DNA from: Actinoallomurus purpureus
GTDB taxonomy: Bacteria > Actinomycetota > Actinomycetes > Streptosporangiales > Streptosporangiaceae
Assembly (NCBI RefSeq): GCF_024055795.1
Contig: NZ_JAMXMY010000001.1
Coordinates: 124,001 to 188,000, forward strand
DNA: 64,000 bases
Reading direction: 5' to 3'
The notes under the pieces are model-generated. The model was not told the DNA's origin, searched no databases, and saw only the letters and a list, made by a program, of their open reading frames with translations. The position numbers were made by a program, and so were the translations under genes. Every line of letters begins with the position of its first letter. Within the stretch, counting starts at the first letter, position 1. Below are positions 1-64,000 of this stretch, piece after piece.

Positions 1-1197
1 ACGACGGTCGCCCTCACCGGCAGCGGCATCGGGACCGACACCAACATCGCCCGCGGCAAGTCGGCCTCGGCGAGCAGCGAGGCGAACAGCAGCTTCACGG
101 CGGCGAACGCCACCGACGGCGACGCCAACACCTACTGGGAAAGCGCGAACGGCTCCTTCCCGCAATGGCTGCAGGTCGACCTGGGCGCCCAATACACCAT
201 CGGCAAGGTGACCCTGAAGCTCCCGCCGTCCAGTGCCTGGGGCACGCGTACACAGACCCTCTCGGTGCTCACCAGCACGAACGGCTCCAGTTTCAGCACC
301 GCCGTGGGTTCCGCGACGTACACCTTCACCTCGCCGGCCAACGTGGTGAACATTCCGACGCCGGCCACCAACGCCCGCTACGTCCGCGTCAACCTCACCG
401 CCAACTCGGGCTGGCCCGCGGGACAGGCATCCGAACTCGAGGTCTACCCCAGCGGCGGCTCGTCCGGCCCGGCGACGCTGAGCGCGAGCCCCACCTCGCT
501 GAGCTTCGGGAGCCAGGCCGTCAACACGACCAGCGCGGCGAAGGCCGTGACGATCACCAACTCCGGCACGGCGGCGGCGTCGCTGTCCTCCATCGTGGCC
601 TCCGGTGACTACTCCATGACCACCGACTGCGGCAGCTCGCTGTCCGCCGGCGCGTCCTGCACCGCCAACGTGAGCTTCGGGCCCACGGCGACCGGTACGC
701 GGACCGGCACGCTCACCGTCCACAGCGACGCGACCAACAGCCCGACCACCGTCGCGCTCACCGGGACCGGTACGGGCTCCTCCTCCACCGACCTCGCGGC
801 CGGCAAGCCGACCAGCGAGTCCAGCCACACCGACGTCTACCCGTCGAGCAACGTCACCGACAACGACCAGAACACCTACTGGGAGAGCTCCAACAACGCC
901 TTCCCGCAATGGGTCCAGGTCGACCTCGGCTCCGCGCAGAGCGCGAGCCGGATCGTCCTGCAACTGCCGGCGTCCTGGGGCGCGCGCACCCAGACGCTGT
1001 CCATCCTCGGCAGCACCGACGGCACGAACTTCACCACGGTCAAGTCGTCGGCGAACTACACCTTCGACCCGTTGAACAACAACACGGTCACCGTCCCCAT
1101 CACCGCGACGACCCAGCGCTACTGGCGGCTGAACATCACGGCGAACACCGGATGGCCCGCCGGCCAGATCTCCGGCTTCCAGGTCTGGAACGGCTGA
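1..1197 (+). CDS. Secreted discoidin (F5/8 type C)-domain protein, 3' part
   Basis: The reading frame is open from base 1 to the TGA at 1195-1197, so the gene begins before the window and only about 398 C-terminal residues are seen. Two F5/8 type C-like (discoidin, CBM32-like) modules flank an Ig-like ASPM/SPD-2/Hydin-type domain. Each discoidin module carries the NTYWES, FPQW(L/V)QVDLG and TANSGWPAGQ/TANTGWPAGQ signatures. Such modules tether exported glycoside hydrolases to polysaccharide. The second module closely resembles the first discoidin module of the GH87-like protein at 19-22.6 kb, so both may bind the same substrate. The catalytic domain lies outside the window, so the activity is unknown. 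A strong hairpin follows the stop. Confidence 0.85.
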   Translation, partial: TTVALTGSGIGTDTNIARGKSASASSEANSSFTAANATDGDANTYWESANGSFPQWLQVDLGAQYTIGKVTLKLPPSSAWGTRTQTLSVLTSTNGSSFSTAVGSATYTFTSPANVVNIPTPATNARYVRVNLTANSGWPAGQASELEVYPSGGSSGPATLSASPTSLSFGSQAVNTTSAAKAVTITNSGTAAASLSSIVASGDYSMTTDCGSSLSAGASCTANVSFGPTATGTRTGTLTVHSDATNSPTTVALTGTGTGSSSTDLAAGKPTSESSHTDVYPSSNVTDNDQNTYWESSNNAFPQWVQVDLGSAQSASRIVLQLPASWGARTQTLSILGSTDGTNFTTVKSSANYTFDPLNNNTVTVPITATTQRYWRLNITANTGWPAGQISGFQVWNG

Positions 1198-1214
1198 CCC
1201 GAGGAGGAGGCGCG

Positions 1215-1250
1215 GTTTCGGGGTGGCCCCTGGAGGGGGCACCCCGAAAC
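1215..1250 (+). terminator. Transcription terminator hairpin
   Basis: The left arm starts GTTTCGGGGTG and the right arm ends CACCCCGAAAC. With the adjoining GCCCC/GGGGG the stem reaches 16 bp with one mismatch and a TGGA loop. It lies 18 bases after the stop of the discoidin-domain gene and has no U-tract, as is common in actinomycetes. The remaining 209 bases to 1459 hold no convincing gene. Confidence 0.7.
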
Positions 1251-1459
1251 CCGCCGCGCGTACGCCCCCTCCCCGGGCGGCGACCAGTTCCAGGTGCTGA
1301 GGTACGCTCGCCGGCGATGGAGAGCGCACCTCGGAGACGTCCTCGGCCCCCGCTGGTTCGAGGACGTCTATCGCGAGGGCGCCGATCTCCCGGCAACGCC
1401 ATCCTGCCGACGATGTCGAACACCGATGGCGGCCCCCTCCCCGGAACCGCCATGGCGGA

Positions 1460-3046
1460 TCAGTCCAGCCACACGGCGGTGTCCGGAGGGAGCGCGCCCT
1501 GCTCCAGCGGTCCGCTGGCCAGCAGCGGTGACCGGCCCTCCGGAAGCCGTACGGGCCGGGCGCCGAGGTTGACGGCGCAGGTGACACCCGAGTCCCGGTC
1601 GAAGGCCAGGACGTCCTCGCCCATCGACCGCCAGGCGAGGACGCCGTCGCCGAGCCGCTCCCGTCGCAGCCGCAGCGCCCTCCGGTAGAGGGTGAGCGTC
1701 GAGGACGGGTCCGCGGTCTGGGCCTCGACGGTGAGGTCACGCCAGGACGGAGGCTGCGGCAGCCACGGCTCACCGCCGCCGAAGCCGAAGGGCGGCGCGT
1801 CGCCGGACCACGGGAGCGGGACCCGGCAGCCGTCCCGGCCACGGTCGCGGCGGCCCGAACGGAACCAGATGGGGTCCTCGAGCCGGTCCTCCGGCAGGTC
1901 CTCGACCTCCGGAAGGCCGAGCTCCTCTCCCTGGTACACGTAGACGCAGCCGGGCAGCGCCATGGCGAGCAGGGCGGCCGCCCGGGCCCGGCGCAGGCCC
2001 AGCCGCAGGTCTGCGGGCGCCCCGTGCCGGCGGTCGCCCAGGTCGAAGGAGGTGTCCTCCCGGCCGAACCTCGTGACCGGGCGGGTCACGTCGTGGTTGG
2101 ACAGCACCCAGGTCGGCGGCGCGCCCAGCGGAGTGTGCGTGGCCAGTGTCATGTCGATCACCCGGCGTAGCGCCCGGGCCTCCCACGGGCAGCTCAGGAA
2201 GTCGAAGTTGAAGGCCGTGTGCAGCTCGTCCGGGGCCAGGTAGGCGGCGAACCGGTCCTGGTCGGGCAGCCAGACCTCACCGATCAGCGCACGGTCGCCA
2301 TAGTCGTCGGCGGTCCGCCGCCAGGCGCGGTAGATCTCGTGCACGCCGTCCCGGTCGGTGTAGGGGTCCAGACCGTCCGGCTCGGCGTCGGGGTCCTTGA
2401 CCAGGACCGCGGCGGAGTCGATGCGGATGCCGTCCGCGCCGCGGTCGAACCAGAACCGCAGGACGTCGAGGAACTCCTCCCGTACCTCGGGGTTGCTCCA
2501 GTTGAAGTCGGGCTGCTCCGGCGCGAACAGGTGGAGGTACCACTCGCCGTCCGGAACGCGGGTCCACGCCGGACCGCCGAAGATGGACCGCCAGTCGTTC
2601 GGCGGCCCGTCGCCGAGCCCGGGCCGGAACCAGAACCGCGCCCGGGCCGCCGAGCCCGGCCCGGACCGCAGCGCCTCCTGGAACCAGGCGTGCCGGTCGG
2701 AACAGTGGTTGGGGACGATGTCGACGATCGCTTTGATCCTGAGCCCGCGCGCCTCCTCGATGAGCTTCTCGGCCTCGGCGAGCGAGCCGAAGACCGGGTC
2801 GATGCCGCGGAAGTCGGCCACGTCGTAGCCGCCGTCGACCATCGGCGAGGGGTACCAGGGGGTCACCCAGATCGCATCGACGCCCAGGTCGGCGAGGTGG
2901 CGGAGGCGCCCGCGCAGGCCGGCCAGGTCACCGACGCCGTCGCCGTTGCCGTCCGCGAAGCTGCGCAGGTAGACCTGGTAGATCGCGGCACTCCGCCACC
3001 AGCCCTCCGGCTCCGGTGACCTGCTGGGGGGAACGAGTTCGGCCAT
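1460..3046 (-). CDS. GH13 alpha-glucosidase (oligo-glucosidase type)
   Basis: A 528-residue cytoplasmic GH13 enzyme with no signal peptide. The (beta/alpha)8 barrel starts with WWRSAAIYQVYLRSF. Catalytic residues are visible: nucleophile D210 in GIRIDSA, acid/base E257 in IGEVW, and the transition-state Asp D319 in LSNHDV. Length and the QVYLRSFADGNGDGVGD start fit the alpha-glucosidase/oligo-1,6-glucosidase subfamilies. It is the last gene of a minus-strand operon with a maltose-type ABC importer (63 bases after the permease stop), so it likely hydrolyses imported alpha-gluco-oligosaccharides to glucose. GAGGAG lies about 10 bases before the ATG. Linkage specificity cannot be read from the sequence. 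Confidence 0.92.
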   Translation of the reverse strand: MAELVPPSRSPEPEGWWRSAAIYQVYLRSFADGNGDGVGDLAGLRGRLRHLADLGVDAIWVTPWYPSPMVDGGYDVADFRGIDPVFGSLAEAEKLIEEARGLRIKAIVDIVPNHCSDRHAWFQEALRSGPGSAARARFWFRPGLGDGPPNDWRSIFGGPAWTRVPDGEWYLHLFAPEQPDFNWSNPEVREEFLDVLRFWFDRGADGIRIDSAAVLVKDPDAEPDGLDPYTDRDGVHEIYRAWRRTADDYGDRALIGEVWLPDQDRFAAYLAPDELHTAFNFDFLSCPWEARALRRVIDMTLATHTPLGAPPTWVLSNHDVTRPVTRFGREDTSFDLGDRRHGAPADLRLGLRRARAAALLAMALPGCVYVYQGEELGLPEVEDLPEDRLEDPIWFRSGRRDRGRDGCRVPLPWSGDAPPFGFGGGEPWLPQPPSWRDLTVEAQTADPSSTLTLYRRALRLRRERLGDGVLAWRSMGEDVLAFDRDSGVTCAVNLGARPVRLPEGRSPLLASGPLEQGALPPDTAVWLD

Positions 3047-3109
3047 GCCGGATCATCTCCTCGAACGGTTCGGTCGAGGCGGTGCCGCGGCTTCCGGGTC
3101 CGCACGCCC

Positions 3110-4009
3110 TCACCCCTTCAATCCTCCGGCGGTCAGGCCCGCCATGATGTGGCGCTGGAAGAGCAGGAAGACGGCGACGGCCGGGACGCTCGCGATCACG
3201 AGCGCGGCGATGAGGATGTTCTCCGGTGTCTGGTTCGACAGGGAGGAGATGGCCACGCTCACCGTCATCCGGTCGCCGTCGGGCAGCACCAGCAGCGGCC
3301 AGACGAAGTCCTTCCACACGTTGACCACCGCGAAGATGGACACGACGGCGAGGATCGGCCGGGAGATCGGCAGGACGATCGACCGCAGGATGCGCCAGGA
3401 CGAGGCGCCGTCGATCGCCGCCGCCTCGAGCAGTTCCCCGGGGATGGAGTCGAAGAACCGCTTGAGCAGGAACACGCAGAAGGCGTTCGCCGCCGCCGGG
3501 AACCAGATCGCGAACGGCGTGTTCAACAGGTTGACGTGCAGGAACGGTACGTCGCGCACGGTCAGGTACAGCGGGATCAGCAGGACGGTCGGCGGGATCA
3601 TCAGGGTGGCCAGCATCATGCCGAGGATCGCCCGGCCGAGCACGGGCCGCAGCTTCGACAGGGCGTACGCCGCCGGTACGCACACGGCGAGCTGTAGCAG
3701 CCAGGCCCCGGCGGCGTACACGATCGTGTTCAGGAGGTACCGTCCCAGGCTCAGCCGCTGCCACGCCTCGCGGTAGACGCCGGGGTGCGGGTGCCGGGGG
3801 AAGAGCGTCGGGGGTGTCTGGGCGAGCTCGCCGGACGACTTGAGCGCGCCGGTCGCCATCCAGTAGAGCGGGAACACGAATACCGCGGTGAACAGCACGA
3901 TCACCGCGACGAGGACGGACCAGTAGATCACCCGGCCGCGCGGCGTGGTCAGCGCGCGGGCGGAGATGAGCGTTCGCGGGGCGGGCGCCTGCATCGTCGG
4001 GTTCCTCAC
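3110..4009 (-). CDS. Carbohydrate ABC transporter permease (MalG-type)
   Basis: A 299-residue inner-membrane permease of the CUT1 family with six predicted membrane segments. The cytoplasmic EAA loop reads ELLEAAAIDGASSWRIL, which docks to the ABC ATPase. The GTG start at 4009 is one base beyond the stop of the upstream permease and has GGAG 5 bases upstream. An ATG five codons in (3994) is an alternative. It pairs with the 4011-4955 permease and the 5017-6366 binding protein. No ATPase gene is present, so a shared MsiK-like ATPase is inferred. Substrate is probably an alpha-glucoside, judging by the adjacent GH13 enzyme. Confidence 0.93.
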   Translation of the reverse strand: MRNPTMQAPAPRTLISARALTTPRGRVIYWSVLVAVIVLFTAVFVFPLYWMATGALKSSGELAQTPPTLFPRHPHPGVYREAWQRLSLGRYLLNTIVYAAGAWLLQLAVCVPAAYALSKLRPVLGRAILGMMLATLMIPPTVLLIPLYLTVRDVPFLHVNLLNTPFAIWFPAAANAFCVFLLKRFFDSIPGELLEAAAIDGASSWRILRSIVLPISRPILAVVSIFAVVNVWKDFVWPLLVLPDGDRMTVSVAISSLSNQTPENILIAALVIASVPAVAVFLLFQRHIMAGLTAGGLKG

Positions 4010-4010
4010 C

Positions 4011-4955
4011 TCATCTCCCCTCGTCCCGGGTGAGCCGCAGGTACGCCGCGGAGAACACCATCAGGACGAGCATCAGCATCAGCCCGAGGGCGCTGCCGCC
4101 GCCGTAGCTGTTGAAGTTGAAGGCGTACTGGTACATCAGGTAGACGACGCTGACCGTGGCGTCCTGCGGTCCGCCGCCGGTGAGCAGGTACGGCTCGATG
4201 AACACCTGCATCGTGGCGATGACCTGGAGCAGGAGCATCACCAGCAGGATCAGCCTGGTCTGGGGGATGGTGACGTGCCAGACGCGCCGCAGCAGTCCCG
4301 CGCCGTCCAGCTCCGCCGCCTCGTACAGCTCGCCCTCGACGCTCTGCAGGGCGGCCAGGTAGATGAGCGTGCCGCTGCCCATGTTCATCCAGGTGGATAC
4401 GATCACCAGGGACAGCAGCGCGGTGCTCGTGGAGTCCAGCCAGCTCAGCCCCGGGAGGTGGGCCAGGCGCAGCAACTGGTTGAACAGACCGGGGCCAGGG
4501 TCGTAGAACCACTTGAACAGCAGCACCGCGACCGCCGGCGGGAGCAGGACCGGCAGGTACACGACGAACCTGAGGTAGGCGCGCGCGTGGCGCAGCTCAT
4601 TGAGCACCAGCGCGGTCACGAACGGCAGGACGTAACCGCACAGCAGCGCCAGCCCGGTGAACTCCAGGGTGTTCAGCCAGGCCTTGCCGAAGGCCGGGTC
4701 GGCGCCGACGCGGTGGAAATTGTCGAGACCGACCCACTCGGACCGGCCGACGAAGTTCGTCCGCTGGAAGCCGAGCAGGGCCTCCCGAACGATCGGATAC
4801 CAGGAGAACAGGGCGAAGCAGATCAGCGCCCCGCAGAGGAACCCGTACGCGGACACGGTGCGCCGGACGCCGTACCGCGACGCCGCCCGGCGCGGCCCGG
4901 CCGGGCGCGACGGCGAACGCCGGGACGCCGCCTTGCGCAGGGCCGTCGTGGTCAC
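4011..4955 (-). CDS. Carbohydrate ABC transporter permease (MalF-type)
   Basis: A 314-residue CUT1 permease. It has a basic N-terminus, six predicted membrane spans and the EAA motif GELYEAAELDGAGLLRRVW typical of MalF-like subunits. It lies 61 bases downstream of the binding-protein gene and is almost contiguous with the MalG-type gene, so the three are co-transcribed. It would form the heterodimeric transmembrane channel with that partner. The start codon (revcomp at 4953-4955) is preceded by GAAGGAGGGACCG, a strong ribosome binding site. Confidence 0.93.
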   Translation of the reverse strand: MTTTALRKAASRRSPSRPAGPRRAASRYGVRRTVSAYGFLCGALICFALFSWYPIVREALLGFQRTNFVGRSEWVGLDNFHRVGADPAFGKAWLNTLEFTGLALLCGYVLPFVTALVLNELRHARAYLRFVVYLPVLLPPAVAVLLFKWFYDPGPGLFNQLLRLAHLPGLSWLDSTSTALLSLVIVSTWMNMGSGTLIYLAALQSVEGELYEAAELDGAGLLRRVWHVTIPQTRLILLVMLLLQVIATMQVFIEPYLLTGGGPQDATVSVVYLMYQYAFNFNSYGGGSALGLMLMLVLMVFSAAYLRLTRDEGR

Positions 4956-5016
4956 CGGTCCCTCCTTCGCGTGTCGTGGCCCGAGAGGCCGTCGGCCGTG
5001 CTCAGCTGGACCGTGC

Positions 5017-6366
5017 TCAGTTGGACCGGGCGAGGATGCCGTCGACCTTCCGCTGGGCGGTCGCGAGGAGCCGGCCGGGGTCGGCGTTCCGGTCGGTGAG
5101 GACCGCCGACATCACGGAGTCGAGGACGGCGTAGACCTGCTGGGCGTTCGGCGGCTCGAGCTTGCCCGGGATGCGTCCGGAGGCGTCCTCGTACGGCTTG
5201 TAGTTCGCGACCGGCACGTTGGCCGACGCCCCGCGCAGCGCGTGGTCGCTGCTCGCCGTCGACCCGGTGTAGAAGTCCGGTTGGGGGAGGCCGACCGCGC
5301 GCCCGTACCGCGCTTCGCGCTGGTAGTTCAGCTGGCCCTGTCCGGGCGTGAGGACGTAGTACTCCAGCCAGAGCATTCCGGCCTTGATCTTGGCGGGCGA
5401 CGCCTTGACGTTCACCATGTAGCCGTCCCCGCCGATGAGCGTGGCCTTCGCCTCAGGGATCGGCGCCAGGCCGTAGTCCTTGTACGAACCTTGGAACTGG
5501 TCGACCAGCGCGGTCACGTTGTCCGGCGCGGACAGGTACATCCCGAGCCGGCCGGCGGCCATCATCTGCTGCACGTCGGCGAGCTGGAGCAGCTGCTTGG
5601 AACCCATCGAGTCGTCGACCCAGCGCATCTGCCGGAGGTTCTCCAGCACGGCCTGGCCCTGCGGGCTGTTGAACGCGGCCTTCTTCCCATCGGGAGTGAC
5701 GACGTCGCCGCCCTGGCCGTACAGCTCGGTGGTGAAGTGCCAGCCGCCCTGGTTGCCGGCGCTGTAGTCGGCGTATCCGACGATGCCCTTGCCCAGTGCG
5801 GCGATCTTCTTAGCGTCGGCGCGCAGCTCCGCCCAGGTCGCGGGCGGCGTGTCGGGGTCGAGCCCGGCCTGCTTGAACAGCTTGCGGCTGTAGAGCAGGC
5901 CCATCGAGTAGTTCTGCCGGGGCAGGCCGTAGATCCTGCCGTCGGGGCCGGTGAAGACGCGCTTGACGGAGGGCTGGAGGTCGGGGACCTGCTTGACGCT
6001 TCCGAGGTACTTGGTGAGGTCGGCGGCCTGACCGGACTTGATCACGTTCTGGACGTCGGTGAAGTAGGTGTAGAAGACGTCCTCCATCTGGCCGCCCGCG
6101 AGCTTGGCCGTGAACGTCTTGGGGTCCGCGCAGGGGAAGGCGTCCTTGCCGACGACGGTGATGTCCGGGTGCAGCCGGTGAAAGGCGGCGACGTCCTCGT
6201 TCCACTCGCGGCGCTGGGTCGGCTGGCTTTTCGCGGGCATGCAGCCGACCGTGATGGAGACCTTCTTGCCCGAGGCGTCCTGGGATCCGTCACCGCCTCC
6301 GCACGCCGTACTGGTCAGGGCGAGCCCTGTCGCCAATAGGACCATGAGCCGTTGGGGTCTCATCAT
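5017..6366 (-). CDS. Sugar ABC transporter substrate-binding lipoprotein
   Basis: A 449-residue extracellular solute-binding protein (family 1, MalE-like). The signal peptide ends in LTSTACGGG, a lipobox-like site whose Cys (about residue 22) would be lipidated. Family features include ATWAEL.ADAKKIAALGKG and a C-terminal AQRKVDGILA helix. It is the first gene of the importer operon, with AGGAGG six bases before the first of two tandem ATG codons. A LacI repressor gene lies 153 bases upstream on the same strand and probably controls it. Confidence 0.92.
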   Translation of the reverse strand: MMRPQRLMVLLATGLALTSTACGGGDGSQDASGKKVSITVGCMPAKSQPTQRREWNEDVAAFHRLHPDITVVGKDAFPCADPKTFTAKLAGGQMEDVFYTYFTDVQNVIKSGQAADLTKYLGSVKQVPDLQPSVKRVFTGPDGRIYGLPRQNYSMGLLYSRKLFKQAGLDPDTPPATWAELRADAKKIAALGKGIVGYADYSAGNQGGWHFTTELYGQGGDVVTPDGKKAAFNSPQGQAVLENLRQMRWVDDSMGSKQLLQLADVQQMMAAGRLGMYLSAPDNVTALVDQFQGSYKDYGLAPIPEAKATLIGGDGYMVNVKASPAKIKAGMLWLEYYVLTPGQGQLNYQREARYGRAVGLPQPDFYTGSTASSDHALRGASANVPVANYKPYEDASGRIPGKLEPPNAQQVYAVLDSVMSAVLTDRNADPGRLLATAQRKVDGILARSN

Positions 6367-6441
6367 CAGTTCCCTCCTGGACTGGCCTCCGGCGCCCAGA
6401 GGCCACGGGCCGAGGACCGGGATGCAGGATCCGGTGCGAGA

Positions 6442-6470
6442 ACGATATAGAGACCAACATCACACTGCAA
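6442..6470 (-). promoter_or_regulatory. Putative promoter of the GH13 importer operon
   Basis: On the minus strand TTGCAG (6465-6470) and TATCGT (6442-6447) are separated by 17 bases, a sigma-70-like arrangement upstream of the binding-protein gene. The surrounding stretch 6440-6500 is markedly AT-rich against its surroundings. An ACTGCAA block overlaps the -35 element and recurs just upstream of the LacI gene (about 7537-7547), so it may be part of a repressor site. This is a visual match only. Confidence 0.4.
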
Positions 6471-6519
6471 TAGTCGAACTGAAGATAGAAAAAAATCGAC
6501 AGTCCCTCGGGCCGTGTCG

Positions 6520-7518
6520 TCAGGCGGGGCCCGTGGAGCCGCGGACGACGAGCTCCGGCTCGAACAGCAGCTCTTCGGGGGCAGCCTGCGAGCCGTCGAT
6601 CTGGGCGCTGAGAAGGGTCACCACCGCGCGCCCCATCGCGTCGATGGGCTGACGCACCGTGGTCAGCGGCGGGTCGACGCAGCTCATGAACGCCGAGTCG
6701 TCGAAGCCGACCACCGAGACGTCCTCGGGCACCCGCCGCCCCTGCCGGCGGGCCGCCTTGATCGCGCCCAGCGCCAGCGGGTCACTGCCGCAGATCACCC
6801 CCGTGACCCCCCGCCGCAGCAGGCGGGTCGTCGCCGCCTGGCCCCCTTCCAGGGAGAACAGGGTCTGCTCGACGAACTCCTCTCCACCGAGGCAGGCCGC
6901 CTGGGCGAGCCGCTCGAAGGTCTCCACCTTCCGGCGGGACGGCATGTGGTCCGCCGGGCCGACGACCAGGCCGATCCGCTCGTGCCCCAGCGCGCGCAGA
7001 TGCCCGTACGCCTGCTCGACGGCGACGACGTCGTCGGTCGCCACCGCCGGGAAGCCGAGGTCGGCGACGGACGCGTTCACGAGCACCACCGGCATGCCGC
7101 GCCTGCGAAGCAGGTGGTAGTGCTCATGTGCGGCGTCCGCCTCCGCGAACATCCCGCCAGCGAAGATCACTCCGGAGGCCTGCTGGTCGAGCAGCAGGTT
7201 CACGTACTCCGGCTCTGAGAGGCCGCCCGCCGTGCGCGTGCACAGGACGGGCGTGAAACCGAGTTGCACCAGGGCGCCGCTGACCACCTCGGCCAGGGCG
7301 GGGAAGATCGGATTCTGCAACTCCGGCAGTACCAGGCCGACCAGCCGGGCCCGGTCGCCCCGCAGCTGCGTCGGCCGCTCGTAGCCCAGCACGTCCAGCG
7401 CGGTCAGCACGTTGTCGCGGGTCGCCGCCGAGACCCCCGGTTTGCCGTTGAGCACCCGGCTGACGGTGGCCTCGCTGACCCCGGCCTTCTTGGCGACATC
7501 AGCAAGTCGTCGTGACAT
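6520..7518 (-). CDS. LacI-family transcriptional repressor
   Basis: A 332-residue regulator. The N-terminal helix-turn-helix reads LADVAKKAGVSEATVSRVLNG. It is followed by the hinge and a periplasmic-binding-protein-like sensor domain (about residues 60-332) with the C-terminal DDSAFMSCVDPPLTTVRQP motif. The start was set at the ATG at 7518 because the HTH begins there. The frame stays open upstream but without family similarity. No clear ribosome binding site precedes it, so the message may be leaderless. It lies directly upstream of the GH13 importer operon and probably represses it, with the imported sugar as inducer. Confidence 0.92.
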   Translation of the reverse strand: MSRRLADVAKKAGVSEATVSRVLNGKPGVSAATRDNVLTALDVLGYERPTQLRGDRARLVGLVLPELQNPIFPALAEVVSGALVQLGFTPVLCTRTAGGLSEPEYVNLLLDQQASGVIFAGGMFAEADAAHEHYHLLRRRGMPVVLVNASVADLGFPAVATDDVVAVEQAYGHLRALGHERIGLVVGPADHMPSRRKVETFERLAQAACLGGEEFVEQTLFSLEGGQAATTRLLRRGVTGVICGSDPLALGAIKAARRQGRRVPEDVSVVGFDDSAFMSCVDPPLTTVRQPIDAMGRAVVTLLSAQIDGSQAAPEELLFEPELVVRGSTGPA

Positions 7519-7654
7519 GCCGCAAGAATATCGCAAATACTGCAAGTCGCTTACATGAGTTGCGGGAAGCGCTGCCGGGTCGCGGGAGTCCGTCGGCGAC
7601 GACACGCGCACGGCGGCGGGCGGTCGCCGCCGCGTGCTGGTGCCGGGGCCCGGT

Positions 7655-8806
7655 TCAGTGGGCGAGGTCGGCGGCGAGAATGCGGGGGGCGTCGGTGAGT
7701 ACCATGCCGGCGGCACCGCGGACCTCGGCATGGTCACCGAGCTCTCCGCCGACGACCCGGACGGATTCGGCGGCGGGTGCGAGCGCGTAGCGGCGGATGG
7801 CCCGGCTGATCGGTTCGAAGAGGCGGTCGCCGGCGGACGCGAGGTCGCCGCCGACGACGATGAGCTCCGGGTTGAGCATGGTGACGAGGTTGGCGAGGAC
7901 GCGGCCGACATCCTCGGCCGCGTCCTCCAGCGCGCGAATGGTGCCCCGGTCGCCGACCTTGACGAGGGACAGCAGGTCGGAGATGGGGACGGGGCATCCC
8001 CAACTGGTCTCCAGGAGCCGGGCGATGGCGACCGGGCTGGCGACGGTCTCCAGGCAGCCGCGGTTACCGCAGCGGCAGACACGCCCGTCCGGGACCGATC
8101 GGATGTGGCCGATCTCGCCGGCGAGGCCGCCGGAACCGTACAGGTGCCGGCCACCGGAGATGATGCCGGCGCCGATCCCGGCCGAGAGCCGCACGTAGAT
8201 CATGTCGTCGACGTTGCGACCGGCGCCGTACTTGCGCTCGGCGAGGGCTCCCGCGTTGGCGTCGTTGGCCAGTCGGGTGGGCAGGCCGGTGCGCCGCTCG
8301 AGTTCGGCACCGGGCTGGACTCCGACCCAGCCGGGCATGATCCCGTGTGCTTCCAGGATGCCGCCGGGTGTGCGCACCGGGGCGGCGATGTCCACGCCGA
8401 GGCCGAGCACGTGCCGTTGCCCGACGTTCCTTTCCCGCAGTGCACGCCGGATCAGGTCGGCGGCCAGGTCGAGGGTCTCGTCGGGGGCCCGGTCGACGTC
8501 CGTGGCCACGGCGTCGTTCCAGATGGGTGTGCCGCTCAGGTCGCACAGTGCCACCCGGATGTGCTGATGGCCGATATCGGTGCCGATGGCGTATGCCGCC
8601 GAAGCGCGCATGGTCAGGGACTGCGCCGGGCGGCCGGTGGACCGTGCCTGGTTGTCCGGCTCGCTCTCCTCGACCAGATCGGCTGCCAGTAGATCCGCGA
8701 CGAGCGAGGAGACGGTGGCCCGGGACAGACCGGTGATCTGGACGAGCTCGGAGCGGCTCGTGCTGTCGGCGTCGAACAACGCCTGCAGGACCCGGAGCCG
8801 CCCCAC
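7655..8806 (-). CDS. ROK-family transcriptional repressor (ROK1)
   Basis: At least 383 residues: a winged helix-turn-helix (SELVQITGLSRATVSSLVADLL) followed by a ROK sugar-kinase-like domain with DIGHQHIRVAL and the zinc motif CRCGNRGCLE. It is a close paralog of the ROK gene at 23037. The paralog starts GTG-ATC-GAT-ACC after GAGGAGCCT. Here the aligned bases read GAGGAG-TCA-GCG-ATC-GAC, so the expected start codon is missing. The next in-frame start is the GTG at 8806, which removes about 13 residues. It is divergent from the GH3 gene and is its likely regulator. Confidence 0.9.
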   Translation of the reverse strand: MGRLRVLQALFDADSTSRSELVQITGLSRATVSSLVADLLAADLVEESEPDNQARSTGRPAQSLTMRASAAYAIGTDIGHQHIRVALCDLSGTPIWNDAVATDVDRAPDETLDLAADLIRRALRERNVGQRHVLGLGVDIAAPVRTPGGILEAHGIMPGWVGVQPGAELERRTGLPTRLANDANAGALAERKYGAGRNVDDMIYVRLSAGIGAGIISGGRHLYGSGGLAGEIGHIRSVPDGRVCRCGNRGCLETVASPVAIARLLETSWGCPVPISDLLSLVKVGDRGTIRALEDAAEDVGRVLANLVTMLNPELIVVGGDLASAGDRLFEPISRAIRRYALAPAAESVRVVGGELGDHAEVRGAAGMVLTDAPRILAADLAH

Positions 8807-8861
8807 CTCGCGCAGGTTCAGTGGTGTGTCGATCGCTGACTCCTCGTACTTCGTTCGGATT

Positions 8862-8877
8862 CAGCCTAACTAGGCTG
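8862..8877. promoter_or_regulatory. Inverted-repeat operator candidate for ROK1
   Basis: CAGCCTAACTAGGCTG is a perfect 7-bp inverted repeat with a 2-base spacer, located between the divergent ROK1 and GH3 genes. A related but less symmetric block, AGCCTGACAGG, sits at 23003-23013 in front of the ROK2 paralog. The placement suits autoregulation and control of the hydrolase genes. Confidence 0.5.
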
Positions 8878-8896
8878 TCCTTAGCCGGACATGGCG

Positions 8897-8925
8897 TTGA
8901 CTTTCGCTTAATATCATCGTAACTA
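8897..8925 (+). promoter_or_regulatory. Putative promoter of the GH3 gene
   Basis: TTGACT (8897-8902), a 17-base spacer and TAACTA (8920-8925) resemble a sigma-70 promoter. The element lies in the only AT-rich part of the 8807-9105 divergent region, 20 bases beyond the ROK1 palindrome. It would give a leader of roughly 170 bases. Confidence 0.35.
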
Positions 8926-9105
8926 TGTCCCCTGTCAGGTAACCACCCCGCAATGTACGCCTAAACCTGGCATGGAGGATTACCCCTGCGCGTACGTGGG
9001 AGCGAACCGGTCCGATCGGGGGCTTGTCCGCGAAGGGAGGACGGTGGCGCCGTCGGCAACGGCGCAGATTTCACCTCCGTCAACTCCATGACCAGGAGTC
9101 ACCTG

Positions 9106-12100
9106 ATGGCACAACGCAAGTCATCGTGGCGGCGCGCCCTGCTGGCCGCCACATGTTCGTTCGCCTGCGCGATCGGTCTGGCCGGTGTCTCGGCGCCGGC
9201 GGCGCGTGCGGACACCAAACCGATCTACCTGGACCCCCGCTACTCCTTCGAGGAGCGCGCCGCGGACCTGGTGTCGCGGATGACGCTGGACGAGAAGGCC
9301 GCCCAGCTGCACACCAACGATGCGCCGGCCATCCCGCGGCTGGGGGTGCAGCGGTACACCTACTGGAACGAGGGCCAGCATGGGGTGAACACGCTGGGTG
9401 CCAACACCGACCACGGCTCGGCCTCGGGTGGGGTGCACGCCACGAGTTTCCCGACCAACTTCGCCTCGTCGATGTCGTGGGACCCGCAGTTGATCTACGC
9501 TGAGACGACGGCGATCTCCGATGAGGCGCGTGGCTTCTTGGACAAGTCGCTGTGGGGCGTCGGGCAGAACAACCTCGGGCCGGACAAGAACGACTACGGT
9601 TCGCTGACCTACTGGGCGCCGACGGTGAACCTGGATCGGGACCCGCGGTGGGGCCGGACCGATGAGGCGTTCGGGGAGGACCCCTACTTCGCCGGGCAGT
9701 TGGCCGGCGCGTTCGTCAACGGTTACCAGGGTCAGAGCCAGAGCGGGAAGTCCACGACCGGCTATTTGAAGGTCGCCGCGACGGCCAAGCACTACGCGCT
9801 GAACAACACCGAGGACAATCGCACGGGGATCAGTTCGGACACCGACGACCGGACGCTGCGGGAGTACTACACCGCCCAGTTCCGTGATCTGATTGAGAAG
9901 GATCACGTTTCGGGGCTGATGACCTCCTACAACGCCATCAACGGCACTCCGGCGGTCGCGAACACCTACACTGTCAGCCAGCTCGCCCAGCGGACGTACG
10001 GGTTCAACGGCTACATCACCTCCGACTGCGGCGCGGTGGGCACGACCTGGCGGCTGCCGTACGGCGGCCACGACTGGGCGCCGCCGGGCTGGACCACGGA
10101 CCACAAGGACAGCCCGACCTGGACTAACACCGCGACCGGGACCACGCTGTCCGGTCAGGCGGGCGGGCAGGCGTACGCGCTGCGTGCCGGCACCGACGTC
10201 AACTGCACCGGTGACGAGGCCACCGCGCAGAACATCCGCGACGCGATCGACGCCGGCGCGCTGAGCGAGGGTGTCGTGGACACCGCGCTGGTGCACCTGT
10301 TCACCGTCCGGATGCGGACCGGTGAGTTCGACTCGCCGGACCGGGTCAAGTACACCAAGATCACCAAAGATGTCATCCAGAGCCCCGAGCACCAGGCCCT
10401 GGCCACCAAGGTCGCCGCCAACTCGCTCGTCCTGCTCAAGAACGATGACGTGCCGGGCACGAAGAACCCCCTCCTGCCGCTGCACGCCTCGAAGCTGAAC
10501 AAGGTCGTGATCCTCGGCGACCAGGCGAACACGGTGAACCTGGGCAACTACTCGGGCGAGCCGACGCTGCAGGTCAGCGCGGTCAAGGGCATCACCGAAG
10601 CGGTCAAGGCCGCGAGCCCCGGCGCCTCGATCGTCTTCGACGACGCCAAGACCTCGACCACGGGGACCACCCCGGCGGTGCTCAGCGACCAGACCAAGGC
10701 CGACATCAAGAGCGCCGACCTGGTCATCGTGTTCGTGGGCACCGACCACGGCGTGGCCGATGAGGGCAAGGACCGGACCACGCTCGCGATCCCGGGCAAC
10801 TACCGCTCACTGATCGATCAGGCCACCGCGCTGGGCAACGACAAGATGGCGCTGGTGATGCAGGCGGGCGGCCCGGTCAAGATCGACGATGTCGCCGCGA
10901 AGTTCCCCGCAATCGTCTTCAGCGGGTTCAACGGCGAGAGCCAGGGCACCGCGCTGGCCGACGTGCTGACGGGCAGGCAGAACCCGAGCGGGCACCTGAA
11001 CTTCACCTGGTACAAGGACGACTCCCAGCTGCCGGCCATGTCCAACTACAACATCACGCCGGCGGGCACCGGCGGGATCGGCCGTACCTACCGGTACTTC
11101 ACCGGCACACCCACCTACCCCTTCGGCTACGGCAAGAGCTACACCGGCTTCGCCAACTCCCGCATCCGGGCGAACACCGGCTCGGTGAGCGCGAACGGCA
11201 AGGTCACCGTGCGGTTCGACGTCAAGAACACCGGCCACGTCGCCGGCGCCACGGTCGCTCAGCTGTACGCCGCGACCCCCTTCAGCGTCTCGGGCATCGA
11301 GATGCCCAAGAAGCGGCTGGTGGGCTTCAAGAAGACCGCGGTGCTGCGGCCCGGTGCCACCGAGCACGTCTCCCTCACCGTCAACGTCGCCGACCTGGCG
11401 GTGTGGGACGCCAAGGCGATGCGTTCGTTCGTGCCGAATGGCACCTACCAGTTCCAGGTCGGGGCCGACTCGGCCGACACCGCCGCCTCTCCGTCGGTGA
11501 AGGTCACCGGGCAGATCACTCCGAAGATCCAGTACGTCACCGTCCAGCCCGAGGCGGTCCAGTACAAGGTCGGCGACACCCTCGACCTGGCCGGCAAGAA
11601 CCAGTGGATCAAGGACGACACCGACCACTCGAAGGAGCAGCGCAACCTGGCCGTGACCGCCGACAACATCGTCGAGGCCGTCAACAACGACCAGTCCTTC
11701 GTCGACCTCACTCACGCGAAGGTCCACTACGGCAGCAGCGACCCGCACGTGGCCACGGTCGACTCCAACGGACACGTCAAGGTGGTCGGCTCCGGCGTCA
11801 CGACGCTCACCGCGAAGGTGGGCGGGGTCACCGGCTCGGCCGTCATCACCGCCAAGTACCCCTACTCGGTCACCGCACCCTCGACCGTCGAACCCGGCGA
11901 CACCCTCACCGCCACGACGACGTTCACCAACTCCGGCCCGAACACGCTGAGCGACGTGACGATGTCGCTCACCACGCCGAACGGCTGGACCGCGGAGGCC
12001 ACCTCCCCGGCCACGTTCGCCCAGGTCGCCGCCGGTCAGACGGCGAAGACCACGTGGGCGGTCAAGGTCCCGGCCGACGCCGCCCGCAACGGCTACGACC

Positions 12101-12729
12101 TGCAGGCCAAGGTCACCTACACCGACAAGGGCGGCGAGCGGAGCGGCGACGCGGCCACCAACGTCGGAATCCCCTACGCGTCCCTGGCCGCCGCCTACAA
12201 CAACACCGCCATCAGCGATGACGCCCGGCCGTCGGAGGGCAATCTCGACGGTGGCGGCCTCAGCCTGTCGGCCCAGGCACTCGCCGCGGCGGGCATCACA
12301 CCGGGCGGCAAGGTCACCCATGGCGGGTTCACCTTCACCTGGCCGGACGTCCCGGCGGGCAAGCCGGGCAACGTCCTCGGAAGCGGGCAGGCGTTCGACT
12401 TCTCGGGGTCGGGGTCCCAGCTCGCGTTCCTGGGGCTGGCGAACAACGGCACCGCCTCGGGCAGCGGGCTGATCACCTACACCGACGGCACCACCCAGCC
12501 GTATTCGATCAGCTTCCCCGACTGGTGGGCGAGCGGCGGAGACACCGTCGCCACCTTCCCCTACATCAATAACCAGTCGGGGAAGCAGAACCAGACCGTC
12601 CACCTCTACATGTCCACCATCAAGCTGCAGGCGGGCAAGAAGGTGCAGTTCATCACCCTGCCCAACGTCAGCACGGGCGGAAGCGGCGCCAACGCGATGC
12701 ACGTCTTCGACGTCGCTACTGACGGATAG
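9106..12729 (+). CDS. Secreted GH3 beta-glycosidase (beta-xylosidase/glucosidase-like), multi-domain
   Basis: A 1207-residue exported enzyme. The Sec signal peptide ends at APAARA (about residue 35). The GH3 N-domain follows with AKHY (residues 227-230) and nucleophile D307 in YITSDCGA. Then come the GH3 C-domain (about 330-690), a fibronectin-III-like domain, a Big-2-type Ig domain (about 820-900), an NPCBM-associated NEW3 domain and a C-terminal beta-sandwich module beginning YNNTAISDD. The SDCG nucleophile motif resembles beta-xylosidase/arabinofuranosidase members. The ATG at 9106 was preferred over that at 9088 because AGGAG lies 7 bases before it. It is the first of three exported glycosidase genes facing ROK1. 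Confidence 0.92.
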   Translation: MAQRKSSWRRALLAATCSFACAIGLAGVSAPAARADTKPIYLDPRYSFEERAADLVSRMTLDEKAAQLHTNDAPAIPRLGVQRYTYWNEGQHGVNTLGANTDHGSASGGVHATSFPTNFASSMSWDPQLIYAETTAISDEARGFLDKSLWGVGQNNLGPDKNDYGSLTYWAPTVNLDRDPRWGRTDEAFGEDPYFAGQLAGAFVNGYQGQSQSGKSTTGYLKVAATAKHYALNNTEDNRTGISSDTDDRTLREYYTAQFRDLIEKDHVSGLMTSYNAINGTPAVANTYTVSQLAQRTYGFNGYITSDCGAVGTTWRLPYGGHDWAPPGWTTDHKDSPTWTNTATGTTLSGQAGGQAYALRAGTDVNCTGDEATAQNIRDAIDAGALSEGVVDTALVHLFTVRMRTGEFDSPDRVKYTKITKDVIQSPEHQALATKVAANSLVLLKNDDVPGTKNPLLPLHASKLNKVVILGDQANTVNLGNYSGEPTLQVSAVKGITEAVKAASPGASIVFDDAKTSTTGTTPAVLSDQTKADIKSADLVIVFVGTDHGVADEGKDRTTLAIPGNYRSLIDQATALGNDKMALVMQAGGPVKIDDVAAKFPAIVFSGFNGESQGTALADVLTGRQNPSGHLNFTWYKDDSQLPAMSNYNITPAGTGGIGRTYRYFTGTPTYPFGYGKSYTGFANSRIRANTGSVSANGKVTVRFDVKNTGHVAGATVAQLYAATPFSVSGIEMPKKRLVGFKKTAVLRPGATEHVSLTVNVADLAVWDAKAMRSFVPNGTYQFQVGADSADTAASPSVKVTGQITPKIQYVTVQPEAVQYKVGDTLDLAGKNQWIKDDTDHSKEQRNLAVTADNIVEAVNNDQSFVDLTHAKVHYGSSDPHVATVDSNGHVKVVGSGVTTLTAKVGGVTGSAVITAKYPYSVTAPSTVEPGDTLTATTTFTNSGPNTLSDVTMSLTTPNGWTAEATSPATFAQVAAGQTAKTTWAVKVPADAARNGYDLQAKVTYTDKGGERSGDAATNVGIPYASLAAAYNNTAISDDARPSEGNLDGGGLSLSAQALAAAGITPGGKVTHGGFTFTWPDVPAGKPGNVLGSGQAFDFSGSGSQLAFLGLANNGTASGSGLITYTDGTTQPYSISFPDWWASGGDTVATFPYINNQSGKQNQTVHLYMSTIKLQAGKKVQFITLPNVSTGGSGANAMHVFDVATDG

Positions 12730-12899
12730 CGGCCATGCGGTCCGGGCGGTCGGCGACGCCACCGCCGACCGCCCGGCCCGTACCGTTCCCGTCGCGGTCA
12801 CCGCGGTCTCAGCGAACCCGCGGATGACAACGCTGTCATCTCACCCCGCCCGCGCACTCCGCCCGGCGAGTGACGCGGCCGAAGACCAGGAGGCTCGTG

Positions 12900-15800
12900 G
12901 TGCGTCCACGAAGCAGCAGATGGAAAGGCCTCGGAATCGCAGCGATGGGACTGGCGGCGTGCGTTCTGACCGCCCCGTCCGCAGTCGCCGCCATACCCGC
13001 GCGACCGGCACCGGCAACGCTGGTGTCCGATCCGACCGACTACGTCGATCCGTTCATCGGCACCAAGAAGGGCGTCGACTGGGAGAACACCTTCCCCGGC
13101 GCGACCGCGCCGTTCGGGATGGTGCAGTTCAGCCCGGACACGCCCTCGGGACCGACCGGCTACTCGTACACCGACGACGCCATCAAGGGATTCAGCCTCA
13201 CGCACTTCTCAGGTGGCTGCTCGTCGTTCGGCGACATCCCGATCCTGCCGGTGACCGGCACGATCGGGACCGACCCGGCCCGGCACACCGAGCACTTCTC
13301 GCACGACGATGAGCACGCCGCGCCCGGGTCGTACTCCGTGCGGCTCACGGACTCGAACGTCCAGGTCGATCTGGGAGCCACCGAGCGGACGGGGATCGCG
13401 TCTTTCCGCTATCCGGCCGGCAGCCAGGCCCAGGTGCTGGTCAAGTCGGGCACCAGCCTCGGCGGTGACCTGGCCGCCGACGTCAAGGTGGTGAACGACC
13501 ACGAACTGGCCGGCACCGCCACGGCGCACGGCCTGTGCAACAACCACCAGTACACGGTGTACTTCCACATCGCGTTCGACCGGCCGTTCACCGCGCACGG
13601 CACCTGGCAGGGCGGCACGGTCACGCCCGGCTCGTCGAGCGCCACCGGCCCGGGGTCGGGCACGTACCTGACCTTCGACACCTCCGCAGACAGCGCCGTG
13701 ACCGCCAAGATCGGCCTGTCGTACGTGAGCACCGACGGCGCGGCGAAGAACGCGGCGGCCGAGATACCCGGCTGGAACGCCGGGCAGGTGCAGGCCGCCA
13801 CGCGCAAGGCATGGCGCACTCTGCTGCGCAAGGCCGCCGTCGGCGGCGCGTCCGCCGACGACCTCACACTCTTCTACACCTCGCTGTACCGGTGCTTCCA
13901 GGCGCCGAGCGTGTTCAACGACGTGGACGGCCGCTACATCGGCTTCGACGGCGTCGTCCACCGGGTGCCCGCCGGGCACGCGCAGTACGAGATGTTCTCC
14001 GACTGGGACATCTACCGGTCGCTGGCGCCGCTGCAGGCGATGCTGTACCCCGACCGCGCCGGAGACATGGCGAACTCCCTGCTGCGCGACGCACAGCAAC
14101 AGGGCGGCTGGTGGCCGAAGTGGCCGGCGCAGAACATGACCGGCAACGTGATGAACGGCGACAACGGCGTGCCGCTGTTCGCCCAGTACGTCGCGTTCGG
14201 CGCCCGCGGCGTGGACATCGCCGGCGCGCTCCCCATCATGAAGAAGGGCGCGACCCGGTCGCAGAAGGTCGGCTGGGGCTGGGTGGAACGGCCGGGAATT
14301 GAGGACTACGTCCGGCTCGGGTACGCGCCCAACAACGCCACCTCGCAGGGCGACCACGGGTTGCAGGGCGCTTCGGAGACCCTCGAGTGGGCGATCGACG
14401 ACTTCGCCATCTCCCGGCTCGCCGAGGCGGTCGGCGACCGTACGACCGCGGCCGAATACGCCAAGCGCGGCCAGAACTGGCAGAACATCTTCGACCCGAG
14501 CACCGGCTACCTGCGGCCGCGTGACGACTACGGCTCCTTCCCTGCCGGCCCGGGCTTCCAGAAACCGCCGGCGGGGGTCTTCGGTCAGGACGGCTACGAC
14601 GAAGGCAACGCGGCGCAGTACAACTGGCTCGTCCCGCAGGACCTCGCCGGCCTCGTCACCGCGATGGGCGGCAAGGACAAGGTGATCCCGCGGCTGGACG
14701 ACTTCTTCAGCAAGCTGAACGTCGGCGGCAACGACCCGTACGACTGGGCGGGCAACGAGATCGACACCGCCGCGCCGTGGGTGTACGACTACGTCGGGCA
14801 ACCGTGGAAGACCCAGGAGGTCACCCGGCGCTTCGAGACCGAGCTCTTCACGACCGCGCCGGACGGACTCCCCGGCAACGACGACCTCGGCGCGCTGTCC
14901 TCCGAATACGTGTGGGCGGCGCTCGGCATGATGCCGGCCACCCCCGGCACCCCGGCCCTGGCGCTGAACAGCCCGCTGGTGAAACGCGCCGTGATCAGCC
15001 TGGGCACCGGCCGGAAGATCACCATCAACGCGCCGCGGGCCGCCGACGACGCGCCGTACGTCACCGGCATGCGGCTGAACGGCCGGCCGCACGAGTCCAC
15101 CGGCCTGCCCGCGTCGTTCGCCACGAGTGGCGGCGCGCTGGACATCGACCTGTCCACCCGGCCCGACACCCACTGGGCCACCGGCGACAAGGCCGCGCCC
15201 CCGTCCTACCGGGCCCATGAGGTACCGGCGGTCGGCTACATCACCCCGACAGGAACCCAGGTGACCCGCGGCGGCACGAACCTGCCGGCCACGGTCGGCG
15301 TCTCCACGCTCGCCGGGCACGCCGGCAAGGTCACTTGGACGGCCGCCTCCGACGTCGCTGGGGTGAGCGTGACCCCGTCGTCGGGCACCTTGGACCTCAC
15401 CCACGCCGGCACCGCCCACGTGCCCGTCACGATCGCCGTCGCCCAGGGCACGGCGTCCGGCTACCACCCGGTCAAGGTCACCTTCCACACCGCCGACGGG
15501 ACGACGCTGCCCGGCGGCGCGGTCGTGCTGACCGTACCGGCGGCCGACGGCGCCGCGACCGCCTGCGACACGCTCGGCACCACCGACACCGAGTGCGGGC
15601 TGCGGCTGCGCGACAACGGCGACGGTCACACCACGCCCGTCACCGTCGGCGGCCGCTCCGGACGCTCCACGACCGACGGTTCCCCGTACGAGTACTTCGA
15701 CGTCGACAACACCATCGTCCCCGGCGGCCGCTACACGGCGACGGTGACGATCGACTACTACGACCACGGCACCGGCAACTGGAGCCTGCAGTACGACTCC

Positions 15801-16025
15801 ACCGACGGCGCCTACAAGCAGAGTGCCCCCGTCGCCAAGACCGGCACCGACACGTGGAAGACCGCGACGTTCACCGTCGACGACGCGGCCTTCGGCAACC
15901 GGGAGAACGCCGGGAGTGACTTCCGCCTGGCCAACGGCGGCGACACCGGCACCATCGGGCGGGTCCACGTCACCGCCACCGGAGACAACGTCCTCGCCCT
16001 CCACCTCTGCCCCGACGACAAGTGA
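12900..16025 (+). CDS. Secreted GH92 alpha-mannosidase
   Basis: A 1041-residue exported GH92 exo-alpha-mannosidase (calcium-dependent; usually alpha-1,2). The signal peptide ends at PSAVAA. Family motifs run in order: DYVDPFIGT, ENTFPGATAPFGMVQ, YEMFSDWDIYRSL, NGDNGVPLFAQYV, ASETLEWAIDD (contains the general-acid Glu) and GNDDLGALSSEYVW (contains base Asp residues). A C-terminal Ig-like domain and a carbohydrate-binding-like beta-sandwich (about 860-1041) extend beyond the core. The start is GTG 12900, with AGGAGG 6 bases upstream. The frame runs back to 12870 without a ribosome binding site. It probably trims mannose from fungal or plant mannoproteins with the flanking enzymes. Confidence 0.93.
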   Translation: MRPRSSRWKGLGIAAMGLAACVLTAPSAVAAIPARPAPATLVSDPTDYVDPFIGTKKGVDWENTFPGATAPFGMVQFSPDTPSGPTGYSYTDDAIKGFSLTHFSGGCSSFGDIPILPVTGTIGTDPARHTEHFSHDDEHAAPGSYSVRLTDSNVQVDLGATERTGIASFRYPAGSQAQVLVKSGTSLGGDLAADVKVVNDHELAGTATAHGLCNNHQYTVYFHIAFDRPFTAHGTWQGGTVTPGSSSATGPGSGTYLTFDTSADSAVTAKIGLSYVSTDGAAKNAAAEIPGWNAGQVQAATRKAWRTLLRKAAVGGASADDLTLFYTSLYRCFQAPSVFNDVDGRYIGFDGVVHRVPAGHAQYEMFSDWDIYRSLAPLQAMLYPDRAGDMANSLLRDAQQQGGWWPKWPAQNMTGNVMNGDNGVPLFAQYVAFGARGVDIAGALPIMKKGATRSQKVGWGWVERPGIEDYVRLGYAPNNATSQGDHGLQGASETLEWAIDDFAISRLAEAVGDRTTAAEYAKRGQNWQNIFDPSTGYLRPRDDYGSFPAGPGFQKPPAGVFGQDGYDEGNAAQYNWLVPQDLAGLVTAMGGKDKVIPRLDDFFSKLNVGGNDPYDWAGNEIDTAAPWVYDYVGQPWKTQEVTRRFETELFTTAPDGLPGNDDLGALSSEYVWAALGMMPATPGTPALALNSPLVKRAVISLGTGRKITINAPRAADDAPYVTGMRLNGRPHESTGLPASFATSGGALDIDLSTRPDTHWATGDKAAPPSYRAHEVPAVGYITPTGTQVTRGGTNLPATVGVSTLAGHAGKVTWTAASDVAGVSVTPSSGTLDLTHAGTAHVPVTIAVAQGTASGYHPVKVTFHTADGTTLPGGAVVLTVPAADGAATACDTLGTTDTECGLRLRDNGDGHTTPVTVGGRSGRSTTDGSPYEYFDVDNTIVPGGRYTATVTIDYYDHGTGNWSLQYDSTDGAYKQSAPVAKTGTDTWKTATFTVDDAAFGNRENAGSDFRLANGGDTGTIGRVHVTATGDNVLALHLCPDDK

Positions 16026-16041
16026 CCTGAACGGAGCCACC

Positions 16042-17697
16042 ATGGAACTGTCACGCCGCACCTTCATCCGCGGCTTCGCCGCCGGCGGGTCGGCCGCTCT
16101 CGGCCTGGCCGCGCTCGGCCTCGAGGCGAGACCTGCCTCCGCCGCCAGCGCGCCCGGCGACGTGGTCGGCAAGATCACCGTCGGCTATCAGGGATGGTTC
16201 GCCTGCGCGGGCGACGGGGCCCCGATCAACGGCTGGTGGCACTGGAGCCAGAACTGGGGTCAGGCGCCCTCACCGACCAACAACGCCATCAAGGCGTGGC
16301 CCGACATGCGGGAGTACGCCAAGGCGTACCCGACCGCGTACGCCGACATGAACGGCGGCGGGGCCGCCACCCTCTTCTCCTCCTACGACCAGCAGACCGT
16401 CGACACGCACTTCGCGTGGATGAAGCAGTACGGCTGCGACACCGCCGCCCTGCAGCGGTTCAACCCCAACGGCGGCGAGGGCGCCACGCGCGACGCGATG
16501 GCGCAGAAGGTGCGCAGCGCCGCCGAGTCGCAGGGCGTGAAGTTCTACATCATGTACGACGTCACCGGCTGGACGAACATGCAGTCGGAGATCAAGACCG
16601 ACTGGACCAACAAGATGTCCGCCTACACGGCCTCGTCCGCGTACGCGCGCCAGAACGGCAAGCCGGTCGTGTGCATCTGGGGCTTCGGCCTGAACGATGG
16701 CAACCATCCCTGGAGCGCGTCGGCCTGCCTCGACGTCGTCAACTGGTTCAAGGGCCAAGGCTGTTACGTCATCGGCGGGGTGGCGCGCGAATGGCACGTC
16801 GGCGGGATCGGTGCCCGCTCGGGGTACGACAGCGTCTACCTGGCGATGAACATGGTCAGCCCGTGGATGGTCGGCGCGATCGGCAGCGCAGCCGAATCCG
16901 ACAACGCCTACACCACCTACACCGTGCCCGACCAGGCGTACTGCAACGCTCACGGCATCGACTACCAGCCGTGCGTGCTGCCCGGGGACGTGTCGGCGCC
17001 GCAGCAGCGCGCGCACGGCGACTTCATGTGGCGGCAGTTCTACAACATGGTCCGGGCCGGGGTGCAGGGCATCTACATCTCCATGTTCGACGAGTACGGC
17101 GAGGGCAACCAGATCGCCAAGACCGGCGAGAACGCCGCCATGGTCCCGTCCGGATCCGGCCTGTACGCACTGGACGAGGACGGCACGGCCTGCTCGTCGG
17201 ACTACTACCTGCGGCTCACCGGCGACGGCGGCCGGATGCTCAAGGGCCAGATCGCCCTGACCGCCACCCGGCCCACCCAGCCCGTCGTCACCGGCGGCAC
17301 CCTCAAGGTGGTCAGCCTGCGCGCTCGCGCCAACAGTGACTACGTCACCGCCGACAACGCGGGTGCCTCCGCGCTGATCGCCAACCGCACGTCGATCGGC
17401 CAGTGGGAGCAGTTCGACATGGTCGACGCGGGCGGCGGCAACATCGCGCTGCGCGCCCACGCCAACAGCCAGTACGTCTGCGCCGACAACGCGGGTGCCT
17501 CCGCGCTGATCGCCAACCGCACGTCGATCGGCCAGTGGGAGACGTTCCGCCTGATCCGCAACGCGGGCGGCACCGTCAGCCTGCTCGCACTGGCCAACAA
17601 CATGTACGTCACGGCGGAGAACGCAGGGACCTCCGCACTGATCGCGAACCGTACGGCGATCGGCCCGTGGGAGCAGTTCGACCTCGTCGTGTCATAA
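16042..17697 (+). CDS. Exported GH71/GH99-like protein with C-terminal fascin-like beta-trefoil
   Basis: A 551-residue protein starting 16 bases after the GH92 stop, so it is in the same operon. The N-terminus SRRTFIRGFAAGG is a twin-arginine (Tat) signal, unlike the Sec signals of its neighbours. Residues about 45-420 match the glycoside hydrolase 71/99-like fold (VGYQGWFACAGDG, FYIMYDVTGW, MFDEYGEGNQIAK). Members act on alpha-mannans or alpha-1,3-glucans, but the exact activity is unknown. The C-terminus has three repeats of about 43 residues (ANSDYVTADNAG, ANSQYVCADNAG, ANNMYVTAENAG), a fascin/beta-trefoil carbohydrate-binding module. Confidence 0.85.
   Translation: MELSRRTFIRGFAAGGSAALGLAALGLEARPASAASAPGDVVGKITVGYQGWFACAGDGAPINGWWHWSQNWGQAPSPTNNAIKAWPDMREYAKAYPTAYADMNGGGAATLFSSYDQQTVDTHFAWMKQYGCDTAALQRFNPNGGEGATRDAMAQKVRSAAESQGVKFYIMYDVTGWTNMQSEIKTDWTNKMSAYTASSAYARQNGKPVVCIWGFGLNDGNHPWSASACLDVVNWFKGQGCYVIGGVAREWHVGGIGARSGYDSVYLAMNMVSPWMVGAIGSAAESDNAYTTYTVPDQAYCNAHGIDYQPCVLPGDVSAPQQRAHGDFMWRQFYNMVRAGVQGIYISMFDEYGEGNQIAKTGENAAMVPSGSGLYALDEDGTACSSDYYLRLTGDGGRMLKGQIALTATRPTQPVVTGGTLKVVSLRARANSDYVTADNAGASALIANRTSIGQWEQFDMVDAGGGNIALRAHANSQYVCADNAGASALIANRTSIGQWETFRLIRNAGGTVSLLALANNMYVTAENAGTSALIANRTAIGPWEQFDLVVS
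17349..17409 (+). repeat. 61-base perfect direct repeat, copy 1 (copy 2 at 17481-17541)
   Basis: Bases 17349-17409 and 17481-17541 are identical over 61 positions, 132 bases apart, inside the beta-trefoil coding region. Synonymous sites have not diverged, indicating recent duplication or gene conversion. The third trefoil repeat at about 17605-17672 has diverged. Confidence 0.85.
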
Positions 17698-17767
17698 CGG
17701 CCGACGCGGCACGGTCGCGGCCCACCGGCCGGCCGACATCCCCGTACCCCGCCGGGATACGGGAACC

Positions 17768-17821
17768 GACCTACCGGGTCGCCGGGCACGCCGCACGGGC
17801 GGCCGGCGACCCGCGTAGGTC
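17768..17821. terminator. Bidirectional terminator between convergent genes
   Basis: A long stem pairs GACCTAC + CGGGTCGCCGG on the left with CCGGCGACCCG + (G) + GTAGGTC on the right: about 18 bp with one bulge. It separates the GH71/99-like gene (plus) from the oxidoreductase gene (minus). Its right edge overlaps the latter's stop codon. Confidence 0.65.
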
Positions 17822-18830
17822 AGGGGATGGTGACGAGAACCGTGCCGGTCTTTCCCGGCCGCACCGCGTGCTCAACGGCCTGCGCGATCTCATCGATGCC
17901 GTACTGGGCCGCCACGTCGAATGCCTCGGCTGCCCCATGGGCGATGAGCTGGGCGGCGGTGGCCATGTCGTGGGCGCGCTGCTCGGCGGCGACGGTCTCC
18001 GCCCAGCGGGTGACGGTCAGGCCCCGCAGGCCGAGGCTCGTGCCAAGGAGGTCCCGGGCGTGGAGAGGGATGTTCTCCTTGGCGAGGACGCCGTAGGTGA
18101 TCAGGGTTCCGCCGGGCGAGAGCAACCGCAGGAGGTCTGTGGCCAGCGTGCCGCCCACGGGGTCGACCGCGGCAGGGACAGGCCGTGCTCCGATGTGCTC
18201 GCGGATTTCTTCCTTCCAGGTGGGCTGGGCGGTGGAGACTACGGGAACGCGCGGGTAGCGCTCTCGCAGCGTCTCGGCGCCTGCGTCACTGCGGACGATA
18301 TTGATGTGCTGGATCGCGTGGTACTGGGCGACAGCGGACAGCAGACGGCCGACGTTGGAGCCGGCGGCGCTCTGCAGGAAGACGCCGTTGTAGCCGACCG
18401 CGGCGTGCTTTTCGAGTTCACGCCGCAACATGATCACGGTGATGGGATTGATCAGCATTTGAGCGGCGATGCTGTCGGGAACGTCGTCGCTTACAGGGAC
18501 GACGAACTCCGCCGGGACGAGGACGTATTCGCTCCAGGCACCAGGGTGGGGGAAGAAGGACACGCGCACTCCAGGGGTGACCCCGGGAGCCACGGGAGTG
18601 TCGGATCCCAGCGCTTCGACGATGCCGGTGGCCTCGGCGCCGGGAGTGAGGTACGCGGTCTGGGAGGGATAGGGGCCCTGGATGGCGAGTAGGTCGCCGA
18701 TGTGGATCGGGAAGGTGTGCACCCGCACCAGTACCTGGCCTGCTCCAGGCGGTCCGGGGGCGTCGACCTCCGCGACGGTGAGAACATCGGCGGGGTTTCC
18801 GGACTGCCTGTAGATCACCTTGCGCGCCAT
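17820..18830 (-). CDS. MDR-superfamily zinc-less oxidoreductase (quinone/enoyl reductase type)
   Basis: A 336-residue medium-chain dehydrogenase/reductase. The N-terminal GroES-like domain (VLVRVHTFPIHIGDLLAIQG) is followed by a Rossmann domain (QSAAGSNVGRLLSAVAQ) and VDPVGG..ATDLLRLLSPGG. No structural-zinc cysteine cluster is seen, pointing to the quinone oxidoreductase/2-enoyl thioester reductase branch using NADPH. The start was placed at MARKVIYRQ (18830), with GAGGAG 8 bases upstream. An ATG two codons earlier (18836) is too close to that site. It lies 222 bases downstream of the GH87-like gene behind a hairpin, so it is probably a separate unit. Substrate unknown. Confidence 0.82.
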   Translation of the reverse strand: MARKVIYRQSGNPADVLTVAEVDAPGPPGAGQVLVRVHTFPIHIGDLLAIQGPYPSQTAYLTPGAEATGIVEALGSDTPVAPGVTPGVRVSFFPHPGAWSEYVLVPAEFVVPVSDDVPDSIAAQMLINPITVIMLRRELEKHAAVGYNGVFLQSAAGSNVGRLLSAVAQYHAIQHINIVRSDAGAETLRERYPRVPVVSTAQPTWKEEIREHIGARPVPAAVDPVGGTLATDLLRLLSPGGTLITYGVLAKENIPLHARDLLGTSLGLRGLTVTRWAETVAAEQRAHDMATAAQLIAHGAAEAFDVAAQYGIDEIAQAVEHAVRPGKTGTVLVTIP

Positions 18831-19007
18831 GCCCATCACTCCTCGTTGTACGTGACGGCCGAGCCGTGCCTCAGCGGTCCGATCGCCGCTCGTGGGCCTG
18901 GTGGGTGGGAAGCAGAATCCGGCTGGTCCCGGCGTCCACCTGGGCCGGATGATTTCAGCCTGCCCCCGGTGGAACGAGCTACGCAGCCCCGCGACCGCCG
19001 ACACGAA

Positions 19008-19040
19008 CGCGCCCCCGGCCGGGTCTCGGCCGGAGGCGCG
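19008..19040 (-). terminator. Terminator after the GH87-like gene
   Basis: The arms CGCGCCCCCGGCCG and CGGCCGGAGGCGCG pair over 14 positions with one mismatch and a GGTCT loop. It lies 13 bases past the stop of the minus-strand GH87-like gene. Confidence 0.65.
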
Positions 19041-19052
19041 ATTCCGCTTCTG

Positions 19053-22000
19053 CTACGGCTGGACGTCGATGGTGAAGGTGGACGTCGTGTTCCTGATGTC
19101 GACGGCGTTGTCGTTCATCTTGAGGTTGTGGAAGGTCACCGAGCCGACCGCCGGGCCCTGGCCGGCCTCGGGCAACTCATTCGCCCAGAGACCGAACCCC
19201 GACTTGGCGTCGTAGGCGTCGCCGCTCTTGTGCGCACCCGTGATGGTGATGTTGGTGAGCACGGTGTCGGCGACCGGGTTCAGCGGCGCACCGTTGACGT
19301 AGTCGGTCTGGAACATGATGCCTGAGTACGTCGGGTCGATGATGTCGACGTCACTGACCCGGATCGCCCGGAACTGCTTCGAGGCCGAGAACATCCAGAT
19401 CCCGGGGAAGGTCTGCGCGCCCCAGAAGTGGCCGCCGGCCCGCACGATCGAGATGTTGCTGAAGGTCGTCTGGTCCGGTCCGAAGTCCTCCATCGGGTAG
19501 CCGAAGTCCAGCGAGCTGATCGTGATGCCGGAGTAGGTCAACGTGTCGGCGATGTAGACGTTCTTGACGGTGTTGTCCTGCCCGCCGTACACCGCGACGC
19601 CCGCCGCACGCCACGGCAGGATCGCCGTGAGGTTCTGGAAGACGTTGTTCTTCTCGCCGGTGGCGCCGGAGTCGGTCGCGGCGAACAGCGCGAAGCTGTC
19701 GTCGCCAGTCGCGCGGGCCTCGTCGTTGGACACCAGGTTGTCCGAGCTGCCGTTGGTCATGTTGATGCCGTCGGCGAACGTGTCCCGGATCCGCGAGTTG
19801 GTGATCGTCATGTGGTCGGTGTTGTTGCCCCAGTACATGCAGACCATGTGCTCGACCCAGGTGTTGTCGATCGTGTCGTTCGCGACGTTCTGGAGGTCGA
19901 ACACCTTGCCCGGCCCGTCGATCCGCGAGGTGTAGTTGCCGAAGTAGGCGAAGCCGGAGAAGGTCGAGCCGTTCGCCGTCGCGTCCGCCCGGATCCCGAT
20001 GTCGGTGTTCTCCTGCCCCGTAGGCGCCTGGAACTGGGTGTACCAGGGGCCGGCGCCGATCAACTTGATCGCCTTGCCGTACACCTGGAGCTTGCCGGAT
20101 GTCTCGTACGTGCCCGCGGGCAGGTACACGCCGACCAGGGTGGAGTCCTGCCGCACCTTGTCCAGCGCGTTCTGCACGTCCTGCTGGGTGAAGCCGGCCG
20201 GCACCGCGTACTTGGCCGGGTCGGGGTTGGCGATGGGGGAGACCTGCTCGGTGTTGATGAAGTCGATCGAGTAGTAGGCCGCCGTGTTGGCCGTGTCCTT
20301 CTGCAGCCTGATCTTGTGCCCGGCCGGTACGGTCGTGCCGAGCATGGCGTGCGCCTCGTCGTAGATGTGCCGAGGCGAGGAGTCCGGCGAGTTGCCCGGG
20401 CTCGTCTCGCTGCCGTAGAGCCACGCGAAGTGCGAGGTCAGGTCGATGGCCTTGAGGAACGTCCCGTCGACGTAGACGTCGAGCGTCGCGTTGATCCCGC
20501 CGCCGCCCGGCGCGTCCGGGATGGCGAACCGGGTCACGAGCGTGTTGGTGCTCGCCTTCGTCGTCCACTCCACGCTGCTGCCGGTGGCGGTGAGCTTCAC
20601 CGCGCGGCGGCCGGACGCCTCACCGGCCAGGTCGCCGATCGTACGGTTCGGTCCGACGGTCGTCGCTCCGCCGGCCAGGACGCCGTCCTCGGCCTCGTAC
20701 ACGTCGTACGGCATGTTCGCGCCGCGTCCGACGAAGAACGGCGTGCTGCTGGTGTTGTTGGCCTGTTTGACAGGCAGCTCGTTCGTGTCATTGGCCAGCA
20801 CGACCTTGACGGTGTACTTGCCGTTCACCGCCGTCCACGATCCGAGGTTCACGGGGGCCGCGGTGGCGCCCGCGGCGATGGTCCCGCTGACCGAGCCGGT
20901 GAACGTCTTCACGGTCGCGTTGTTCGCGTCGAGGAGCGTGAGCGTGATGCCGTGCGACCCGGACCCGGAGGCCACGGTGCCCTGGTTCTTCACCGCGACG
21001 CTGAACGTCACATTGTTGCCGCTCGCGGGGTTGCCGGGTGTCCAGGTCACCGACGATGCGATCAGGTCGGAGCTGGCGACCGGCGCCACCGTCAGTGACG
21101 TCGGGTTGGTGTAGGAGTTGTTGTCCTCGTTCAGCTCCAGGATGTCGTCGGCCTCGTCGACCTTGGCGCTGAGCTGGTAGGTCCCCGCGTCACGGGTCCC
21201 GGCGGACGCGGTCACCGTGGTGGAGGCTCCGGCCGCGAGGGCGCCCACGGCCGCGGTGCCGACCTTCTGTCCGGCCAGGTAGAAGTTGACGTTGGTCGGG
21301 TCGGAGGCCGCCGTCCCGGTGTTCTTCACCGTCGCCGTGAGCGAGACGGCGTCGGTCTCGGTCGGCGACGCCGGGCTCCAGGACATGCCGCCGATCGTCA
21401 GGTCGGGCGCGGGGGCCGGGGTGCCGATGACCTGGAGTTCGGCGACCTGACCACCGGTGGCGCCGGAGTTGGCGGTGAACTTCAGCTGCACCTCGGCGGC
21501 CGTGGTGGTCACCGGGATCGTCACCGTGTTGCCGGACGCCGGATCGAAGGTGTACGTCGTGGCCGCGATGACGCTGGTGAAGTCGCCGGAGTGCTTCGGC
21601 CGGGCGAGTACCTCGATGGTCTGGGTGCGCCGGCCCCAAGAGGCGTCCGGGTTGAGCTTGACGACGACCGAGCTGATGTCGGCCTTCACCCGAAGGTTCA
21701 CCGTGAGGGTGTCCGGGTAGCTGTTCGTGGCCGCCTCCCAGTACGTGCCCACGTTGTCGTCGTTCGCGTTCGTCTCCACGAAGTCGTAGATGTGCGACGA
21801 GGCCGTGATCGGCTTACCGGCCGCGAGGTTGGTGCCGGTGCCGCCGCTGCCCGTACGGGTGACCGAGCCGCTGTCGGGTGACTGGTTGCCGGCGGCGTCC
21901 TTCGCCCGGACGAAGTAGGTGACGGTCACGGTGGCCGGCTGGGTGTCGGTGTAGGTCAGCACGTTCCCCGCGACGCTGCCGCGCAGTGCGCCGTTGGCGT

Positions 22001-22652
22001 ACACGTCATAACCGGTCACGCCCACGTTGTCCGTGGCGGCGTTCCAGGTCAGCTTGATCTGACCCGTGCTGGGCTCGGTGTAGGCCAGGTTCGTCGGCGC
22101 GGTCGGCGGCTGCTGGTCGCCGGTGCTCGGCCCGTACACCTCGAACTCCGACACCTGCCCGGCCGGCCAGCCGGTGTTGGCGGTGATGTTCAGGCGCAGG
22201 TACCGCGTGACGACGGTGTTGAACCCGATGGTCACCGTGTTGTTGCTCGCGGGGTCGAACGTGTGCCCCGCCGAGCCGACGATGTCGGTGTAGTTCGCGC
22301 CGTTGGTGCTGCCCTGGACCGCGAAGGTCTCGGTCCGGGCGCCCCAGTTGGCGGTCGGCAGCTTCAGCACGACCTTGTCGGTGCTGACCGCCGCGCCGAG
22401 GTCCACCTGGATCCACTGCGGGAAGGCGTTGTTGGCGCTCTCCCAGTACGTCGACTGGTTTCCGTCGTTGGCGTTGGCAGGGGTGTACACGTCGGTGTAG
22501 CTGCTGGCGGAGACGGTCTTTCCCGCCGCCAGGTTGGGGCCGTCCGCGGCGGACGCGGGCGATACCAACCCGAGGACGGCGGCCGTGGAGGTGAGGAGGC
22601 TGATGACAGCGCTTCCAGCGAGGAACCGCAGCCATGCGTGCTTCGGTCTCAT
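19053..22652 (-). CDS. Secreted GH87-type alpha-1,3-glucanase (mycodextranase family), multi-modular
   Basis: A 1199-residue exported protein. Its parts are a signal peptide (to about 36), discoidin module (38-174), fibronectin III (184-266), a second discoidin-like module (275-410), two CARDB Ig domains (415-523, 527-640) and a catalytic right-handed beta-helix region (about 648-1199) opening with YDVYEAEDGVLAGG. Acidic residues cluster as D961 in FADGIN and D984-D985 in GDDSFA. This D-x22-DD spacing, with the modular architecture, matches GH87 alpha-1,3-glucanases. Those enzymes attack fungal-wall or dental alpha-1,3-glucan. The ATG at 22652 has GAGAGG four bases upstream; earlier in-frame starts lack a signal peptide. 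It is divergent from ROK2. Confidence 0.82.
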   Translation of the reverse strand: MRPKHAWLRFLAGSAVISLLTSTAAVLGLVSPASAADGPNLAAGKTVSASSYTDVYTPANANDGNQSTYWESANNAFPQWIQVDLGAAVSTDKVVLKLPTANWGARTETFAVQGSTNGANYTDIVGSAGHTFDPASNNTVTIGFNTVVTRYLRLNITANTGWPAGQVSEFEVYGPSTGDQQPPTAPTNLAYTEPSTGQIKLTWNAATDNVGVTGYDVYANGALRGSVAGNVLTYTDTQPATVTVTYFVRAKDAAGNQSPDSGSVTRTGSGGTGTNLAAGKPITASSHIYDFVETNANDDNVGTYWEAATNSYPDTLTVNLRVKADISSVVVKLNPDASWGRRTQTIEVLARPKHSGDFTSVIAATTYTFDPASGNTVTIPVTTTAAEVQLKFTANSGATGGQVAELQVIGTPAPAPDLTIGGMSWSPASPTETDAVSLTATVKNTGTAASDPTNVNFYLAGQKVGTAAVGALAAGASTTVTASAGTRDAGTYQLSAKVDEADDILELNEDNNSYTNPTSLTVAPVASSDLIASSVTWTPGNPASGNNVTFSVAVKNQGTVASGSGSHGITLTLLDANNATVKTFTGSVSGTIAAGATAAPVNLGSWTAVNGKYTVKVVLANDTNELPVKQANNTSSTPFFVGRGANMPYDVYEAEDGVLAGGATTVGPNRTIGDLAGEASGRRAVKLTATGSSVEWTTKASTNTLVTRFAIPDAPGGGGINATLDVYVDGTFLKAIDLTSHFAWLYGSETSPGNSPDSSPRHIYDEAHAMLGTTVPAGHKIRLQKDTANTAAYYSIDFINTEQVSPIANPDPAKYAVPAGFTQQDVQNALDKVRQDSTLVGVYLPAGTYETSGKLQVYGKAIKLIGAGPWYTQFQAPTGQENTDIGIRADATANGSTFSGFAYFGNYTSRIDGPGKVFDLQNVANDTIDNTWVEHMVCMYWGNNTDHMTITNSRIRDTFADGINMTNGSSDNLVSNDEARATGDDSFALFAATDSGATGEKNNVFQNLTAILPWRAAGVAVYGGQDNTVKNVYIADTLTYSGITISSLDFGYPMEDFGPDQTTFSNISIVRAGGHFWGAQTFPGIWMFSASKQFRAIRVSDVDIIDPTYSGIMFQTDYVNGAPLNPVADTVLTNITITGAHKSGDAYDAKSGFGLWANELPEAGQGPAVGSVTFHNLKMNDNAVDIRNTTSTFTIDVQP

Positions 22653-23036
22653 TGCGCCTCTCGTTTCGAACAGCGCCGACCCGAATCGCGGGCGGGCGCT
22701 TGGGCGGGGCCACACGCCAGGCGAGGCCTGTGGGGGACACAACACCGAGGCTAAATTTCTTGACAATTCATTGCAAGAACAGAACAGAAAGATGGCATCG
22801 TGCTCAGGCGGAGGCGTCGAGGCCCGGGCCACCGCTCAGCCGGCAGGCGTCACCAGGCAGAGCGCGGTATTGATCGATATCGGACGAAGTGCGGGGACGG
22901 TGGGGGTGGAAGAGGGGCCCGTGGCACGAATTTCTCCGATTTTGCGCCTTAAATCAAGTCAAAGCACAGAATCGGTAGGCAATTTCGCCGATGATGCTTG
23001 CTAGCCTGACAGGAACGCATCGAAGCCGAGGAGCCT
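22653..23036. promoter_or_regulatory. Divergent intergenic region GH87 / ROK2
   Basis: A 384-base region without a gene, AT-rich at 22750-22800 and 22920-23000. It should hold the GH87 promoter (minus) and ROK2 promoter (plus). AGCCTGACAGG at 23003-23013, 24 bases before the ROK2 start, resembles half of the ROK1 palindrome. No better-defined element could be resolved by eye. Confidence 0.5.
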
Positions 23037-24263
23037 GTGATCGATACCCCACTGAATCTTCGCGAGGTGGGGCGGCTCCGGGTCCTCGAGGCGCTGCACC
23101 ACGTGGGCCGGTCGAGTCGTTCGCAGCTCACGAGGCTCACCGGCCTGTCCCGCGCGACCGTCTCCTCGATCGTCGCCGACCTGCTGTCCGCCGGTCTGAT
23201 CGAAGAGGCTCCGGACACCTCGGAGCCGGAGGGCAGGCCGACCGGCCGGCCGGCGCAGCCCCTGACGCTGATTCCCTCCGCCGCCTACGCGGTCGGGGCG
23301 GACATCGGCCATCAGCAGGTCCGTGTCGCCGTATGTGATCTCAACGGAGACCCGATCTGGGACACCGTTGTGGCAGGCGACACCGACCGGGCACCGCGCG
23401 AGACCCTCGACCTCACCGCGGACCTGATCCAGCAGGCGATCCGCGAGAAGGACATCGCCCTCGGCGACGTCCTGGGGCTGGGCGTCGACATCGCCACTCC
23501 GGTCCGCACCGCCGACGGCGCCCTGGAGGCGCACGGCATCATGCCCGGCTGGGTCGGGGTGCGGCCGGGCCGTGAACTGGAGGAGAGGACCGGGTTGACG
23601 GCCCAGGTCGCCAACGACGCCGATGCCGGCGCCCTCGCCGAGCGTCTGTACGGCGCCGGGCGCGGCACGTCCGACATGATCTACATCAGGCTCTCCACCG
23701 GCATCGGCGCGGGAATCGTGAGCGGCGGCCGGCCGCTGACCGGCGTGGGCGGTCTCGCCGGCGAAATCGGTCACGTCGTGTCCGACCCCCGTGGCGGCAT
23801 CTGCCGATGTGGAAACCGCGGTTGCTTGGGGACCGTGGCCGGCCCGGCCGCCATCGCCCGGCTCCTGGAGCAGAGCTGGGGCCGCCGCGTCACCGTCCCC
23901 GATCTCCTGCGGTTGATCGATGAGGGCGACAGGGGTGCCGTCCGCGCCCTGGAGGACGCCGCCGAGCACATCGGCATCGTCCTGGCCGACCTCGTCACCC
24001 TGCTGAATCCGGAATTGATCGTCGTCGGCGGTGATCTCGCGGCCGCCGGACCGCTGCTCTTCGCGCCGCTGGAACGCGCGATCCGGCGCTACGCCCTGGC
24101 TCCCGCCGCGGAGGCCGTCACCGTCGTGCCGGGTGAACTCCGCGACCAGGCCGAGGTGCGCGGTGCCGCCGGCATGGTCCTCGCGCACGCGCCCCGGATA
24201 CTGGCCGACCGACTCGCCGCCGCCGAACGCGGCGGAGACCATCACCCGGTCACCACCGAATAG
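23037..24263 (+). CDS. ROK-family transcriptional repressor (ROK2)
   Basis: A 408-residue paralog of ROK1. Winged HTH (SQLTRLTGLSRATVSSIVADLL) is followed by the ROK domain with DIGHQQVRVAV, VANDADAGALAE and the zinc site CRCGNRGCLG. It starts at GTG 23037 after GAGGAG with a 3-base gap. Compared with ROK1 it has an expanded linker (DTSEPEGRPTGRP) after the HTH. It is divergent from the GH87-like gene, which it probably controls in response to a sugar released from the polymer. Confidence 0.93.
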   Translation: MIDTPLNLREVGRLRVLEALHHVGRSSRSQLTRLTGLSRATVSSIVADLLSAGLIEEAPDTSEPEGRPTGRPAQPLTLIPSAAYAVGADIGHQQVRVAVCDLNGDPIWDTVVAGDTDRAPRETLDLTADLIQQAIREKDIALGDVLGLGVDIATPVRTADGALEAHGIMPGWVGVRPGRELEERTGLTAQVANDADAGALAERLYGAGRGTSDMIYIRLSTGIGAGIVSGGRPLTGVGGLAGEIGHVVSDPRGGICRCGNRGCLGTVAGPAAIARLLEQSWGRRVTVPDLLRLIDEGDRGAVRALEDAAEHIGIVLADLVTLLNPELIVVGGDLAAAGPLLFAPLERAIRRYALAPAAEAVTVVPGELRDQAEVRGAAGMVLAHAPRILADRLAAAERGGDHHPVTTE

Positions 24264-24402
24264 CGGCGCCCGCGTCCGGCCGAGGCCGCGGAGGCTCGAG
24301 GCCGCCGTCGCCGCGCCGGACCCGCGCCGCCCATCTCTCGCGCAGAAACCTCTGGTCGGCGGCTATTGTGCGAGCGAAATCGTGGTGTTACATTCTCGCG
24401 TA

Positions 24403-24418
24403 GTCGAATCAATTCGAC
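24403..24418. promoter_or_regulatory. LacI-type operator, site 1
   Basis: GTCGAATCAATTCGAC is a perfect 7-bp inverted repeat with a 2-base spacer, 17 bases upstream of the LacI-family gene at 24436. The inner 14 bases recur exactly at 25473-25486 before the importer operon, indicating autoregulation plus operon control by the same repressor. Confidence 0.75.
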
Positions 24419-24435
24419 AGCGAGGAGCTTGCACG

Positions 24436-25437
24436 ATGGCGGTGACGATCGCGGACGTGGCCCGCCGCGCGGGCGTGGCCCGCAGCACGGTGTCATATGT
24501 CCTTAGTGGCGCGCGATCGATCTCCCCGGAGACCAAGCGGCGTGTCGAGCAGGCCATCGAGGAGCTGCAGTTCCGGCCGCATGTCGGCGCGCGGTCGATT
24601 CGTACCCGCCGCAACGGGGTCATCGCGATGGCCCTGCCGATGGTGCACGGACCCGACGCCCAGGTGCAGATGCCCTATGTGTGGGCGGCCCTGACGGCGG
24701 CACAGGATGCGGGGCTGAAGCTCCTGATGCTCACGGATGACGACGGCGAAGCGGCGATCCGTGACGCGGTGTTGGGGTCGCTCGTCGACGGTGTGATGCT
24801 GATGGAGGTTCAGCGGCACGACCCCCGGGTCGGGCTGCTCGGCTCGCTCAAATGCCCAGCCGTGATCGTCGGCACGCCCGAGGAGAAGGCTCACCTGCCG
24901 TGTGTGGACTTCGACCTCGGGCTCGCAGGACGGTTGTGCGCGGAGCACCTGCTGGAGCTGGGACACACCCGCGTCGGTTATCTCGGGGGGGCTGAGGAGA
25001 CGTTCCGCAGGGGCGTCGCGTACGCGATCCACGCTCGTGACAGTGCGCTGTACTCGTTGCGTGCCGGCCGGGCCGAGGCATCGTGGACGCCGTGCGACGG
25101 CTCACCCGCCGATGTCGACGTGGCCGTTGACACGCTGCTCTCGCAGACTCCCGGCCTGTCCGCGCTGATCGTGTACAACGAGCGCGCGCTGCCACTGGTC
25201 ATCGACTGCCTGTCCGCACGCGGGCTCCATGCCCCCGAGGACATCTCGGTCATGGCCATATGCCCGGAGGCGCAACGCTCCCAGCTCCGGTTCACCGCCG
25301 TGTCGCTACCGGTCGAGGAACTCGCCCGTACGGCGGTCCGCCTGCTGGCCGGCGTCCTCAATGGCGATCCCCAACCGCCCGCCACGATCCTCGCCCCAGC
25401 GCTGAAGATCGGTGACACCACCGCCCCCAGGAGATAG
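24436..25437 (+). CDS. LacI-family transcriptional repressor
   Basis: A 333-residue regulator with N-terminal HTH (TIADVARRAGVARSTVSYVLSG) and a sugar-binding sensor domain (about 62-333, with LGHTRVGYLGG). The ATG at 24436 is chosen because the HTH begins there and GAGGAG lies 8 bases upstream. The frame is open further upstream only by chance. It directly precedes a CUT1 importer operon (60 bases), and identical palindromes lie before both. It therefore probably represses itself and the importer/GH31/GH39-like genes until an oligosaccharide inducer binds. Confidence 0.94.
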   Translation: MAVTIADVARRAGVARSTVSYVLSGARSISPETKRRVEQAIEELQFRPHVGARSIRTRRNGVIAMALPMVHGPDAQVQMPYVWAALTAAQDAGLKLLMLTDDDGEAAIRDAVLGSLVDGVMLMEVQRHDPRVGLLGSLKCPAVIVGTPEEKAHLPCVDFDLGLAGRLCAEHLLELGHTRVGYLGGAEETFRRGVAYAIHARDSALYSLRAGRAEASWTPCDGSPADVDVAVDTLLSQTPGLSALIVYNERALPLVIDCLSARGLHAPEDISVMAICPEAQRSQLRFTAVSLPVEELARTAVRLLAGVLNGDPQPPATILAPALKIGDTTAPRR

Positions 25438-25471
25438 ACGTACGCCGCGACCATGCGCCGTCGCGCAGGTT

Positions 25472-25487
25472 GTCGAATCAATTCGAA
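25472..25487. promoter_or_regulatory. LacI-type operator, site 2
   Basis: GTCGAATCAATTCGAA shares 15 of 16 bases with site 1, including the whole 14-base palindromic core. It ends 10 bases before the binding-protein ATG and abuts its ribosome binding site (GAAAGG), so a bound repressor would block elongation or promoter use. Confidence 0.75.
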
Positions 25488-25497
25488 AGGCACGGAC

Positions 25498-26751
25498 ATG
25501 AACCTTCTCCCCCCGCGGCTTCGCGGCATGACCGCCGGCCGGTGCGCGCTCGCGCTCGCCGTCGCATCGTCGTTGGCGCTGTCGGCATGTGGCTCCGGCG
25601 ATGGCGGCGGGAGCGGATCAGAGGCGGGGTCGCTGACCGAGACCGACTACTACGACTCCGCGCCGCAGAACACGCAGTTGCCCAAGGTGCTCGACGAGTG
25701 CGGCGACCAGGTCGGCGTGAAAATCGTCCACCAGGAGGTTCCGCGCGCGCAGTTCATGCCCAAGCTGTTGCAGCAGGCGTCGTCCCGTTCTCTTCCGGAC
25801 CTCGCACTGGTCGACAATCCGGACCTGCAGCAGCTCGCAGCCACCGGCGGCCTCGTACCGCTGTCCCAGGCGGGCCTGTCCACGGGCGTCCTCTATCCGT
25901 CGATCGTCGCCGCCGGCCGATACCAGGGTGAGACGTACGGGATCGCGCCGGGGGTCAACGGCCTGGCGCTGTTCTACAACAAGGACATGTTCGCTTCGGC
26001 CGGTCTTACGCCGCCGACCACGTGGGACCAGTTGACCGCCGACGCGAAGAAGCTGACCCAGGGCAAGCGGTACGGCATGGCGTTCTCCGCCGTCGGCACG
26101 GAGGAGGGCAGCTTCCAGTTCGAGCCCTTCTTCTGGACCGCCGGGGCGAGCCTGAAGAACCTGAACTCACCGCAGGCGGTCCAGGCCCTCACGCTGTGGA
26201 AGACCTTGGTCGACCAGGGCTCTGCGTCGAAGTCGGTGGTGACGTGGACACAGACGGACATCAACGACCAGTTCGCCGCCGGCAACGTCGCGATGATGAT
26301 CAACGGTCCCTGGCAGTTGCCCAAACTGAACGCGAAGAAGGATCTGCACTTCGGCATCGCGCCGATCCCGGTGCCCTCGTCCTCGGCCAAGCCGGTCACC
26401 CCGCTCGGCGGTGAGGTGTGGACGGTCGGGCACAGTGACCGGGCCCGCGAACGCAAGGCCGTCGCGGTCGTGAAGTGCCTGCTCGATCCGGAGCACAGCC
26501 TGGAATGGTCGAAGGCCGCCGGCTACATCCCGAGCGACCGAGCCGCCGCGGCACGGCTCGCGGCGAGCGACCCCCAGCTGGCGGCGTTCGTCACCGAGGT
26601 GGGTACGGCGCAGGCGCGTACCGCCGAGCTGGGCACGGGCTACCCCAAGGTCAGCGAGGCGCTGTGGACGGCGCTGCAGGCCTGCCTGGTCGGCGGTAAG
26701 ACACCGCAGGCGGCGCTTGCCGAGGCCCAGTCGAAGACGACGAAGTCCTGA
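25498..26751 (+). CDS. Sugar ABC transporter substrate-binding lipoprotein
   Basis: A 417-residue family-1 solute-binding protein. The signal peptide ends at the lipobox LALSAC, with the lipidated Cys at about residue 31. Typical features are PTTWDQLTADAKKL and the substrate-cleft region GNVAMMINGPWQLP. The ATG at 25498 follows GAAAGG with a 7-base gap. It is the first gene of the importer operon and carries the repressor palindrome in its leader. The ligand is unknown; the downstream GH31 and GH39-like enzymes suggest a xylo- or gluco-oligosaccharide. Confidence 0.93.
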   Translation: MNLLPPRLRGMTAGRCALALAVASSLALSACGSGDGGGSGSEAGSLTETDYYDSAPQNTQLPKVLDECGDQVGVKIVHQEVPRAQFMPKLLQQASSRSLPDLALVDNPDLQQLAATGGLVPLSQAGLSTGVLYPSIVAAGRYQGETYGIAPGVNGLALFYNKDMFASAGLTPPTTWDQLTADAKKLTQGKRYGMAFSAVGTEEGSFQFEPFFWTAGASLKNLNSPQAVQALTLWKTLVDQGSASKSVVTWTQTDINDQFAAGNVAMMINGPWQLPKLNAKKDLHFGIAPIPVPSSSAKPVTPLGGEVWTVGHSDRARERKAVAVVKCLLDPEHSLEWSKAAGYIPSDRAAAARLAASDPQLAAFVTEVGTAQARTAELGTGYPKVSEALWTALQACLVGGKTPQAALAEAQSKTTKS

Positions 26752-26758
26752 TCGGCGG

Positions 26759-27730
26759 ATGCGGATGTCCACGAGTGTCTCGCCGAGGGCGCGCTTCGCG
26801 GTGAGGTCGGCCGGCCGCCGTGCCGAACGCGGACGGCCACGGTCGTCGCGGTCACGCTGGAGCGCGGTCGGGTTCATCGTGCCCGCTTGGGCGTACGTCG
26901 CCTGCTTCTACCTCTATCCGCTGGTCAGCAACGTGCGGATGGGATTTCAGAACTACACGGTGGCGTCGTTCTACACCGGGAGGGCGCCGTACGTCGGCCT
27001 GGCGAACTACCGTGCGGTCCTGCATGGTTCGGAGTTCTGGCCGACCGTGGCGAACACCGTCGTCTTCACCGTCGCGTCGCTGGTGGTCCAGTTCTCGATC
27101 GGTCTCGCGCTGGCGATGTTCTTCCGCCGGGCGTTCCCGCTGAACGGCACGTTGCGCTCGCTGCTGTTGGTGCCGTGGCTGCTTCCGCTGGTCGTGTCCG
27201 GCACGGTCTGGCGGTGGATGCTCGACAACGACTCGGGCGTCCTCAATCAGGCGCTACTGCAGCTGCACGTGGTCGGCCATCCGGTGCCGTGGCTGGTCAG
27301 CACGAAGATGTCGCTGATCGCGGTCACGCTCGTCAACATCTGGGTCGGCATTCCGTTCAACATGGTGATCTTGTACGGCGGGCTGCAGGCCATCCCCGAA
27401 CAGGTCCACGAGGCCGCGGCGATCGACGGCGCCGGAGCGTGGCAGCGGTTCCGGCACGTCACCCTGCCGCTGCTGCGCCCGGTGGCGCTCGTCGTGCTGA
27501 CGTTGGGTCTCATCTACACCATCAAGGTCTTCGACATCATCATGATCGTCACGCAGGGCGGCCCGGTGCACTCCTCGCAGACCCTCACCACGTACGCCTA
27601 CGACCTGTCGTTCCAGGAGCTCACCTTCGGTCGTGGCGCCGCCGTCGGCAACGTTCTGATCCTCGTCGCGATCGTGTTCGCCGCGGTCTACCTGCGCTCC
27701 ACCCGCGAGACGGAAGGAGGGACCCGATGA
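26759..27730 (+). CDS. Carbohydrate ABC transporter permease (MalF-type)
   Basis: A 323-residue CUT1 permease with an Arg-rich N-terminus and six predicted membrane spans. The EAA loop is QVHEAAAIDGAGAWQRF. It begins 7 bases after the binding-protein stop. The start may be 26759 or the second ATG at 26765, and the ribosome binding site is weak, suggesting translational coupling. Its stop overlaps the start of the next permease (ATGA). Confidence 0.92.
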   Translation: MRMSTSVSPRARFAVRSAGRRAERGRPRSSRSRWSAVGFIVPAWAYVACFYLYPLVSNVRMGFQNYTVASFYTGRAPYVGLANYRAVLHGSEFWPTVANTVVFTVASLVVQFSIGLALAMFFRRAFPLNGTLRSLLLVPWLLPLVVSGTVWRWMLDNDSGVLNQALLQLHVVGHPVPWLVSTKMSLIAVTLVNIWVGIPFNMVILYGGLQAIPEQVHEAAAIDGAGAWQRFRHVTLPLLRPVALVVLTLGLIYTIKVFDIIMIVTQGGPVHSSQTLTTYAYDLSFQELTFGRGAAVGNVLILVAIVFAAVYLRSTRETEGGTR

Positions 27731-28584
27731 CGCCCCGCACCGTCGCGCCGGTCCGGCGACACCGGGGAAGAGGGGGACGCCGAGCCGCCGCCACGGCCGT
27801 CGGCGTACTCATCCTCGCCGTGATGCTGTTCCCGCTGTACTGGATGCTGAACGCCTCATTGCTGCGGCCTGAGGACCTGGTCAGCGGCTCGCCGACGTGG
27901 CTTCCGCTGCACGGCACGCTCTCCGGCTACCGTGCCGCTCTGTCCAGCCAGGGCGGGCATCTGCTCGTCAGCCTGGGGATCTCACTCGGCACGGTCGCGG
28001 TCACGTTGCTGGTCGCGGCGCCGGCGGCGTACGGCATGGCGAAGCTGCGCGCGCCGAGCCGGCGTGCGCTGCTGTTCGCCCTGCTCATCGCGCAGATGGT
28101 GCCGGGGATCGTGATGGCGAACGCCCTCTATACGGCCGCCGACCGGCTCGGACTGATCAATTCGCCGTTCGCCCTGATCCTCGCTGACTCGACGCTGTCC
28201 GTCCCGTTCGCGACGCTGATCCTGCAGTCGTTCCTGCGCGGCGTGCCCGACGAGCTCAGCGAGGCGGCCCAGATCGACGGCGCGTCCCGGCTGCGGACCT
28301 TCGTCTCGGTGATCCTGCCCGTCAGCCGCAACGCCCTGATCACCGCCGGGCTGTTCTCGTTCCTGTTCGCGTGGGGCGACTTCCTGTTCGGCGTCACCTT
28401 GACCTCACGAGACGAGCACGCCCCGGTCACCGTCGGCATCTACCGCTTCATCGGCGCCCACCTGACCGACTGGAACAGCGTCATGGCCACCGGCGTCATC
28501 GCGTCGATCCCGGCCGCGATTCTTCTCGTGGTCGCGCAACGGTACGTCGCCGCGGGCATCGGCAGTGGCGCGGTCAAGGACTGA
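27727..28584 (+). CDS. Carbohydrate ABC transporter permease (MalG-type)
   Basis: A 285-residue CUT1 permease starting in an ATGA overlap with the MalF-type gene, with GGAGGG upstream. Membrane segments begin at TAVGVLILAVMLFPLYWML. The EAA loop is ELSEAAQIDGASRLRTF. No ATPase gene accompanies the pair, so an MsiK-like shared ATPase is inferred. It is followed 43 bases later by the GH31 gene. Confidence 0.93.
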   Translation: MTPRTVAPVRRHRGRGGRRAAATAVGVLILAVMLFPLYWMLNASLLRPEDLVSGSPTWLPLHGTLSGYRAALSSQGGHLLVSLGISLGTVAVTLLVAAPAAYGMAKLRAPSRRALLFALLIAQMVPGIVMANALYTAADRLGLINSPFALILADSTLSVPFATLILQSFLRGVPDELSEAAQIDGASRLRTFVSVILPVSRNALITAGLFSFLFAWGDFLFGVTLTSRDEHAPVTVGIYRFIGAHLTDWNSVMATGVIASIPAAILLVVAQRYVAAGIGSGAVKD

Positions 28585-28627
28585 ACGCCGGGTCGTTCCC
28601 CTTCCCACTTTCCCTGAAGGAGACAGA

Positions 28628-30625
28628 TTGTTCAGCCCGTTCACTGTGACCGACCGGAACCTGACCTGGAGGGGTGGCCATCACGTCCTCACCGTCGAGC
28701 CGTGGGGGCAAGACGGGGTCCGGGTACGGGCCGGCGCGCACCGGATCCACCCTGGTCTGCCGGGTGCCCTGGACGCCGACGCCCCCACCGTGCCCGGTGC
28801 CGTGATGGAGGTCGACGCCGACGACGGCCGTGCCACGGTGACGAACGGCCGGATCCGGGTCACCGTCGATGCCGGCGGGTTGCTGTCCGCGCACCACGCG
28901 GTGACCGGCGCGGAGATCCTGCGTGAGGAGCCTGCGCACTTCTGGTGGCCGGGCTCCCGGCATTTCGAGGCCCTCGGCGGCGGCTTCCACCGCATCGAGC
29001 AGCGGTTCGCGGCCTACCCCGGCGAGCGGATCTACGGTCTCGGGCAACACGGCCACGGTCGGCTCGACCAGAAGGGGATGGTGCTCGAGCTGGCGCAGCG
29101 CAACGGCGAGGTGTCGATCCCCTTCGCCGTGTCCAGTCGCGGTTATGGGCTGCTGTGGAACACCCCCGCGGTCGGACGCGTCGAGTTCGCCGAGAACGGT
29201 ACGCGGTGGGTGGCCGACCGCGCGCGGCAGCTCGACTACTGGCTGACCGTCGGGGACACGCCCGCCGACATCCTGGGACGCTACGCGCAGGCGACCGGGC
29301 ACCCGCCGGCCCTGCCGTCATGGGCGTCCGGGTTCTGGCAGAGCAAACTCCGCTACCGCGACCAGGACGAGCTGATGGGCGTCGCACGAGAGTACGCGCG
29401 CCGGGGGCTGCCATTGTCGGTCATCGTCGTCGACTACCTGCACTGGCGTCGCCTCGGTGATTGGGACTTCGACCGCGAGGCATGGCCGGACCCACGCGCC
29501 ATGCTCGACGAGCTCCGCGACCTCGGCGTCGAGCCGGCGGTGTCGGTCTGGCCGTCGGTGAGCCCGTTGTCGGAGAACTACGCGCCGATGCGCGCGGCCG
29601 GCATGCTCGTGTCCGCCGAGAACGGGACCGACCTCCACGCCGAGTGGCCGGACTCAGGCTCCGCGGCCCCGATCGGTGTCGCCTTCTACGACGCGACCGA
29701 CGAACGGGCCCGTGAATACCTCTGGGAGAAGATCCAGGCCAACTACTACAAGCTCGGGATCCGCGTGTTCTGGCTGGACGCGTGCGAGCCGGAGATGCGA
29801 CTGCCACACAACCTGAGCTACGCCGCCGGTCCGGGGTGCGAGGTCGCCAACATGTACCCGCGGGAACACGCGCGCGGTGTCTTCGAGCACCTGAGCGCCG
29901 CGGGGGAGCCGGAGGTGCTCTCTCTCACGCGGTCGGCGTGGGCCGGTTCGCAGCGCTACGGCGTTGCGCTGTGGTCGGGGGACATCCCGGCCACTTTCCC
30001 GGCCCTGGCCATGTCCGTACGCGCGGGCCTCAACGTCGCGATGAGCGGTATCCCGTGGTGGACGACGGACATCGGCGGATTTCACGGCGGTGACCCGGAC
30101 GATGAGGACTATCGGGAGCTGATCGTGCGCTGGTTCCAGTTCGGCGCGTTCTGCCCGATCTTCCGCCTCCACGGTCACCGTGAACCGCGCACGTCCCATG
30201 GCGCGATCGGCGACGGGGGCGGCCCGAACGAGGTGTGGTCCTACGGCGCGTCCGCCTACGAGGCGATCACCTCGGTGATGCGGATGCGCGAGCGGATGCG
30301 GCCGTACATCCACGCCCATCTCCGTGACGGGCAGCGCACCGGAATGCCGCTGATGCGACCACTCTTCGTGGAGTTCCCCGGCGACGCCGCCGCCTGGGAC
30401 GTCGACGACGCGTTCATGTTCGGACCGGACCTGCTCGTCGCACCGGTCACCGAGCTCGGTGCCCGGCAGCGCCGCGTCCACCTGCCGGCCGGGGCGACGT
30501 GGACGCACGTCGACACCGGACGCCGATACACCGGAGGTGCCCCGATCACCGTGGCGGCCCCGCTGGACCGCATCCCCCTCTTCACGCGTGACGACGCCGA
30601 CCTGCCCCTGCGTTCGGAGGAGTAA
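28628..30625 (+). CDS. GH31 alpha-glycosidase (alpha-xylosidase/alpha-glucosidase)
   Basis: A 665-residue intracellular GH31 enzyme. Nucleophile D384 lies in FWLDACEPE and acid/base D452 in LWSGDI. The upstream SWASGFWQSKLRYRDQDEL and VIVVDYLHW motifs are usual for the family. The TTG at 28628 is taken as the start because AAGGAG lies 5 bases before it; the longer frame from 28565 has no ribosome binding site. The LDACEPE context resembles alpha-xylosidases, but glucosidase activity is possible. It sits in the LacI-controlled importer operon and overlaps the next gene by one base, so it likely cleaves the imported oligosaccharide. Confidence 0.9.
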   Translation: MFSPFTVTDRNLTWRGGHHVLTVEPWGQDGVRVRAGAHRIHPGLPGALDADAPTVPGAVMEVDADDGRATVTNGRIRVTVDAGGLLSAHHAVTGAEILREEPAHFWWPGSRHFEALGGGFHRIEQRFAAYPGERIYGLGQHGHGRLDQKGMVLELAQRNGEVSIPFAVSSRGYGLLWNTPAVGRVEFAENGTRWVADRARQLDYWLTVGDTPADILGRYAQATGHPPALPSWASGFWQSKLRYRDQDELMGVAREYARRGLPLSVIVVDYLHWRRLGDWDFDREAWPDPRAMLDELRDLGVEPAVSVWPSVSPLSENYAPMRAAGMLVSAENGTDLHAEWPDSGSAAPIGVAFYDATDERAREYLWEKIQANYYKLGIRVFWLDACEPEMRLPHNLSYAAGPGCEVANMYPREHARGVFEHLSAAGEPEVLSLTRSAWAGSQRYGVALWSGDIPATFPALAMSVRAGLNVAMSGIPWWTTDIGGFHGGDPDDEDYRELIVRWFQFGAFCPIFRLHGHREPRTSHGAIGDGGGPNEVWSYGASAYEAITSVMRMRERMRPYIHAHLRDGQRTGMPLMRPLFVEFPGDAAAWDVDDAFMFGPDLLVAPVTELGARQRRVHLPAGATWTHVDTGRRYTGGAPITVAAPLDRIPLFTRDDADLPLRSEE

Positions 30626-32454
30626 TGACCCGTTCCAAGCCCCGCTCTTCGCTCCCACGGAGCCCGTCCCGCCCCCTTACCGCGGCCGCCGCCGTGGCGG
30701 TCCTCGCCACGGCGGGAGCGCTGCTTCCCGCAGTACGGGCCGTGGCGAACGTCCCCGACACGACGGTCACCATCGACGTGTCCAAGCAGGGCAAGACGCC
30801 CACACACGCCGGAGCCGGTTTCCTCTACGGCCTGACCCAGGACGGCTCCGGCCCGTCCGGCGACCTGCTCCAGCCCCTGGCCCCGACGCTGTTCCGCGGC
30901 GGGGGCGCCCGTATCGCCGGTGGTGGCTGGATCGGCGACGGCTACACGGCCGGCTCCGGCTACCGCGTCCGCATCGACTCCGCGCTGTCGCAGGCCCGGC
31001 GCGTGACCGCCGCCCCGTACCACGCGAGCTACCACCTGCTGGTCTCGGACCTGTACGGCGCGGACACGACGCAGCCGGCAGGCACCGTCTACCCGTGTGA
31101 CAACGGCGACTGCGGCAACTGGAAGACGTTCATCGACCGGGTCGTCGCCGACGTCTCGGCGTCCGGCGTGCCCGTCGACTACGACATCTGGAACGAGCCG
31201 GACGGCACCGGGTTCTGGCAGCGCGGCGTCAACAGCGCCCAGTACTACCGGATGTGGGACACCGCGGTCAGCGAGATCCGGCGGCTCAGCCCGTCGGCGA
31301 CGATCGTCGGGCCGTCCTACAGCGGCTACAACCATTCGTGGCTCGACGGTTTCCTCGGACAGACCAAGGCCGACGGCACGGTTCCGAACGTGCTGAACTG
31401 GCACTTCGGTAACGATCCCGCGAGCGACTCCGCGGACGCCGCGAGCCTGGTCAGCGCGCACGGCCTCGCGCCGATCCGGCAGTCGATCAACGAGTATCTC
31501 TTCTCCGGCCAGCAGACGTCGGCCTACACCGCGTGGTTCCTCGACCGGCTCGCCGTCTCCGGTGTCACCGACGCGGCGCATGCGATCTGGAGCGACTGCT
31601 GCGGAGCCGGCACGCTCGACTCCGTACTCGCCGGCACCGGCGCCCTCCAAGCGCCGACCGGGCAGTGGTGGGTCTACCGCGCCTACGCGAGTCTGAGCGG
31701 CTCCATGGTCGATGCGACCAGCGGCAACTCCGGTATCGTCGTGGCCGCCGCCGCCGACCGGACTCGCGGACAGGCAGGCGCGCTCATCGGCAACAACAGC
31801 GGCCAGACGGGGACCACGACGATCACCGTCAAGGGACTGTCGTCCACGCCGTGGCTCACCGCCGGCGGCGCCGGGCATCGGCTGCACGCGACGCTGCGCC
31901 GCATCCCGGACCAGATCCCGCTGGGAACCCCGCTCACCGCCTACGACGGTGACGTGTCCATCAGCAATGGCGGTATCAGCCTTCCGGCGACGTTCCAGTC
32001 CGGCACCGACGCGTTCTGGCTCACGCTCTCCCCCCAGGGCACGGGCCTCGGCACCACCGCCATCGTGGACGGGAACGAGACCGGTACCGGCACGAACCAG
32101 TTCCAGTACGGGGCCAACTGGGGCCTGACCACCGGCGTGCCGGACATGTACGCGGGAACCGCGAACTGGAGTTACGTGGGCGGCGCCACGGCGACGTTCC
32201 GCTTCACCGGTAGCCGGGTGGCGCTGCACGCGGTTCGCGACGTCGACCAGGGCATCATGTCGGTCGCGATCGACGGCGGGACGGCGCAGAGCGTCGACGA
32301 CTACGCGCCTGCCCGAAACGCTTCGGGAGTCGTGTGGACCAGCCCAGCACTCACCTCGGGCACGCACACATTGACGATCACGAACACCGGAGGGCGAAAC
32401 GGGTCGAGCAGCGGTGACAACATCGCGATCGACCGGGCGGACGTCGAGCCCTGA
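30625..32454 (+). CDS. Secreted clan-A glycoside hydrolase (GH39-like)
   Basis: A 609-residue protein with a Sec signal (basic N-terminus, then AAAAVAVLATAGALLP). The TIM-barrel domain (about 45-370) has acid/base E191 in DIWNEPDG and candidate nucleophile E290 in SINEYLF, the clan GH-A pattern seen in GH39 beta-xylosidases. A C-terminal carbohydrate-binding-like beta-sandwich (about 460-609) contains YVGGATATFRFTGSRVAL. It starts in a TAATG overlap with the GH31 stop and ends the operon. It would act outside the cell, releasing oligosaccharides for the importer. The exact GH family is uncertain. Confidence 0.8.
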   Translation: MTRSKPRSSLPRSPSRPLTAAAAVAVLATAGALLPAVRAVANVPDTTVTIDVSKQGKTPTHAGAGFLYGLTQDGSGPSGDLLQPLAPTLFRGGGARIAGGGWIGDGYTAGSGYRVRIDSALSQARRVTAAPYHASYHLLVSDLYGADTTQPAGTVYPCDNGDCGNWKTFIDRVVADVSASGVPVDYDIWNEPDGTGFWQRGVNSAQYYRMWDTAVSEIRRLSPSATIVGPSYSGYNHSWLDGFLGQTKADGTVPNVLNWHFGNDPASDSADAASLVSAHGLAPIRQSINEYLFSGQQTSAYTAWFLDRLAVSGVTDAAHAIWSDCCGAGTLDSVLAGTGALQAPTGQWWVYRAYASLSGSMVDATSGNSGIVVAAAADRTRGQAGALIGNNSGQTGTTTITVKGLSSTPWLTAGGAGHRLHATLRRIPDQIPLGTPLTAYDGDVSISNGGISLPATFQSGTDAFWLTLSPQGTGLGTTAIVDGNETGTGTNQFQYGANWGLTTGVPDMYAGTANWSYVGGATATFRFTGSRVALHAVRDVDQGIMSVAIDGGTAQSVDDYAPARNASGVVWTSPALTSGTHTLTITNTGGRNGSSSGDNIAIDRADVEP

Positions 32455-32462
32455 CCGCCCTC

Positions 32463-32492
32463 GCGTGCGGGCAGAGGCCTCTGCCCGCACGC
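32463..32492. terminator. Perfect-palindrome terminator
   Basis: GCGTGCGGGCAGAGG is followed immediately by its exact complement CCTCTGCCCGCACGC: 15-bp arms, with an effective loop of about 4 bases. It lies 9 bases after the stop of the GH39-like gene, ending the LacI-controlled operon. The rest of the gap to 32710 holds only repeats. Confidence 0.75.
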
Positions 32493-32637
32493 CTTCGTCA
32501 TCGGCGATGGAGGGGATGGGCACCCCGGCAGGGGCTGTAGAACGTTCGGTGTTCGCCTGGGTGCGACGGACGCCGGTCCGCAGCGACGCCGGCACCGGCA
32601 GGGCGGCCGTTTCATCGACCGCCTCACTGTTGGAGCG

Positions 32638-32721
32638 GCTGCGGCTGCGGCTGCGGCTGCGGCCACGGTCACGCGGCCACGGTCACGCGGCGACGATCAC
32701 GCGACCACGGTCACGCGGCGA
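32638..32721. repeat. Short tandem repeats at the 3' end of the oxidoreductase gene
   Basis: Four GCGGCT units are followed by iterations of CCACGGTCACGCGGC and GACGATCACGCG. The proximal unit includes the last codons and stop (GTCGCCGCGTGA on the minus strand) of the neighbouring gene. The array looks like slippage-driven copies of the gene's own end, several of them carrying an in-phase TGA. Confidence 0.6.
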
Positions 32722-33724
32722 CGATCATGCGGCCTAGGTTGCCGCCCGCCTGCAGGGCGCTGAACGCCTCCGGGACGCGGTCGAAGCCGTTCAGGACGGT
32801 GTGGATGCTGTGCAGGCGGCCGTCGCGGACGAGCTGGGTCGCCTCGCGTTCGAAGGCCGGGCGCAGATCCTCATGCTCGGTGACGATGAACCCGTACAGG
32901 GTGAGTTCCTGGTAAATCATGCGGAGGTAGTTCCTCGGGCCTGTGCCTTCGCGCCCGTACTGGGAGACCGCTCCGCACAGGACCGCGCGGCCCCGGAAGC
33001 GGAGCGTGTCGAGGGCTGCTTCGAGATGGTCGCCACCCACGTTGTCGAAGAACAGGTCGATGCCGTCCGGCGCCGCGGCGCGGAGCAGCTCGACGGCCGG
33101 CCCATCGTGGTAGTCGACGGCCGCGTCTGCGCCCAGCTCCTTGAGCAGGGCGACCTTCTGCGGGGAGCCCGCGCTGCCGATTACCCGGGCTCCGTGCGCC
33201 GCGGCGAACTGCACGGCGCAGCTGCCCACGCCGCCGGCGGCGCCGGATACGTAGACCGTGTCCGTCTCGCGGACCCGTCCCACGCTCACCATACCGACCC
33301 ATGCGGTGAAGCCGACGTGGCCGAGCACCGTCAGGTGGTCCTCCAGCGGCAAGTCGGCGCGCTCGGCCGGGATGCGGCGCAGCTCGCCCGCGTCGACGAT
33401 GTCCGCTTCCCGCCACGGAGACCAGGAGCGGACGGCCAGATCACCGGGGGCGAATTCGTCGCTGCGGGATTCCACGACCTCCAGTACGGCGTCGCTGCGG
33501 GGCACCTGGCCCAGCGCCATGCCGGGACGGCCGGAGTTGGTGTGTTCGCGCATTCCGTCGGCCATGCCGGCGTTCATTCCCAGGAGCCGCAGCGCAACCC
33601 GCACCTGGCCGTCGCTGAGCTGCGGCAGCGGGGCGGCCTCCGCAAGGTCGAAGTCCTCGGGCCGCACAACGCCTTGCGGGCGGCGCGCGACACGGACCTC
33701 TCGGATGACTGTTTGATCGTTCAC
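32711..33724 (-). CDS. NADP-dependent MDR oxidoreductase (PTGR/alkenal reductase type)
   Basis: A 337-residue zinc-less MDR enzyme. N-terminal REVRVARRPQGVVRPEDFDL, the Rossmann signature YVSGAAGGVGS and FFDNVGGDHLEAAL are typical of the prostaglandin/leukotriene B4 reductase-like group, which reduces activated C=C bonds with NADPH. The GTG at 33724 is the start. It is monocistronic: the GH39-like gene ends convergently behind a terminator, and about 200 non-coding bases separate it from the SDR. A role in carbohydrate use is not evident; carbonyl detoxification is possible. Confidence 0.88.
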   Translation of the reverse strand: MNDQTVIREVRVARRPQGVVRPEDFDLAEAAPLPQLSDGQVRVALRLLGMNAGMADGMREHTNSGRPGMALGQVPRSDAVLEVVESRSDEFAPGDLAVRSWSPWREADIVDAGELRRIPAERADLPLEDHLTVLGHVGFTAWVGMVSVGRVRETDTVYVSGAAGGVGSCAVQFAAAHGARVIGSAGSPQKVALLKELGADAAVDYHDGPAVELLRAAAPDGIDLFFDNVGGDHLEAALDTLRFRGRAVLCGAVSQYGREGTGPRNYLRMIYQELTLYGFIVTEHEDLRPAFEREATQLVRDGRLHSIHTVLNGFDRVPEAFSALQAGGNLGRMIVAA

Positions 33725-33924
33725 TCCGGCAATCGTACTCGCCGCTCCCGCCGCAGCCGGGTCTGCCGGGGCCGCTCATCAGGCGAAACAGCACCATCCG
33801 CGGGCTAGCGGAGCGGTACCCATGGCGGCCGGGAGCGTCCTGTCGATGGTGTCCAGCGCCCCGGCACGGTGCGGCCTTAGAGCCCGCGCTCTTACACTCG
33901 CGTTGACGGCCGGGAGCGGACGCC

Positions 33925-34668
33925 CTACTTGGCCGGTGGTGGACGCAGCGTCGTGAGTCCTCCGTCGATGGTGATGGCGGAACCGGTGAGGGACGCGGCG
34001 CCGGGGAGGGCGAGGAAGGCGATCGTCGCCGCCACCTCCTCGGGTCGTACGAGACGTCCGTGCGGCTGGCGGGCGTTGAGGGCGGCGCGCTCGGCTCCGG
34101 GGTCGTCGGCGGCGTCGAGCAGGCGCCCGACCCAGGGCGTGTCGGTGGTGCCGGGCAGGACCGCGTTGACTCGGATGTCCTCGGCGAGGAGGTCGGCGGA
34201 CATGGCGAGCGTCAGGGACAGCACCGCGCCTTTGGTCGCGCTGTAGAGGGCCCTGTTGGGCAGGCCGGTCGTCGCGACGACGGAGGAGGTGTTGACGATC
34301 GCCGCCGACGGGGAGCGGCGCAACGCCGGCAGGGCGGCGCGGGTGACGCGGACGAGCCCGACGACGTTGACGTCGAACACGCGGTGCCATTCGTCGTCGG
34401 GATTGGTCTCGATGGTGCCGGTGGCACCGATGCCGGCGTTGTTGACGAGGATGTCGAGCCCGTCGAGCTCACTGATCAAGGTCGCGGTCGCGCGGCGAAC
34501 GGCGGCGTCGTCGGTGAGGTCGGCGAGGGCGAACGGCGTGCCGCCGCCCGGCGGTGCGTTGACGTCCAATACGGCGACCCGCACGCCGTGCTCGGTGAGC
34601 TCGGCGACGGTGGCCGCGCCGATGCCGGACGCGCCGCCGGTCACGATCGCCTTGAGTGGTGCAGCCAC
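33925..34668 (-). CDS. SDR oxidoreductase, probable 2-keto-3-deoxy-L-fuconate 4-dehydrogenase
   Basis: A 247-residue classical SDR: TGGASGIG cofactor loop, NNAG, and catalytic S-Y-K in NTSSVV and YSATK. The GTG at 34668 has AGGAGG 4 bases upstream. In the oxidative L-fucose (and L-rhamnose) pathways an SDR oxidises the 2-keto-3-deoxy acid to a 2,4-diketo acid, which an FAHD hydrolase cleaves. The FAHD gene, an acid-sugar dehydratase, lactonase and aldose dehydrogenase are all nearby, so this step is the best assignment. It could instead be the aldose dehydrogenase. It is divergent from the GntR gene with a shared operator. Confidence 0.8.
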   Translation of the reverse strand: MAAPLKAIVTGGASGIGAATVAELTEHGVRVAVLDVNAPPGGGTPFALADLTDDAAVRRATATLISELDGLDILVNNAGIGATGTIETNPDDEWHRVFDVNVVGLVRVTRAALPALRRSPSAAIVNTSSVVATTGLPNRALYSATKGAVLSLTLAMSADLLAEDIRVNAVLPGTTDTPWVGRLLDAADDPGAERAALNARQPHGRLVRPEEVAATIAFLALPGAASLTGSAITIDGGLTTLRPPPAK

Positions 34669-34680
34669 GTGCCCTCCTGG

Positions 34681-34701
34681 ATTGTCAGACGTGTAATCAT
34701 G
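34681..34701. promoter_or_regulatory. GntR-type operator, site 1 (TGTCNGAC)
   Basis: ATTGTCAGACGTGTAATCAT lies in the 38-base gap between the divergent SDR and gntR genes. It matches the site at 38711-38731 at 18 of the first 21 positions. The core TGTCAGAC is a near-palindrome like those of FCD-type GntR repressors. It lies so close to both starts that binding would silence both. Confidence 0.65.
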
Positions 34702-34706
34702 TCGTC

Positions 34707-35363
34707 ATGTCTCGATCGGGTCTTTCGACGGTCACGGTGGTCGACGCGCTGGTCGAGGCACTGCGGGGGCAGATCCTCGACGGGCAGTGGCCTCCGGCGG
34801 CGCCGGTCGCCGAGGTGGAGGTGGCGCGGCGTTTCCAGGTGTCGCGGCCGACGGCGAAAGCAGCGGTGCGCACGCTGGTGTTCGAGGGCCTGCTTCGGCA
34901 GGACTCGCACCATGCGGCCGTTGTTCCATCCCTCTCCGCGCAGGACATCGAGGATCTGTACTTCGTCCGCATTCCGCTGGAGCTGGCGATGGTCGAGCGC
35001 CTCAGCCAGGCGACCGGTGTCCGACTGGACGACGCCGAGAACGCGATCGGTGCATTGGAGAGGTTGCCCGATGACGCGGTGACCAGCTCGTTCGTGGCCG
35101 CGGACCTGGGGTTCCACCGTGCGTTGGCCGCGGCGACCGGCAGCTGGCGCCTCGAACGCTCCTACAACGCGCTGGCGGGGGAGGTTCACCTGTGCATGAT
35201 GCAGACGCGGCAGGCCCTCGGTCGTACGCGGATCGCCAGCGAGCATCGCCAGATCCTCCAGGCGATCCGTCGTGGGGACGGGCCCGGCGCGGTGGAGGCC
35301 GCCCGGCGGCACCTGGCCGGAGCACGGGATGCGCTGCTGACGATGGCGGACCGGACGGCCTGA
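34707..35363 (+). CDS. GntR-family regulator with FCD sensor domain
   Basis: A 218-residue protein: N-terminal winged HTH (VAEVEVARRFQVSRPTAKAAVRTLVFEGLL) and an alpha-helical FCD effector domain (about 85-218) with metal-ligand-like His in DLGFHRALAA and SEHRQILQAI. FCD regulators usually sense organic or sugar acids. The ATG at 34707 starts the HTH region; an upstream GTG (34656) overlaps the SDR start. There is no clear ribosome binding site, so a leaderless transcript is possible. It probably controls the L-fucose-type genes through TGTCNGAC sites, with a fuconate or keto-acid ligand. Confidence 0.92.
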   Translation: MSRSGLSTVTVVDALVEALRGQILDGQWPPAAPVAEVEVARRFQVSRPTAKAAVRTLVFEGLLRQDSHHAAVVPSLSAQDIEDLYFVRIPLELAMVERLSQATGVRLDDAENAIGALERLPDDAVTSSFVAADLGFHRALAAATGSWRLERSYNALAGEVHLCMMQTRQALGRTRIASEHRQILQAIRRGDGPGAVEAARRHLAGARDALLTMADRTA

Positions 35364-35434
35364 GGAAGCACTCGACTCCGGCGGCGCGGCGGGGTGCACG
35401 TGTCCGGTCAGCGTCGCATGCTGCGTTCGGAGCA

Positions 35435-36262
35435 TCAGGCCTGCCGAAAGTGCTGGCGCTGCCGGCCGAGACCGTCGATCTCCAGTTCGACGACGTCGTC
35501 CGCCTTCAGGTAGTCGGCGGTGGCCGATCCCATCGCGACGCCGGCCGGCGTTCCGGTGTTGATGAGGTCGCCCGGCCGCAGGACCATGAACTGGCTGAGG
35601 TACCAGACGAGATGGTCGACCCCGAAGATCATGTCGGCGGTGGTGCCGTCCTGGCGCAGTTCGCCGTTCACCCACAGCCTGAGACCGAGATCCTGCGGAT
35701 CGGCGACCTCGTCCGCGCTGAGTATCCATGGGCCCAGCGGATTGAAGGTCTCGCAGTTCTTACCCTTGTCCCACTGGCCACCGCGTTCGAGCTGGAATTC
35801 CCGCTCCGACACGTCGTTGCTGATCGCGTACCCGGCGATGCAGGCGCGGGCCTGCTCGACCGAGTCGAGGTAGCGCGCGGTGGTGCCGATGACGACCGCG
35901 AGCTCCACCTCCCAGTCGGTCTTCTTCGAACCGCGAGGAATCAGCACTTCATCGTCGGGACCGACGACGGTGTCCGCCGTCTTGAGGAAGACGATCGGCT
36001 CCTCGGGTGGGGTGGCGCCGGTCTCGCGCGCGTGGTCGGCGTAGTTGAGCCCGATGCAGATGATCTTCCCGATCCGACCGAGCGGAGGGCCGAACCGCCC
36101 CGGCTCGACGACCGGCAGTGCGTCGACGTCGAGCCGTTCCGCGGAGCTGATGAGCTCGAGGTCGATGGTGTCGGTGAGCGGCGTCAGATCGCGCCAGCGG
36201 CCGTCGGATCCGGACACGATGGGCCGCTCGGCTCCCGGCGCACCGGTACGCGCGAATCTCAT
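35435..36262 (-). CDS. FAHD-family hydrolase, probable 2,4-diketo-3-deoxy-L-fuconate hydrolase
   Basis: A 275-residue fumarylacetoacetate hydrolase-family protein: GKIICIGLNYADHARETG, IVFLKTADTVVGPDDE, metal-binding DWEVELAVVIG and C-terminal GDLINTGTPAGVAMG. In oxidative L-fucose catabolism such an enzyme splits the 2,4-diketo acid into pyruvate and L-lactate. The ATG lies in an ATGA overlap with the stop of the upstream iron-sulfur protein gene, so translation is coupled. The next gene downstream is the convergent gntR. The dehydratase, SDR and lactonase in the same island support the assignment. Confidence 0.88.
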   Translation of the reverse strand: MRFARTGAPGAERPIVSGSDGRWRDLTPLTDTIDLELISSAERLDVDALPVVEPGRFGPPLGRIGKIICIGLNYADHARETGATPPEEPIVFLKTADTVVGPDDEVLIPRGSKKTDWEVELAVVIGTTARYLDSVEQARACIAGYAISNDVSEREFQLERGGQWDKGKNCETFNPLGPWILSADEVADPQDLGLRLWVNGELRQDGTTADMIFGVDHLVWYLSQFMVLRPGDLINTGTPAGVAMGSATADYLKADDVVELEIDGLGRQRQHFRQA

Positions 36263-37317
36263 GATGAGTGTGGTCCTTTCGTCGAGAGGGCGAGGAACTC
36301 GGTCAGGTGCACCGCGCGGACACGCGAACGGTGCCGGCGCAGCGCCTGGCGAAGCTGGCGCAGGCAACCGGGGTTGACCGCGACCACCATGTCGACGCCG
36401 GCGGCCTCGATCTCGGCCACCTTGGCCTTCGCCAGGGTCCGCGATTCGCGTGGGCGGACCAGTGAGTACGTGCCGGCGGCGCCGCAGCAGGTGGCCGCCG
36501 AGGGCAGCTCGACATAGTCGGCGACGCTCTGCAGCAGTCGTCGCGGTTCGCGCCACACGCCGAGGCCGTTGCGAAGGTGACAGGAGTCCTGCAACGTCAC
36601 CCGGGCGGGCCGGCCGTCGATCAGGACCGGCTGGAACCGCTGGTCCTGGACGTATTCGGAGAACTCCCGTACCCGCTCCCGCCCGATCACCGAGGCGAGA
36701 TGGGCGGCGCATCCGCCCGAGGTGGTGACGATGGTGCCGGGCAGGTCGTCGCCGAGGCGGCGGGCCATCGCCGCGCCCCGTTCGGGTTCTCCGTTGTGCG
36801 CGTGCAGCGCGCCGCAGCAGCCCTGGTCCGGATCGGCCGCGAGGCCCGGTGCCAAGGTCAGCGCGGCACGGCTGACCCGCGGGAACATCGTCCGCTCCAC
36901 GCAGCCGAGCATCAGCTGATCGGCATCGTCGGCCTTCCGGCGGCCGGCGCGCCGGAGGATCCCGGCGAGCCGGTGGGCCGGGCGCAGCGTCACCAGCAGG
37001 ACGAGGGCGCGCACGATCAGCGGACGGCGGCGTCCCTGCCATTGCGCGCCGCGCCACTCTTCGAGCAGTTGGCCGTACTCGACACCGGCGGGACAGACCG
37101 GCTCACAGGCGCGGCAGCCGAGGCAGAGGGACGCCTGCTCGGCCAGGGTGGGATCGTCGAGCTCGAGCCGCCCGGCGTCGAGCGCTCGCATGAGGGTGAT
37201 CCGGCCGCGGGGTGAGGAGGCCTCGTCACCGGTCATGGCGTAGGTGGGGCACGCCGGGAGGCAGAACCCGCAGGAGATGCAGCGGCTGAGCCGGTCGGGG
37301 TCGAAGAGATCGGCCAC
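36259..37317 (-). CDS. GlcF-like iron-sulfur oxidoreductase subunit
   Basis: A 352-residue protein with two ferredoxin-type 4Fe-4S motifs, CISCGFCLPACP (about 14-25) and CLGCRACEPVCP (about 65-76). Two CCG (heterodisulfide reductase-like) domains follow, marked GCCGALHAHNG, SCHLRNG and TCCGAAGTYSL. This is the electron-transfer partner of FAD-linked glycolate/lactate oxidases. The GTG start directly abuts the GlcD-like stop (TAAGTG), and its own stop overlaps the FAHD start. It probably passes electrons from lactate (the FAHD product) to quinone at the membrane. Confidence 0.9.
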   Translation of the reverse strand: MADLFDPDRLSRCISCGFCLPACPTYAMTGDEASSPRGRITLMRALDAGRLELDDPTLAEQASLCLGCRACEPVCPAGVEYGQLLEEWRGAQWQGRRRPLIVRALVLLVTLRPAHRLAGILRRAGRRKADDADQLMLGCVERTMFPRVSRAALTLAPGLAADPDQGCCGALHAHNGEPERGAAMARRLGDDLPGTIVTTSGGCAAHLASVIGRERVREFSEYVQDQRFQPVLIDGRPARVTLQDSCHLRNGLGVWREPRRLLQSVADYVELPSAATCCGAAGTYSLVRPRESRTLAKAKVAEIEAAGVDMVVAVNPGCLRQLRQALRRHRSRVRAVHLTEFLALSTKGPHSS

Positions 37318-38712
37318 TTATGATCCCAGCTTTCCGGGGTTGAGGATGCCCGCCGGATCGAAGGCGGACTTGATCCGGCGCAGCAGGGCCGTCTGCGCCG
37401 GTCCGAGCCGTTCGGCCAGATAGGGCAGCTTTGCCGCGCCGACGCCGTGCTCGCCGGTGATCGTCCCGCCCAGGGCGATCGCGGTTCGGAAGATCTCTCC
37501 GAAGGCGCGTTCGGCGCGGGCGATGGCCTCGGTGTCCTCGGCGGAGGGCAGTACGCACGTCGGGTGCAGGTTGCCGTCACCAGCATGCCCGAACGTCGCG
37601 ATCACGACGTCGTGCCGGCGCGCGATGTCGTCGATGCGGGCGACCATCTCGGCGAGATGGGGCCGGGGCACGCTCGCGTCCTCGAGGATCGTCAGGGAGC
37701 CGAGCCGGGACAGCGCCGGAAGGGTGCAGCGGCGGGCGGCCAGCAGCGACTCGGCCTCGGAGACGCCACCGATCTCGACGGACAGGGCACCGCTGTCGAG
37801 ACACGCCTGTCGCATCCGCGCGAGGCTCGCGGCCACCTGATCGTCCTCGCCGTCGTCGCCGAAGAGCAGCATCGCGCCGGCCGTCGCGTGCAGCCCGAGG
37901 TGGGCGTAGGCGTCGACGGCGTCCATGCACCGTCGGTCGAGGAACTCCAGCGTGGCGGGCACGACGCCGCGCGCGATGATCTCGGCGACGGCACGCCCCG
38001 CCGCCTCGAGGTCGGCGAAGTAGGCCAGTCCGGTTCCCGTCGTCGCGGGCGCGGGCAGCAGGGCGACGGTGGCCTCGGTGATGATGCCGAGGGTTCCCTC
38101 CGAGCCCGTGAGCAGCCGGGTCAGGTCGTATCCCGCGACGTCCTTCCACAACCGGCCACCGGTGGCGACGATCTCACCGGTTCCGAGCACCGCGGTCAGA
38201 CCGAGGACGTAATTCCGGGTGACGCCGTACTTCAGCCCGCGCAGTCCGCCGGCGCAGGTGGCGATGTTGCCGCCGATCGTCGAGACGGTGTGGCTGCCCG
38301 GATCGGGTGGATAGAACAGCCCGTGCTCGCCTGCCGCCTTCGCCAGCGCGGCGGTCGTCACGCCGGGCTGGACCCGGGCCAGTAGCTCCGCCGGGGCGAT
38401 CTCGTCGATGCGCCGCATCCGGGCCGTGGTCAGGACGATGCCGCCCTGCTGGGCCGAGGTGGCGGCGCACAGGTTCGACCCGGAGCCTCGCGGAATGATC
38501 GGGAGGCGATGCTCGACGGCGATGCGAACGATCTCGGCGATCTGCTGCGCGTCGTCGGGCTCGACGATCGCCTGTGGGTAGGCGTGGAACAGCGGCGTCG
38601 CATCCCGCGCGTACGCCTCGAGCACCCCGGGGTCGGTGCGCACATTTTCGTTGCCGACGACCGAGCGGAGCTTCCGCAGGACATTGGTGGAGAGAGACCG
38701 ATCGCTGAACAT
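37318..38712 (-). CDS. GlcD-like FAD-linked oxidase (glycolate/lactate type)
   Basis: A 464-residue FAD-binding PCMH-type oxidase: the FAD loop IPRGSGSNLCAATSAQQGG (about 65-83), TIGGNIATCAGG, DLTRLLTGSEGTLGI, FGHAGDGNLHPT and C-terminal GEHGVGAAKLPYL. The family oxidises 2-hydroxy acids. With the GlcF-like partner and FAHD in one operon it would oxidise the lactate made from the deoxysugar. Start at 38712 (ATG within the GntR-type operator) or 38730; neither has a ribosome binding site, so the mRNA is probably leaderless. It is divergent from the LysR gene. Confidence 0.88.
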   Translation of the reverse strand: MFSDRSLSTNVLRKLRSVVGNENVRTDPGVLEAYARDATPLFHAYPQAIVEPDDAQQIAEIVRIAVEHRLPIIPRGSGSNLCAATSAQQGGIVLTTARMRRIDEIAPAELLARVQPGVTTAALAKAAGEHGLFYPPDPGSHTVSTIGGNIATCAGGLRGLKYGVTRNYVLGLTAVLGTGEIVATGGRLWKDVAGYDLTRLLTGSEGTLGIITEATVALLPAPATTGTGLAYFADLEAAGRAVAEIIARGVVPATLEFLDRRCMDAVDAYAHLGLHATAGAMLLFGDDGEDDQVAASLARMRQACLDSGALSVEIGGVSEAESLLAARRCTLPALSRLGSLTILEDASVPRPHLAEMVARIDDIARRHDVVIATFGHAGDGNLHPTCVLPSAEDTEAIARAERAFGEIFRTAIALGGTITGEHGVGAAKLPYLAERLGPAQTALLRRIKSAFDPAGILNPGKLGS

Positions 38713-38731
38713 TGTCTGACATGTAACCATG
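38711..38731. promoter_or_regulatory. GntR-type operator, site 2 (TGTCNGAC)
   Basis: ATTGTCTGACATGTAACCAT contains the perfect palindrome TGTCTGACA and matches the site between the SDR and gntR genes. It overlaps the GlcD-like start codon, placing the GlcD-GlcF-FAHD operon under the same GntR regulator as the SDR. Confidence 0.65.
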
Positions 38732-38827
38732 GCAGCAGGGCGTCGTCCAGGCCAGGATCGATCGACGCGGACGCGGACCCCGTCGTCCTCCCACCCGCGA
38801 TTAGGGTGAACAGCAGTGGAGGTGCCC

Positions 38828-39757
38828 ATGACCGACCTGGAGCTCGCCTGGCTGCGCTCCTGGCTGGAGGTCGTCGACTCCGGCGGCTTCGCCCGAGCGG
38901 CTGTGCGCGTCCACCTGTCGCAACCCCGCATCTCGGCGCATGTCGCGAGCCTGGAGAAGGCACTGGGATGCCCGCTGATCGATCGGCGTACCCGTCCGCT
39001 GACCTTGACCGACGAGGGCAAGCGGCTGCTTCCCCGGGCGCGGTCGATCATCGCTGCCGTCGATGACACGGTGTCGGACATGCGGTCGACGACGACGGTC
39101 GCGGGCCGGCTGACGATCGCGAGTTTCGCGAGCGCGAGCTCGGAGTTCCTGGCGCCGGTACTGAAGCGGTTGCGTGAGGAGAACCCGCTGATCGAGGTGG
39201 GAGTTCTCGACGGCGACGTGCAGCTGATCGAGTCGACGCTGTCGGTACGGCAGGCCGCGGTCGCGATCCGGCCGTACCGGCCGGAACCCGCGGATCACGC
39301 TCTGGTCCGGCGGCCGCTGTGGCGGGAGCCGTTCGTGGTCCTGGCTCCCCTCGGCCATCCCGTCCTGGCGCAGGAGTCCGTCGGCCTCGAAGAGATCGCC
39401 CAGTACCCCGTCATCACGATCGGTGATCCGCTGGACACGCCCATCCTGGGGTACGAGGCGTCGCTGGCCATGCACTCCAGCCGGCTGGAGCCCAAGGTCG
39501 GGATCGTCTCGCACCAGCCGACCACGCTGACCGCGATGGTGCGCGCAGGGCTCGGCCTCGGGCTGGTCAACCTGCTCGCGGCGACCATGGCTCGCCGTGA
39601 CGGGCTCGAGACACGCCTGGTCGGCGACCCCCACCTGTACCGCGACGTGGGCCTGTGGTGGCACTCCGAACGGCCGGTGAGCCGGGTCGCGCAGGCGTTC
39701 ATCGATCTCGCCCTGGCCGGCGAGCTCCCTCCCGGCACGCTTCCCATCCCCGACTGA
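38828..39757 (+). CDS. LysR-family transcriptional regulator
   Basis: A 309-residue LysR regulator. The N-terminal winged HTH (SGGFARAAVRVHLSQPRISAHVASLEKALG) and the coinducer-binding domain (about 95-300) are complete. The ATG at 38828 is preferred over the GTG at 38816 because GGAGG sits 5 bases before it. It is divergent from the GlcD operon and 179 bases upstream of, and co-directional with, the dehydratase/transporter operon. It may activate either set, with a pathway acid as coinducer. Confidence 0.9.
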   Translation: MTDLELAWLRSWLEVVDSGGFARAAVRVHLSQPRISAHVASLEKALGCPLIDRRTRPLTLTDEGKRLLPRARSIIAAVDDTVSDMRSTTTVAGRLTIASFASASSEFLAPVLKRLREENPLIEVGVLDGDVQLIESTLSVRQAAVAIRPYRPEPADHALVRRPLWREPFVVLAPLGHPVLAQESVGLEEIAQYPVITIGDPLDTPILGYEASLAMHSSRLEPKVGIVSHQPTTLTAMVRAGLGLGLVNLLAATMARRDGLETRLVGDPHLYRDVGLWWHSERPVSRVAQAFIDLALAGELPPGTLPIPD

Positions 39758-39936
39758 GCGTGCCGAGTTCTGCCCCTGCCTGAGGCGGCGTCGGCCACCG
39801 CCGCCCGGCGTTATTCGTGTTCCGAATTCCCTGTATCCACAAGTCGTCGTTGTTACGGGCGCGTTTCCGGTGGCTGAATGTGTGCCGAACTCGAACTCTC
39901 AGGTCGGCGTTCGCCGCAGTTCAGGAAGGATACGGA

Positions 39937-41202
39937 ATGGGACTAGACGACTCTGCCGACGCGTTCGGGGTGCTCTCGCCGCCGTTGGTGGACCTGCCGC
40001 GCGGTGACGCCGGCGCGGTCATCACGTCCGTGGAGACCTATGCGCTGGCCGTGCCCCTCAAACAGCCGATCGCCGATTCCACGGCGTCGCTACGGTCCTG
40101 GATCGTCCCCGTGGTCGAGATCCGCACGGCCGACGGACGTGTCGGAACGGGCATCTCCGGGGTGCACTGCGCTCCAGAGTTGCTGTGCGATGTCATCAGC
40201 CGCTACTACGCGCCCTCGTTGCTGGGAGCCGCCTCCGAGGACATTCTCGGGACCTGGAAGCGGTTGTACTGGCTGCCCACCCACTGGCTCGGCCGGGCCG
40301 GCGCGGTGCACATGGCACTGGCGATGGTCGACATCGCGCTGTGGGATCTCGCGGCGCAACGGGCCGGGGTACCGCTGTGGCGGCTGCTGGGTGGCAGCGC
40401 CGAGGCGATCGAGACCTACAACACCGACGGAGGCTGGCTGAACTACCCGGTCGACACACTGGTGCGGGATCTGACCTCGCTGATCGACCGCGGCTGGCGT
40501 CGGGTGAAGATCAAGGTCGGCAAGCCCGACTGGCGGGAGGACGCCCATCGGGTACGGGCGGTCCGCCGGGCGATCGGCGACGGCATCACCCTGATGTGCG
40601 ACGCCAACCAGCGCTGGGATCTGTCGACGGCCGGCCGGCTCCTGCCGGCCCTGGAAGAGGTCGGCATGGACTGGATCGAAGAACCCCTGCACGCCGACGC
40701 GCTGGACGGGCACGCCCGGCTGCAACGGGCCACGCGTGTCGACATCGCCGCCGGGGAGAGCCTGTACTCCTATCACCACTTCGCCAGTTTCATCGCGGCC
40801 GACGCGATTCGCGTGGTGCAGGTGGATGTGACCCGCGTCGGCGGTGTCACCGAATGGCTTCAGGTCGCCCACCACGCGGCCGCGCACGGGCTGCGGATCG
40901 CCCCGCATGCCGGCGACATGATGCAGGTGCACCAGCATCTCGTCGGTACGGCGCTGAGCGACGTGCCGCCGCTGGTCGAGTTCATCCCGTGGACCCAGGA
41001 CGCGTTCGAGCAACGCAGCGTGGTCAACGAGGGCTACCTGGAACGTCCGCAACTTCCCGGCGCGTCGACGGCCGTCCATCGTGACGCCCGCCGCGACTGG
41101 CAGATCCGCGGTGTCGGCCACGTCACCGATCAGGGCGGGACCGTTGCCAAGCCGCGTCGGTCACGGACCACCGAAACCCGTAACGAAGGAGAAGACCAGT
41201 GA
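39937..41202 (+). CDS. Enolase-superfamily acid-sugar dehydratase (mandelate racemase subgroup), probable L-fuconate dehydratase
   Basis: A 421-residue enolase-superfamily enzyme. The mandelate-racemase active site is intact: KxK with K191 and K193 (VKIKVG), metal ligands D222 (CDANQ), E248 (WIEEP) and E274 (AGESL), and the D297 (QVDVTR) to H324 (APHAGD) dyad. Such enzymes dehydrate aldonic acids to 2-keto-3-deoxy acids. With the neighbouring aldose dehydrogenase and lactonase, L-fuconate is the likely substrate; L-rhamnonate, L-galactonate or D-arabinonate are alternatives. The ATG follows AGGAAGGA. The stop overlaps the next gene (GTGA). It heads the transporter operon. Confidence 0.9.
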   Translation: MGLDDSADAFGVLSPPLVDLPRGDAGAVITSVETYALAVPLKQPIADSTASLRSWIVPVVEIRTADGRVGTGISGVHCAPELLCDVISRYYAPSLLGAASEDILGTWKRLYWLPTHWLGRAGAVHMALAMVDIALWDLAAQRAGVPLWRLLGGSAEAIETYNTDGGWLNYPVDTLVRDLTSLIDRGWRRVKIKVGKPDWREDAHRVRAVRRAIGDGITLMCDANQRWDLSTAGRLLPALEEVGMDWIEEPLHADALDGHARLQRATRVDIAAGESLYSYHHFASFIAADAIRVVQVDVTRVGGVTEWLQVAHHAAAHGLRIAPHAGDMMQVHQHLVGTALSDVPPLVEFIPWTQDAFEQRSVVNEGYLERPQLPGASTAVHRDARRDWQIRGVGHVTDQGGTVAKPRRSRTTETRNEGEDQ

Positions 41203-42251
41203 AGCGCAGGACCGGTATCGCTTTTCTGGCCGCGGCACTGGCCACCTCCCTGCTCGCCGGCGCGTGCGGCGGCAGCGGGGGCTCCACGGGCGGCGGGTCC
41301 GGTGGTGGCAAGAAGCTGGTGATCGGCGACATCCTCTTCAACACCGACGCCTACCAGATCGCCCAGCAGAAGCAGATGCAGAAGTACGCCGACGGTCTGG
41401 GCGTCAAGATCATCTTCGAGAATCAGCAGGGGCAGGGCACCAAGGGGCCGGATCTGATGCAGAACCTGCTCACCCGCGGCGTCGACGGCATCATCATGCA
41501 GCCGGCCGACGCGAACGTCGCCGTTCCGCTCGTCAGGCAGGCGCAGGCCCAGAAGGTTCCGGTACTCGGCTGGGCGATCCCGTTCGGGGCCGGAGTGACC
41601 GCCCCGTACGTCGGGCTGGCGGAGAAGGCGGAGACCGAGGCCGCGGGCAAGGCCGCTGCCCAATACGTCAAGCGGAACTTCCCGGGACGGCCCGTCAAGG
41701 TGTTGATCGTCACGATCACCGGCGTCTCCGTTTGCTCGAACGACCGCATGGGGCCCTTCGAGAAGGGGGTCAAGTCCGTCGCGCCGGACGCCCAGATCAC
41801 GACCGTCAACGGCGCGGGCAACCGGAACACGGCGGTGACCGTCACCGAGGACGCCCTGCAGCGCGACAAGGGCTACACCATCGCCACCGGCTGCAACTCC
41901 GACATGGCGATGGGGGCCCTGCAAGCCTTCAAATCCGCGGGGCTGGGCGGCGCGACCGGCAAGAAGCCCGACCACACGTACTTCTACAGCATCAACGGAA
42001 CCGACGAGGAACTGCGCGCACTCACCGATCCGACGTCACCGCTGATGGCCGACCTCGGGCTGACTCCCAAAGAGGTGGCCCAGACCTTGATCGACACCCT
42101 GCGCCAGATGATCAGCGGCAAGATCCCGCCGCGCGGCGGCTACACCGCGAACGTGCCCGACAAGCCGCTCGGACCCGACTGCACCGCCGCGAACGACTTC
42201 AACAGGTCCGAGTACTTCGCGACGGCGAACCTGCCTTGCGCGGGCAAATGA
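41199..42251 (+). CDS. Sugar ABC transporter substrate-binding lipoprotein (RbsB/CUT2 type)
   Basis: A 350-residue periplasmic-binding-protein type 1 (monosaccharide) protein. The signal ends in the lipobox LLAGAC with the Cys at about residue 23, followed by a Gly/Ser linker. The core begins KKLVIGDILFNTDAYQIAQQ and contains GVDGIIMQPADANVAVPLV. It starts at a GTGA overlap with the dehydratase, so the sugar importer and the catabolic enzyme are translationally coupled. The ligand is probably free L-fucose or a related monosaccharide. Confidence 0.93.
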   Translation: MKRRTGIAFLAAALATSLLAGACGGSGGSTGGGSGGGKKLVIGDILFNTDAYQIAQQKQMQKYADGLGVKIIFENQQGQGTKGPDLMQNLLTRGVDGIIMQPADANVAVPLVRQAQAQKVPVLGWAIPFGAGVTAPYVGLAEKAETEAAGKAAAQYVKRNFPGRPVKVLIVTITGVSVCSNDRMGPFEKGVKSVAPDAQITTVNGAGNRNTAVTVTEDALQRDKGYTIATGCNSDMAMGALQAFKSAGLGGATGKKPDHTYFYSINGTDEELRALTDPTSPLMADLGLTPKEVAQTLIDTLRQMISGKIPPRGGYTANVPDKPLGPDCTAANDFNRSEYFATANLPCAGK

Positions 42252-42316
42252 GCCGGCACGGAGCACCCCGGGCGACGACGCGCCCACAGGCGCATGAGCA
42301 ACAGGGAGGAGCCACG

Positions 42317-43822
42317 ATGGACACGGCGAGCGGCACCGACCTGCTCGTGATCGACGAGCTGACCAAGAGCTACGACGGCGTGCAGGCACTGCGAGGTGCG
42401 AACCTCGTGGTCGGCCGCGGCGAGATCCACGCGCTCCTGGGCGAGAACGGAGCCGGTAAGTCCACCCTGATCAAGACCCTCGCCGGCGCCGTCAGGCCGG
42501 ACTCGGGAACGATCACGTTCGACGGAGCGGCCGTCGAGTTCGGCTCGCGCGCCGACTCGATGAACCGCGGCATCAGCGTCATCTTCCAGCACGCCAACCT
42601 GGTCCCGCAGCTGACCGTCGCGGAGAACGTCGTACTCGGCAACGAGCAACGGCTGTTCGGCTATCTGCGCGACGGCCGGCAGCGAGAGGCGACCCACGAG
42701 GTCCTGGCTCGTCTGGGCATGCGCATCGACCTGAACCGGACCGCCGCGAGCCTGCGCGCCGGCGAACGGCAGCTCGTCGAGATCGCCCGAGCGCTGCTGC
42801 AGGAGACGAAGCTGCTGATCCTCGACGAGCCCACCGCCTCGCTGGGAACCGAAGAGGTGGAGCACCTGCATCAGGTACTGCTCGAGCTACGCGACAGCGG
42901 CATCGGCATCATCTACGTCTCGCACCGGCTGGAAGAGGTGCTCTCCGTCAGCGACCGGCTGACCGTCCTGCGCGACGGCCGAACCGTCGGCACCAGAATC
43001 GCCGCCGAGACCAGCACCGCCGACGTCATCCAGCTGATGATCGGCCGCGACGCCTCTCACGTCTTCCGCAAGACCTCCGACGCACGCGAGGAGGTCGTGC
43101 TCAGGGTACGGGACCTGACCACCCCGACCGGGCTCCAGGGAGTCGGCTTCGACCTGCACGCCGGCGAGATCCTCGGCGTCTACGGACTGCTCGGCTCCGG
43201 CCGTACCGAACTCGCCCGCGCCGTCTACGGGGCCGACCCGATCGGCAGCGGCCTGATCGAGACACCCACCGCGCCCACCGGCCGCAAGCGGAATCCCTAT
43301 CGAGCCGCCCGCGCGGGCATCGGCCTCGTGCCGGAGGAACGCACCACCCAGGCGATGTTCCCGCTGCTGTCGATCACGGACAACATGAGCTCGGGGCGGC
43401 CGTGGCTCTACACCAGGTGGGGGGTCATCCGTAACCGGCGGCGCCGGCACCTCGTCGAGGAGATGGCCCGGCGGGTTCGGCTCAAGGCGGCATCGGCGGG
43501 CCAGAGCATCGCGGCGCTCTCCGGCGGAAACCAGCAGAAGGTCGTTCTCGGCCGATGGATGCTCGGCAACTCCAGGCTGCTGATCCTCGACGATCCCACC
43601 GTCGGAGTCGACATCGGCGCCAAGGAGGAGATCTACCGTCTCATCTCGGAGCTCACCGCCGATGGCACGGCGGTCCTGCTGCTGTCCTCCGAAGTGCCCG
43701 AGGTACTCGGCCTGTCCGATCGCGTCATCGTCCTCTTCCACGGTGCGGTCGCGGCCACCTACACCAGCGATGACGTGTCCGAACAAGCGTTGCTACGCGC
43801 CGCGCACGGGGAGGCGGCATGA
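42317..43822 (+). CDS. Sugar ABC transporter ATP-binding protein (RbsA/CUT2 type)
   Basis: A 501-residue double ATPase. Domain 1 has Walker A GENGAGKST (42-50), a divergent signature LRAGERQLVEIARAL and Walker B LLILDEPTA. Domain 2 has a degenerate Walker A (GLLGSGRTEL) but a canonical LSGGNQQKV signature and LLILDDPT, the normal asymmetric pattern of CUT2 ATPases. The ATG at 42317 follows GGGAGGA. It overlaps the permease start (ATGA). It is the only sugar-import ATPase in the window. Confidence 0.95.
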   Translation: MDTASGTDLLVIDELTKSYDGVQALRGANLVVGRGEIHALLGENGAGKSTLIKTLAGAVRPDSGTITFDGAAVEFGSRADSMNRGISVIFQHANLVPQLTVAENVVLGNEQRLFGYLRDGRQREATHEVLARLGMRIDLNRTAASLRAGERQLVEIARALLQETKLLILDEPTASLGTEEVEHLHQVLLELRDSGIGIIYVSHRLEEVLSVSDRLTVLRDGRTVGTRIAAETSTADVIQLMIGRDASHVFRKTSDAREEVVLRVRDLTTPTGLQGVGFDLHAGEILGVYGLLGSGRTELARAVYGADPIGSGLIETPTAPTGRKRNPYRAARAGIGLVPEERTTQAMFPLLSITDNMSSGRPWLYTRWGVIRNRRRRHLVEEMARRVRLKAASAGQSIAALSGGNQQKVVLGRWMLGNSRLLILDDPTVGVDIGAKEEIYRLISELTADGTAVLLLSSEVPEVLGLSDRVIVLFHGAVAATYTSDDVSEQALLRAAHGEAA

Positions 43823-44895
43823 CCGGTCTGGAACGCACCGCCGCCGACGTCGTCCCGGCGCGAAGGTCCTCGATCGGGTCCGGGCTGGGGATCTGGTTCG
43901 CCCGGCCGACGAGCAAGACGCTGGTCATGAACCTCGGTATCCTCATCGCCCTGAGCGTGTGGCTGTCGTTCGCGACCAGCCAGTTCACGACGTCCCAGAA
44001 CATCACCAACGTCCTCGGCCAGGTCTCCTTCATCGGCATATCCGCGTGCCTGGTCACTCCCGTCATGGTCGCCGGCGGCCTGGACCTGTCCGTCGGCTCC
44101 ATCATCGCCGTCGCCGGCGTCACCGCCGCCAAGTTCGTCGCCGATGCCCACTGGCCCCTCGGATGGGCGTTCCTCATGGGTGCCCTGGCCGGCGGCGTCA
44201 TCGGAGCCCTCAACGCCTTCCTCATCGTCGGGATGAAGATCAACCCAGTGATCACGACTCTCGGCACCATGTACATCGGCCGCGGCTTGGCGAACGTCGT
44301 CGCCGGCGGGTCCCCGGTCACCGGCGTGCCGTTCTCCTTCAACGACCTGGCGACCTCGGACGTGGGACCGATCCCGGTCCCCGTCGTGATCTTCGCTGTG
44401 ATCGCCCTCGTCATGATCTTCGTCGAGCGCAAGACCATCCTCGGCCGGTGGACCGTCGCCAGCGGCGGCAATCAGGAGGCCGCACGCCTCTCGGGCATCC
44501 CGATCAACCGCACCCGAGTCACCCTCTACATCCTTTCCGGCCTCGCCGCAGGTGTCGCGGGCATCCTCTTGAACTCCCGCATCGCCACCGGCGACCCCAA
44601 CTCCGGCACCGGCTTCGAGTTCGACGTCATCGTCGCCGTGGTCCTCGGCGGTACCGCCATCACCGGAGGACAGGGAAAGATCATCGGTTCGATCGTCGGC
44701 GTCCTGATCGTGGGCGTCCTGAACAACGGCCTCAACCTGCTGGGCGTGTCGACGTTCTATCAGTACATCGTCCAAGGCGGCGTGCTCATCTTCGCCGTCG
44801 GCGTCGACGAGGTGTTCCGGCATACCTGGGGCAACATCCTGAGACGGCAGCGTTTCGAAAGGCGCTCCCAGCGCCAAGCCCACGGCAGCAACTAG
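43819..44895 (+). CDS. Sugar ABC transporter permease (RbsC/CUT2 type)
   Basis: A 358-residue hydrophobic permease with about 8-10 membrane segments and the family motif MVAGGLDLSVGSIIAVAG. Also visible are GTMYIGRGLANVVAGG and VLGGTAITGGQGKIIGSIVG. It begins in an ATGA overlap with the ATPase gene and completes the binding-protein/ATPase/permease set. AAGGAGG after it precedes the NTF2-like gene 18 bases on, so transcription continues. Confidence 0.95.
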   Translation: MTGLERTAADVVPARRSSIGSGLGIWFARPTSKTLVMNLGILIALSVWLSFATSQFTTSQNITNVLGQVSFIGISACLVTPVMVAGGLDLSVGSIIAVAGVTAAKFVADAHWPLGWAFLMGALAGGVIGALNAFLIVGMKINPVITTLGTMYIGRGLANVVAGGSPVTGVPFSFNDLATSDVGPIPVPVVIFAVIALVMIFVERKTILGRWTVASGGNQEAARLSGIPINRTRVTLYILSGLAAGVAGILLNSRIATGDPNSGTGFEFDVIVAVVLGGTAITGGQGKIIGSIVGVLIVGVLNNGLNLLGVSTFYQYIVQGGVLIFAVGVDEVFRHTWGNILRRQRFERRSQRQAHGSN

Positions 44896-44913
44896 CGAAG
44901 GAGGAACTCGCCC

Positions 44914-45291
44914 ATGCCCGCCACCCCACGACAAGTGTCCGAGTCCTACTGGCGCGCCGAAGAAAGCCGGGACATCGCGCGTATCCTGTCCCACTTCCAT
45001 GAGGACGCCGTCTTCCATCCCGTATCCGGTCCGCTCAACGGCCACACCGAGATCCGCACCTTCTACGACGCGATGGGCGACACCTTCCCCGGCCTGGAAG
45101 TCACCATCACCCACGAGATCGGCTCCGGCGACGAGGCGTGCCTCGAATGGGAAGCGGTCCTCATCGACCACGACGGCGCGCGGATCCCGATCCGAGGCGT
45201 CAATGTCGTGCGCGTACGCGACGGCAGATTCGACTCGGTCCGCGCCTACTTCGACCCCACGCAGTTCCCGACGCCAGGAGGCCGCCGATGA
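44914..45291 (+). CDS. NTF2/SnoaL-like small protein of unknown function
   Basis: A 125-residue single-domain protein of the SnoaL-like/NTF2 fold: YWRAEESRDIARILSHFHEDAVFHP, GHTEIRTFYDAM and C-terminal VRVRDGRFDSVRAYFD. The family includes isomerases, hydrolases and binding proteins, so fold alone does not give a role. It sits between the monosaccharide importer and the aldose dehydrogenase, with a strong AAGGAGG site and an ATGA overlap into the dehydrogenase. That implies coordinated expression and an early pathway step, perhaps mutarotation or handling of the sugar or lactone. No signal peptide. Confidence 0.85.
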   Translation: MPATPRQVSESYWRAEESRDIARILSHFHEDAVFHPVSGPLNGHTEIRTFYDAMGDTFPGLEVTITHEIGSGDEACLEWEAVLIDHDGARIPIRGVNVVRVRDGRFDSVRAYFDPTQFPTPGGRR

Positions 45292-46292
45292 TCGACCCGC
45301 ACACGACCGTACAGATCGGCGATACCGGGCTGCGCATTCCACGGATCGGCCTCGGAACCGCCGCACTCGGCAACTTCCTGCGCCCCATCAGCGACGAAGA
45401 CGCCACGGCGGTCATCGCACAGGCGCTGGAACGCGGCATCCGTTACCTCGACACCGCCCCGCTGTACGGACACGGCCTCGCCGAACAGCGCGTCCGAGCG
45501 GCGATCGCCGACAATCCTCGAGACGAGCTCGTGATCTCCACCAAGGTCGGCAGGCTCCTGCGCGAAGGCGCTCCCCGTGATGAGAGCCAATACTTCGACG
45601 GGGAGCCCTTCTACAAGGACGTCCCGTCCGCCGCCCCCGTATGGGACTTCAGCGAGAACGGCATCCGCCAGTCCGTAGAAGAGAGCATGCGGCGGGTCGG
45701 GGTGGATCGGTTCGACATCCTCCACCTGCACGACCCCGACGAGCACTTCGAGCAGGCGAGCACCACCGCGTACAAGGCGCTGAGCGAGCTCCGGGCCGAC
45801 GGCAGGGTTCAGGCGATCGGCGCGGGCATGAACCGCACCCCGGTCCTGACGGAACTCGTCCGCGAGTGCGACCTCGACGTCATCCTCCTCGCCGGCCGAT
45901 ACACGTTGCTCGACCAGAGCGGGATGGACGAGCTTCTTCCCATGTGCGCCCGGCGCACCACCTCGGTCGTCGTCGGGGGAGTCTTCAACAGCGGCATACT
46001 CATCGACCCGGAGCCGGGCACGACCTTCGACTACGTCCCCGCATCCCCGGAGGTCATCGACCGCGCGCGCCGCATCCGCGGCATCTGCGACCGTCACGAC
46101 GTCCCGATGGCCGCCGCCGCCGTGCAGTTCCCGCTTGCCCACCCGCAGGTGTGCAGCGTGCTCCTCGGGCCCAGATCACTCGACGAACTCGACATGGATC
46201 TCGGGCTGCTGTCCGTCGACATCCCCTCGGCCCTCTGGGCCGACCTTCGCGCGGCGGACCTGATCCGACCCGACGCACCCTGCCCAGAGTAG
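45288..46292 (+). CDS. Aldo/keto reductase, probable L-fucose (D-threo-aldose) 1-dehydrogenase
   Basis: A 334-residue AKR with the catalytic tetrad D55, Y60, K86 and H148 in place. Features such as VVVGGVFNSGIL are shared with D-threo-aldose 1-dehydrogenase/L-fucose dehydrogenase. It would oxidise L-fucose to the lactone with NAD(P)+, the first oxidative step. The start at 45288 is in an ATGA overlap with the NTF2-like gene and has AGGAGG 7 bases upstream. The lactonase gene follows 13 bases later. Related pyridoxal dehydrogenases share the sequence type, but the context argues for a sugar. Confidence 0.88.
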   Translation: MIDPHTTVQIGDTGLRIPRIGLGTAALGNFLRPISDEDATAVIAQALERGIRYLDTAPLYGHGLAEQRVRAAIADNPRDELVISTKVGRLLREGAPRDESQYFDGEPFYKDVPSAAPVWDFSENGIRQSVEESMRRVGVDRFDILHLHDPDEHFEQASTTAYKALSELRADGRVQAIGAGMNRTPVLTELVRECDLDVILLAGRYTLLDQSGMDELLPMCARRTTSVVVGGVFNSGILIDPEPGTTFDYVPASPEVIDRARRIRGICDRHDVPMAAAAVQFPLAHPQVCSVLLGPRSLDELDMDLGLLSVDIPSALWADLRAADLIRPDAPCPE

Positions 46293-46305
46293 AGAGGCTC
46301 ACCCG

Positions 46306-47178
46306 ATGGACGATCGCACCGAGCGTATCGACGCCCACCACCACTTCTGGGATCCGCGCCGCTACACCTACCCGTGGATGGCCGGCCCGGAGCTGGACCC
46401 CGTACGGAGAGCGTTCGGGCCGAGTGACATGCAGCCCCTGGTCGATGCCGCCGACATCACCGGCACCATTCTCGTCCAGACCGTGTCGGACGAGAACGAG
46501 ACCCGGGAGTTCCTCCAGATCGCGGCCTCGACGCCGTTCGTCCGCGGAGTCGTCGGCTGGGTCGACCTCACCTCGCCGGCCGTGGGAGACGCCCTGGACG
46601 CCCTCCTCACCGGCGATGACGGCCGGTTCCTCGTCGGGATCCGCCATCAAGTACATGACGAGCCCGATCCGAACTGGTTGTGCCGTGACGACGTGCGCCG
46701 GGGCCTGCGAGCCGTGGCCGATCGTGGTCTCGGCTACGACCTTCTGGTACGTGCGCGGGAACTACCGGCGGCGGTCGAGACGGTCAGGGCGTTGCCGGAG
46801 CTGAACGTCGTCGTCGACCACATCGCCAAACCGACGATCGCCGCGGGCACTGACGAGCTGTGGGCCGAGTCGATGCCAGTTCTCGCGCAATGCCCCAACG
46901 TGATGGTGAAGCTCTCCGGCATGATCACTGAGGCGGATTGGAGCGCCTGGACCCCTGACGATCTCCGGCCGTTCGTCACTCGTATTCACCAGTGGTTCGG
47001 CGCGGACCGCCTCATGTTCGGATCCGACTGGCCCGTCTGCCTGCTCGCCGGTACGTACCAGTCCGTCATCGAGGGGCTGACCGCCGCCATCGGCACGTTG
47101 AGCGCGGCCGAGACCGCGGCGCTCTTCGGCGGCACGGCTCACGCCTTCTACCGTCTGGGGGACCGCCCCAAGGGCTGA
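46306..47178 (+). CDS. Amidohydrolase-family lactonase (cog3618 type), probable L-fucono-lactonase
   Basis: A 290-residue amidohydrolase-2 protein. The N-terminal metal motif IDAHHHFWD has His residues 11-13. The TIM barrel contains VDHIAKP and ends with the C-terminal MFGSDWPVC. Members of cog3618 include L-fucono-1,5-lactonase, L-rhamnono- and D-galactarolactonases. Placed directly after the aldose dehydrogenase, it should open the fuconolactone to L-fuconate for the dehydratase. AGAGAGG lies 7 bases before the ATG. It is the last gene of the operon; a decayed region follows. Confidence 0.9.
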   Translation: MDDRTERIDAHHHFWDPRRYTYPWMAGPELDPVRRAFGPSDMQPLVDAADITGTILVQTVSDENETREFLQIAASTPFVRGVVGWVDLTSPAVGDALDALLTGDDGRFLVGIRHQVHDEPDPNWLCRDDVRRGLRAVADRGLGYDLLVRARELPAAVETVRALPELNVVVDHIAKPTIAAGTDELWAESMPVLAQCPNVMVKLSGMITEADWSAWTPDDLRPFVTRIHQWFGADRLMFGSDWPVCLLAGTYQSVIEGLTAAIGTLSAAETAALFGGTAHAFYRLGDRPKG

Positions 47179-47563
47179 AGGTCCGCTCACCGGTCCGGAA
47201 TGTCAGCGACCTCGTGGTCGGGGATGCTGCGAGGCTGTGGCGCTTCGGCGCCTCTGCGTCCGGGCCGGTCACCTGCAAGGACGTCTGCGCGGAGGTCGGG
47301 TTGGGCAGCGAGGCGAAACATGTGGAGGGGTGTGGGTAAAGCTCAAGCGGCTGGTGCGCGCGACCGGCTGATCGAGCCATCGCCTGGGCATCACCCGCCG
47401 CCGCACCTATGGCGATCGAATCAGGGCCGTGACGTAGCGTCCTCGGCGGCCGTCGAGCTTGAGAGCATCCTCAGGGCACCGGTAGTCGCCCGCGCCGAAT
47501 CCGCTTCCGGCCGAACCATAAACAGTCCTGTCCGTCATCCAACGGAGAGTTCCTGCGTAACTG
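47179..47563. pseudogene. Decayed HTH-like remnant in a gene-poor gap
   Basis: No intact gene is present. A plus-strand frame to 47339 reads LVVGDAARLWRFGASA and CKDVCAEVGLGSEAKHVEG, then shifts by one base into VKLKRLVRATG before a stop. Pieces like these resemble small helix-turn-helix proteins linked to transposases. The frameshift and stop mark it as dead. This is a low-confidence reading; the rest of the gap shows nothing. Confidence 0.3.
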
Positions 47564-48109
47564 TCAGGGACGGAGAGAAAGCACAAGGACATCCAGCGCC
47601 GCGACGTCGGGAGCCGGTTGTAGGCGCTGCACTGCCCGCCAACCCCAACGATCGTAGATTGATCGGGCATGTCCGCTCTGGTCGGCAAGCAGCATGGCAT
47701 ATGGCTCTGAGCGCCCTTCGAATACACAACGCATAAGTTGTGTCGCCAAACCCCGCCCCCGAAAGGCGGGAGCCACTACTAGCTCAATCACCGCCAATTT
47801 CTCGGCAGCCAGGATGTCAGCCGGGGGCAACGTATGCGATTCGCCGCGCCACCAACGCCCGGGGGAGAAGGGCAACCCAAAGCTAAACCCTGCAATCTCA
47901 TCGTTGGCATATGCCGCAACAAGTTTGAACCCTGGCGACCCGGCTTGCCGGTGAGTCCGCTCGATAAAGGAGTCTCGGGCATAGATCGAATGACCGATTT
48001 CCGGATCGTCGGCATAGGCAACGAGATAGACGTCTGCCAGTTCACCGAGGAGAGGGACGGTTTGTTCACCGTTCATTTGGCGCACTGAGACGTTAGTCAT
48101 GGTCGTCAC
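47564..48109 (-). CDS. GNAT-family N-acetyltransferase
   Basis: A 181-residue protein with the acetyl-CoA binding core IELVVAPAFRGRGLATQLM and the C-terminal ADQSGHARSIYDRWGWR typical of GNAT enzymes. The start is GTG 48109 or ATG 48100; both follow AAGG-type sequences poorly. Its codon use and base composition are visibly less GC-rich than the flanking sugar genes, suggesting acquisition by transfer. It follows the truncated TPR gene by 6 bases. Substrate unknown. Confidence 0.85.
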   Translation of the reverse strand: MTTMTNVSVRQMNGEQTVPLLGELADVYLVAYADDPEIGHSIYARDSFIERTHRQAGSPGFKLVAAYANDEIAGFSFGLPFSPGRWWRGESHTLPPADILAAEKLAVIELVVAPAFRGRGLATQLMRCVFEGRSEPYAMLLADQSGHARSIYDRWGWRAVQRLQPAPDVAALDVLVLSLRP

Positions 48110-48115
48110 CTAGCC

Positions 48116-48592
48116 TTAAGCCAACAGGTCATCAAAAATAGCGTCACATTCGGCGACCTCTTGATTGCTCGTTATAAACGGTCGCCAGCCGCTCCGGACT
48201 TTATTCAAGTTGTCGAACGTACGCGCCGACGTTACCTCGGTAAAGGTTGGGAGTGATTCTCGCAGCGTCAAAGCTGCCCCTTCGGGCTCGCCGGCACCAA
48301 TGAGGGCATCTGCCAGCATGACCGCGTAGTACGCCTTATTGCGGAGATAGGTTCTCTGCTGGGCGACGACTGCGCCAAGGATATCTACAGCCTCCGTGTA
48401 ACGCCCGAATTGCATCAGCCCCAAAGCCTCTAGACCCATCAACTCCCGTTCATCGAAGAAATTAAACCACGCCGGTTGATCCTCCTTGCGAGACTTCTCA
48501 AGTAGACGCCAGGCGTTCGCTCGTGCATCTTTGAATTCCGCGTGATTGCCGAGCGATGCCGCAGCGAGCGCCTTCCGCAGATGGCCGCAAAT
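48116..48592 (-). pseudogene. Truncated TPR-domain regulator, C-terminal part only
   Basis: An open frame from 48592 to the TGA at 48116 gives about 158 residues of alpha-helical, TPR-like sequence (FDERELMGLEALGLMQFGRYTEAVD). It has the WRPFITSNQEVAECDAIFDD tail found at the C-terminus of XRE/TPR regulators. No start codon or DNA-binding domain precedes it: the frame meets a TAG at 48593-48595, where the rdgB-like fragment on the other strand begins. Internal starts exist (TTG/ATG at 48442/48439), but a functional product is doubtful. Lower GC than the flanks. Confidence 0.65.
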
Positions 48593-48850
48593 CTAACCAA
48601 CCGTCGCGCCACCGTAACGACGGCTATCGGATACGCGGACGATACAGGTGTTCAGGTCTTCACCGGCATCCTGAATGGAACACTGACCTCCGAGCTACGC
48701 GGCAATGGCGGGTTCGGCTACGACCCCATATTCATCCCTGACGGCCACAATCGAACCTTCGCCGAGATGTCGAGCGAGGAGAAGAACGCGGTATCGCATC
48801 GGCGACTAGCTGTTGATGCGCTACGAAAGGCCCTGAACTTCTTTAACTGA
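48581..48850 (+). pseudogene. rdgB/HAM1-like NTP pyrophosphatase, C-terminal fragment
   Basis: The plus frame encodes [33 protein letters not shown] and [15 protein letters not shown], the conserved C-terminal half of the RdgB/HAM1 (XTP/dITP pyrophosphatase) family. Only about 82 family-like residues remain out of roughly 200. The N-terminal nucleotide-binding half is missing and the frame before it (48542-48580) is unrelated. The break point coincides with that of the TPR fragment on the opposite strand, so one deletion or recombination event probably truncated both. Confidence 0.75.
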
Positions 48851-49084
48851 TCGGTCTATCCTCGCGTCGCGGTAGCTCGGACGGCGGGTGACAGGCCCCA
48901 CCTGGTCACTGCCTCCGCCGTGTGGCCGCTGTGCGGGGCATGCTCCCGACGCAGTGTCAGCCCGAGAATCCCCAGGTTATCCCTGAAGGAACAGGGCCGG
49001 TCAAGTGGCCAAGAGCGGGCGTTTTTGTTCGTTGTGACGGTTTCTCGAGCGACCTCCTCGGACCGCGACGCCACGGCGCCCTCC
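48851..49084. other. Gap between rdgB fragment and GH36 gene
   Basis: No gene can be supported. The stretch is more AT-rich around 48960-49040 and marks the right edge of the lower-GC scar. Neither terminal repeats nor a tRNA-like structure was recognised, so an attachment site is not supported. Confidence 0.4.
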
Positions 49085-51274
49085 TCACGTCGAGGCGTGT
49101 ACCTCGATCAGCATGGCCTGTTCGGGGTTGAGCGTGGGCAGGGGAACGCCGGTCCGGGCGAGGACCGCGCCGGGAAGGGCGACCCACTCGCCGATCGCCT
49201 GGGCGACCCACGCGGGCGGCGCCGCCTGGTGTGCGTCGGGGTGCCCGACGTCGGTCCGGATCCGTACGCGGTAGTCGGCGGCCTCGTCCAGCCCTGGCAG
49301 CCGCACCCGGCCCGACTGCCCCTCGGGGGACGTGGCCAGGCGGGCCCAGCAGTACAGCGCGCTCGTCCGGTCGCGCGCGACCACGCCGTGCAGGATCGTC
49401 GCGTCGTCACCGGTGTCCGCGCGGACCACCCGGCCATGGTGCAGCAGCGGACGGAACTCCCGGTACAGCGCCGCCCACGACGCCAGCCGCTCCAGCTCCT
49501 CCGGGGAGCACCGCGTGAGGTCCGCCTCGATGCCGGCGTGCCCGAACAGCGCGGTGATCAGGCGGAACGAGTCCGAGGTCACCCGCCGTGTGGTGTGCGC
49601 CTCCGCAGCGCCGACATGCGCGCCGACGAGCTCGGGAGGCAGCAACTGACCGGTCCAGCGCTGGATCGCCTGGCGTTCGACCGGGTCATTGCAGTCGGAG
49701 GCCCAGACGCGGTCGGTACGCGCGAGGATCCCCAGGTCGACGCGCCCGCCACCGCCCGCACACGACTCGACCTCCAGTGCCGGATGCCTCTCCTTCAGGG
49801 CGTCGAGCAGGCGGTACAGCGCCACGGTCTGCGCGTGCACCGCAGGCCGGTCGGCGCCGGTGGCGTCACGGAACACCGCCTCGTGCAGGTCGCGGTTGTG
49901 GTCCCACTTCAGGTAGTCGATCGCGTACCGGCCGACGAGCGCGTCGACGCGTTCCAGGATGTAGGACCACGCCCGCTCGTCGGCGAGGTTCAGCACGTAC
50001 TGGTGCCGGGCCGACGGGCCGAGACCGGCGGACGGGCCGAGGACCCAGTCGGGGTGCTCGCGGGCCAGCCGGGACTCGAGGTTGATCATCTCGGGTTCGA
50101 ACCAGAGGCCGAACTGCATGCCGAGCCCGTGGACGTGGTCGACCAGCGGCGCCAGCCCGTGCGGCCAGACCTTCTCGTCCACGAACCAGTCCCCGAGACC
50201 GGCGGTGTCGTCGCGCCGGCCGCGGAACCAGCCGTCGTCGAGCACGAGCCGCTCGACCCCGATCTCGGCGGCACGGTCCGCCAGTGCGGTCAGCCGATTC
50301 AGGTCGTGGTCGAAGTAGACCGCCTCCCAGGTGTTCAACGTCAGGGGCCGGGGGTCGGTCGGATGGGCCGGCCGGGCCCGGAGCATGTCGTGGAAGCGGT
50401 CGGCGAGCCCGTCCAGGCCGGCGTCGGACCAGGCGAAGTAGCAGACGGGCGTCCGGTAGGTCTCCCCGGGGCCCAGCGCGATCTCGCCCGGTTTGAGCAG
50501 CTCACCGCCGCCGAGAACGGCCGCGTGCACGCCCGCGCCCTCCGGCAGCTGCTCGACCAGATACCGCTGGTTCCCGCTCCACCCCACGTGCACGCCCCAG
50601 ACCTCGCCGTACCGGAAGCCGAAGCCGGGCACGCCGGCGACCATCAGGTACGGGGAGTCGTGGCCCGGCTTCCCCCGCCGGACCTCCCGGACGTGGCCGC
50701 CGAAGGAGAGCGGCCGGCGCTGCGGCGCCCGCTCCCGGCACCACTTGCCGGTGAAGTCGAGGATCTCGCCGGCCCGCCGGGGCAATGGCAGGAGAGTGGA
50801 CACGCCTCCGAGCTGGTAGCGCCCCTCGCTCCGCGCCGTGGCACGGCGGGTCACGGCCGCGTCGACGGCCAGGACGCCTGAGGCACCGAGCCGGTAGCCG
50901 ACCACGATGTCGACATCGGAGATGTCGTCGGCGAGCGTCATGACGAGCTCGGCGCTGCCGTCCGGAAGCGGCCGGTGCCGCGCCTCGGTGAGGCGCGGGC
51001 GCGGGGCGGTCGCCGTTCCGTCGAGATGTCCCTCGTGCGCCGGCGTGCCCGACCATCCCTCGGCCTCCGTCGGCCAGATGGACAGGTGTCTCGGCACGTC
51101 GGGAGAGTTGTTCAGGACCGCGGGCTCGGCCGTCAGCCGCAGCGCGGCACGCGCGTCGTCGGACAGCTCGCCGAGGTCCTCACCCCAGTGGAGCACCCTG
51201 GGAACCGGTTCGGCCAGCTCCACGACGACGCTGGTGCCGCCCGCGCGCAGCTGGACGATGTTCGGGACATGCAT
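49085..51274 (-). CDS. GH36 alpha-galactosidase
   Basis: A 729-residue cytoplasmic GH36 enzyme: N-terminal beta-sandwich, then a barrel with VLDDGWF, GLWFEPEMIN, nucleophile D458 in YLKWDHNRD, ESCAGGGGRVD and acid/base D527 in WASDCND. Length and motifs fit bacterial alpha-galactosidases that hydrolyse terminal alpha-galactosides. The ATG at 51274 follows GAGAGG with a 7-base gap; the GTG two codons earlier is too close to that site. It is the last gene of the operon with a CUT1 importer and a GH95 fucosidase, so the imported glycan probably carries both fucose and galactose. Confidence 0.94.
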   Translation of the reverse strand: MHVPNIVQLRAGGTSVVVELAEPVPRVLHWGEDLGELSDDARAALRLTAEPAVLNNSPDVPRHLSIWPTEAEGWSGTPAHEGHLDGTATAPRPRLTEARHRPLPDGSAELVMTLADDISDVDIVVGYRLGASGVLAVDAAVTRRATARSEGRYQLGGVSTLLPLPRRAGEILDFTGKWCRERAPQRRPLSFGGHVREVRRGKPGHDSPYLMVAGVPGFGFRYGEVWGVHVGWSGNQRYLVEQLPEGAGVHAAVLGGGELLKPGEIALGPGETYRTPVCYFAWSDAGLDGLADRFHDMLRARPAHPTDPRPLTLNTWEAVYFDHDLNRLTALADRAAEIGVERLVLDDGWFRGRRDDTAGLGDWFVDEKVWPHGLAPLVDHVHGLGMQFGLWFEPEMINLESRLAREHPDWVLGPSAGLGPSARHQYVLNLADERAWSYILERVDALVGRYAIDYLKWDHNRDLHEAVFRDATGADRPAVHAQTVALYRLLDALKERHPALEVESCAGGGGRVDLGILARTDRVWASDCNDPVERQAIQRWTGQLLPPELVGAHVGAAEAHTTRRVTSDSFRLITALFGHAGIEADLTRCSPEELERLASWAALYREFRPLLHHGRVVRADTGDDATILHGVVARDRTSALYCWARLATSPEGQSGRVRLPGLDEAADYRVRIRTDVGHPDAHQAAPPAWVAQAIGEWVALPGAVLARTGVPLPTLNPEQAMLIEVHAST

Positions 51275-51394
51275 GGTCACGCCTCTCCCCGATGTGAAGC
51301 CGGATGTGGACTCATGCGGCGGACGGCCGCAGGGCGGCGCCCGGCGCGGTACGGCGCCTGTGGGGACGATGGCACCGTGCCGGGCGCCGTTGCG

Positions 51395-52753
51395 CTACTT
51401 CTTTGCCAGGAGCTGCTGGCTCTTCTGCGCCAACCCCGGGAAGACGTCGTCATTGCGCTGGTGGGAGAAGTACGCCTCGAGCTGCGGTTTGATCGCGGCC
51501 TCGATCGCGGCGCCGTTCGTGTGCACGACGTTCGGGTACAGCTCACCGCGCTTCATCATCTGGATGAACACCGACAGGTCCACGCCCTGGCCGGCGAGCG
51601 CCTGGGCCGAGGCGTCCATCGAGGCGGGGATCGACGGGAAGAACGTGCCGCTCTTGCCCGCCATCGTCTGGCAGGCATCCGAACCCATGTAGGAGACCCA
51701 CTTCCACGTCAGGTCGGGGTTCTTGGTGCCGGCCCAGATGTTGTTGCCGTTGGAGTTGCTCAGCACCTTCCGGGTCTTGCCATCGGGGCCGAGCACGGTC
51801 GGCGCGATGCCCACCTTGACCTTGGGCAGTTTGGCGAAGCTCGCCACGTTCCACGAGCCGGACGTCTCCATCGCGACCTTGCCGGAGCCGAGCAGGTCGA
51901 TGTCGCTGATGATGGCCTGGCCGTTCCCCGAGGTGAACTGGCCGAACTTCGGCTCGAAGCCGCGGTCCGCGAGGCTGCGGAAGTAGCCCATGCTCTTGAC
52001 GAACCGGGGGTCGTCATAGTTGAACCGCGTGGGCCAGTTGTCCTTGTCACTCATCTTCCAGCCGAGTGTGGAGACGAAGGAGCTCCAGGTCGTCTGCCCG
52101 ATGTAGTCGCCGGTGTTCAGCAGGCCCGTCCCGTACGTGGCGATGCGCGACTTGTCGAAGCCGGGCTGGTCGCCGCGCCTGCCCTTCGTGTCGACCGTCA
52201 GGTGCGCGGCCATCTTGTCGAACGCCCCGCCGTTGTCGGGGTTCCAGGTCAGCGATTCGACGTCTTTGGCGGTGTAGCCGGCCTTGGCCAGCATGTCCTT
52301 GTTGTAGTAGATGGCGGTCGCGGCCCAGTCCAGCGGGAGACCGTACTGTTTGCCGTCCGTGTACTTCCACGAGTTGACGCCGACCGAGAACCGGGACAGG
52401 TCGAAACGGTTCTTGGCGATGAAGTCGTCGAGCGGTTTCAGCTGTCCCTGGCTCGCGTACGTCGGGAAGTACTGCACGCTGTTCTGGAAGGCGTCGGGGG
52501 CGTTCCCGGAGACGAATCCAGAGGTCAGTTTCGTGAAGTAGTCCTGGACGTCATATTGGGAGATCTTCACCGTGACGCCGGGATTCGCCTTTTCGAACGT
52601 CGTGGCGCACGTCTGATACGCCTGGGCCTGCTTGTCGTCCCATGTCCACCAGTTGATGGTCTTCGCCCCGGAGGCGCCGCCACCACCGCTGCCGCAGCCG
52701 GCCGTCGCCAGCGCCACCGCCGCGGCGATCGCGAACAGATTCCGTATCCTCAT
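51395..52753 (-). CDS. Sugar ABC transporter substrate-binding lipoprotein
   Basis: A 452-residue family-1 solute-binding protein. The signal peptide ends at ALATAGC with the Cys at about residue 20. Core features include TINWWTWDDKQ, GLPLDWAATAIYYNKDML and SGKVAMETSGSWNV. It is unusual in lying downstream of both permease genes and the GH95 gene rather than first in the operon. AGGA lies three to four bases before the ATG. The ligand is inferred to be a fucosylated or galactosylated oligosaccharide. Confidence 0.93.
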   Translation of the reverse strand: MRIRNLFAIAAAVALATAGCGSGGGGASGAKTINWWTWDDKQAQAYQTCATTFEKANPGVTVKISQYDVQDYFTKLTSGFVSGNAPDAFQNSVQYFPTYASQGQLKPLDDFIAKNRFDLSRFSVGVNSWKYTDGKQYGLPLDWAATAIYYNKDMLAKAGYTAKDVESLTWNPDNGGAFDKMAAHLTVDTKGRRGDQPGFDKSRIATYGTGLLNTGDYIGQTTWSSFVSTLGWKMSDKDNWPTRFNYDDPRFVKSMGYFRSLADRGFEPKFGQFTSGNGQAIISDIDLLGSGKVAMETSGSWNVASFAKLPKVKVGIAPTVLGPDGKTRKVLSNSNGNNIWAGTKNPDLTWKWVSYMGSDACQTMAGKSGTFFPSIPASMDASAQALAGQGVDLSVFIQMMKRGELYPNVVHTNGAAIEAAIKPQLEAYFSHQRNDDVFPGLAQKSQQLLAKK

Positions 52754-52826
52754 TGTTCCTCGCTTCCCGCACGACCTGCGTGCGCGGTCATCTCCCCCGA
52801 CGTATCTGGGTCCCCGAGATCGGCGA

Positions 52827-55268
52827 TCACCGATATGCCGCCCTGTCGGCCTCCTCCAGCGCTGGTCCGAGCCGGACCTCCTCGTGTCCCGCCAGCGTGA
52901 GCTCGGCCGCCGCCCGGCCGTGGCGAATCCGTACGGTGCGCGCGCCGCCGGGCACCGTGTTGCGGACGGCGCAGGAGACCAGCGCGCCGCGACGCCAGGT
53001 GAGGTCGACCGCCCATCCGCCGCGGCAGCGCAGGCCCCGCGCCGATCCGTCGGGCCACTCGCCGGGGACGGCCGGAAGCAGCTGGATGGCGCCGCCGTGG
53101 CTCTGCACGACCATTTCCGCGAGCGCCGCCATGAGGCCGTAGTTGCCGTCGATCTGGAACGGCGGATGGGTGCTGAAGAGATTCGGCAGCAGGCCGCCCC
53201 ACTCCGAGCCTTCGGGCGGCGCGAGTACCGCCGGGTCACCGGGGAACGGGCGGGTCGCCTCCAGGAACAGGCTCCGGGCCGTCGCGGCGTCGCCGAGCCG
53301 GGCGCGCAGCGCGATCTTCCATGACCAGGACCAGCCCATCGCGCCGGGCCCGCGCACGTCCAGCACGCGTGCCGCCGCCGCGAGGTCGGGCGTCGTCTCC
53401 AAGTCGATCTGCCCGAGCGGATGGACACCGACCAGGTGCGATACGTGCCGGTGGGCCGGATCCTCGTCGGGGTGGTCCGCACCCCATTCCCGCAGCCGTC
53501 CGTCCGGCGTGAGCCGCGGCGGGCGCAGCCGTGGCAGCGCGGCCCTGATCTCCGCGCAGACCGGGTCGTCGTCCAGGCCCGCGATCCGGGCGGCCTCCAG
53601 GCACCGCGTGAACAGCGCGCGGATGAGCGCCATGTCCATCGTCGTCGAGACCGACAGCGCCTCCGGAGTGCCGTGGCGGGAGATGAAGTGGTTCTCCGGT
53701 GACGTGGAGGGCACGGTGTCCAGGCCGCCGTCCTCGGCCTCGACCAGCCAGTCGAGGCAGAACTCCGCGCAGGCGCGCAGTGTCGGCCAGGCCCGTTCGC
53801 GGAGGAAGGCGGTGTCGCGGGTGAAGTCGAAGCGGTCCCACAGGTGCTGGGCCAGCCAGACGCCGCCCATCATCCAGATCGCCCAGGACGGGTCGCTGTG
53901 TCCCATGCCCACGGGCAGCGCCCAGCCCCACATGTCGGTGTTGTGGTGCGCCACCCAGCCGCGGCAGTCGTACAGCTCGCGGGCGACGCGGCTCCCGTTC
54001 GCGCGGAGCCGCTCGATGAGGGCGAAGAGCGGCTCGTGGCACTCGCTGAGACCGGCGGTCTCGGCGCCCCAGTAGTTCATCTCCGTGTTGATGTTGATCG
54101 TGTAGTTCGACGACCAGGGCGGGCGCAGCTCGGCGTTCCACATGCCCTGAAGGTTGGCCGGCGGCCCGCCGCCCGGCCGGGACGCCGACGCGAGCAGGTA
54201 CCGGCCCAGCTGGAAGATCACCGTCGCGACGAGCCCCTCGTCGTGACCGGAGAGCACGTCGGACCGTACGTCGAACGTTCCGGCGCGGCGGGCGCCGACC
54301 GTGAGGCTCGTCGTGCCCAGCAGCTCGCGCAGGTCCGCACTGTGGGCGCGGAGCAACGCGTCGGCGCCCGTCGCGCGGGCCGACCTCGCGGTGCGCGCGG
54401 CACGCTCGTGGTGCCGCTCCCGCGTGACCGCCGGATTCCCCGTCCAGACGTCGGCCGGGCTCGTCGAACTGGCCAGGGTGATGAGGGCACGCGACATCCC
54501 ACGTACCGACCAGACGTCTCTCTCGACGGCCACCGTGCCGTCCGTGTCGATCCGGACGGCGACCGCGCCGAACGGGTCGTACCCGTCGGGCGGCGTGTCG
54601 GCGTAGCGCAATGGCTCGGCGACGCTCGGCTCGTGGAGCGGCGCGCCGTCGACGGGGATCTCGACGCCCAGGTCGAACCCGGAGGCGTCCGCCGTCCGGC
54701 GCACCACCCGGAGCAGAGACGACAGCTCCAGACTCATGTCGACCACGCCGCCCTCGACGGCGACGGCCACGCAGATCGCCTGGGCCGGCCGGCTCGCCCA
54801 GGTGGACCGCCGGACCGTACGGGCGCCGAAGCGCATGGTCTCGCCGACGACGCCGTCGTCCAGGTTCAGCGTCCGGCCCAGGTACTCGGCGTCACCGTCC
54901 GCGGCCAGCGACATGCACAGGTCGACGTACGGCAGGTACTCCTGGGTGTAGCGGCCCTCGAATGACATCAGCAGGGCCTCGGCCCGCCGGTAGTCCTCCG
55001 CGCGGACGGCCTGGCGGACCTCGTCCAGCCGTTTTGGACCGGCGCCGGCGGCGAGGACCTCGGCGAGCCCCGCGTCGGGGCCGTCCGGTGTCCCCGACCA
55101 GACCGTCGAGTCGTTGACCTGGAACCTGGCACGATGGAGGCCGCCGAACACCATGGCGCCGAGCCGTCCGTTGCCGACCGGTGCCGCCTCGAAGAAGCCG
55201 GCGGCCGGCCGCGGCCACGACAGGAGCAGGTCGCCGGAGTGACGGTCATCCCGTGGTTCGTTGCTCAT
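52827..55268 (-). CDS. GH95 alpha-L-fucosidase
   Basis: An 813-residue GH95 enzyme with no signal peptide. Hallmarks are APVGNGRLGAMVFGG (29-43), NLQGMWN, PPWSSNYTININTEMNYW (383-400), HHNTDMWGWALP, PSTSPENHF with candidate general acid E525, GWSWSWK and PPFQIDGNYG with candidate base D707. GH95 inverting enzymes cleave alpha-1,2-linked L-fucose or, in some members, L-galactose. It starts in an ATGA overlap with the permease gene. The L-fucose oxidation island about 6 kb away would use the released sugar. Confidence 0.94.
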   Translation of the reverse strand: MSNEPRDDRHSGDLLLSWPRPAAGFFEAAPVGNGRLGAMVFGGLHRARFQVNDSTVWSGTPDGPDAGLAEVLAAGAGPKRLDEVRQAVRAEDYRRAEALLMSFEGRYTQEYLPYVDLCMSLAADGDAEYLGRTLNLDDGVVGETMRFGARTVRRSTWASRPAQAICVAVAVEGGVVDMSLELSSLLRVVRRTADASGFDLGVEIPVDGAPLHEPSVAEPLRYADTPPDGYDPFGAVAVRIDTDGTVAVERDVWSVRGMSRALITLASSTSPADVWTGNPAVTRERHHERAARTARSARATGADALLRAHSADLRELLGTTSLTVGARRAGTFDVRSDVLSGHDEGLVATVIFQLGRYLLASASRPGGGPPANLQGMWNAELRPPWSSNYTININTEMNYWGAETAGLSECHEPLFALIERLRANGSRVARELYDCRGWVAHHNTDMWGWALPVGMGHSDPSWAIWMMGGVWLAQHLWDRFDFTRDTAFLRERAWPTLRACAEFCLDWLVEAEDGGLDTVPSTSPENHFISRHGTPEALSVSTTMDMALIRALFTRCLEAARIAGLDDDPVCAEIRAALPRLRPPRLTPDGRLREWGADHPDEDPAHRHVSHLVGVHPLGQIDLETTPDLAAAARVLDVRGPGAMGWSWSWKIALRARLGDAATARSLFLEATRPFPGDPAVLAPPEGSEWGGLLPNLFSTHPPFQIDGNYGLMAALAEMVVQSHGGAIQLLPAVPGEWPDGSARGLRCRGGWAVDLTWRRGALVSCAVRNTVPGGARTVRIRHGRAAAELTLAGHEEVRLGPALEEADRAAYR

Positions 55269-56173
55269 TTGATTCCCGTGAAGCTGATGGAGTTGACAAG
55301 GCGCCGGCCGAAGACGATGAACAGCAGGAGCATCGGCAGCGCGGCGATCAGGGTGGCCGCCATCAGTCCCGCCCAGTCCGGTGCGGTCTGCGGCGAGGAC
55401 TGCCTGAAGACGGCGAGCGCGAGGGTCAGCGGCCGCACGCTGTCGTCGTTGGTGACGAGCAGCGGCCAGAGGTAGTCGTTCCAGGTGGTGATGAAGGTCA
55501 GGAGCGACAGGGTCGCGATCGGCGCGGCGGTCATCGGCAGGATGATCCTGAAGAAGACGCGGACCGGACCGGCGCCGTCGATGAGCGCCGCCTCCTCGAC
55601 CTCGGTGCTGAGGCCCAGCATGAACTGCCGCAGGAAGAAGATGTTGAACGCGGAGAAGAACGCGCCCGGCAGGATCATCCCGGCGAACGTGTTGGTCAGC
55701 CCGAGATTCTTGACGAGCACGAAGTTCGGCAGCAGCAGGAAGATGCCCGGGACCATCAGCGCGGACAGCAGCACTGCGAAGACGACGTTGCGTCCCTTCC
55801 AGCGCAGCCGCGCGAACGCGTACGCCGCGAGCGCCGAGCAGAAGACGACGCAGACGGTCAGCAGCGAGGCGTAGATCACCGAGTTGCGCAGGTAGAGCGC
55901 CGTGTCGAGGGAGGCGCCGGAACCGCCTTGCGTGACCGCCTCGGCAGGGCTTGCGATCCCGAGCGCCCGTTTGAACGCGCCGAGCGTGAACCCCACCGGC
56001 AGCGGCGACGACGGGTCGGTCGGCAGCGCGTGGTTGTTCGACAGCGCCGTCCGCAGGATCCAGTAGAACGGAAATATCGTGAGGACGATGATGGCGGCGA
56101 TGTAGACCCACGCCGCCAGGCGGCCGACGGACCACCGTGTGCGCCGCACCGTACGGGCTGTTGTCACGGGCAT
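55265..56173 (-). CDS. Carbohydrate ABC transporter permease (MalG-type)
   Basis: A 302-residue CUT1 permease with six predicted membrane spans and the EAA loop EVEEAALIDGAGPVRVF. It starts 10 bases after the MalF-type gene and its stop overlaps the GH95 start, so import and fucosidase are translationally coupled. It forms the transmembrane channel with the MalF-type partner. Confidence 0.93.
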   Translation of the reverse strand: MPVTTARTVRRTRWSVGRLAAWVYIAAIIVLTIFPFYWILRTALSNNHALPTDPSSPLPVGFTLGAFKRALGIASPAEAVTQGGSGASLDTALYLRNSVIYASLLTVCVVFCSALAAYAFARLRWKGRNVVFAVLLSALMVPGIFLLLPNFVLVKNLGLTNTFAGMILPGAFFSAFNIFFLRQFMLGLSTEVEEAALIDGAGPVRVFFRIILPMTAAPIATLSLLTFITTWNDYLWPLLVTNDDSVRPLTLALAVFRQSSPQTAPDWAGLMAATLIAALPMLLLFIVFGRRLVNSISFTGIK

Positions 56174-56183
56174 ACCGGCCTCC

Positions 56184-57191
56184 TCAGCTCAGATCCGACT
56201 CATTGGCGCGGGCGATGCGCAGCTGCAGGAATGTGATCGCCATGAGCATCACGAACAGGGCCAGCGACATCGTCGCCGCGTACCCGAAGTCGAGCTCCCC
56301 GAAGGCCTTCCGGTAGATGTACATCTGCAGCACGTTGGAGGCGTTGGCCGGGCCGCCCTGGGTCGTCACCTGGACGAGGTCGAAGACCTGGAAAGAACTG
56401 ATCATCTGCAGGACCACGACCATGACGAGGATCGGGCGCAGCAGCGGTACCGTGAGGCGCCGGAACATCTGCGTCTCGCTGGCGCCGTCCAGCCGGCCGG
56501 CCTCGTAAACCTGTTCGGGAATGGTCTGCAGACCGGCGAAGATGAGCACCGCGTTGTACCCCATCGACTTCCAGATGCTGATCATCGCGATCGAGGGGAT
56601 GGCCCAGCCGCCCGCGCCGAGGAACAGGATCCGGTGGCCGGTCAGCTGGTAGATGACGATGTTGACGATGCCGAGCTGCGGGTCGAGCATCCACGCCCAC
56701 ACGAGCGCCGCCACGACACCGGAGATGAGGAACGGCAGCAGGATCAGGCCCCTGATCACCGTCGATCTGGTGAGGCGGTGGAGGATCACCGCGGTGACCA
56801 GCGAGACGAGGATCCCGAAGACCACCGACAGCAGCACGAAATAGGCGGTCACGCCGAGCGAGTGCCAGAAGGTTCCGTCGGAGACCAGCTCCCGGAAGTT
56901 GGCCAGGCCCACCCACTTCGGCGGCGTGAGGACGTGGAAGTCGGTGAAGCTGAGGTAGACCCCGCGCAGCGTCGGATAGGCGACGAAGACCAGGAAGCCG
57001 ACCAGGGCAGGGAGGATGAACAGCCAGGCCACCGGGGCGTCCCGGCGGCGAGCGGCGGCCGGTCCCGCCCGTCGGCCGGCCCCGCGCCCGCCTGGTCGGC
57101 GTCGCGGGGCGCCGAGGCCACCGGCGGTGCCGGTACCCGTGGCGAGCAGCTTCGCCGGCGCGTGCGCGTCCTGCTCTGGAATCGCCGCCAT
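56184..57191 (-). CDS. Carbohydrate ABC transporter permease (MalF-type)
   Basis: A 335-residue CUT1 permease with an unusually long Arg/Gly/Ala-rich cytoplasmic N-terminus (about 50 residues) before the first membrane segment AWLFILPALVGFLVFVAYP. The EAA loop reads QVYEAGRLDGASETQMF. It is the first gene of the GH95/GH36 operon, with GAAAGGAG 5 bases upstream of its ATG. Its promoter must lie in the 341-base divergent gap to 57532. Confidence 0.93.
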   Translation of the reverse strand: MAAIPEQDAHAPAKLLATGTGTAGGLGAPRRRPGGRGAGRRAGPAAARRRDAPVAWLFILPALVGFLVFVAYPTLRGVYLSFTDFHVLTPPKWVGLANFRELVSDGTFWHSLGVTAYFVLLSVVFGILVSLVTAVILHRLTRSTVIRGLILLPFLISGVVAALVWAWMLDPQLGIVNIVIYQLTGHRILFLGAGGWAIPSIAMISIWKSMGYNAVLIFAGLQTIPEQVYEAGRLDGASETQMFRRLTVPLLRPILVMVVVLQMISSFQVFDLVQVTTQGGPANASNVLQMYIYRKAFGELDFGYAATMSLALFVMLMAITFLQLRIARANESDLS

Positions 57192-57532
57192 CGCGCTCTC
57201 CTTTCGCGTGAACGTGTCGATGAATGAGGGGGCCGAACGGCCCGGCGCAGCCGGAGAAGGGGCGCACCCGACCTTTGGGCATGCGCGAGCTGAGGCTCAG
57301 GACGGAAATTCGTAAAACGGCGGATTTGCTCGAAGACGGCGACGACGTGGGCCTGGGTCGCTCACGCCACGGCCATCGGGGATGCCCCCGGTCGGGGTGC
57401 TGGGTAGGAGCAGATTAGAAGTCGTTTGCTTCCAGTGTCAACATATTGTTTCCAGCAGATGGCGCTACTGGGGCGATCGCATTACAAGATGAACCCACCC
57501 GTTAGCTTCCGCTGGAAGGCTATGATCGACGG
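57192..57532. promoter_or_regulatory. Divergent control region of the GH95/GH36 operon
   Basis: A gap of 341 bases without a gene. The part 57410-57500 is AT-rich and holds two similar direct blocks, TTTGCTTCCAG and TTGTTTCCAGC. At 57506-57518 the palindrome CTTCCGCTGGAAG lies about 15 bases before the ROK remnant. These TTCCAG/GGAAG elements are plausible sites of a ROK-type repressor. Confidence 0.45.
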
Positions 57533-57814
57533 GTGGAGCTTCCGAACCAGGCCCCGGCCGCCACGCTGGTCTTCCGGACCCTGCTCGCCCACGGTCCCCT
57601 TACGCGGGCCGAGATCGGTCGCCGTACGGGCCTGTCCTCCGGTGCTGTCACCAAGGCCGCGACGCCGTCGCCGCCGGTGGACGATCTGATCCGCTATGGA
57701 ATCGTGTTGTTCGAGGCATTGGTGGACATGGCATCGGGTACGCCGAGCAAGTCCGAGGCGCTCGGATTCGGCACCGAGGAGATCGTGCCGTGGCGGATGG
57801 GAGCCGTAGTTTGA
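57533..57814 (+). pseudogene. Chimeric remnant: ROK regulator N-terminus joined to UxaA-family dehydratase C-terminus
   Basis: A 93-residue frame from GTG 57533. Residues 1-45 are a ROK winged HTH (TLVFRTLLAHGPLTRAEIGRRTGLSSGAVTKA). From about residue 48 it becomes DDLIRYGIVLFEALVDMASG, then TPSKSEALGFG and EEIVPWRMGAVV, the C-terminal tail of UxaA/altronate-dehydratase-type enzymes. The rest of both proteins is missing. An in-frame deletion between about 57655 and 57675 best explains it. The stop overlaps the next gene's TTG. It may still express a bare HTH domain, but neither parental activity can survive. Confidence 0.7.
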
Positions 57815-58698
57815 CATCAGTGTTCTGGAATGGCCGGGCGACGCTGGGTGAGGGCCCGCTGTGGGACTCGCGGATCGACACCCTGTACTGGGTGGACATC
57901 GTCGCCGGAATCGTTTTCGCCCAGGCCTCCGGCGCCGACCGGCCGACGCGGATCGAGGTCGAGGCACAGGTCGGCTGCCTCGGTCTCACCGACGATCCAC
58001 AGGTTCTCGTCGCCGGTATGCGCACCGGCTGGCACCTGCTCGACGTCCGCACGGGCGACCGGACCTTCCTTGCCGACCCTGAGGCGGATCGCCCGGCCTG
58101 CCGTTTCAACGACGGATCGGTCGACCCGGCGGGACGGTTCTGGACCGGTTCGCTGGAGGACGGTGAGACCCGCGCTGTGGGCCGGCTCTACCGGCTGGAC
58201 GGCAGCGGCGCGTACACCGTGGTCGACCAGGGCTTCTACTGCTCCAACGGCATCGACTGGTCGCCGGACGGGCGCTGGATGTACTTCGTGGACTCCCGCG
58301 CCGACGTGATCTACCGGTACGCCTTCGACGTCGAGTCCGGGGCGGCCGCGGGCCGTCAGGCCTTCGCCGATACGTCGTCGATCTCGGGCATTCCCGATGG
58401 GCTGCGGGTGGATGCGAAGGGTGACGTGTGGTGCGCCTTCTGGGACGGCGCCCACGTGACCCGCTTCACCCCTGACGGCACCGTGGCCGAGCAGGTGCCA
58501 GTGCCGGTCCTGCGCCCGACGAGCGTCGTCTTCGGCGGGCCCGACCTTCGCACGATGTACATCACCTCGGCGTCGATCGGGCTCAGCGAGGTCCAGTTGG
58601 CCGAGTGGCCGCTGTCGGGGTCGGTGCTGCAGCGCGTCGCCGACACCCCGGGACGGCCGTCGGCCCTTTTTCGCTCAGCACGAGAGGTCACAGCATGA
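57811..58698 (+). CDS. SMP-30/gluconolactonase-family lactonase
   Basis: A 295-residue six-bladed beta-propeller lactonase. Metal ligands are visible as Glu in LGEGPLWD, Asn in CRFNDGSVDPAGRFWTG, Asn in CSNGIDWSPDG and Asp in GIPDGLRVD. These enzymes open aldono-lactones. The TTG at 57811 overlaps the preceding stop (TTGA) and has GGGAG 6 bases upstream; the GTG at 57790 would overlap more deeply. The stop overlaps the SDR start (ATGA). Together with the UxaA remnant and SDR it looks like part of an aldose-oxidation operon that lost its dehydratase. Confidence 0.88.
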   Translation: MTSVFWNGRATLGEGPLWDSRIDTLYWVDIVAGIVFAQASGADRPTRIEVEAQVGCLGLTDDPQVLVAGMRTGWHLLDVRTGDRTFLADPEADRPACRFNDGSVDPAGRFWTGSLEDGETRAVGRLYRLDGSGAYTVVDQGFYCSNGIDWSPDGRWMYFVDSRADVIYRYAFDVESGAAAGRQAFADTSSISGIPDGLRVDAKGDVWCAFWDGAHVTRFTPDGTVAEQVPVPVLRPTSVVFGGPDLRTMYITSASIGLSEVQLAEWPLSGSVLQRVADTPGRPSALFRSAREVTA

Positions 58699-59456
58699 GA
58701 TTCAGCGGGAAGGTCGCCGTGGTCACCGGCGCCGACTCCGGCATCGGCCGGGCGACGGCGATCCGGCTGCTGGAGGAAGGGGCCGCGGTCGTCGCCGTCG
58801 ACCTGAAGCACGTCCAGCCGTGGCCGGACCAGCCCGAGGGGCGTTTGCACCTGGTCGACCTGGATGTCGCCGACCCGGATGCGGGACAGCGGCTGGAGGC
58901 ATACCTGCGGGAGGAGTTCCAACGGGTCGACGTGCTGGCCAACGTCGCCGGAATTCTGCACATCGCGCCGTTTCTCAAGGTCACCCGGGCTGACTGGGAT
59001 CGCGTCGTCGCGGTGAACCTGACCGGCGCGTTCTTCCTGAGTCAGGCCGCCGCCCGCATCATGGTGGACAACGGTACGCCGGGCCGCATCGTCAACGTCT
59101 CGTCGGTCCACGCCGTGGTATCCGAGCCGAATGCGGCGCCCTACACGGCGACCAAGGGCGGGCTCGAGGCGATGACCCGCACGATGGCCTCAGAACTGGC
59201 CCCCTACGGCGTCACCGTGAACTGCGTACGCCCAGGTGCCACTCGGACCAAGATGAGCGAACCCATCTACACGCCGGAGATCGTCCGCTCGTTGCTGGCG
59301 AAGATCCCGCTGCGGGAGATCGCGCCGCCGGAGTGGGTGGCGTCGGCCATCTGCTACCTCGCGTCCGAGGAGGCACGCTACACCACCGGTGCCTGCCTCG
59401 ACGTCGACGGCGGATACGCCATGGACGGCTCGCTGCCCGGCACGGCGTACTCATGA
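58695..59456 (+). CDS. SDR-family sugar dehydrogenase (L-fucose/glucose 1-dehydrogenase-like)
   Basis: A 253-residue classical SDR: TGADSGIG cofactor loop, NVAG, and the catalytic S-Y-K in NVSSV and YTATKGG. The C-terminal YTTGACLDVDGGY is standard. It is coupled to the SMP-30 lactonase by an ATGA overlap with GAGAGG upstream. The pairing suggests it oxidises an aldose to the lactone opened by its neighbour. Substrate is not fixed by the sequence; fucose, galactose or arabinose are all plausible. Confidence 0.87.
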   Translation: MRFSGKVAVVTGADSGIGRATAIRLLEEGAAVVAVDLKHVQPWPDQPEGRLHLVDLDVADPDAGQRLEAYLREEFQRVDVLANVAGILHIAPFLKVTRADWDRVVAVNLTGAFFLSQAAARIMVDNGTPGRIVNVSSVHAVVSEPNAAPYTATKGGLEAMTRTMASELAPYGVTVNCVRPGATRTKMSEPIYTPEIVRSLLAKIPLREIAPPEWVASAICYLASEEARYTTGACLDVDGGYAMDGSLPGTAYS

Positions 59457-59459
59457 ACC

Positions 59460-59507
59460 ACCGTCGCCGTGGTGACCGGCGCCGCCTTCGGCATCGGCGT
59501 CATCAAC
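59460..59507 (+). pseudogene. SDR N-terminal scrap
   Basis: Immediately after the SDR stop the bases encode TVAVVTGAAFGIGVI, a recognisable SDR cofactor-loop (TGxxxGIG) segment. It has no start codon and no continuation. It appears to be the remnant of a further SDR gene lost by deletion. Confidence 0.4.
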
Positions 59508-59604
59508 CGCCTCGCACCGCGGACCACCAGCACGGAAGGGCCGGCCATCCGCACCATTGACTCTCCCGCCCCCCGCCGGGAAGTCACGGCGTCGATGAGG
59601 GAGT

Positions 59605-59636
59605 TAGACAAGCAACTTGGCAAAGTTGCTTGTCTA
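59605..59636. promoter_or_regulatory. MarR operator: 14-bp inverted repeat
   Basis: The left arm TAGACAAGCAACTT (59605-59618) and right arm AAGTTGCTTGTCTA (59623-59636) are exact complements around the spacer GGCA. The element ends 17 bases before the MarR ATG. A long palindrome at this place is a typical autorepressor site, controlling the marR-exporter operon. Confidence 0.8.
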
Positions 59637-59653
59637 TCTGTAACGTGAGGCCC

Positions 59654-60121
59654 ATGGAGGGAAATTTCGGGTCAAAGCGGTCAGTGGCGACGGCGCAGCG
59701 TCTCGACTTCGCGATCAGGCGCCTGCGGGGACGCCTGCGTACCGAGTCGGGGATGTACTCCATCGGGCTGACCATCACCCAGCTCTCGGTGCTGCGCAGC
59801 GTGGTGGACAAGGGCCCGATCACCGCGGCCCGTCTCGCCACGCTGGAACACGTCAGCCCGCAGTCCATCGCGCAGAGCCTGGCGGTCCTCAAGGCTGCCA
59901 GGCTGGTCCGCGGCGAGCCGGACCCGCAGGACCGCCGCAAGACTCTGATCAGCGCCGATTCATCCGCTGCCGAGCTCATCACCTCGCTGCTGGCCGGCCG
60001 CGAGTCCTTCCTGGCGCGAGCCATCGACCACGTCGTCGCCCCCGAGGAGCGCAAGGACTTGGAGAAGGCCATCGAACTGCTGGAACGTCTCGCCGCGGTG
60101 GATCTGAGCGGCGGAGTATGA
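59654..60121 (+). CDS. MarR-family transcriptional repressor
   Basis: A 155-residue MarR protein with winged HTH (ITAARLATLEHVSPQSIAQSLAVLKAARLVRGEPDPQDRRK) and flanking dimerisation helices. The ATG at 59654 follows GTGAGG at a 3-base gap; the TTG at 59630 would sit inside the operator palindrome and is less likely. Its stop overlaps the MFS start (ATGA). It probably represses the operon until a phenolic or other toxic ligand, perhaps the MFS substrate, binds. Confidence 0.92.
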   Translation: MEGNFGSKRSVATAQRLDFAIRRLRGRLRTESGMYSIGLTITQLSVLRSVVDKGPITAARLATLEHVSPQSIAQSLAVLKAARLVRGEPDPQDRRKTLISADSSAAELITSLLAGRESFLARAIDHVVAPEERKDLEKAIELLERLAAVDLSGGV

Positions 60122-62187
60122 ACACCGACCTCGCTCAGGCGGACTCGCCGGCGCGCGACAGCAAACGCAATCCCTTCGCCTGGACGTTCACCGCGCCGCT
60201 GTACGTGGGCTCCAGCCTCAACCCGATCAACAGCTCCATCATCGCGACCGCGCTGGTGCCCATCGCCACCGGCCTGCACGTCTCGGTGGGGAGCACCTCC
60301 GTGCTGGTCACCTCGCTGTACCTGACCAGCGCCATCGCGCAGCCCACGGCGGGCAAGCTGGCGGAGGTGCTGGGCCCGCGCCGGGTCTTCCTCGGCGGCA
60401 TCCTCCTGGTGCTGCTCGGCGGCCTGGTCGGCGGCTTCGGGCAGAACCTGGCGATGCTGACCGTTGCCCGCGTGCTCGTCGGCGTCGGCACCTCGGCCGG
60501 GTTCCCGTCGGCGATGGTGCTGATCCGGCGCCGCGCGGTGGACGCCGGGCTGAAGTCGCCGCCGGGCGGCGTGCTCGGTGGCATCGCGGTCACCGGCATG
60601 GCCACAGTGGCCATCGGCCCGCCGATCGGTGGCCTGCTGGTTGGCACCGCGGGCTGGCGCTGGGCCTTCCTCATCAACATTCCGGTCACCGCGCTCGCGA
60701 TGGCGATGGCCGTGCGTTGGGTGCCGAGGGACCCGGTGCGCGAGGGCGGACCGCGTGGCTTCCGCGAGGTCGCCGACCGGATCGACCTGCCCGGGATCCT
60801 CGGCTTCGCCGCGGCGATGACCTCGCTGATCATCTTCCTGATGAGCCTGCCGCACGCCGACTGGTACGCGCTCGCCGCCTTCGTGGTGGTCGCCGTGCCG
60901 ACGGTGTGGTGGGAACTGCGTACGACCGGGCCGTTCTTCGACCTCCGCGGGCTCGCCGCCAACGGCGCCCTCGGCCGGACCTACCTGCGGCAGGCGTTCA
61001 CCCTGCTCGGCATCTACACCGTGATGTACGGGATGACCCAGTGGATGGAGGCGGCACGCGGGATCTCCGCCCAGGATGCCGGACTGCTGCTGCTGCCGAT
61101 GGGCGCGGTCTCCGCGCTGCTGTCACGCCCGCTCGCCAGCCGCAACCTGGTGCGCGGCCCGCTGATCGCCTCGGCGGCGACCATGCTGGCCGGGTCCATC
61201 GGCATCGTGCTGCTCACCTCGCACAGCCCGGTGGTCGCGATCGTACTGGTGTCACTGATCTTCGGCGTCACCTCCGCCGTCACCACGGTCGGCAATCAGA
61301 CCGCCCTCTACCTCTCGGCGTCGCCGGAGCAGATCGGCACCGCCTCCGGATTGTTCCGGACCTTCGGGTACCTCGGAACCATCGTCTCGGCCGTCGCCAC
61401 CAGCATCGTCTTCCGCGACGGGGTCAAAGACCACGGCCTGCACACCCTCGGCGTCGTGCTGGTCGCTGCGGGGGTCGTGGTCCTGCTGCTGACGGTCCTG
61501 GACCGCCGGCTGATGGGCCGCCCCGACAGGAACCAGCACACCGTCACCGAGAAGAACGCAACCAGGAACACCAGCAAAGGAGAACAGCGCGTGAGCACCA
61601 CTGCGGCCCCGACGATCGATCCCAAGCGGACCGCCCTGCTGGCGATGGACTTCCAGAACGGGATCGTCGCCCACGTCCCCGACCCCGAGGCGCTGATCGA
61701 GCGGGTCAACGGCGCCATCACCAAGGTCCGCGCCGCCGGCTGCACCATCGGGTATGTCCGCGTCGCCTTCACCGAGGACGACTGGGCAGCCGTCCCGGAG
61801 ACCAACAAGACCTTCGCGGCGGCCGCCGCGGCCAAGATGCTGCACCACGAGGACACCACCACCCAGATCAACGAGCGGATCACCCCCCAGGAGGGCGACA
61901 TCGTGGTGCGCAAGGTCCGCTTCGGCGGGATCTCCACCACCGATCTCGACCAGCAACTACGCGACCGCGGCATCGACACCCTGGTGCTCTCCGGCATCAG
62001 CACCAGCGGCGTCGTCCTCTCCACCCTCATCGACGCCGCCGACCGCGACTATCGCGTCTACGTCCTGTCAGACGGCGTCGCCGACCCCGACACCGAAGCC
62101 CACGAGGTGCTGATGAACAACGTGTTTCCGTCCCGGGCCCACGTCATCGACACCACCCAGCTTCACGAACTGCTGCGGTCCGCCTGA
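60118..62187 (+). CDS. MFS multidrug exporter fused in frame to an isochorismatase-like hydrolase
   Basis: A 689-residue frame with no stop between two domains. Residues about 20-475 are an MFS exporter of the EmrB/QacA (DHA2) type, with GPRRVFLGG in loop 2-3 and RVLVGVGTSAGFPSAMVLIRRR. Residues 492-689 are an isochorismatase-fold hydrolase. A polar linker (DRNQHTVTEKNATRNTSKGEQR) joins them. AAAGGAG 8 bases before an in-frame GTG (61591) inside the linker shows that the second domain was, or still is, translated on its own. Normally these are separate genes; here the MFS stop codon is missing. Confidence 0.85.
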   Translation: MNTDLAQADSPARDSKRNPFAWTFTAPLYVGSSLNPINSSIIATALVPIATGLHVSVGSTSVLVTSLYLTSAIAQPTAGKLAEVLGPRRVFLGGILLVLLGGLVGGFGQNLAMLTVARVLVGVGTSAGFPSAMVLIRRRAVDAGLKSPPGGVLGGIAVTGMATVAIGPPIGGLLVGTAGWRWAFLINIPVTALAMAMAVRWVPRDPVREGGPRGFREVADRIDLPGILGFAAAMTSLIIFLMSLPHADWYALAAFVVVAVPTVWWELRTTGPFFDLRGLAANGALGRTYLRQAFTLLGIYTVMYGMTQWMEAARGISAQDAGLLLLPMGAVSALLSRPLASRNLVRGPLIASAATMLAGSIGIVLLTSHSPVVAIVLVSLIFGVTSAVTTVGNQTALYLSASPEQIGTASGLFRTFGYLGTIVSAVATSIVFRDGVKDHGLHTLGVVLVAAGVVVLLLTVLDRRLMGRPDRNQHTVTEKNATRNTSKGEQRVSTTAAPTIDPKRTALLAMDFQNGIVAHVPDPEALIERVNGAITKVRAAGCTIGYVRVAFTEDDWAAVPETNKTFAAAAAAKMLHHEDTTTQINERITPQEGDIVVRKVRFGGISTTDLDQQLRDRGIDTLVLSGISTSGVVLSTLIDAADRDYRVYVLSDGVADPDTEAHEVLMNNVFPSRAHVIDTTQLHELLRSA
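61591..62187 (+). CDS. Isochorismatase-like hydrolase, probable internal translation product
   Basis: From GTG 61591 a 198-residue product would be made, led by AAAGGAG with an 8-base gap. The family residues D20 (LLAMDFQNG) and K108 (VVRKVRFGG) are present. The usual Cys position is Gly (G140, in GISTSGVVLST), as in true isochorismatases (PhzD/EntB) rather than cysteine amidohydrolases. The substrate could be a vinyl ether or other small compound linked to the exporter's cargo. It may be produced both free and as the C-terminal half of the fusion. Confidence 0.6.
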   Translation: MSTTAAPTIDPKRTALLAMDFQNGIVAHVPDPEALIERVNGAITKVRAAGCTIGYVRVAFTEDDWAAVPETNKTFAAAAAAKMLHHEDTTTQINERITPQEGDIVVRKVRFGGISTTDLDQQLRDRGIDTLVLSGISTSGVVLSTLIDAADRDYRVYVLSDGVADPDTEAHEVLMNNVFPSRAHVIDTTQLHELLRSA

Positions 62188-62209
62188 CGCAGCCTCTGCC
62201 TGACGCAGC
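62182..62209 (+). repeat. Short direct repeat at the fusion gene's stop
   Basis: GCCTGACGCAGC occurs at 62182-62193 and again at 62198-62209. The first copy carries the TGA stop. It is probably a small slippage duplication. Confidence 0.5.
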
Positions 62210-62327
62210 GCCTGCGTGACGGTGCTGCTGCGCCAGGAGGACTGGATCGGGTCTTCTCACGCGGCCGTGGGCCCGCAGCGCGCGTCCGCTCGGCGGAGCG
62301 GCGGCTCCCGGAGCACCCGAACCCTGT

Positions 62328-62369
62328 GCCGGGCCGGGATACGACCCCGACGACGTATCCCGGCCCGGC
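62328..62369. terminator. Strong bidirectional terminator
   Basis: GCCGGGCCGGGATACG and CGTATCCCGGCCCGGC are exact 16-bp complements around a 10-base loop. It lies between the convergent MFS-hydrolase and alpha/beta hydrolase genes and probably terminates both. Confidence 0.8.
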
Positions 62370-62442
62370 GCTCTCCCACGCGTCGCGTCGCACACATCGA
62401 ACCGATCATCGGGCCAGGCGACCTGATCAGGATCGGGAGTCC

Positions 62443-63492
62443 TCAATGCGCGGCGATCCAGTCGTTGATCTTGTTGAACGACACGTTCGCCGACGGGTGC
62501 AGGGGAAGGTCGTGGGCGGTGCCGGGAACGGTCGCGACGCTGAGGCTGGCGGCGTGGTCGTAGTAGGGCGCCTCGTTGTTCTGGATGCTGCCGGCGGAGT
62601 GGCAGTCGACCGTGAGGTTGCAGAAGATGTCGTCTTCCTCACCCATCACCACCAGTACCGGTGCGGTGATCTGCCGGGTGGTGTTGAGCAGGGCCGGTGT
62701 CTGCAGTTCCGTGATGGACCCACTGACCTCACCCACGGTGGCGACGTCTTTGTGGGTCTCGTCGTACGCGATCACATTCGGGTCGGCGGTGCTGGGGTCG
62801 TAGAAATCGGGGCCGCGTCGACCTGGCAGGGTCGTGAGGTAGTTGATGTCGTAGCCGCCTGATGCGAACGCCGGGTCGAGTGCCGCAGGGTAGACGCTGG
62901 TGGCGAAACCGGTCGAGTTCAGGCCGATGCCCGGTATATGCAGGATGCCGGTCGCGACGACCCGCTGTACGTCCTGGTACAGCGCGGCCTCCTTCGTCTG
63001 GGTGATGGACCCCATCGAGTGCCCGATCCCGTTCACCTGCGCGTACCCTCGGGCGTGCGCCCAGCCGATCACCTGGTGCAGGACGTACGCATCGTTCGTG
63101 ATGTTGAGCTGGGAGCCGTCCGGGCGGCTGCTGCTGCCGGTGCCCAGCCGGTCGTAGTTCAACGTGGCGCGGTGTTCCTGCAGGGTTTTGTCGACGTAGG
63201 AGTACGTGTCCGGACTCTGCGGCCAGTCCCAATACGTGTGGTTGTAGGTGGCTCCTGCCACCAGCACGTCGATTTCGTGTGGTCCGCTCGTCCAGGTCGC
63301 GGGGGTGCAGTACGTCGCCGCCACCGTCTGGTCGGCCGGCTGCCCAGCAGTGAGTGCGACCGGTATCGAGACGTCCTGACACGAGCCGTATGGATTCGCG
63401 GCGTTCGCGGGCTCGGCCGCGAGGATCGCACATGGACCCGATACCAGCGCACTCGTCAGAGCGATTCTCGTCATCAGTCTGGTGAGCGTCAC
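62443..63492 (-). CDS. Secreted alpha/beta-hydrolase (lipase/esterase-like)
   Basis: A 349-residue protein with a Sec signal peptide (to about ANAAN, residue 33). The triad is nucleophile Ser in GHSMGS, an Asp in GEEDDIF and His in PGTAHDLP. The oxyanion-region strand is IDVLVAGATYNHTYWDWP. Paired Cys residues (near CQD/YCTP and FCN/DCH) suggest disulfides in the exported form. The GTG at 63492 follows AGGGG with a 6-base gap. It is monocistronic. Substrate unknown; an ester is most likely. Confidence 0.85.
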   Translation of the reverse strand: MTLTRLMTRIALTSALVSGPCAILAAEPANAANPYGSCQDVSIPVALTAGQPADQTVAATYCTPATWTSGPHEIDVLVAGATYNHTYWDWPQSPDTYSYVDKTLQEHRATLNYDRLGTGSSSRPDGSQLNITNDAYVLHQVIGWAHARGYAQVNGIGHSMGSITQTKEAALYQDVQRVVATGILHIPGIGLNSTGFATSVYPAALDPAFASGGYDINYLTTLPGRRGPDFYDPSTADPNVIAYDETHKDVATVGEVSGSITELQTPALLNTTRQITAPVLVVMGEEDDIFCNLTVDCHSAGSIQNNEAPYYDHAASLSVATVPGTAHDLPLHPSANVSFNKINDWIAAH

Positions 63493-63783
63493 GTCACACC
63501 CCTCTGATCGACCGCAACGTCGAGCTCACACGATGCGGGATTGTCAAGCGTCAAGCCCACCCCCGCACCCCGCTCGGCATAGAGTCCGTCGCCCGTAAGG
63601 CGTCGGTGGCTGGTCAGCGGCGCACGTGGATCTTGGAATGGCCAACTTAAAGTGAACACCTTGGCTCGGTCAATAAAAACGCCAGGCCGAGTCGCCGCCC
63701 GGCAGCGGTCGCCTCTCTCCGCAGTGGCCGTTCCCGCTCTTTCGGCGAACCTGGTGGGTCCCCGGTGCCAAGGGCCCGCCTGC
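63493..63783. other. Gap between hydrolase and PIG-L-like gene
   Basis: A gap of 291 bases with no supported gene. It should contain the promoter of the alpha/beta-hydrolase (minus). The AT-rich spot at 63640-63685 has a weak CTCGG/CCGAG inverted repeat that might terminate the minus-strand gene entering from the right. Confidence 0.4.
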
Positions 63784-64000
63784 TCAGAGTGCGAGGAGTT
63801 CGAAGGGCATCGCGTGGCGGACCCCCGCCGTCGTACCGGTGGCCTCGGCGATTCCGGTCAGGAACGCGGCCGGATCGAAGTCACTGCCGAGATTGTCCAG
63901 GTAGACCTTGTGCGCCCGAAGCGAGGCGATCCCGGCGTCGAGGTGACCGGTGACGTCCACGTAGTGCGCGGCGTTCGGAGAGTTGCTGAACAGCGCGAAC
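63784..64000 (-). CDS. PIG-L/LmbE-like deacetylase, C-terminal fragment (runs off window)
   Basis: The minus-strand frame from the window edge to the TGA at 63784-63786 encodes 71 residues, beginning FALFSNSPNAAHYVDVTGHL and then DAGIASLRAHKVYLDNLG, with an AGVRHAMPFELLAL end. The HYVDVT-HLDAGIASLRAH pattern resembles the C-terminal part of PIG-L (LmbE) N-acetylglucosamine deacetylase-family proteins. The catalytic His/Asp motifs would lie beyond the window, so the call is tentative. Confidence 0.6.
   Translation of the reverse strand, partial: FALFSNSPNAAHYVDVTGHLDAGIASLRAHKVYLDNLGSDFDPAAFLTGIAEATGTTAGVRHAMPFELLAL

Follow-up and report, generated by a model that had tools for sequence, protein, structure and literature searches.

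Positions 33925–57191 of the window (the whole 64,000-nt stretch of Actinoallomurus purpureus DNA analyzed) contain the following genes and candidate sites:

33925–34668, minus strand: SDR, a predicted 2-keto-3-deoxy-aldonate 4-dehydrogenase (Pfam adh_short_C2; L-KDFDH subfamily signature)
34681–34701, plus strand: candidate GntR operator, copy 1, between SDR and GntR (21-bp pattern)
34707–35363, plus strand: GntR/FCD regulator (Pfam FCD, GntR)
35435–36262, minus strand: FAHD hydrolase, a predicted 2,4-diketo-3-deoxy-aldonate hydrolase (PF01557)
36259–37317, minus strand: GlcF-like iron-sulphur subunit (Pfam, NCBIfam)
37318–38712, minus strand: GlcD-like FAD subunit (TIGR00387)
38711–38731, plus strand: candidate GntR operator, copy 2, at the GlcD start (21-bp pattern)
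38828–39757, plus strand: LysR regulator (Pfam)
39937–41202, plus strand: DHT, a predicted mandelate-racemase-type sugar-acid dehydratase (MR_MLE_N, MR_MLE_C)
41199–42251, plus strand: CUT2 sugar-binding lipoprotein (PF13407)
42317–43822, plus strand: CUT2 ATPase (Pfam)
43819–44895, plus strand: CUT2 permease (PF02653)
44914–45291, plus strand: SnoaL_2 (NTF2-fold) protein (PF12680)
45288–46292, plus strand: AKR, a predicted aldose 1-dehydrogenase (PF00248)
46306–47178, plus strand: cog3618-type lactonase (Pfam Amidohydro_2)
49085–51280, minus strand: GH36, alpha-galactosidase-like (PF02065)
51395–52753, minus strand: CUT1 binding protein (similarity to binding proteins at dehydratase loci)
52827–55268, minus strand: GH95, alpha-L-fucosidase or alpha-L-galactosidase (PF22124; start from translation)
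55265–56173, minus strand: CUT1 permease (PF00528)
56184–57191, minus strand: CUT1 permease (PF00528)

All genes named in the first-pass annotation, i.e. the AKR, lactonase, dehydratase, SDR, FAHD hydrolase, GlcD/GlcF pair, CUT2 importer and two regulators, are present and intact by Pfam and NCBIfam profile searches. Gene starts were picked by eye from the upstream sequence; with these starts the overlaps described earlier are found, each of 4 nt, in four pairs (dehydratase/SBP, ATPase/permease, SnoaL/AKR and GlcF/FAHD). The SnoaL_2 gene, a homolog of which is found at two Actinacidiphila loci, had been overlooked, as had the GH36-CUT1-GH95 block (49085–57191). The genes of the proposed 13-kb island are there, but its extent was understated, as the conserved neighbourhood continues to about 57 kb.

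The view that this is a complete non-phosphorylative gene set in an actinomycete is supported. The set is of the dehydrogenase/hydrolase kind, Route III, which leads from an aldose through a lactone, an acid, a 2-keto-3-deoxy acid and a 2,4-diketo acid to pyruvate and a hydroxy acid (PMC6336799, excerpt).

The two copies of the 21-bp site lie before the SDR/GntR genes and before GlcD, and the pattern, which was derived from these same two copies, gives 0 matches in 100 shuffles. The GntR regulator probably acts through this candidate site on SDR and on the GlcD-GlcF-FAHD operon, and control of the dehydratase-to-lactonase operon probably falls to the LysR regulator. A LysR-type inverted repeat upstream of the dehydratase (position 39813) was not seen in the 15 relatives examined.

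The dehydratase and a second cluster in the same genome

The window dehydratase has the MR_MLE_N and MR_MLE_C domains together with a KxK motif, three acids and a His-Asp pair, which places it in the mandelate racemase subgroup. The intact active site reported earlier is borne out: K191xK193, D222, E248, E274, D297 and H324 are kept and are invariant in all 13 aligned sequences. We take KxK to be the catalytic motif, the three acids to be metal ligands and His-Asp to be the catalytic pair.

Contig C49 of the same genome carries a separate cluster of L-fucose type, made up of FAHD, FucD, SDR, CUT2, AKR, lactonase and a LutABC-like set. Against the Xanthomonas L-fuconate dehydratase the C49 FucD gives 622 bits and the window dehydratase 135 bits; the two share 33% identity, and the window protein is not a FucD-family L-fuconate dehydratase. 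In the LutABC-like set, LutB scores 440.8 bits, just below the cut-off of 444.8, LutC is recognized by its LUD domain and LutA by position and weak matches. GlcD was not found on C49 by a genome search, the C49 stretch compared starting 640 bases before FucD. A glcD gene adjoins malate synthase on contig C50.

The best NCBIfam match of the window dehydratase is L-talarate/galactarate dehydratase (NF047820, 273 bits, below the cut-off of 500). The fold is common to both, but the active-site loop is PHAGDMMQVHQHL in the window protein and PHF--AMEVHLHL in L-talarate/galactarate dehydratase (2pp0). The nearest solved structures are 4h19 and 3tj4 of Agrobacterium tumefaciens EFI-502087; their titles as shown carry no sugar-acid function, the protein being titled only enolase, with the molecule name mandelate racemase. 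The 4h19 ligand is presumably D-ribonohydroxamate. A literature search on EFI-502087, 3tj4, 4h19 or its ligand returned unrelated papers only.

Enzymes and neighbourhoods at related loci

Dehydratase homologs were listed at 75 loci, of which 32 (L020–L051) were opened. The set used for counts (n = 25) comprises L020–L040, L047, L048 (59% identical), and L049 and L051 (partial matches); L041–L046 and L050 (48–53%) and L052–L094 (27–35%) are outside it. The neighbourhoods of the distant homologs L041–L043, L045, L046 and L048 gave no clear sugar. L046 adjoins a FucI-family isomerase and a ribulokinase.

FucD is present in 23/23 other actinomycete genomes tested that have dehydratase orthologs (E ≤ 1e-180), as against a class baseline of 76/296 genomes (E ≤ 1e-100, own genome included) that takes no account of genome size or habitat. 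It should be noted that the genomes are not independent, e.g. eight are from Streptomyces and four from Kribbella.

The window and C49 proteins show 51% identity for AKR and 46.5% for lactonase, and 38% and 28% for the importer ATPase and SBP. AKRs from dehydratase loci (11, against 34 other rows) form one clade, as do the lactonases (11, against 20), each with an SH-aLRT of 100; these 11 come from 10 of the 25 loci plus the window. The window AKR and lactonase are thus outside the clades found beside FucD (SH-aLRT 100). In five AKR columns one letter is common to all 11 dehydratase-locus AKRs and occurs in 0 to 3 of the 34 others. The best PDB match of the window AKR is L-galactose dehydrogenase (8scc, 102 bits). 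Separate AKR clades need not mean separate sugars, since a bacterial AKR of this kind is about as active on D-arabinose as on L-fucose and also accepts L-galactose (PMC6336799).

The window and C49 SDRs are 65% identical, and the FAHD proteins 75% over 210 aa, the C49 sequence being partial at the end of the stretch compared; for both enzymes the dehydratase-locus and FucD-locus copies are not cleanly separated. The window FAHD has 8gsr as best PDB match and 2,4-didehydro-3-deoxy-L-rhamnonate hydrolase as best NCBIfam match (NF053535, 313 bits, below the cut-off of 500). The window SDR matches the R-T-R-R signature positions of L-2-keto-3-deoxyfuconate (L-KDF) 4-dehydrogenase (PMC11199699, excerpt), two of the four having been placed by comparison with human BDH2. 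Among the alternative sugars named earlier, this signature makes L-rhamnose less likely; L-galactose and D-arabinose are stronger candidates. At the C6-methyl contact the window SDR and that of L027 have Leu, and 29/29 FucD-locus SDRs have Met. This is suggestive only, as 3/5 dehydratase-locus SDRs keep Met and Leu is among the residues occurring at this position (PMC11199699, excerpt).

At the 25 dehydratase loci, AKR and lactonase pass the bit thresholds at 10 each, FAHD at 5 and SDR at 4; neither AKR nor lactonase does so at any of the eight Streptomyces loci. A LysR gene is beside the dehydratase at 18/25, GH95 is found at 17/25, GH27 at 9/25 and GH36 at 4/25 (full-length homologs of 61–63% identity at three loci), and all four are at 0/40 FucD loci; the fucosidase counts cover the GH95 family alone. 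The CUT1 binding protein has 50–69% identity to binding proteins at 17/25 dehydratase loci, and UxaA-type dehydratases occur at 8/25. Where both loci could be compared (21 genomes), GH95 is near the dehydratase only in 14, the CUT1 binding protein in 16, a UxaA-type dehydratase in 7 and a fused GlcD-F in 4; none of these is near FucD only in any genome.

Proposed pathway and candidate sugars

In the proposed pathway the CUT1 importer would take in oligosaccharides, to be trimmed by GH95 and GH36, and the CUT2 importer would take up free sugar. The AKR would oxidize the aldose at C1, the cog3618-type enzyme would open the lactone ring, the dehydratase would form a 2-keto-3-deoxy acid by loss of water from C2–C3, the SDR would oxidize at C4, and FAHD would cleave the product to pyruvate and a 2-hydroxy acid, which GlcD/GlcF would oxidize into the respiratory chain. 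Each reaction is predicted, from an observed gene content and order and observed catalytic motifs.

The reading favoured, by a modest degree, is of a second Route III pathway that runs in parallel with the first and takes an aldose of L-galacto/D-arabino configuration, probably not L-fucose; this fucose-like sugar is probably released from polysaccharides. The first-pass annotation had put forward L-fucose as the sugar; this is unsupported, though not refuted. It is doubtful because the genome has its own C49 cluster, the dehydratase shares only 33% identity with FucD, the AKR and lactonase fall in separate clades, and GlcD/F fits other acids better than L-lactate. Regulation and sugar are inferred here; the second cluster, the clades and the selective linkage of GH95, CUT1 and GlcD/F are observed.

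The window GH95 catalytic domain (PF22124) scores 475 bits, above the cut-off of 27, with 2rdy as best PDB match; its identity to GH95s at other loci is about 34% for most and 26–37% overall. A Thr/His test for L-galactose versus L-fucose was discarded, because the Thr that the window enzyme has at the position equivalent to 370 of BACOVA_03438 is also present in L-fucose-specific XacAfc95 (PMC8245568, excerpt). The GH95 family consists mostly of L-fucosidases; for two members L-galactosidase activity is reported (PMC10154630, excerpt).

The linkage of GH95 to the window and to dehydratase loci would also suit a second L-fucose pathway, which is rather unlikely, in which fucosylated oligosaccharides enter via CUT1 and GH95, C49 handles free L-fucose via CUT2, and the products are pyruvate and L-lactate. 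The presence of FucD in every genome tested, and the similarity of SDR and FAHD to the C49 pair, agree with this. On the L-fucono-1,5-lactonase model NF052480 the window lactonase outscores that of C49 (210 and 187 bits, both below the cut-off of 400), which raises the L-fucose reading slightly. The window also codes for an alpha-1,3-glucanase and a GH92, which would be in keeping with fungal glycans; some of these contain L-fucose. A second L-fucose pathway would, however, be redundant: for one sugar the cell would have another type of importer, a dehydratase that is not orthologous, and an AKR and a lactonase from separate clades. The window also has GlcD/F in place of the LutABC-like set of C49.

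The GlcD-like subunit scores 449 bits on TIGR00387 (below the cut-off of 568). GlcD/F-type oxidases occur at 5/26 dehydratase loci, three of the five being from a single lineage (two Leifsonia, one Diaminobutyricibacter), versus 0/41 FucD loci; in L022, L033 and L039 a fused GlcD-F follows directly 3′ of the dehydratase. GlcD-type enzymes use glycolate or D-2-hydroxy acids, and L-lactate is to our knowledge not a substrate. Glycolate or a D-2-hydroxy acid would therefore be a better fit for the window pair than L-lactate from L-fucose. LutABC versus GlcD/F as a general marker for L-lactate versus other products was dropped, since 0/40 FucD loci have either; the LutABC-like set is beside FucD only in the C49 cluster.

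Glycolate would arise, with pyruvate, from D-arabinose (or a related pentose) by Route III and could be oxidized by the adjacent GlcD/GlcF. GH95 and GH36 are not known to release D-arabinose, and the presence of GH95 is left unexplained; the C50 glcD beside malate synthase could already serve glycolate. D-arabinose is an unlikely sugar, although several observations agree with it: the fused GlcD-F genes, the UxaA-type dehydratases (a D-arabinonate dehydratase is a member of this family), and Leu rather than Met at the SDR C6-methyl contact (Leu being, as stated, among the residues listed there). In vitro, the SDR-hydrolase couple of H. huttiense converted the 2-keto-3-deoxy acid derived from D-arabinose into glycolate (PMC6336799, excerpt). 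Paraburkholderia mimosarum keeps separate D-arabinose (Route II) and L-fucose (Route III) clusters, each induced by its own sugar only (PMC6336799). Bacterial D-arabinose clusters share with the window the AKR (COG0667; P. mimosarum) and the SDR and FAHD (H. huttiense), and their glycolate product could feed the GlcD/F pair, but their dehydratases are UxaA/GarD and that of the window is of the enolase superfamily (PMC6336799, excerpt).

Any other sugar is improbable, and a D-galacto-series sugar (D-fucose, L-arabinose or D-galactose) freed by GH36/GH27 is very improbable. Its products, D-lactate, glycolate or D-glycerate, are all plausible for GlcD/F, GH36 and GH27 are at dehydratase and not FucD loci, and the top models of the CUT2 ATPase and permease are AraG and AraH (both below cut-offs). 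The SDR and FAHD, however, resemble enzymes for the opposite C4 configuration, and GH95 linkage exceeds that of GH36 or GH27.

For the parallel pathway favoured above, L-galactose is tentatively put forward as the sugar, and L-galactose and D-arabinose taken together are more likely than L-fucose. Soil actinomycetes may possibly have a dedicated oxidative L-galactose (or D-arabinose) pathway beside that for L-fucose, with a dehydratase of the 4h19/3tj4 enolase subgroup and linked GH95s that are alpha-L-galactosidases; the importer, AKR, lactonase and dehydratase would have changed in specificity, and the steps that follow once the C2/C3 stereocentres are gone would have been kept. For soil actinomycetes, no such pathway was seen among the literature matches listed, which cover few subscription papers. 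L-glycerate would come from L-galactose and L-lactate from L-fucose, neither being a usual GlcD-type substrate; this mismatch counts against L-galactose, and D-arabinose, which gives glycolate, leaves GH95 unexplained. By the bit thresholds the full enzyme set was not found at most other dehydratase loci, and the lactonase scores, the low identity of the window GH95 within a family of mostly L-fucosidases (PMC10154630, excerpt), the breadth of AKR substrates (PMC6336799), the non-independent genomes, the unmatched FucD baseline and the lack of separation of SDR and FAHD also weigh against the favoured pathway.

The known Route III L-fucose pathway (FucA/B/C/F/G) has the same reaction order and families, i.e. 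lactonase, dehydratase superfamily, SDR and FAHD (PMC11199699, PMC6336799, excerpts), and the window SDR shares its type 1 arginine signature (PMC11199699, excerpt). The window differs in its non-FucD dehydratase, GlcD/F, other importers, and GH95 and GH36. If the sugar is not L-fucose, the actinomycete dehydratase/AKR/lactonase clade needs a new name (the nearest models say L-fucose or galactarate), the solved structure EFI-502087 gains a testable function, and candidate alpha-L-galactosidases could be sought in the soil GH95 set. Should the sugar turn out to be L-fucose, one cell has two non-orthologous oxidative pathways for one sugar.

The Bacteroides ovatus PUL-XylL (GH31, GH97 and a GH95 alpha-L-galactosidase; PMC4491172, excerpt) resembles the window in having GH31, an alpha-galactosidase family and GH95 in one stretch. 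The window has GH36, not GH97, and its GH31, at 28.5 kb, is part of another gene block.

Gene content and layout of the locus at 33925–47178

All of the genes listed in the first-pass annotation were found intact within positions 33925–47178 of the window, which lies in contig C11 of the 9.25 Mb genome. The right-hand operon has the order dehydratase, CUT2 binding protein, ATPase, permease, SnoaL_2, AKR, lactonase, and adjacent genes overlap by 4 nt in three places. In the left-hand operon (GlcD, GlcF, FAHD) there is one such overlap, and the SDR and GntR/FCD genes are divergent and share one gap.

34681–34701: 21-bp site, copy 1, candidate GntR operator, in the SDR–GntR/FCD gap
38711–38731: 21-bp site, copy 2, candidate GntR operator, at the GlcD start
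39937–41202 (+): mandelate-racemase-type dehydratase
44914–45291: SnoaL_2 protein, right-hand operon, flanked by the permease and AKR genes

The two 21-bp sites are near-identical, thus the GntR regulator probably controls both the SDR/GntR gap and the GlcD start. The pattern was derived from its own two copies, and 100 shuffles gave zero matches; there is no third copy within the window with three or fewer mismatches allowed.

The SnoaL_2 protein had been overlooked previously. A homolog is present at two Actinacidiphila loci only, among 32 loci opened, and a search for solved structures gave none that is close (best match E = 0.002). It may conceivably act as a mutarotase or in lactone handling.

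Together the enzymes match Route III (aldose to lactone, acid, 2-keto-3-deoxy acid, 2,4-diketo acid, then pyruvate and a hydroxy acid) as demonstrated for L-fucose and pentoses (PMC6336799, PMC11199699), and the non-phosphorylative pathway type proposed earlier is right. The SDR shows the four-residue signature of type 1 L-2-keto-3-deoxyfuconate 4-dehydrogenases (PMC11199699), as do 34 other aligned SDRs. The top-scoring model and structure for FAHD is 2,4-diketo-3-deoxy-L-rhamnonate hydrolase. The lactonase, dehydratase, FAHD and GlcD do not reach NCBIfam cut-offs, so their model-derived names are leads only.

Distribution and neighbours of the dehydratase

The dehydratase is not an ortholog of FucD, the Xanthomonas-type L-fuconate dehydratase family. 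At E ≤ 1e-100 it was found in 1 of 149 relatives searched, this one being its own genome. Among named genomes, 23 were found to have close homologs (64%–92% identity, all but one at least 72%), from Actinacidiphila, Nonomuraea, Leifsonia, Diaminobutyricibacter, Microbacterium, Kribbella, Streptomyces and (Par)actinoplanes. FucD (E ≤ 1e-180) is present in 23/23 of these; the baseline is 76/296 class genomes at E ≤ 1e-100, own genome included, unmatched for habitat or genome size. Each of the two Actinacidiphila loci has the window-type dehydratase gene twice, the additional copy (L020, 3467–4669; L029, from 2915) being 78% identical to that of the window.

Next to the locus in the window are the following:

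49085–51280: GH36 enzyme
51395–52753: CUT1 binding protein
52827–55268: GH95 enzyme
55265–57191: two CUT1 permeases

Homologs of this block share the same neighbourhood in other species. The genes around 25 dehydratase loci, a number that leaves out the window, were compared with those around 40 FucD loci; most stretches were ~20 kb, and a few were clipped by contig ends. LysR (18/25), GH95 and a CUT1 binding protein (17/25 each), GH27 (9/25), a UxaA-type dehydratase (8/25), GH36 and a fused GlcD-F (4/25 each) are found at dehydratase loci, and each of them at 0/40 FucD loci. The C49-type CUT2 ATPase shows the reverse (0/25 vs 18/40). With the window's split pair added, and C49 added as a FucD locus, GlcD/F stands at 5/26 vs 0/41 (Fisher p = 0.007, relatedness uncorrected). 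Both loci were compared in 21 genomes (2 of the 23 dehydratase genomes are without a fetched FucD locus): in 14 of these GH95 adjoins the dehydratase but not FucD, in 0 it adjoins FucD alone, and in 7 it adjoins neither. The locus is of interest for its dehydratase clade, which is unassigned, and for the link of that clade to GH95 and CUT1, seen at none of the 40 FucD loci.

The window GH95 has about 34% identity to most GH95s at other loci (26%–37% overall); thus the recurrence is at the family level and not of one orthologous gene. The later enzymes are sparse at dehydratase loci by score thresholds: AKR 10/25, lactonase 10/25, FAHD 5/25, SDR 4/25. The UxaA/GarD-type enzymes (L023, L033, L039 and others) lie near the enolase-type dehydratase, so that such a neighbourhood has two unrelated dehydratases.

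In trees made by a quick method (SH-aLRT support, no bootstrap), the dehydratase-adjacent AKRs (10 and that of the window) fall into a single clade apart from 34 FucD-adjacent AKRs, and the lactonases (10 plus the window) likewise from 20 FucD-adjacent ones, both with SH-aLRT 100. The SDR and FAHD trees lack a clean split by locus kind, with two changes each; the window FAHD clusters with FucD-adjacent FAHDs, and those of the fused GlcD-F loci L020, L022, L033 and L039 form their own clade.

Paralogous clusters and the identity of the sugar

Contig C49 of the same genome carries a separate cluster: FAHD (clipped at the stretch end), FucD, SDR, CUT2 importer, AKR, lactonase and a LutABC-like set. 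Its dehydratase scores 622 bits against the Xanthomonas L-fuconate dehydratase, and the gene set is that expected for conversion of L-fucose to pyruvate and L-lactate. This full L-fucose-type pathway speaks against L-fucose as the substrate of the window locus and makes that part of the first-pass annotation doubtful. There is a precedent for two such pathways within one cell: section 13 of PMC6336799 describes separate, separately induced clusters for D-arabinose (Route II) and L-fucose (Route III) in Paraburkholderia mimosarum.

Of the proteins compared between the window and C49, FAHD (75% identity over 210 aa) and SDR (65%) are the most alike; AKR (51%) and lactonase (46.5%) are intermediate, and ATPase (38%), dehydratase (33%) and binding protein (28%) distant. 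Since dehydration erases the C2 and C3 configuration, a different sugar could feed similar late steps. Against this, the window lactonase scores higher than that of C49 with the L-fucono-1,5-lactonase model (210 vs 187 bits).

No one sugar fits all of the clues. The GH95 linkage favours L-fucose or L-galactose, and GlcD/F favours glycolate (from D-arabinose) or a D-hydroxy acid. L-galactose is tentatively placed first, although its end product would be L-glycerate. L-fucose, which leaves both GlcD/F and the pathway duplication unexplained, is a close second. D-arabinose, which leaves GH95 unexplained, is a less probable substrate again, and other sugars are the least probable.

A third paralogous cluster in this genome (L018, C4:4000–22000) encodes a lactonase, an SDR, a GntR regulator, a CUT2 importer and an enzyme resembling talarate dehydratase; no FAHD or hydroxy-acid oxidase gene was called in this stretch.

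Other loci in the window

Positions 1–33000 form a glycan-degradation zone with alpha-amylase family, GH3, GH92, alpha-1,3-glucanase and GH31 enzymes, two ROK regulators, a CUT1 binding protein, a GH39 match below its cut-off, and additional permeases named by eye. At 57790–59456 are a SMP-30/gluconolactonase-like gene and a second SDR, with about 40% and 37% identity to genes at several Streptomyces dehydratase loci; these two may offer another way to carry out the first two steps. At 60118–62187 an MFS transporter and an isochorismatase domain are in one open frame of 689 aa, a candidate fusion.
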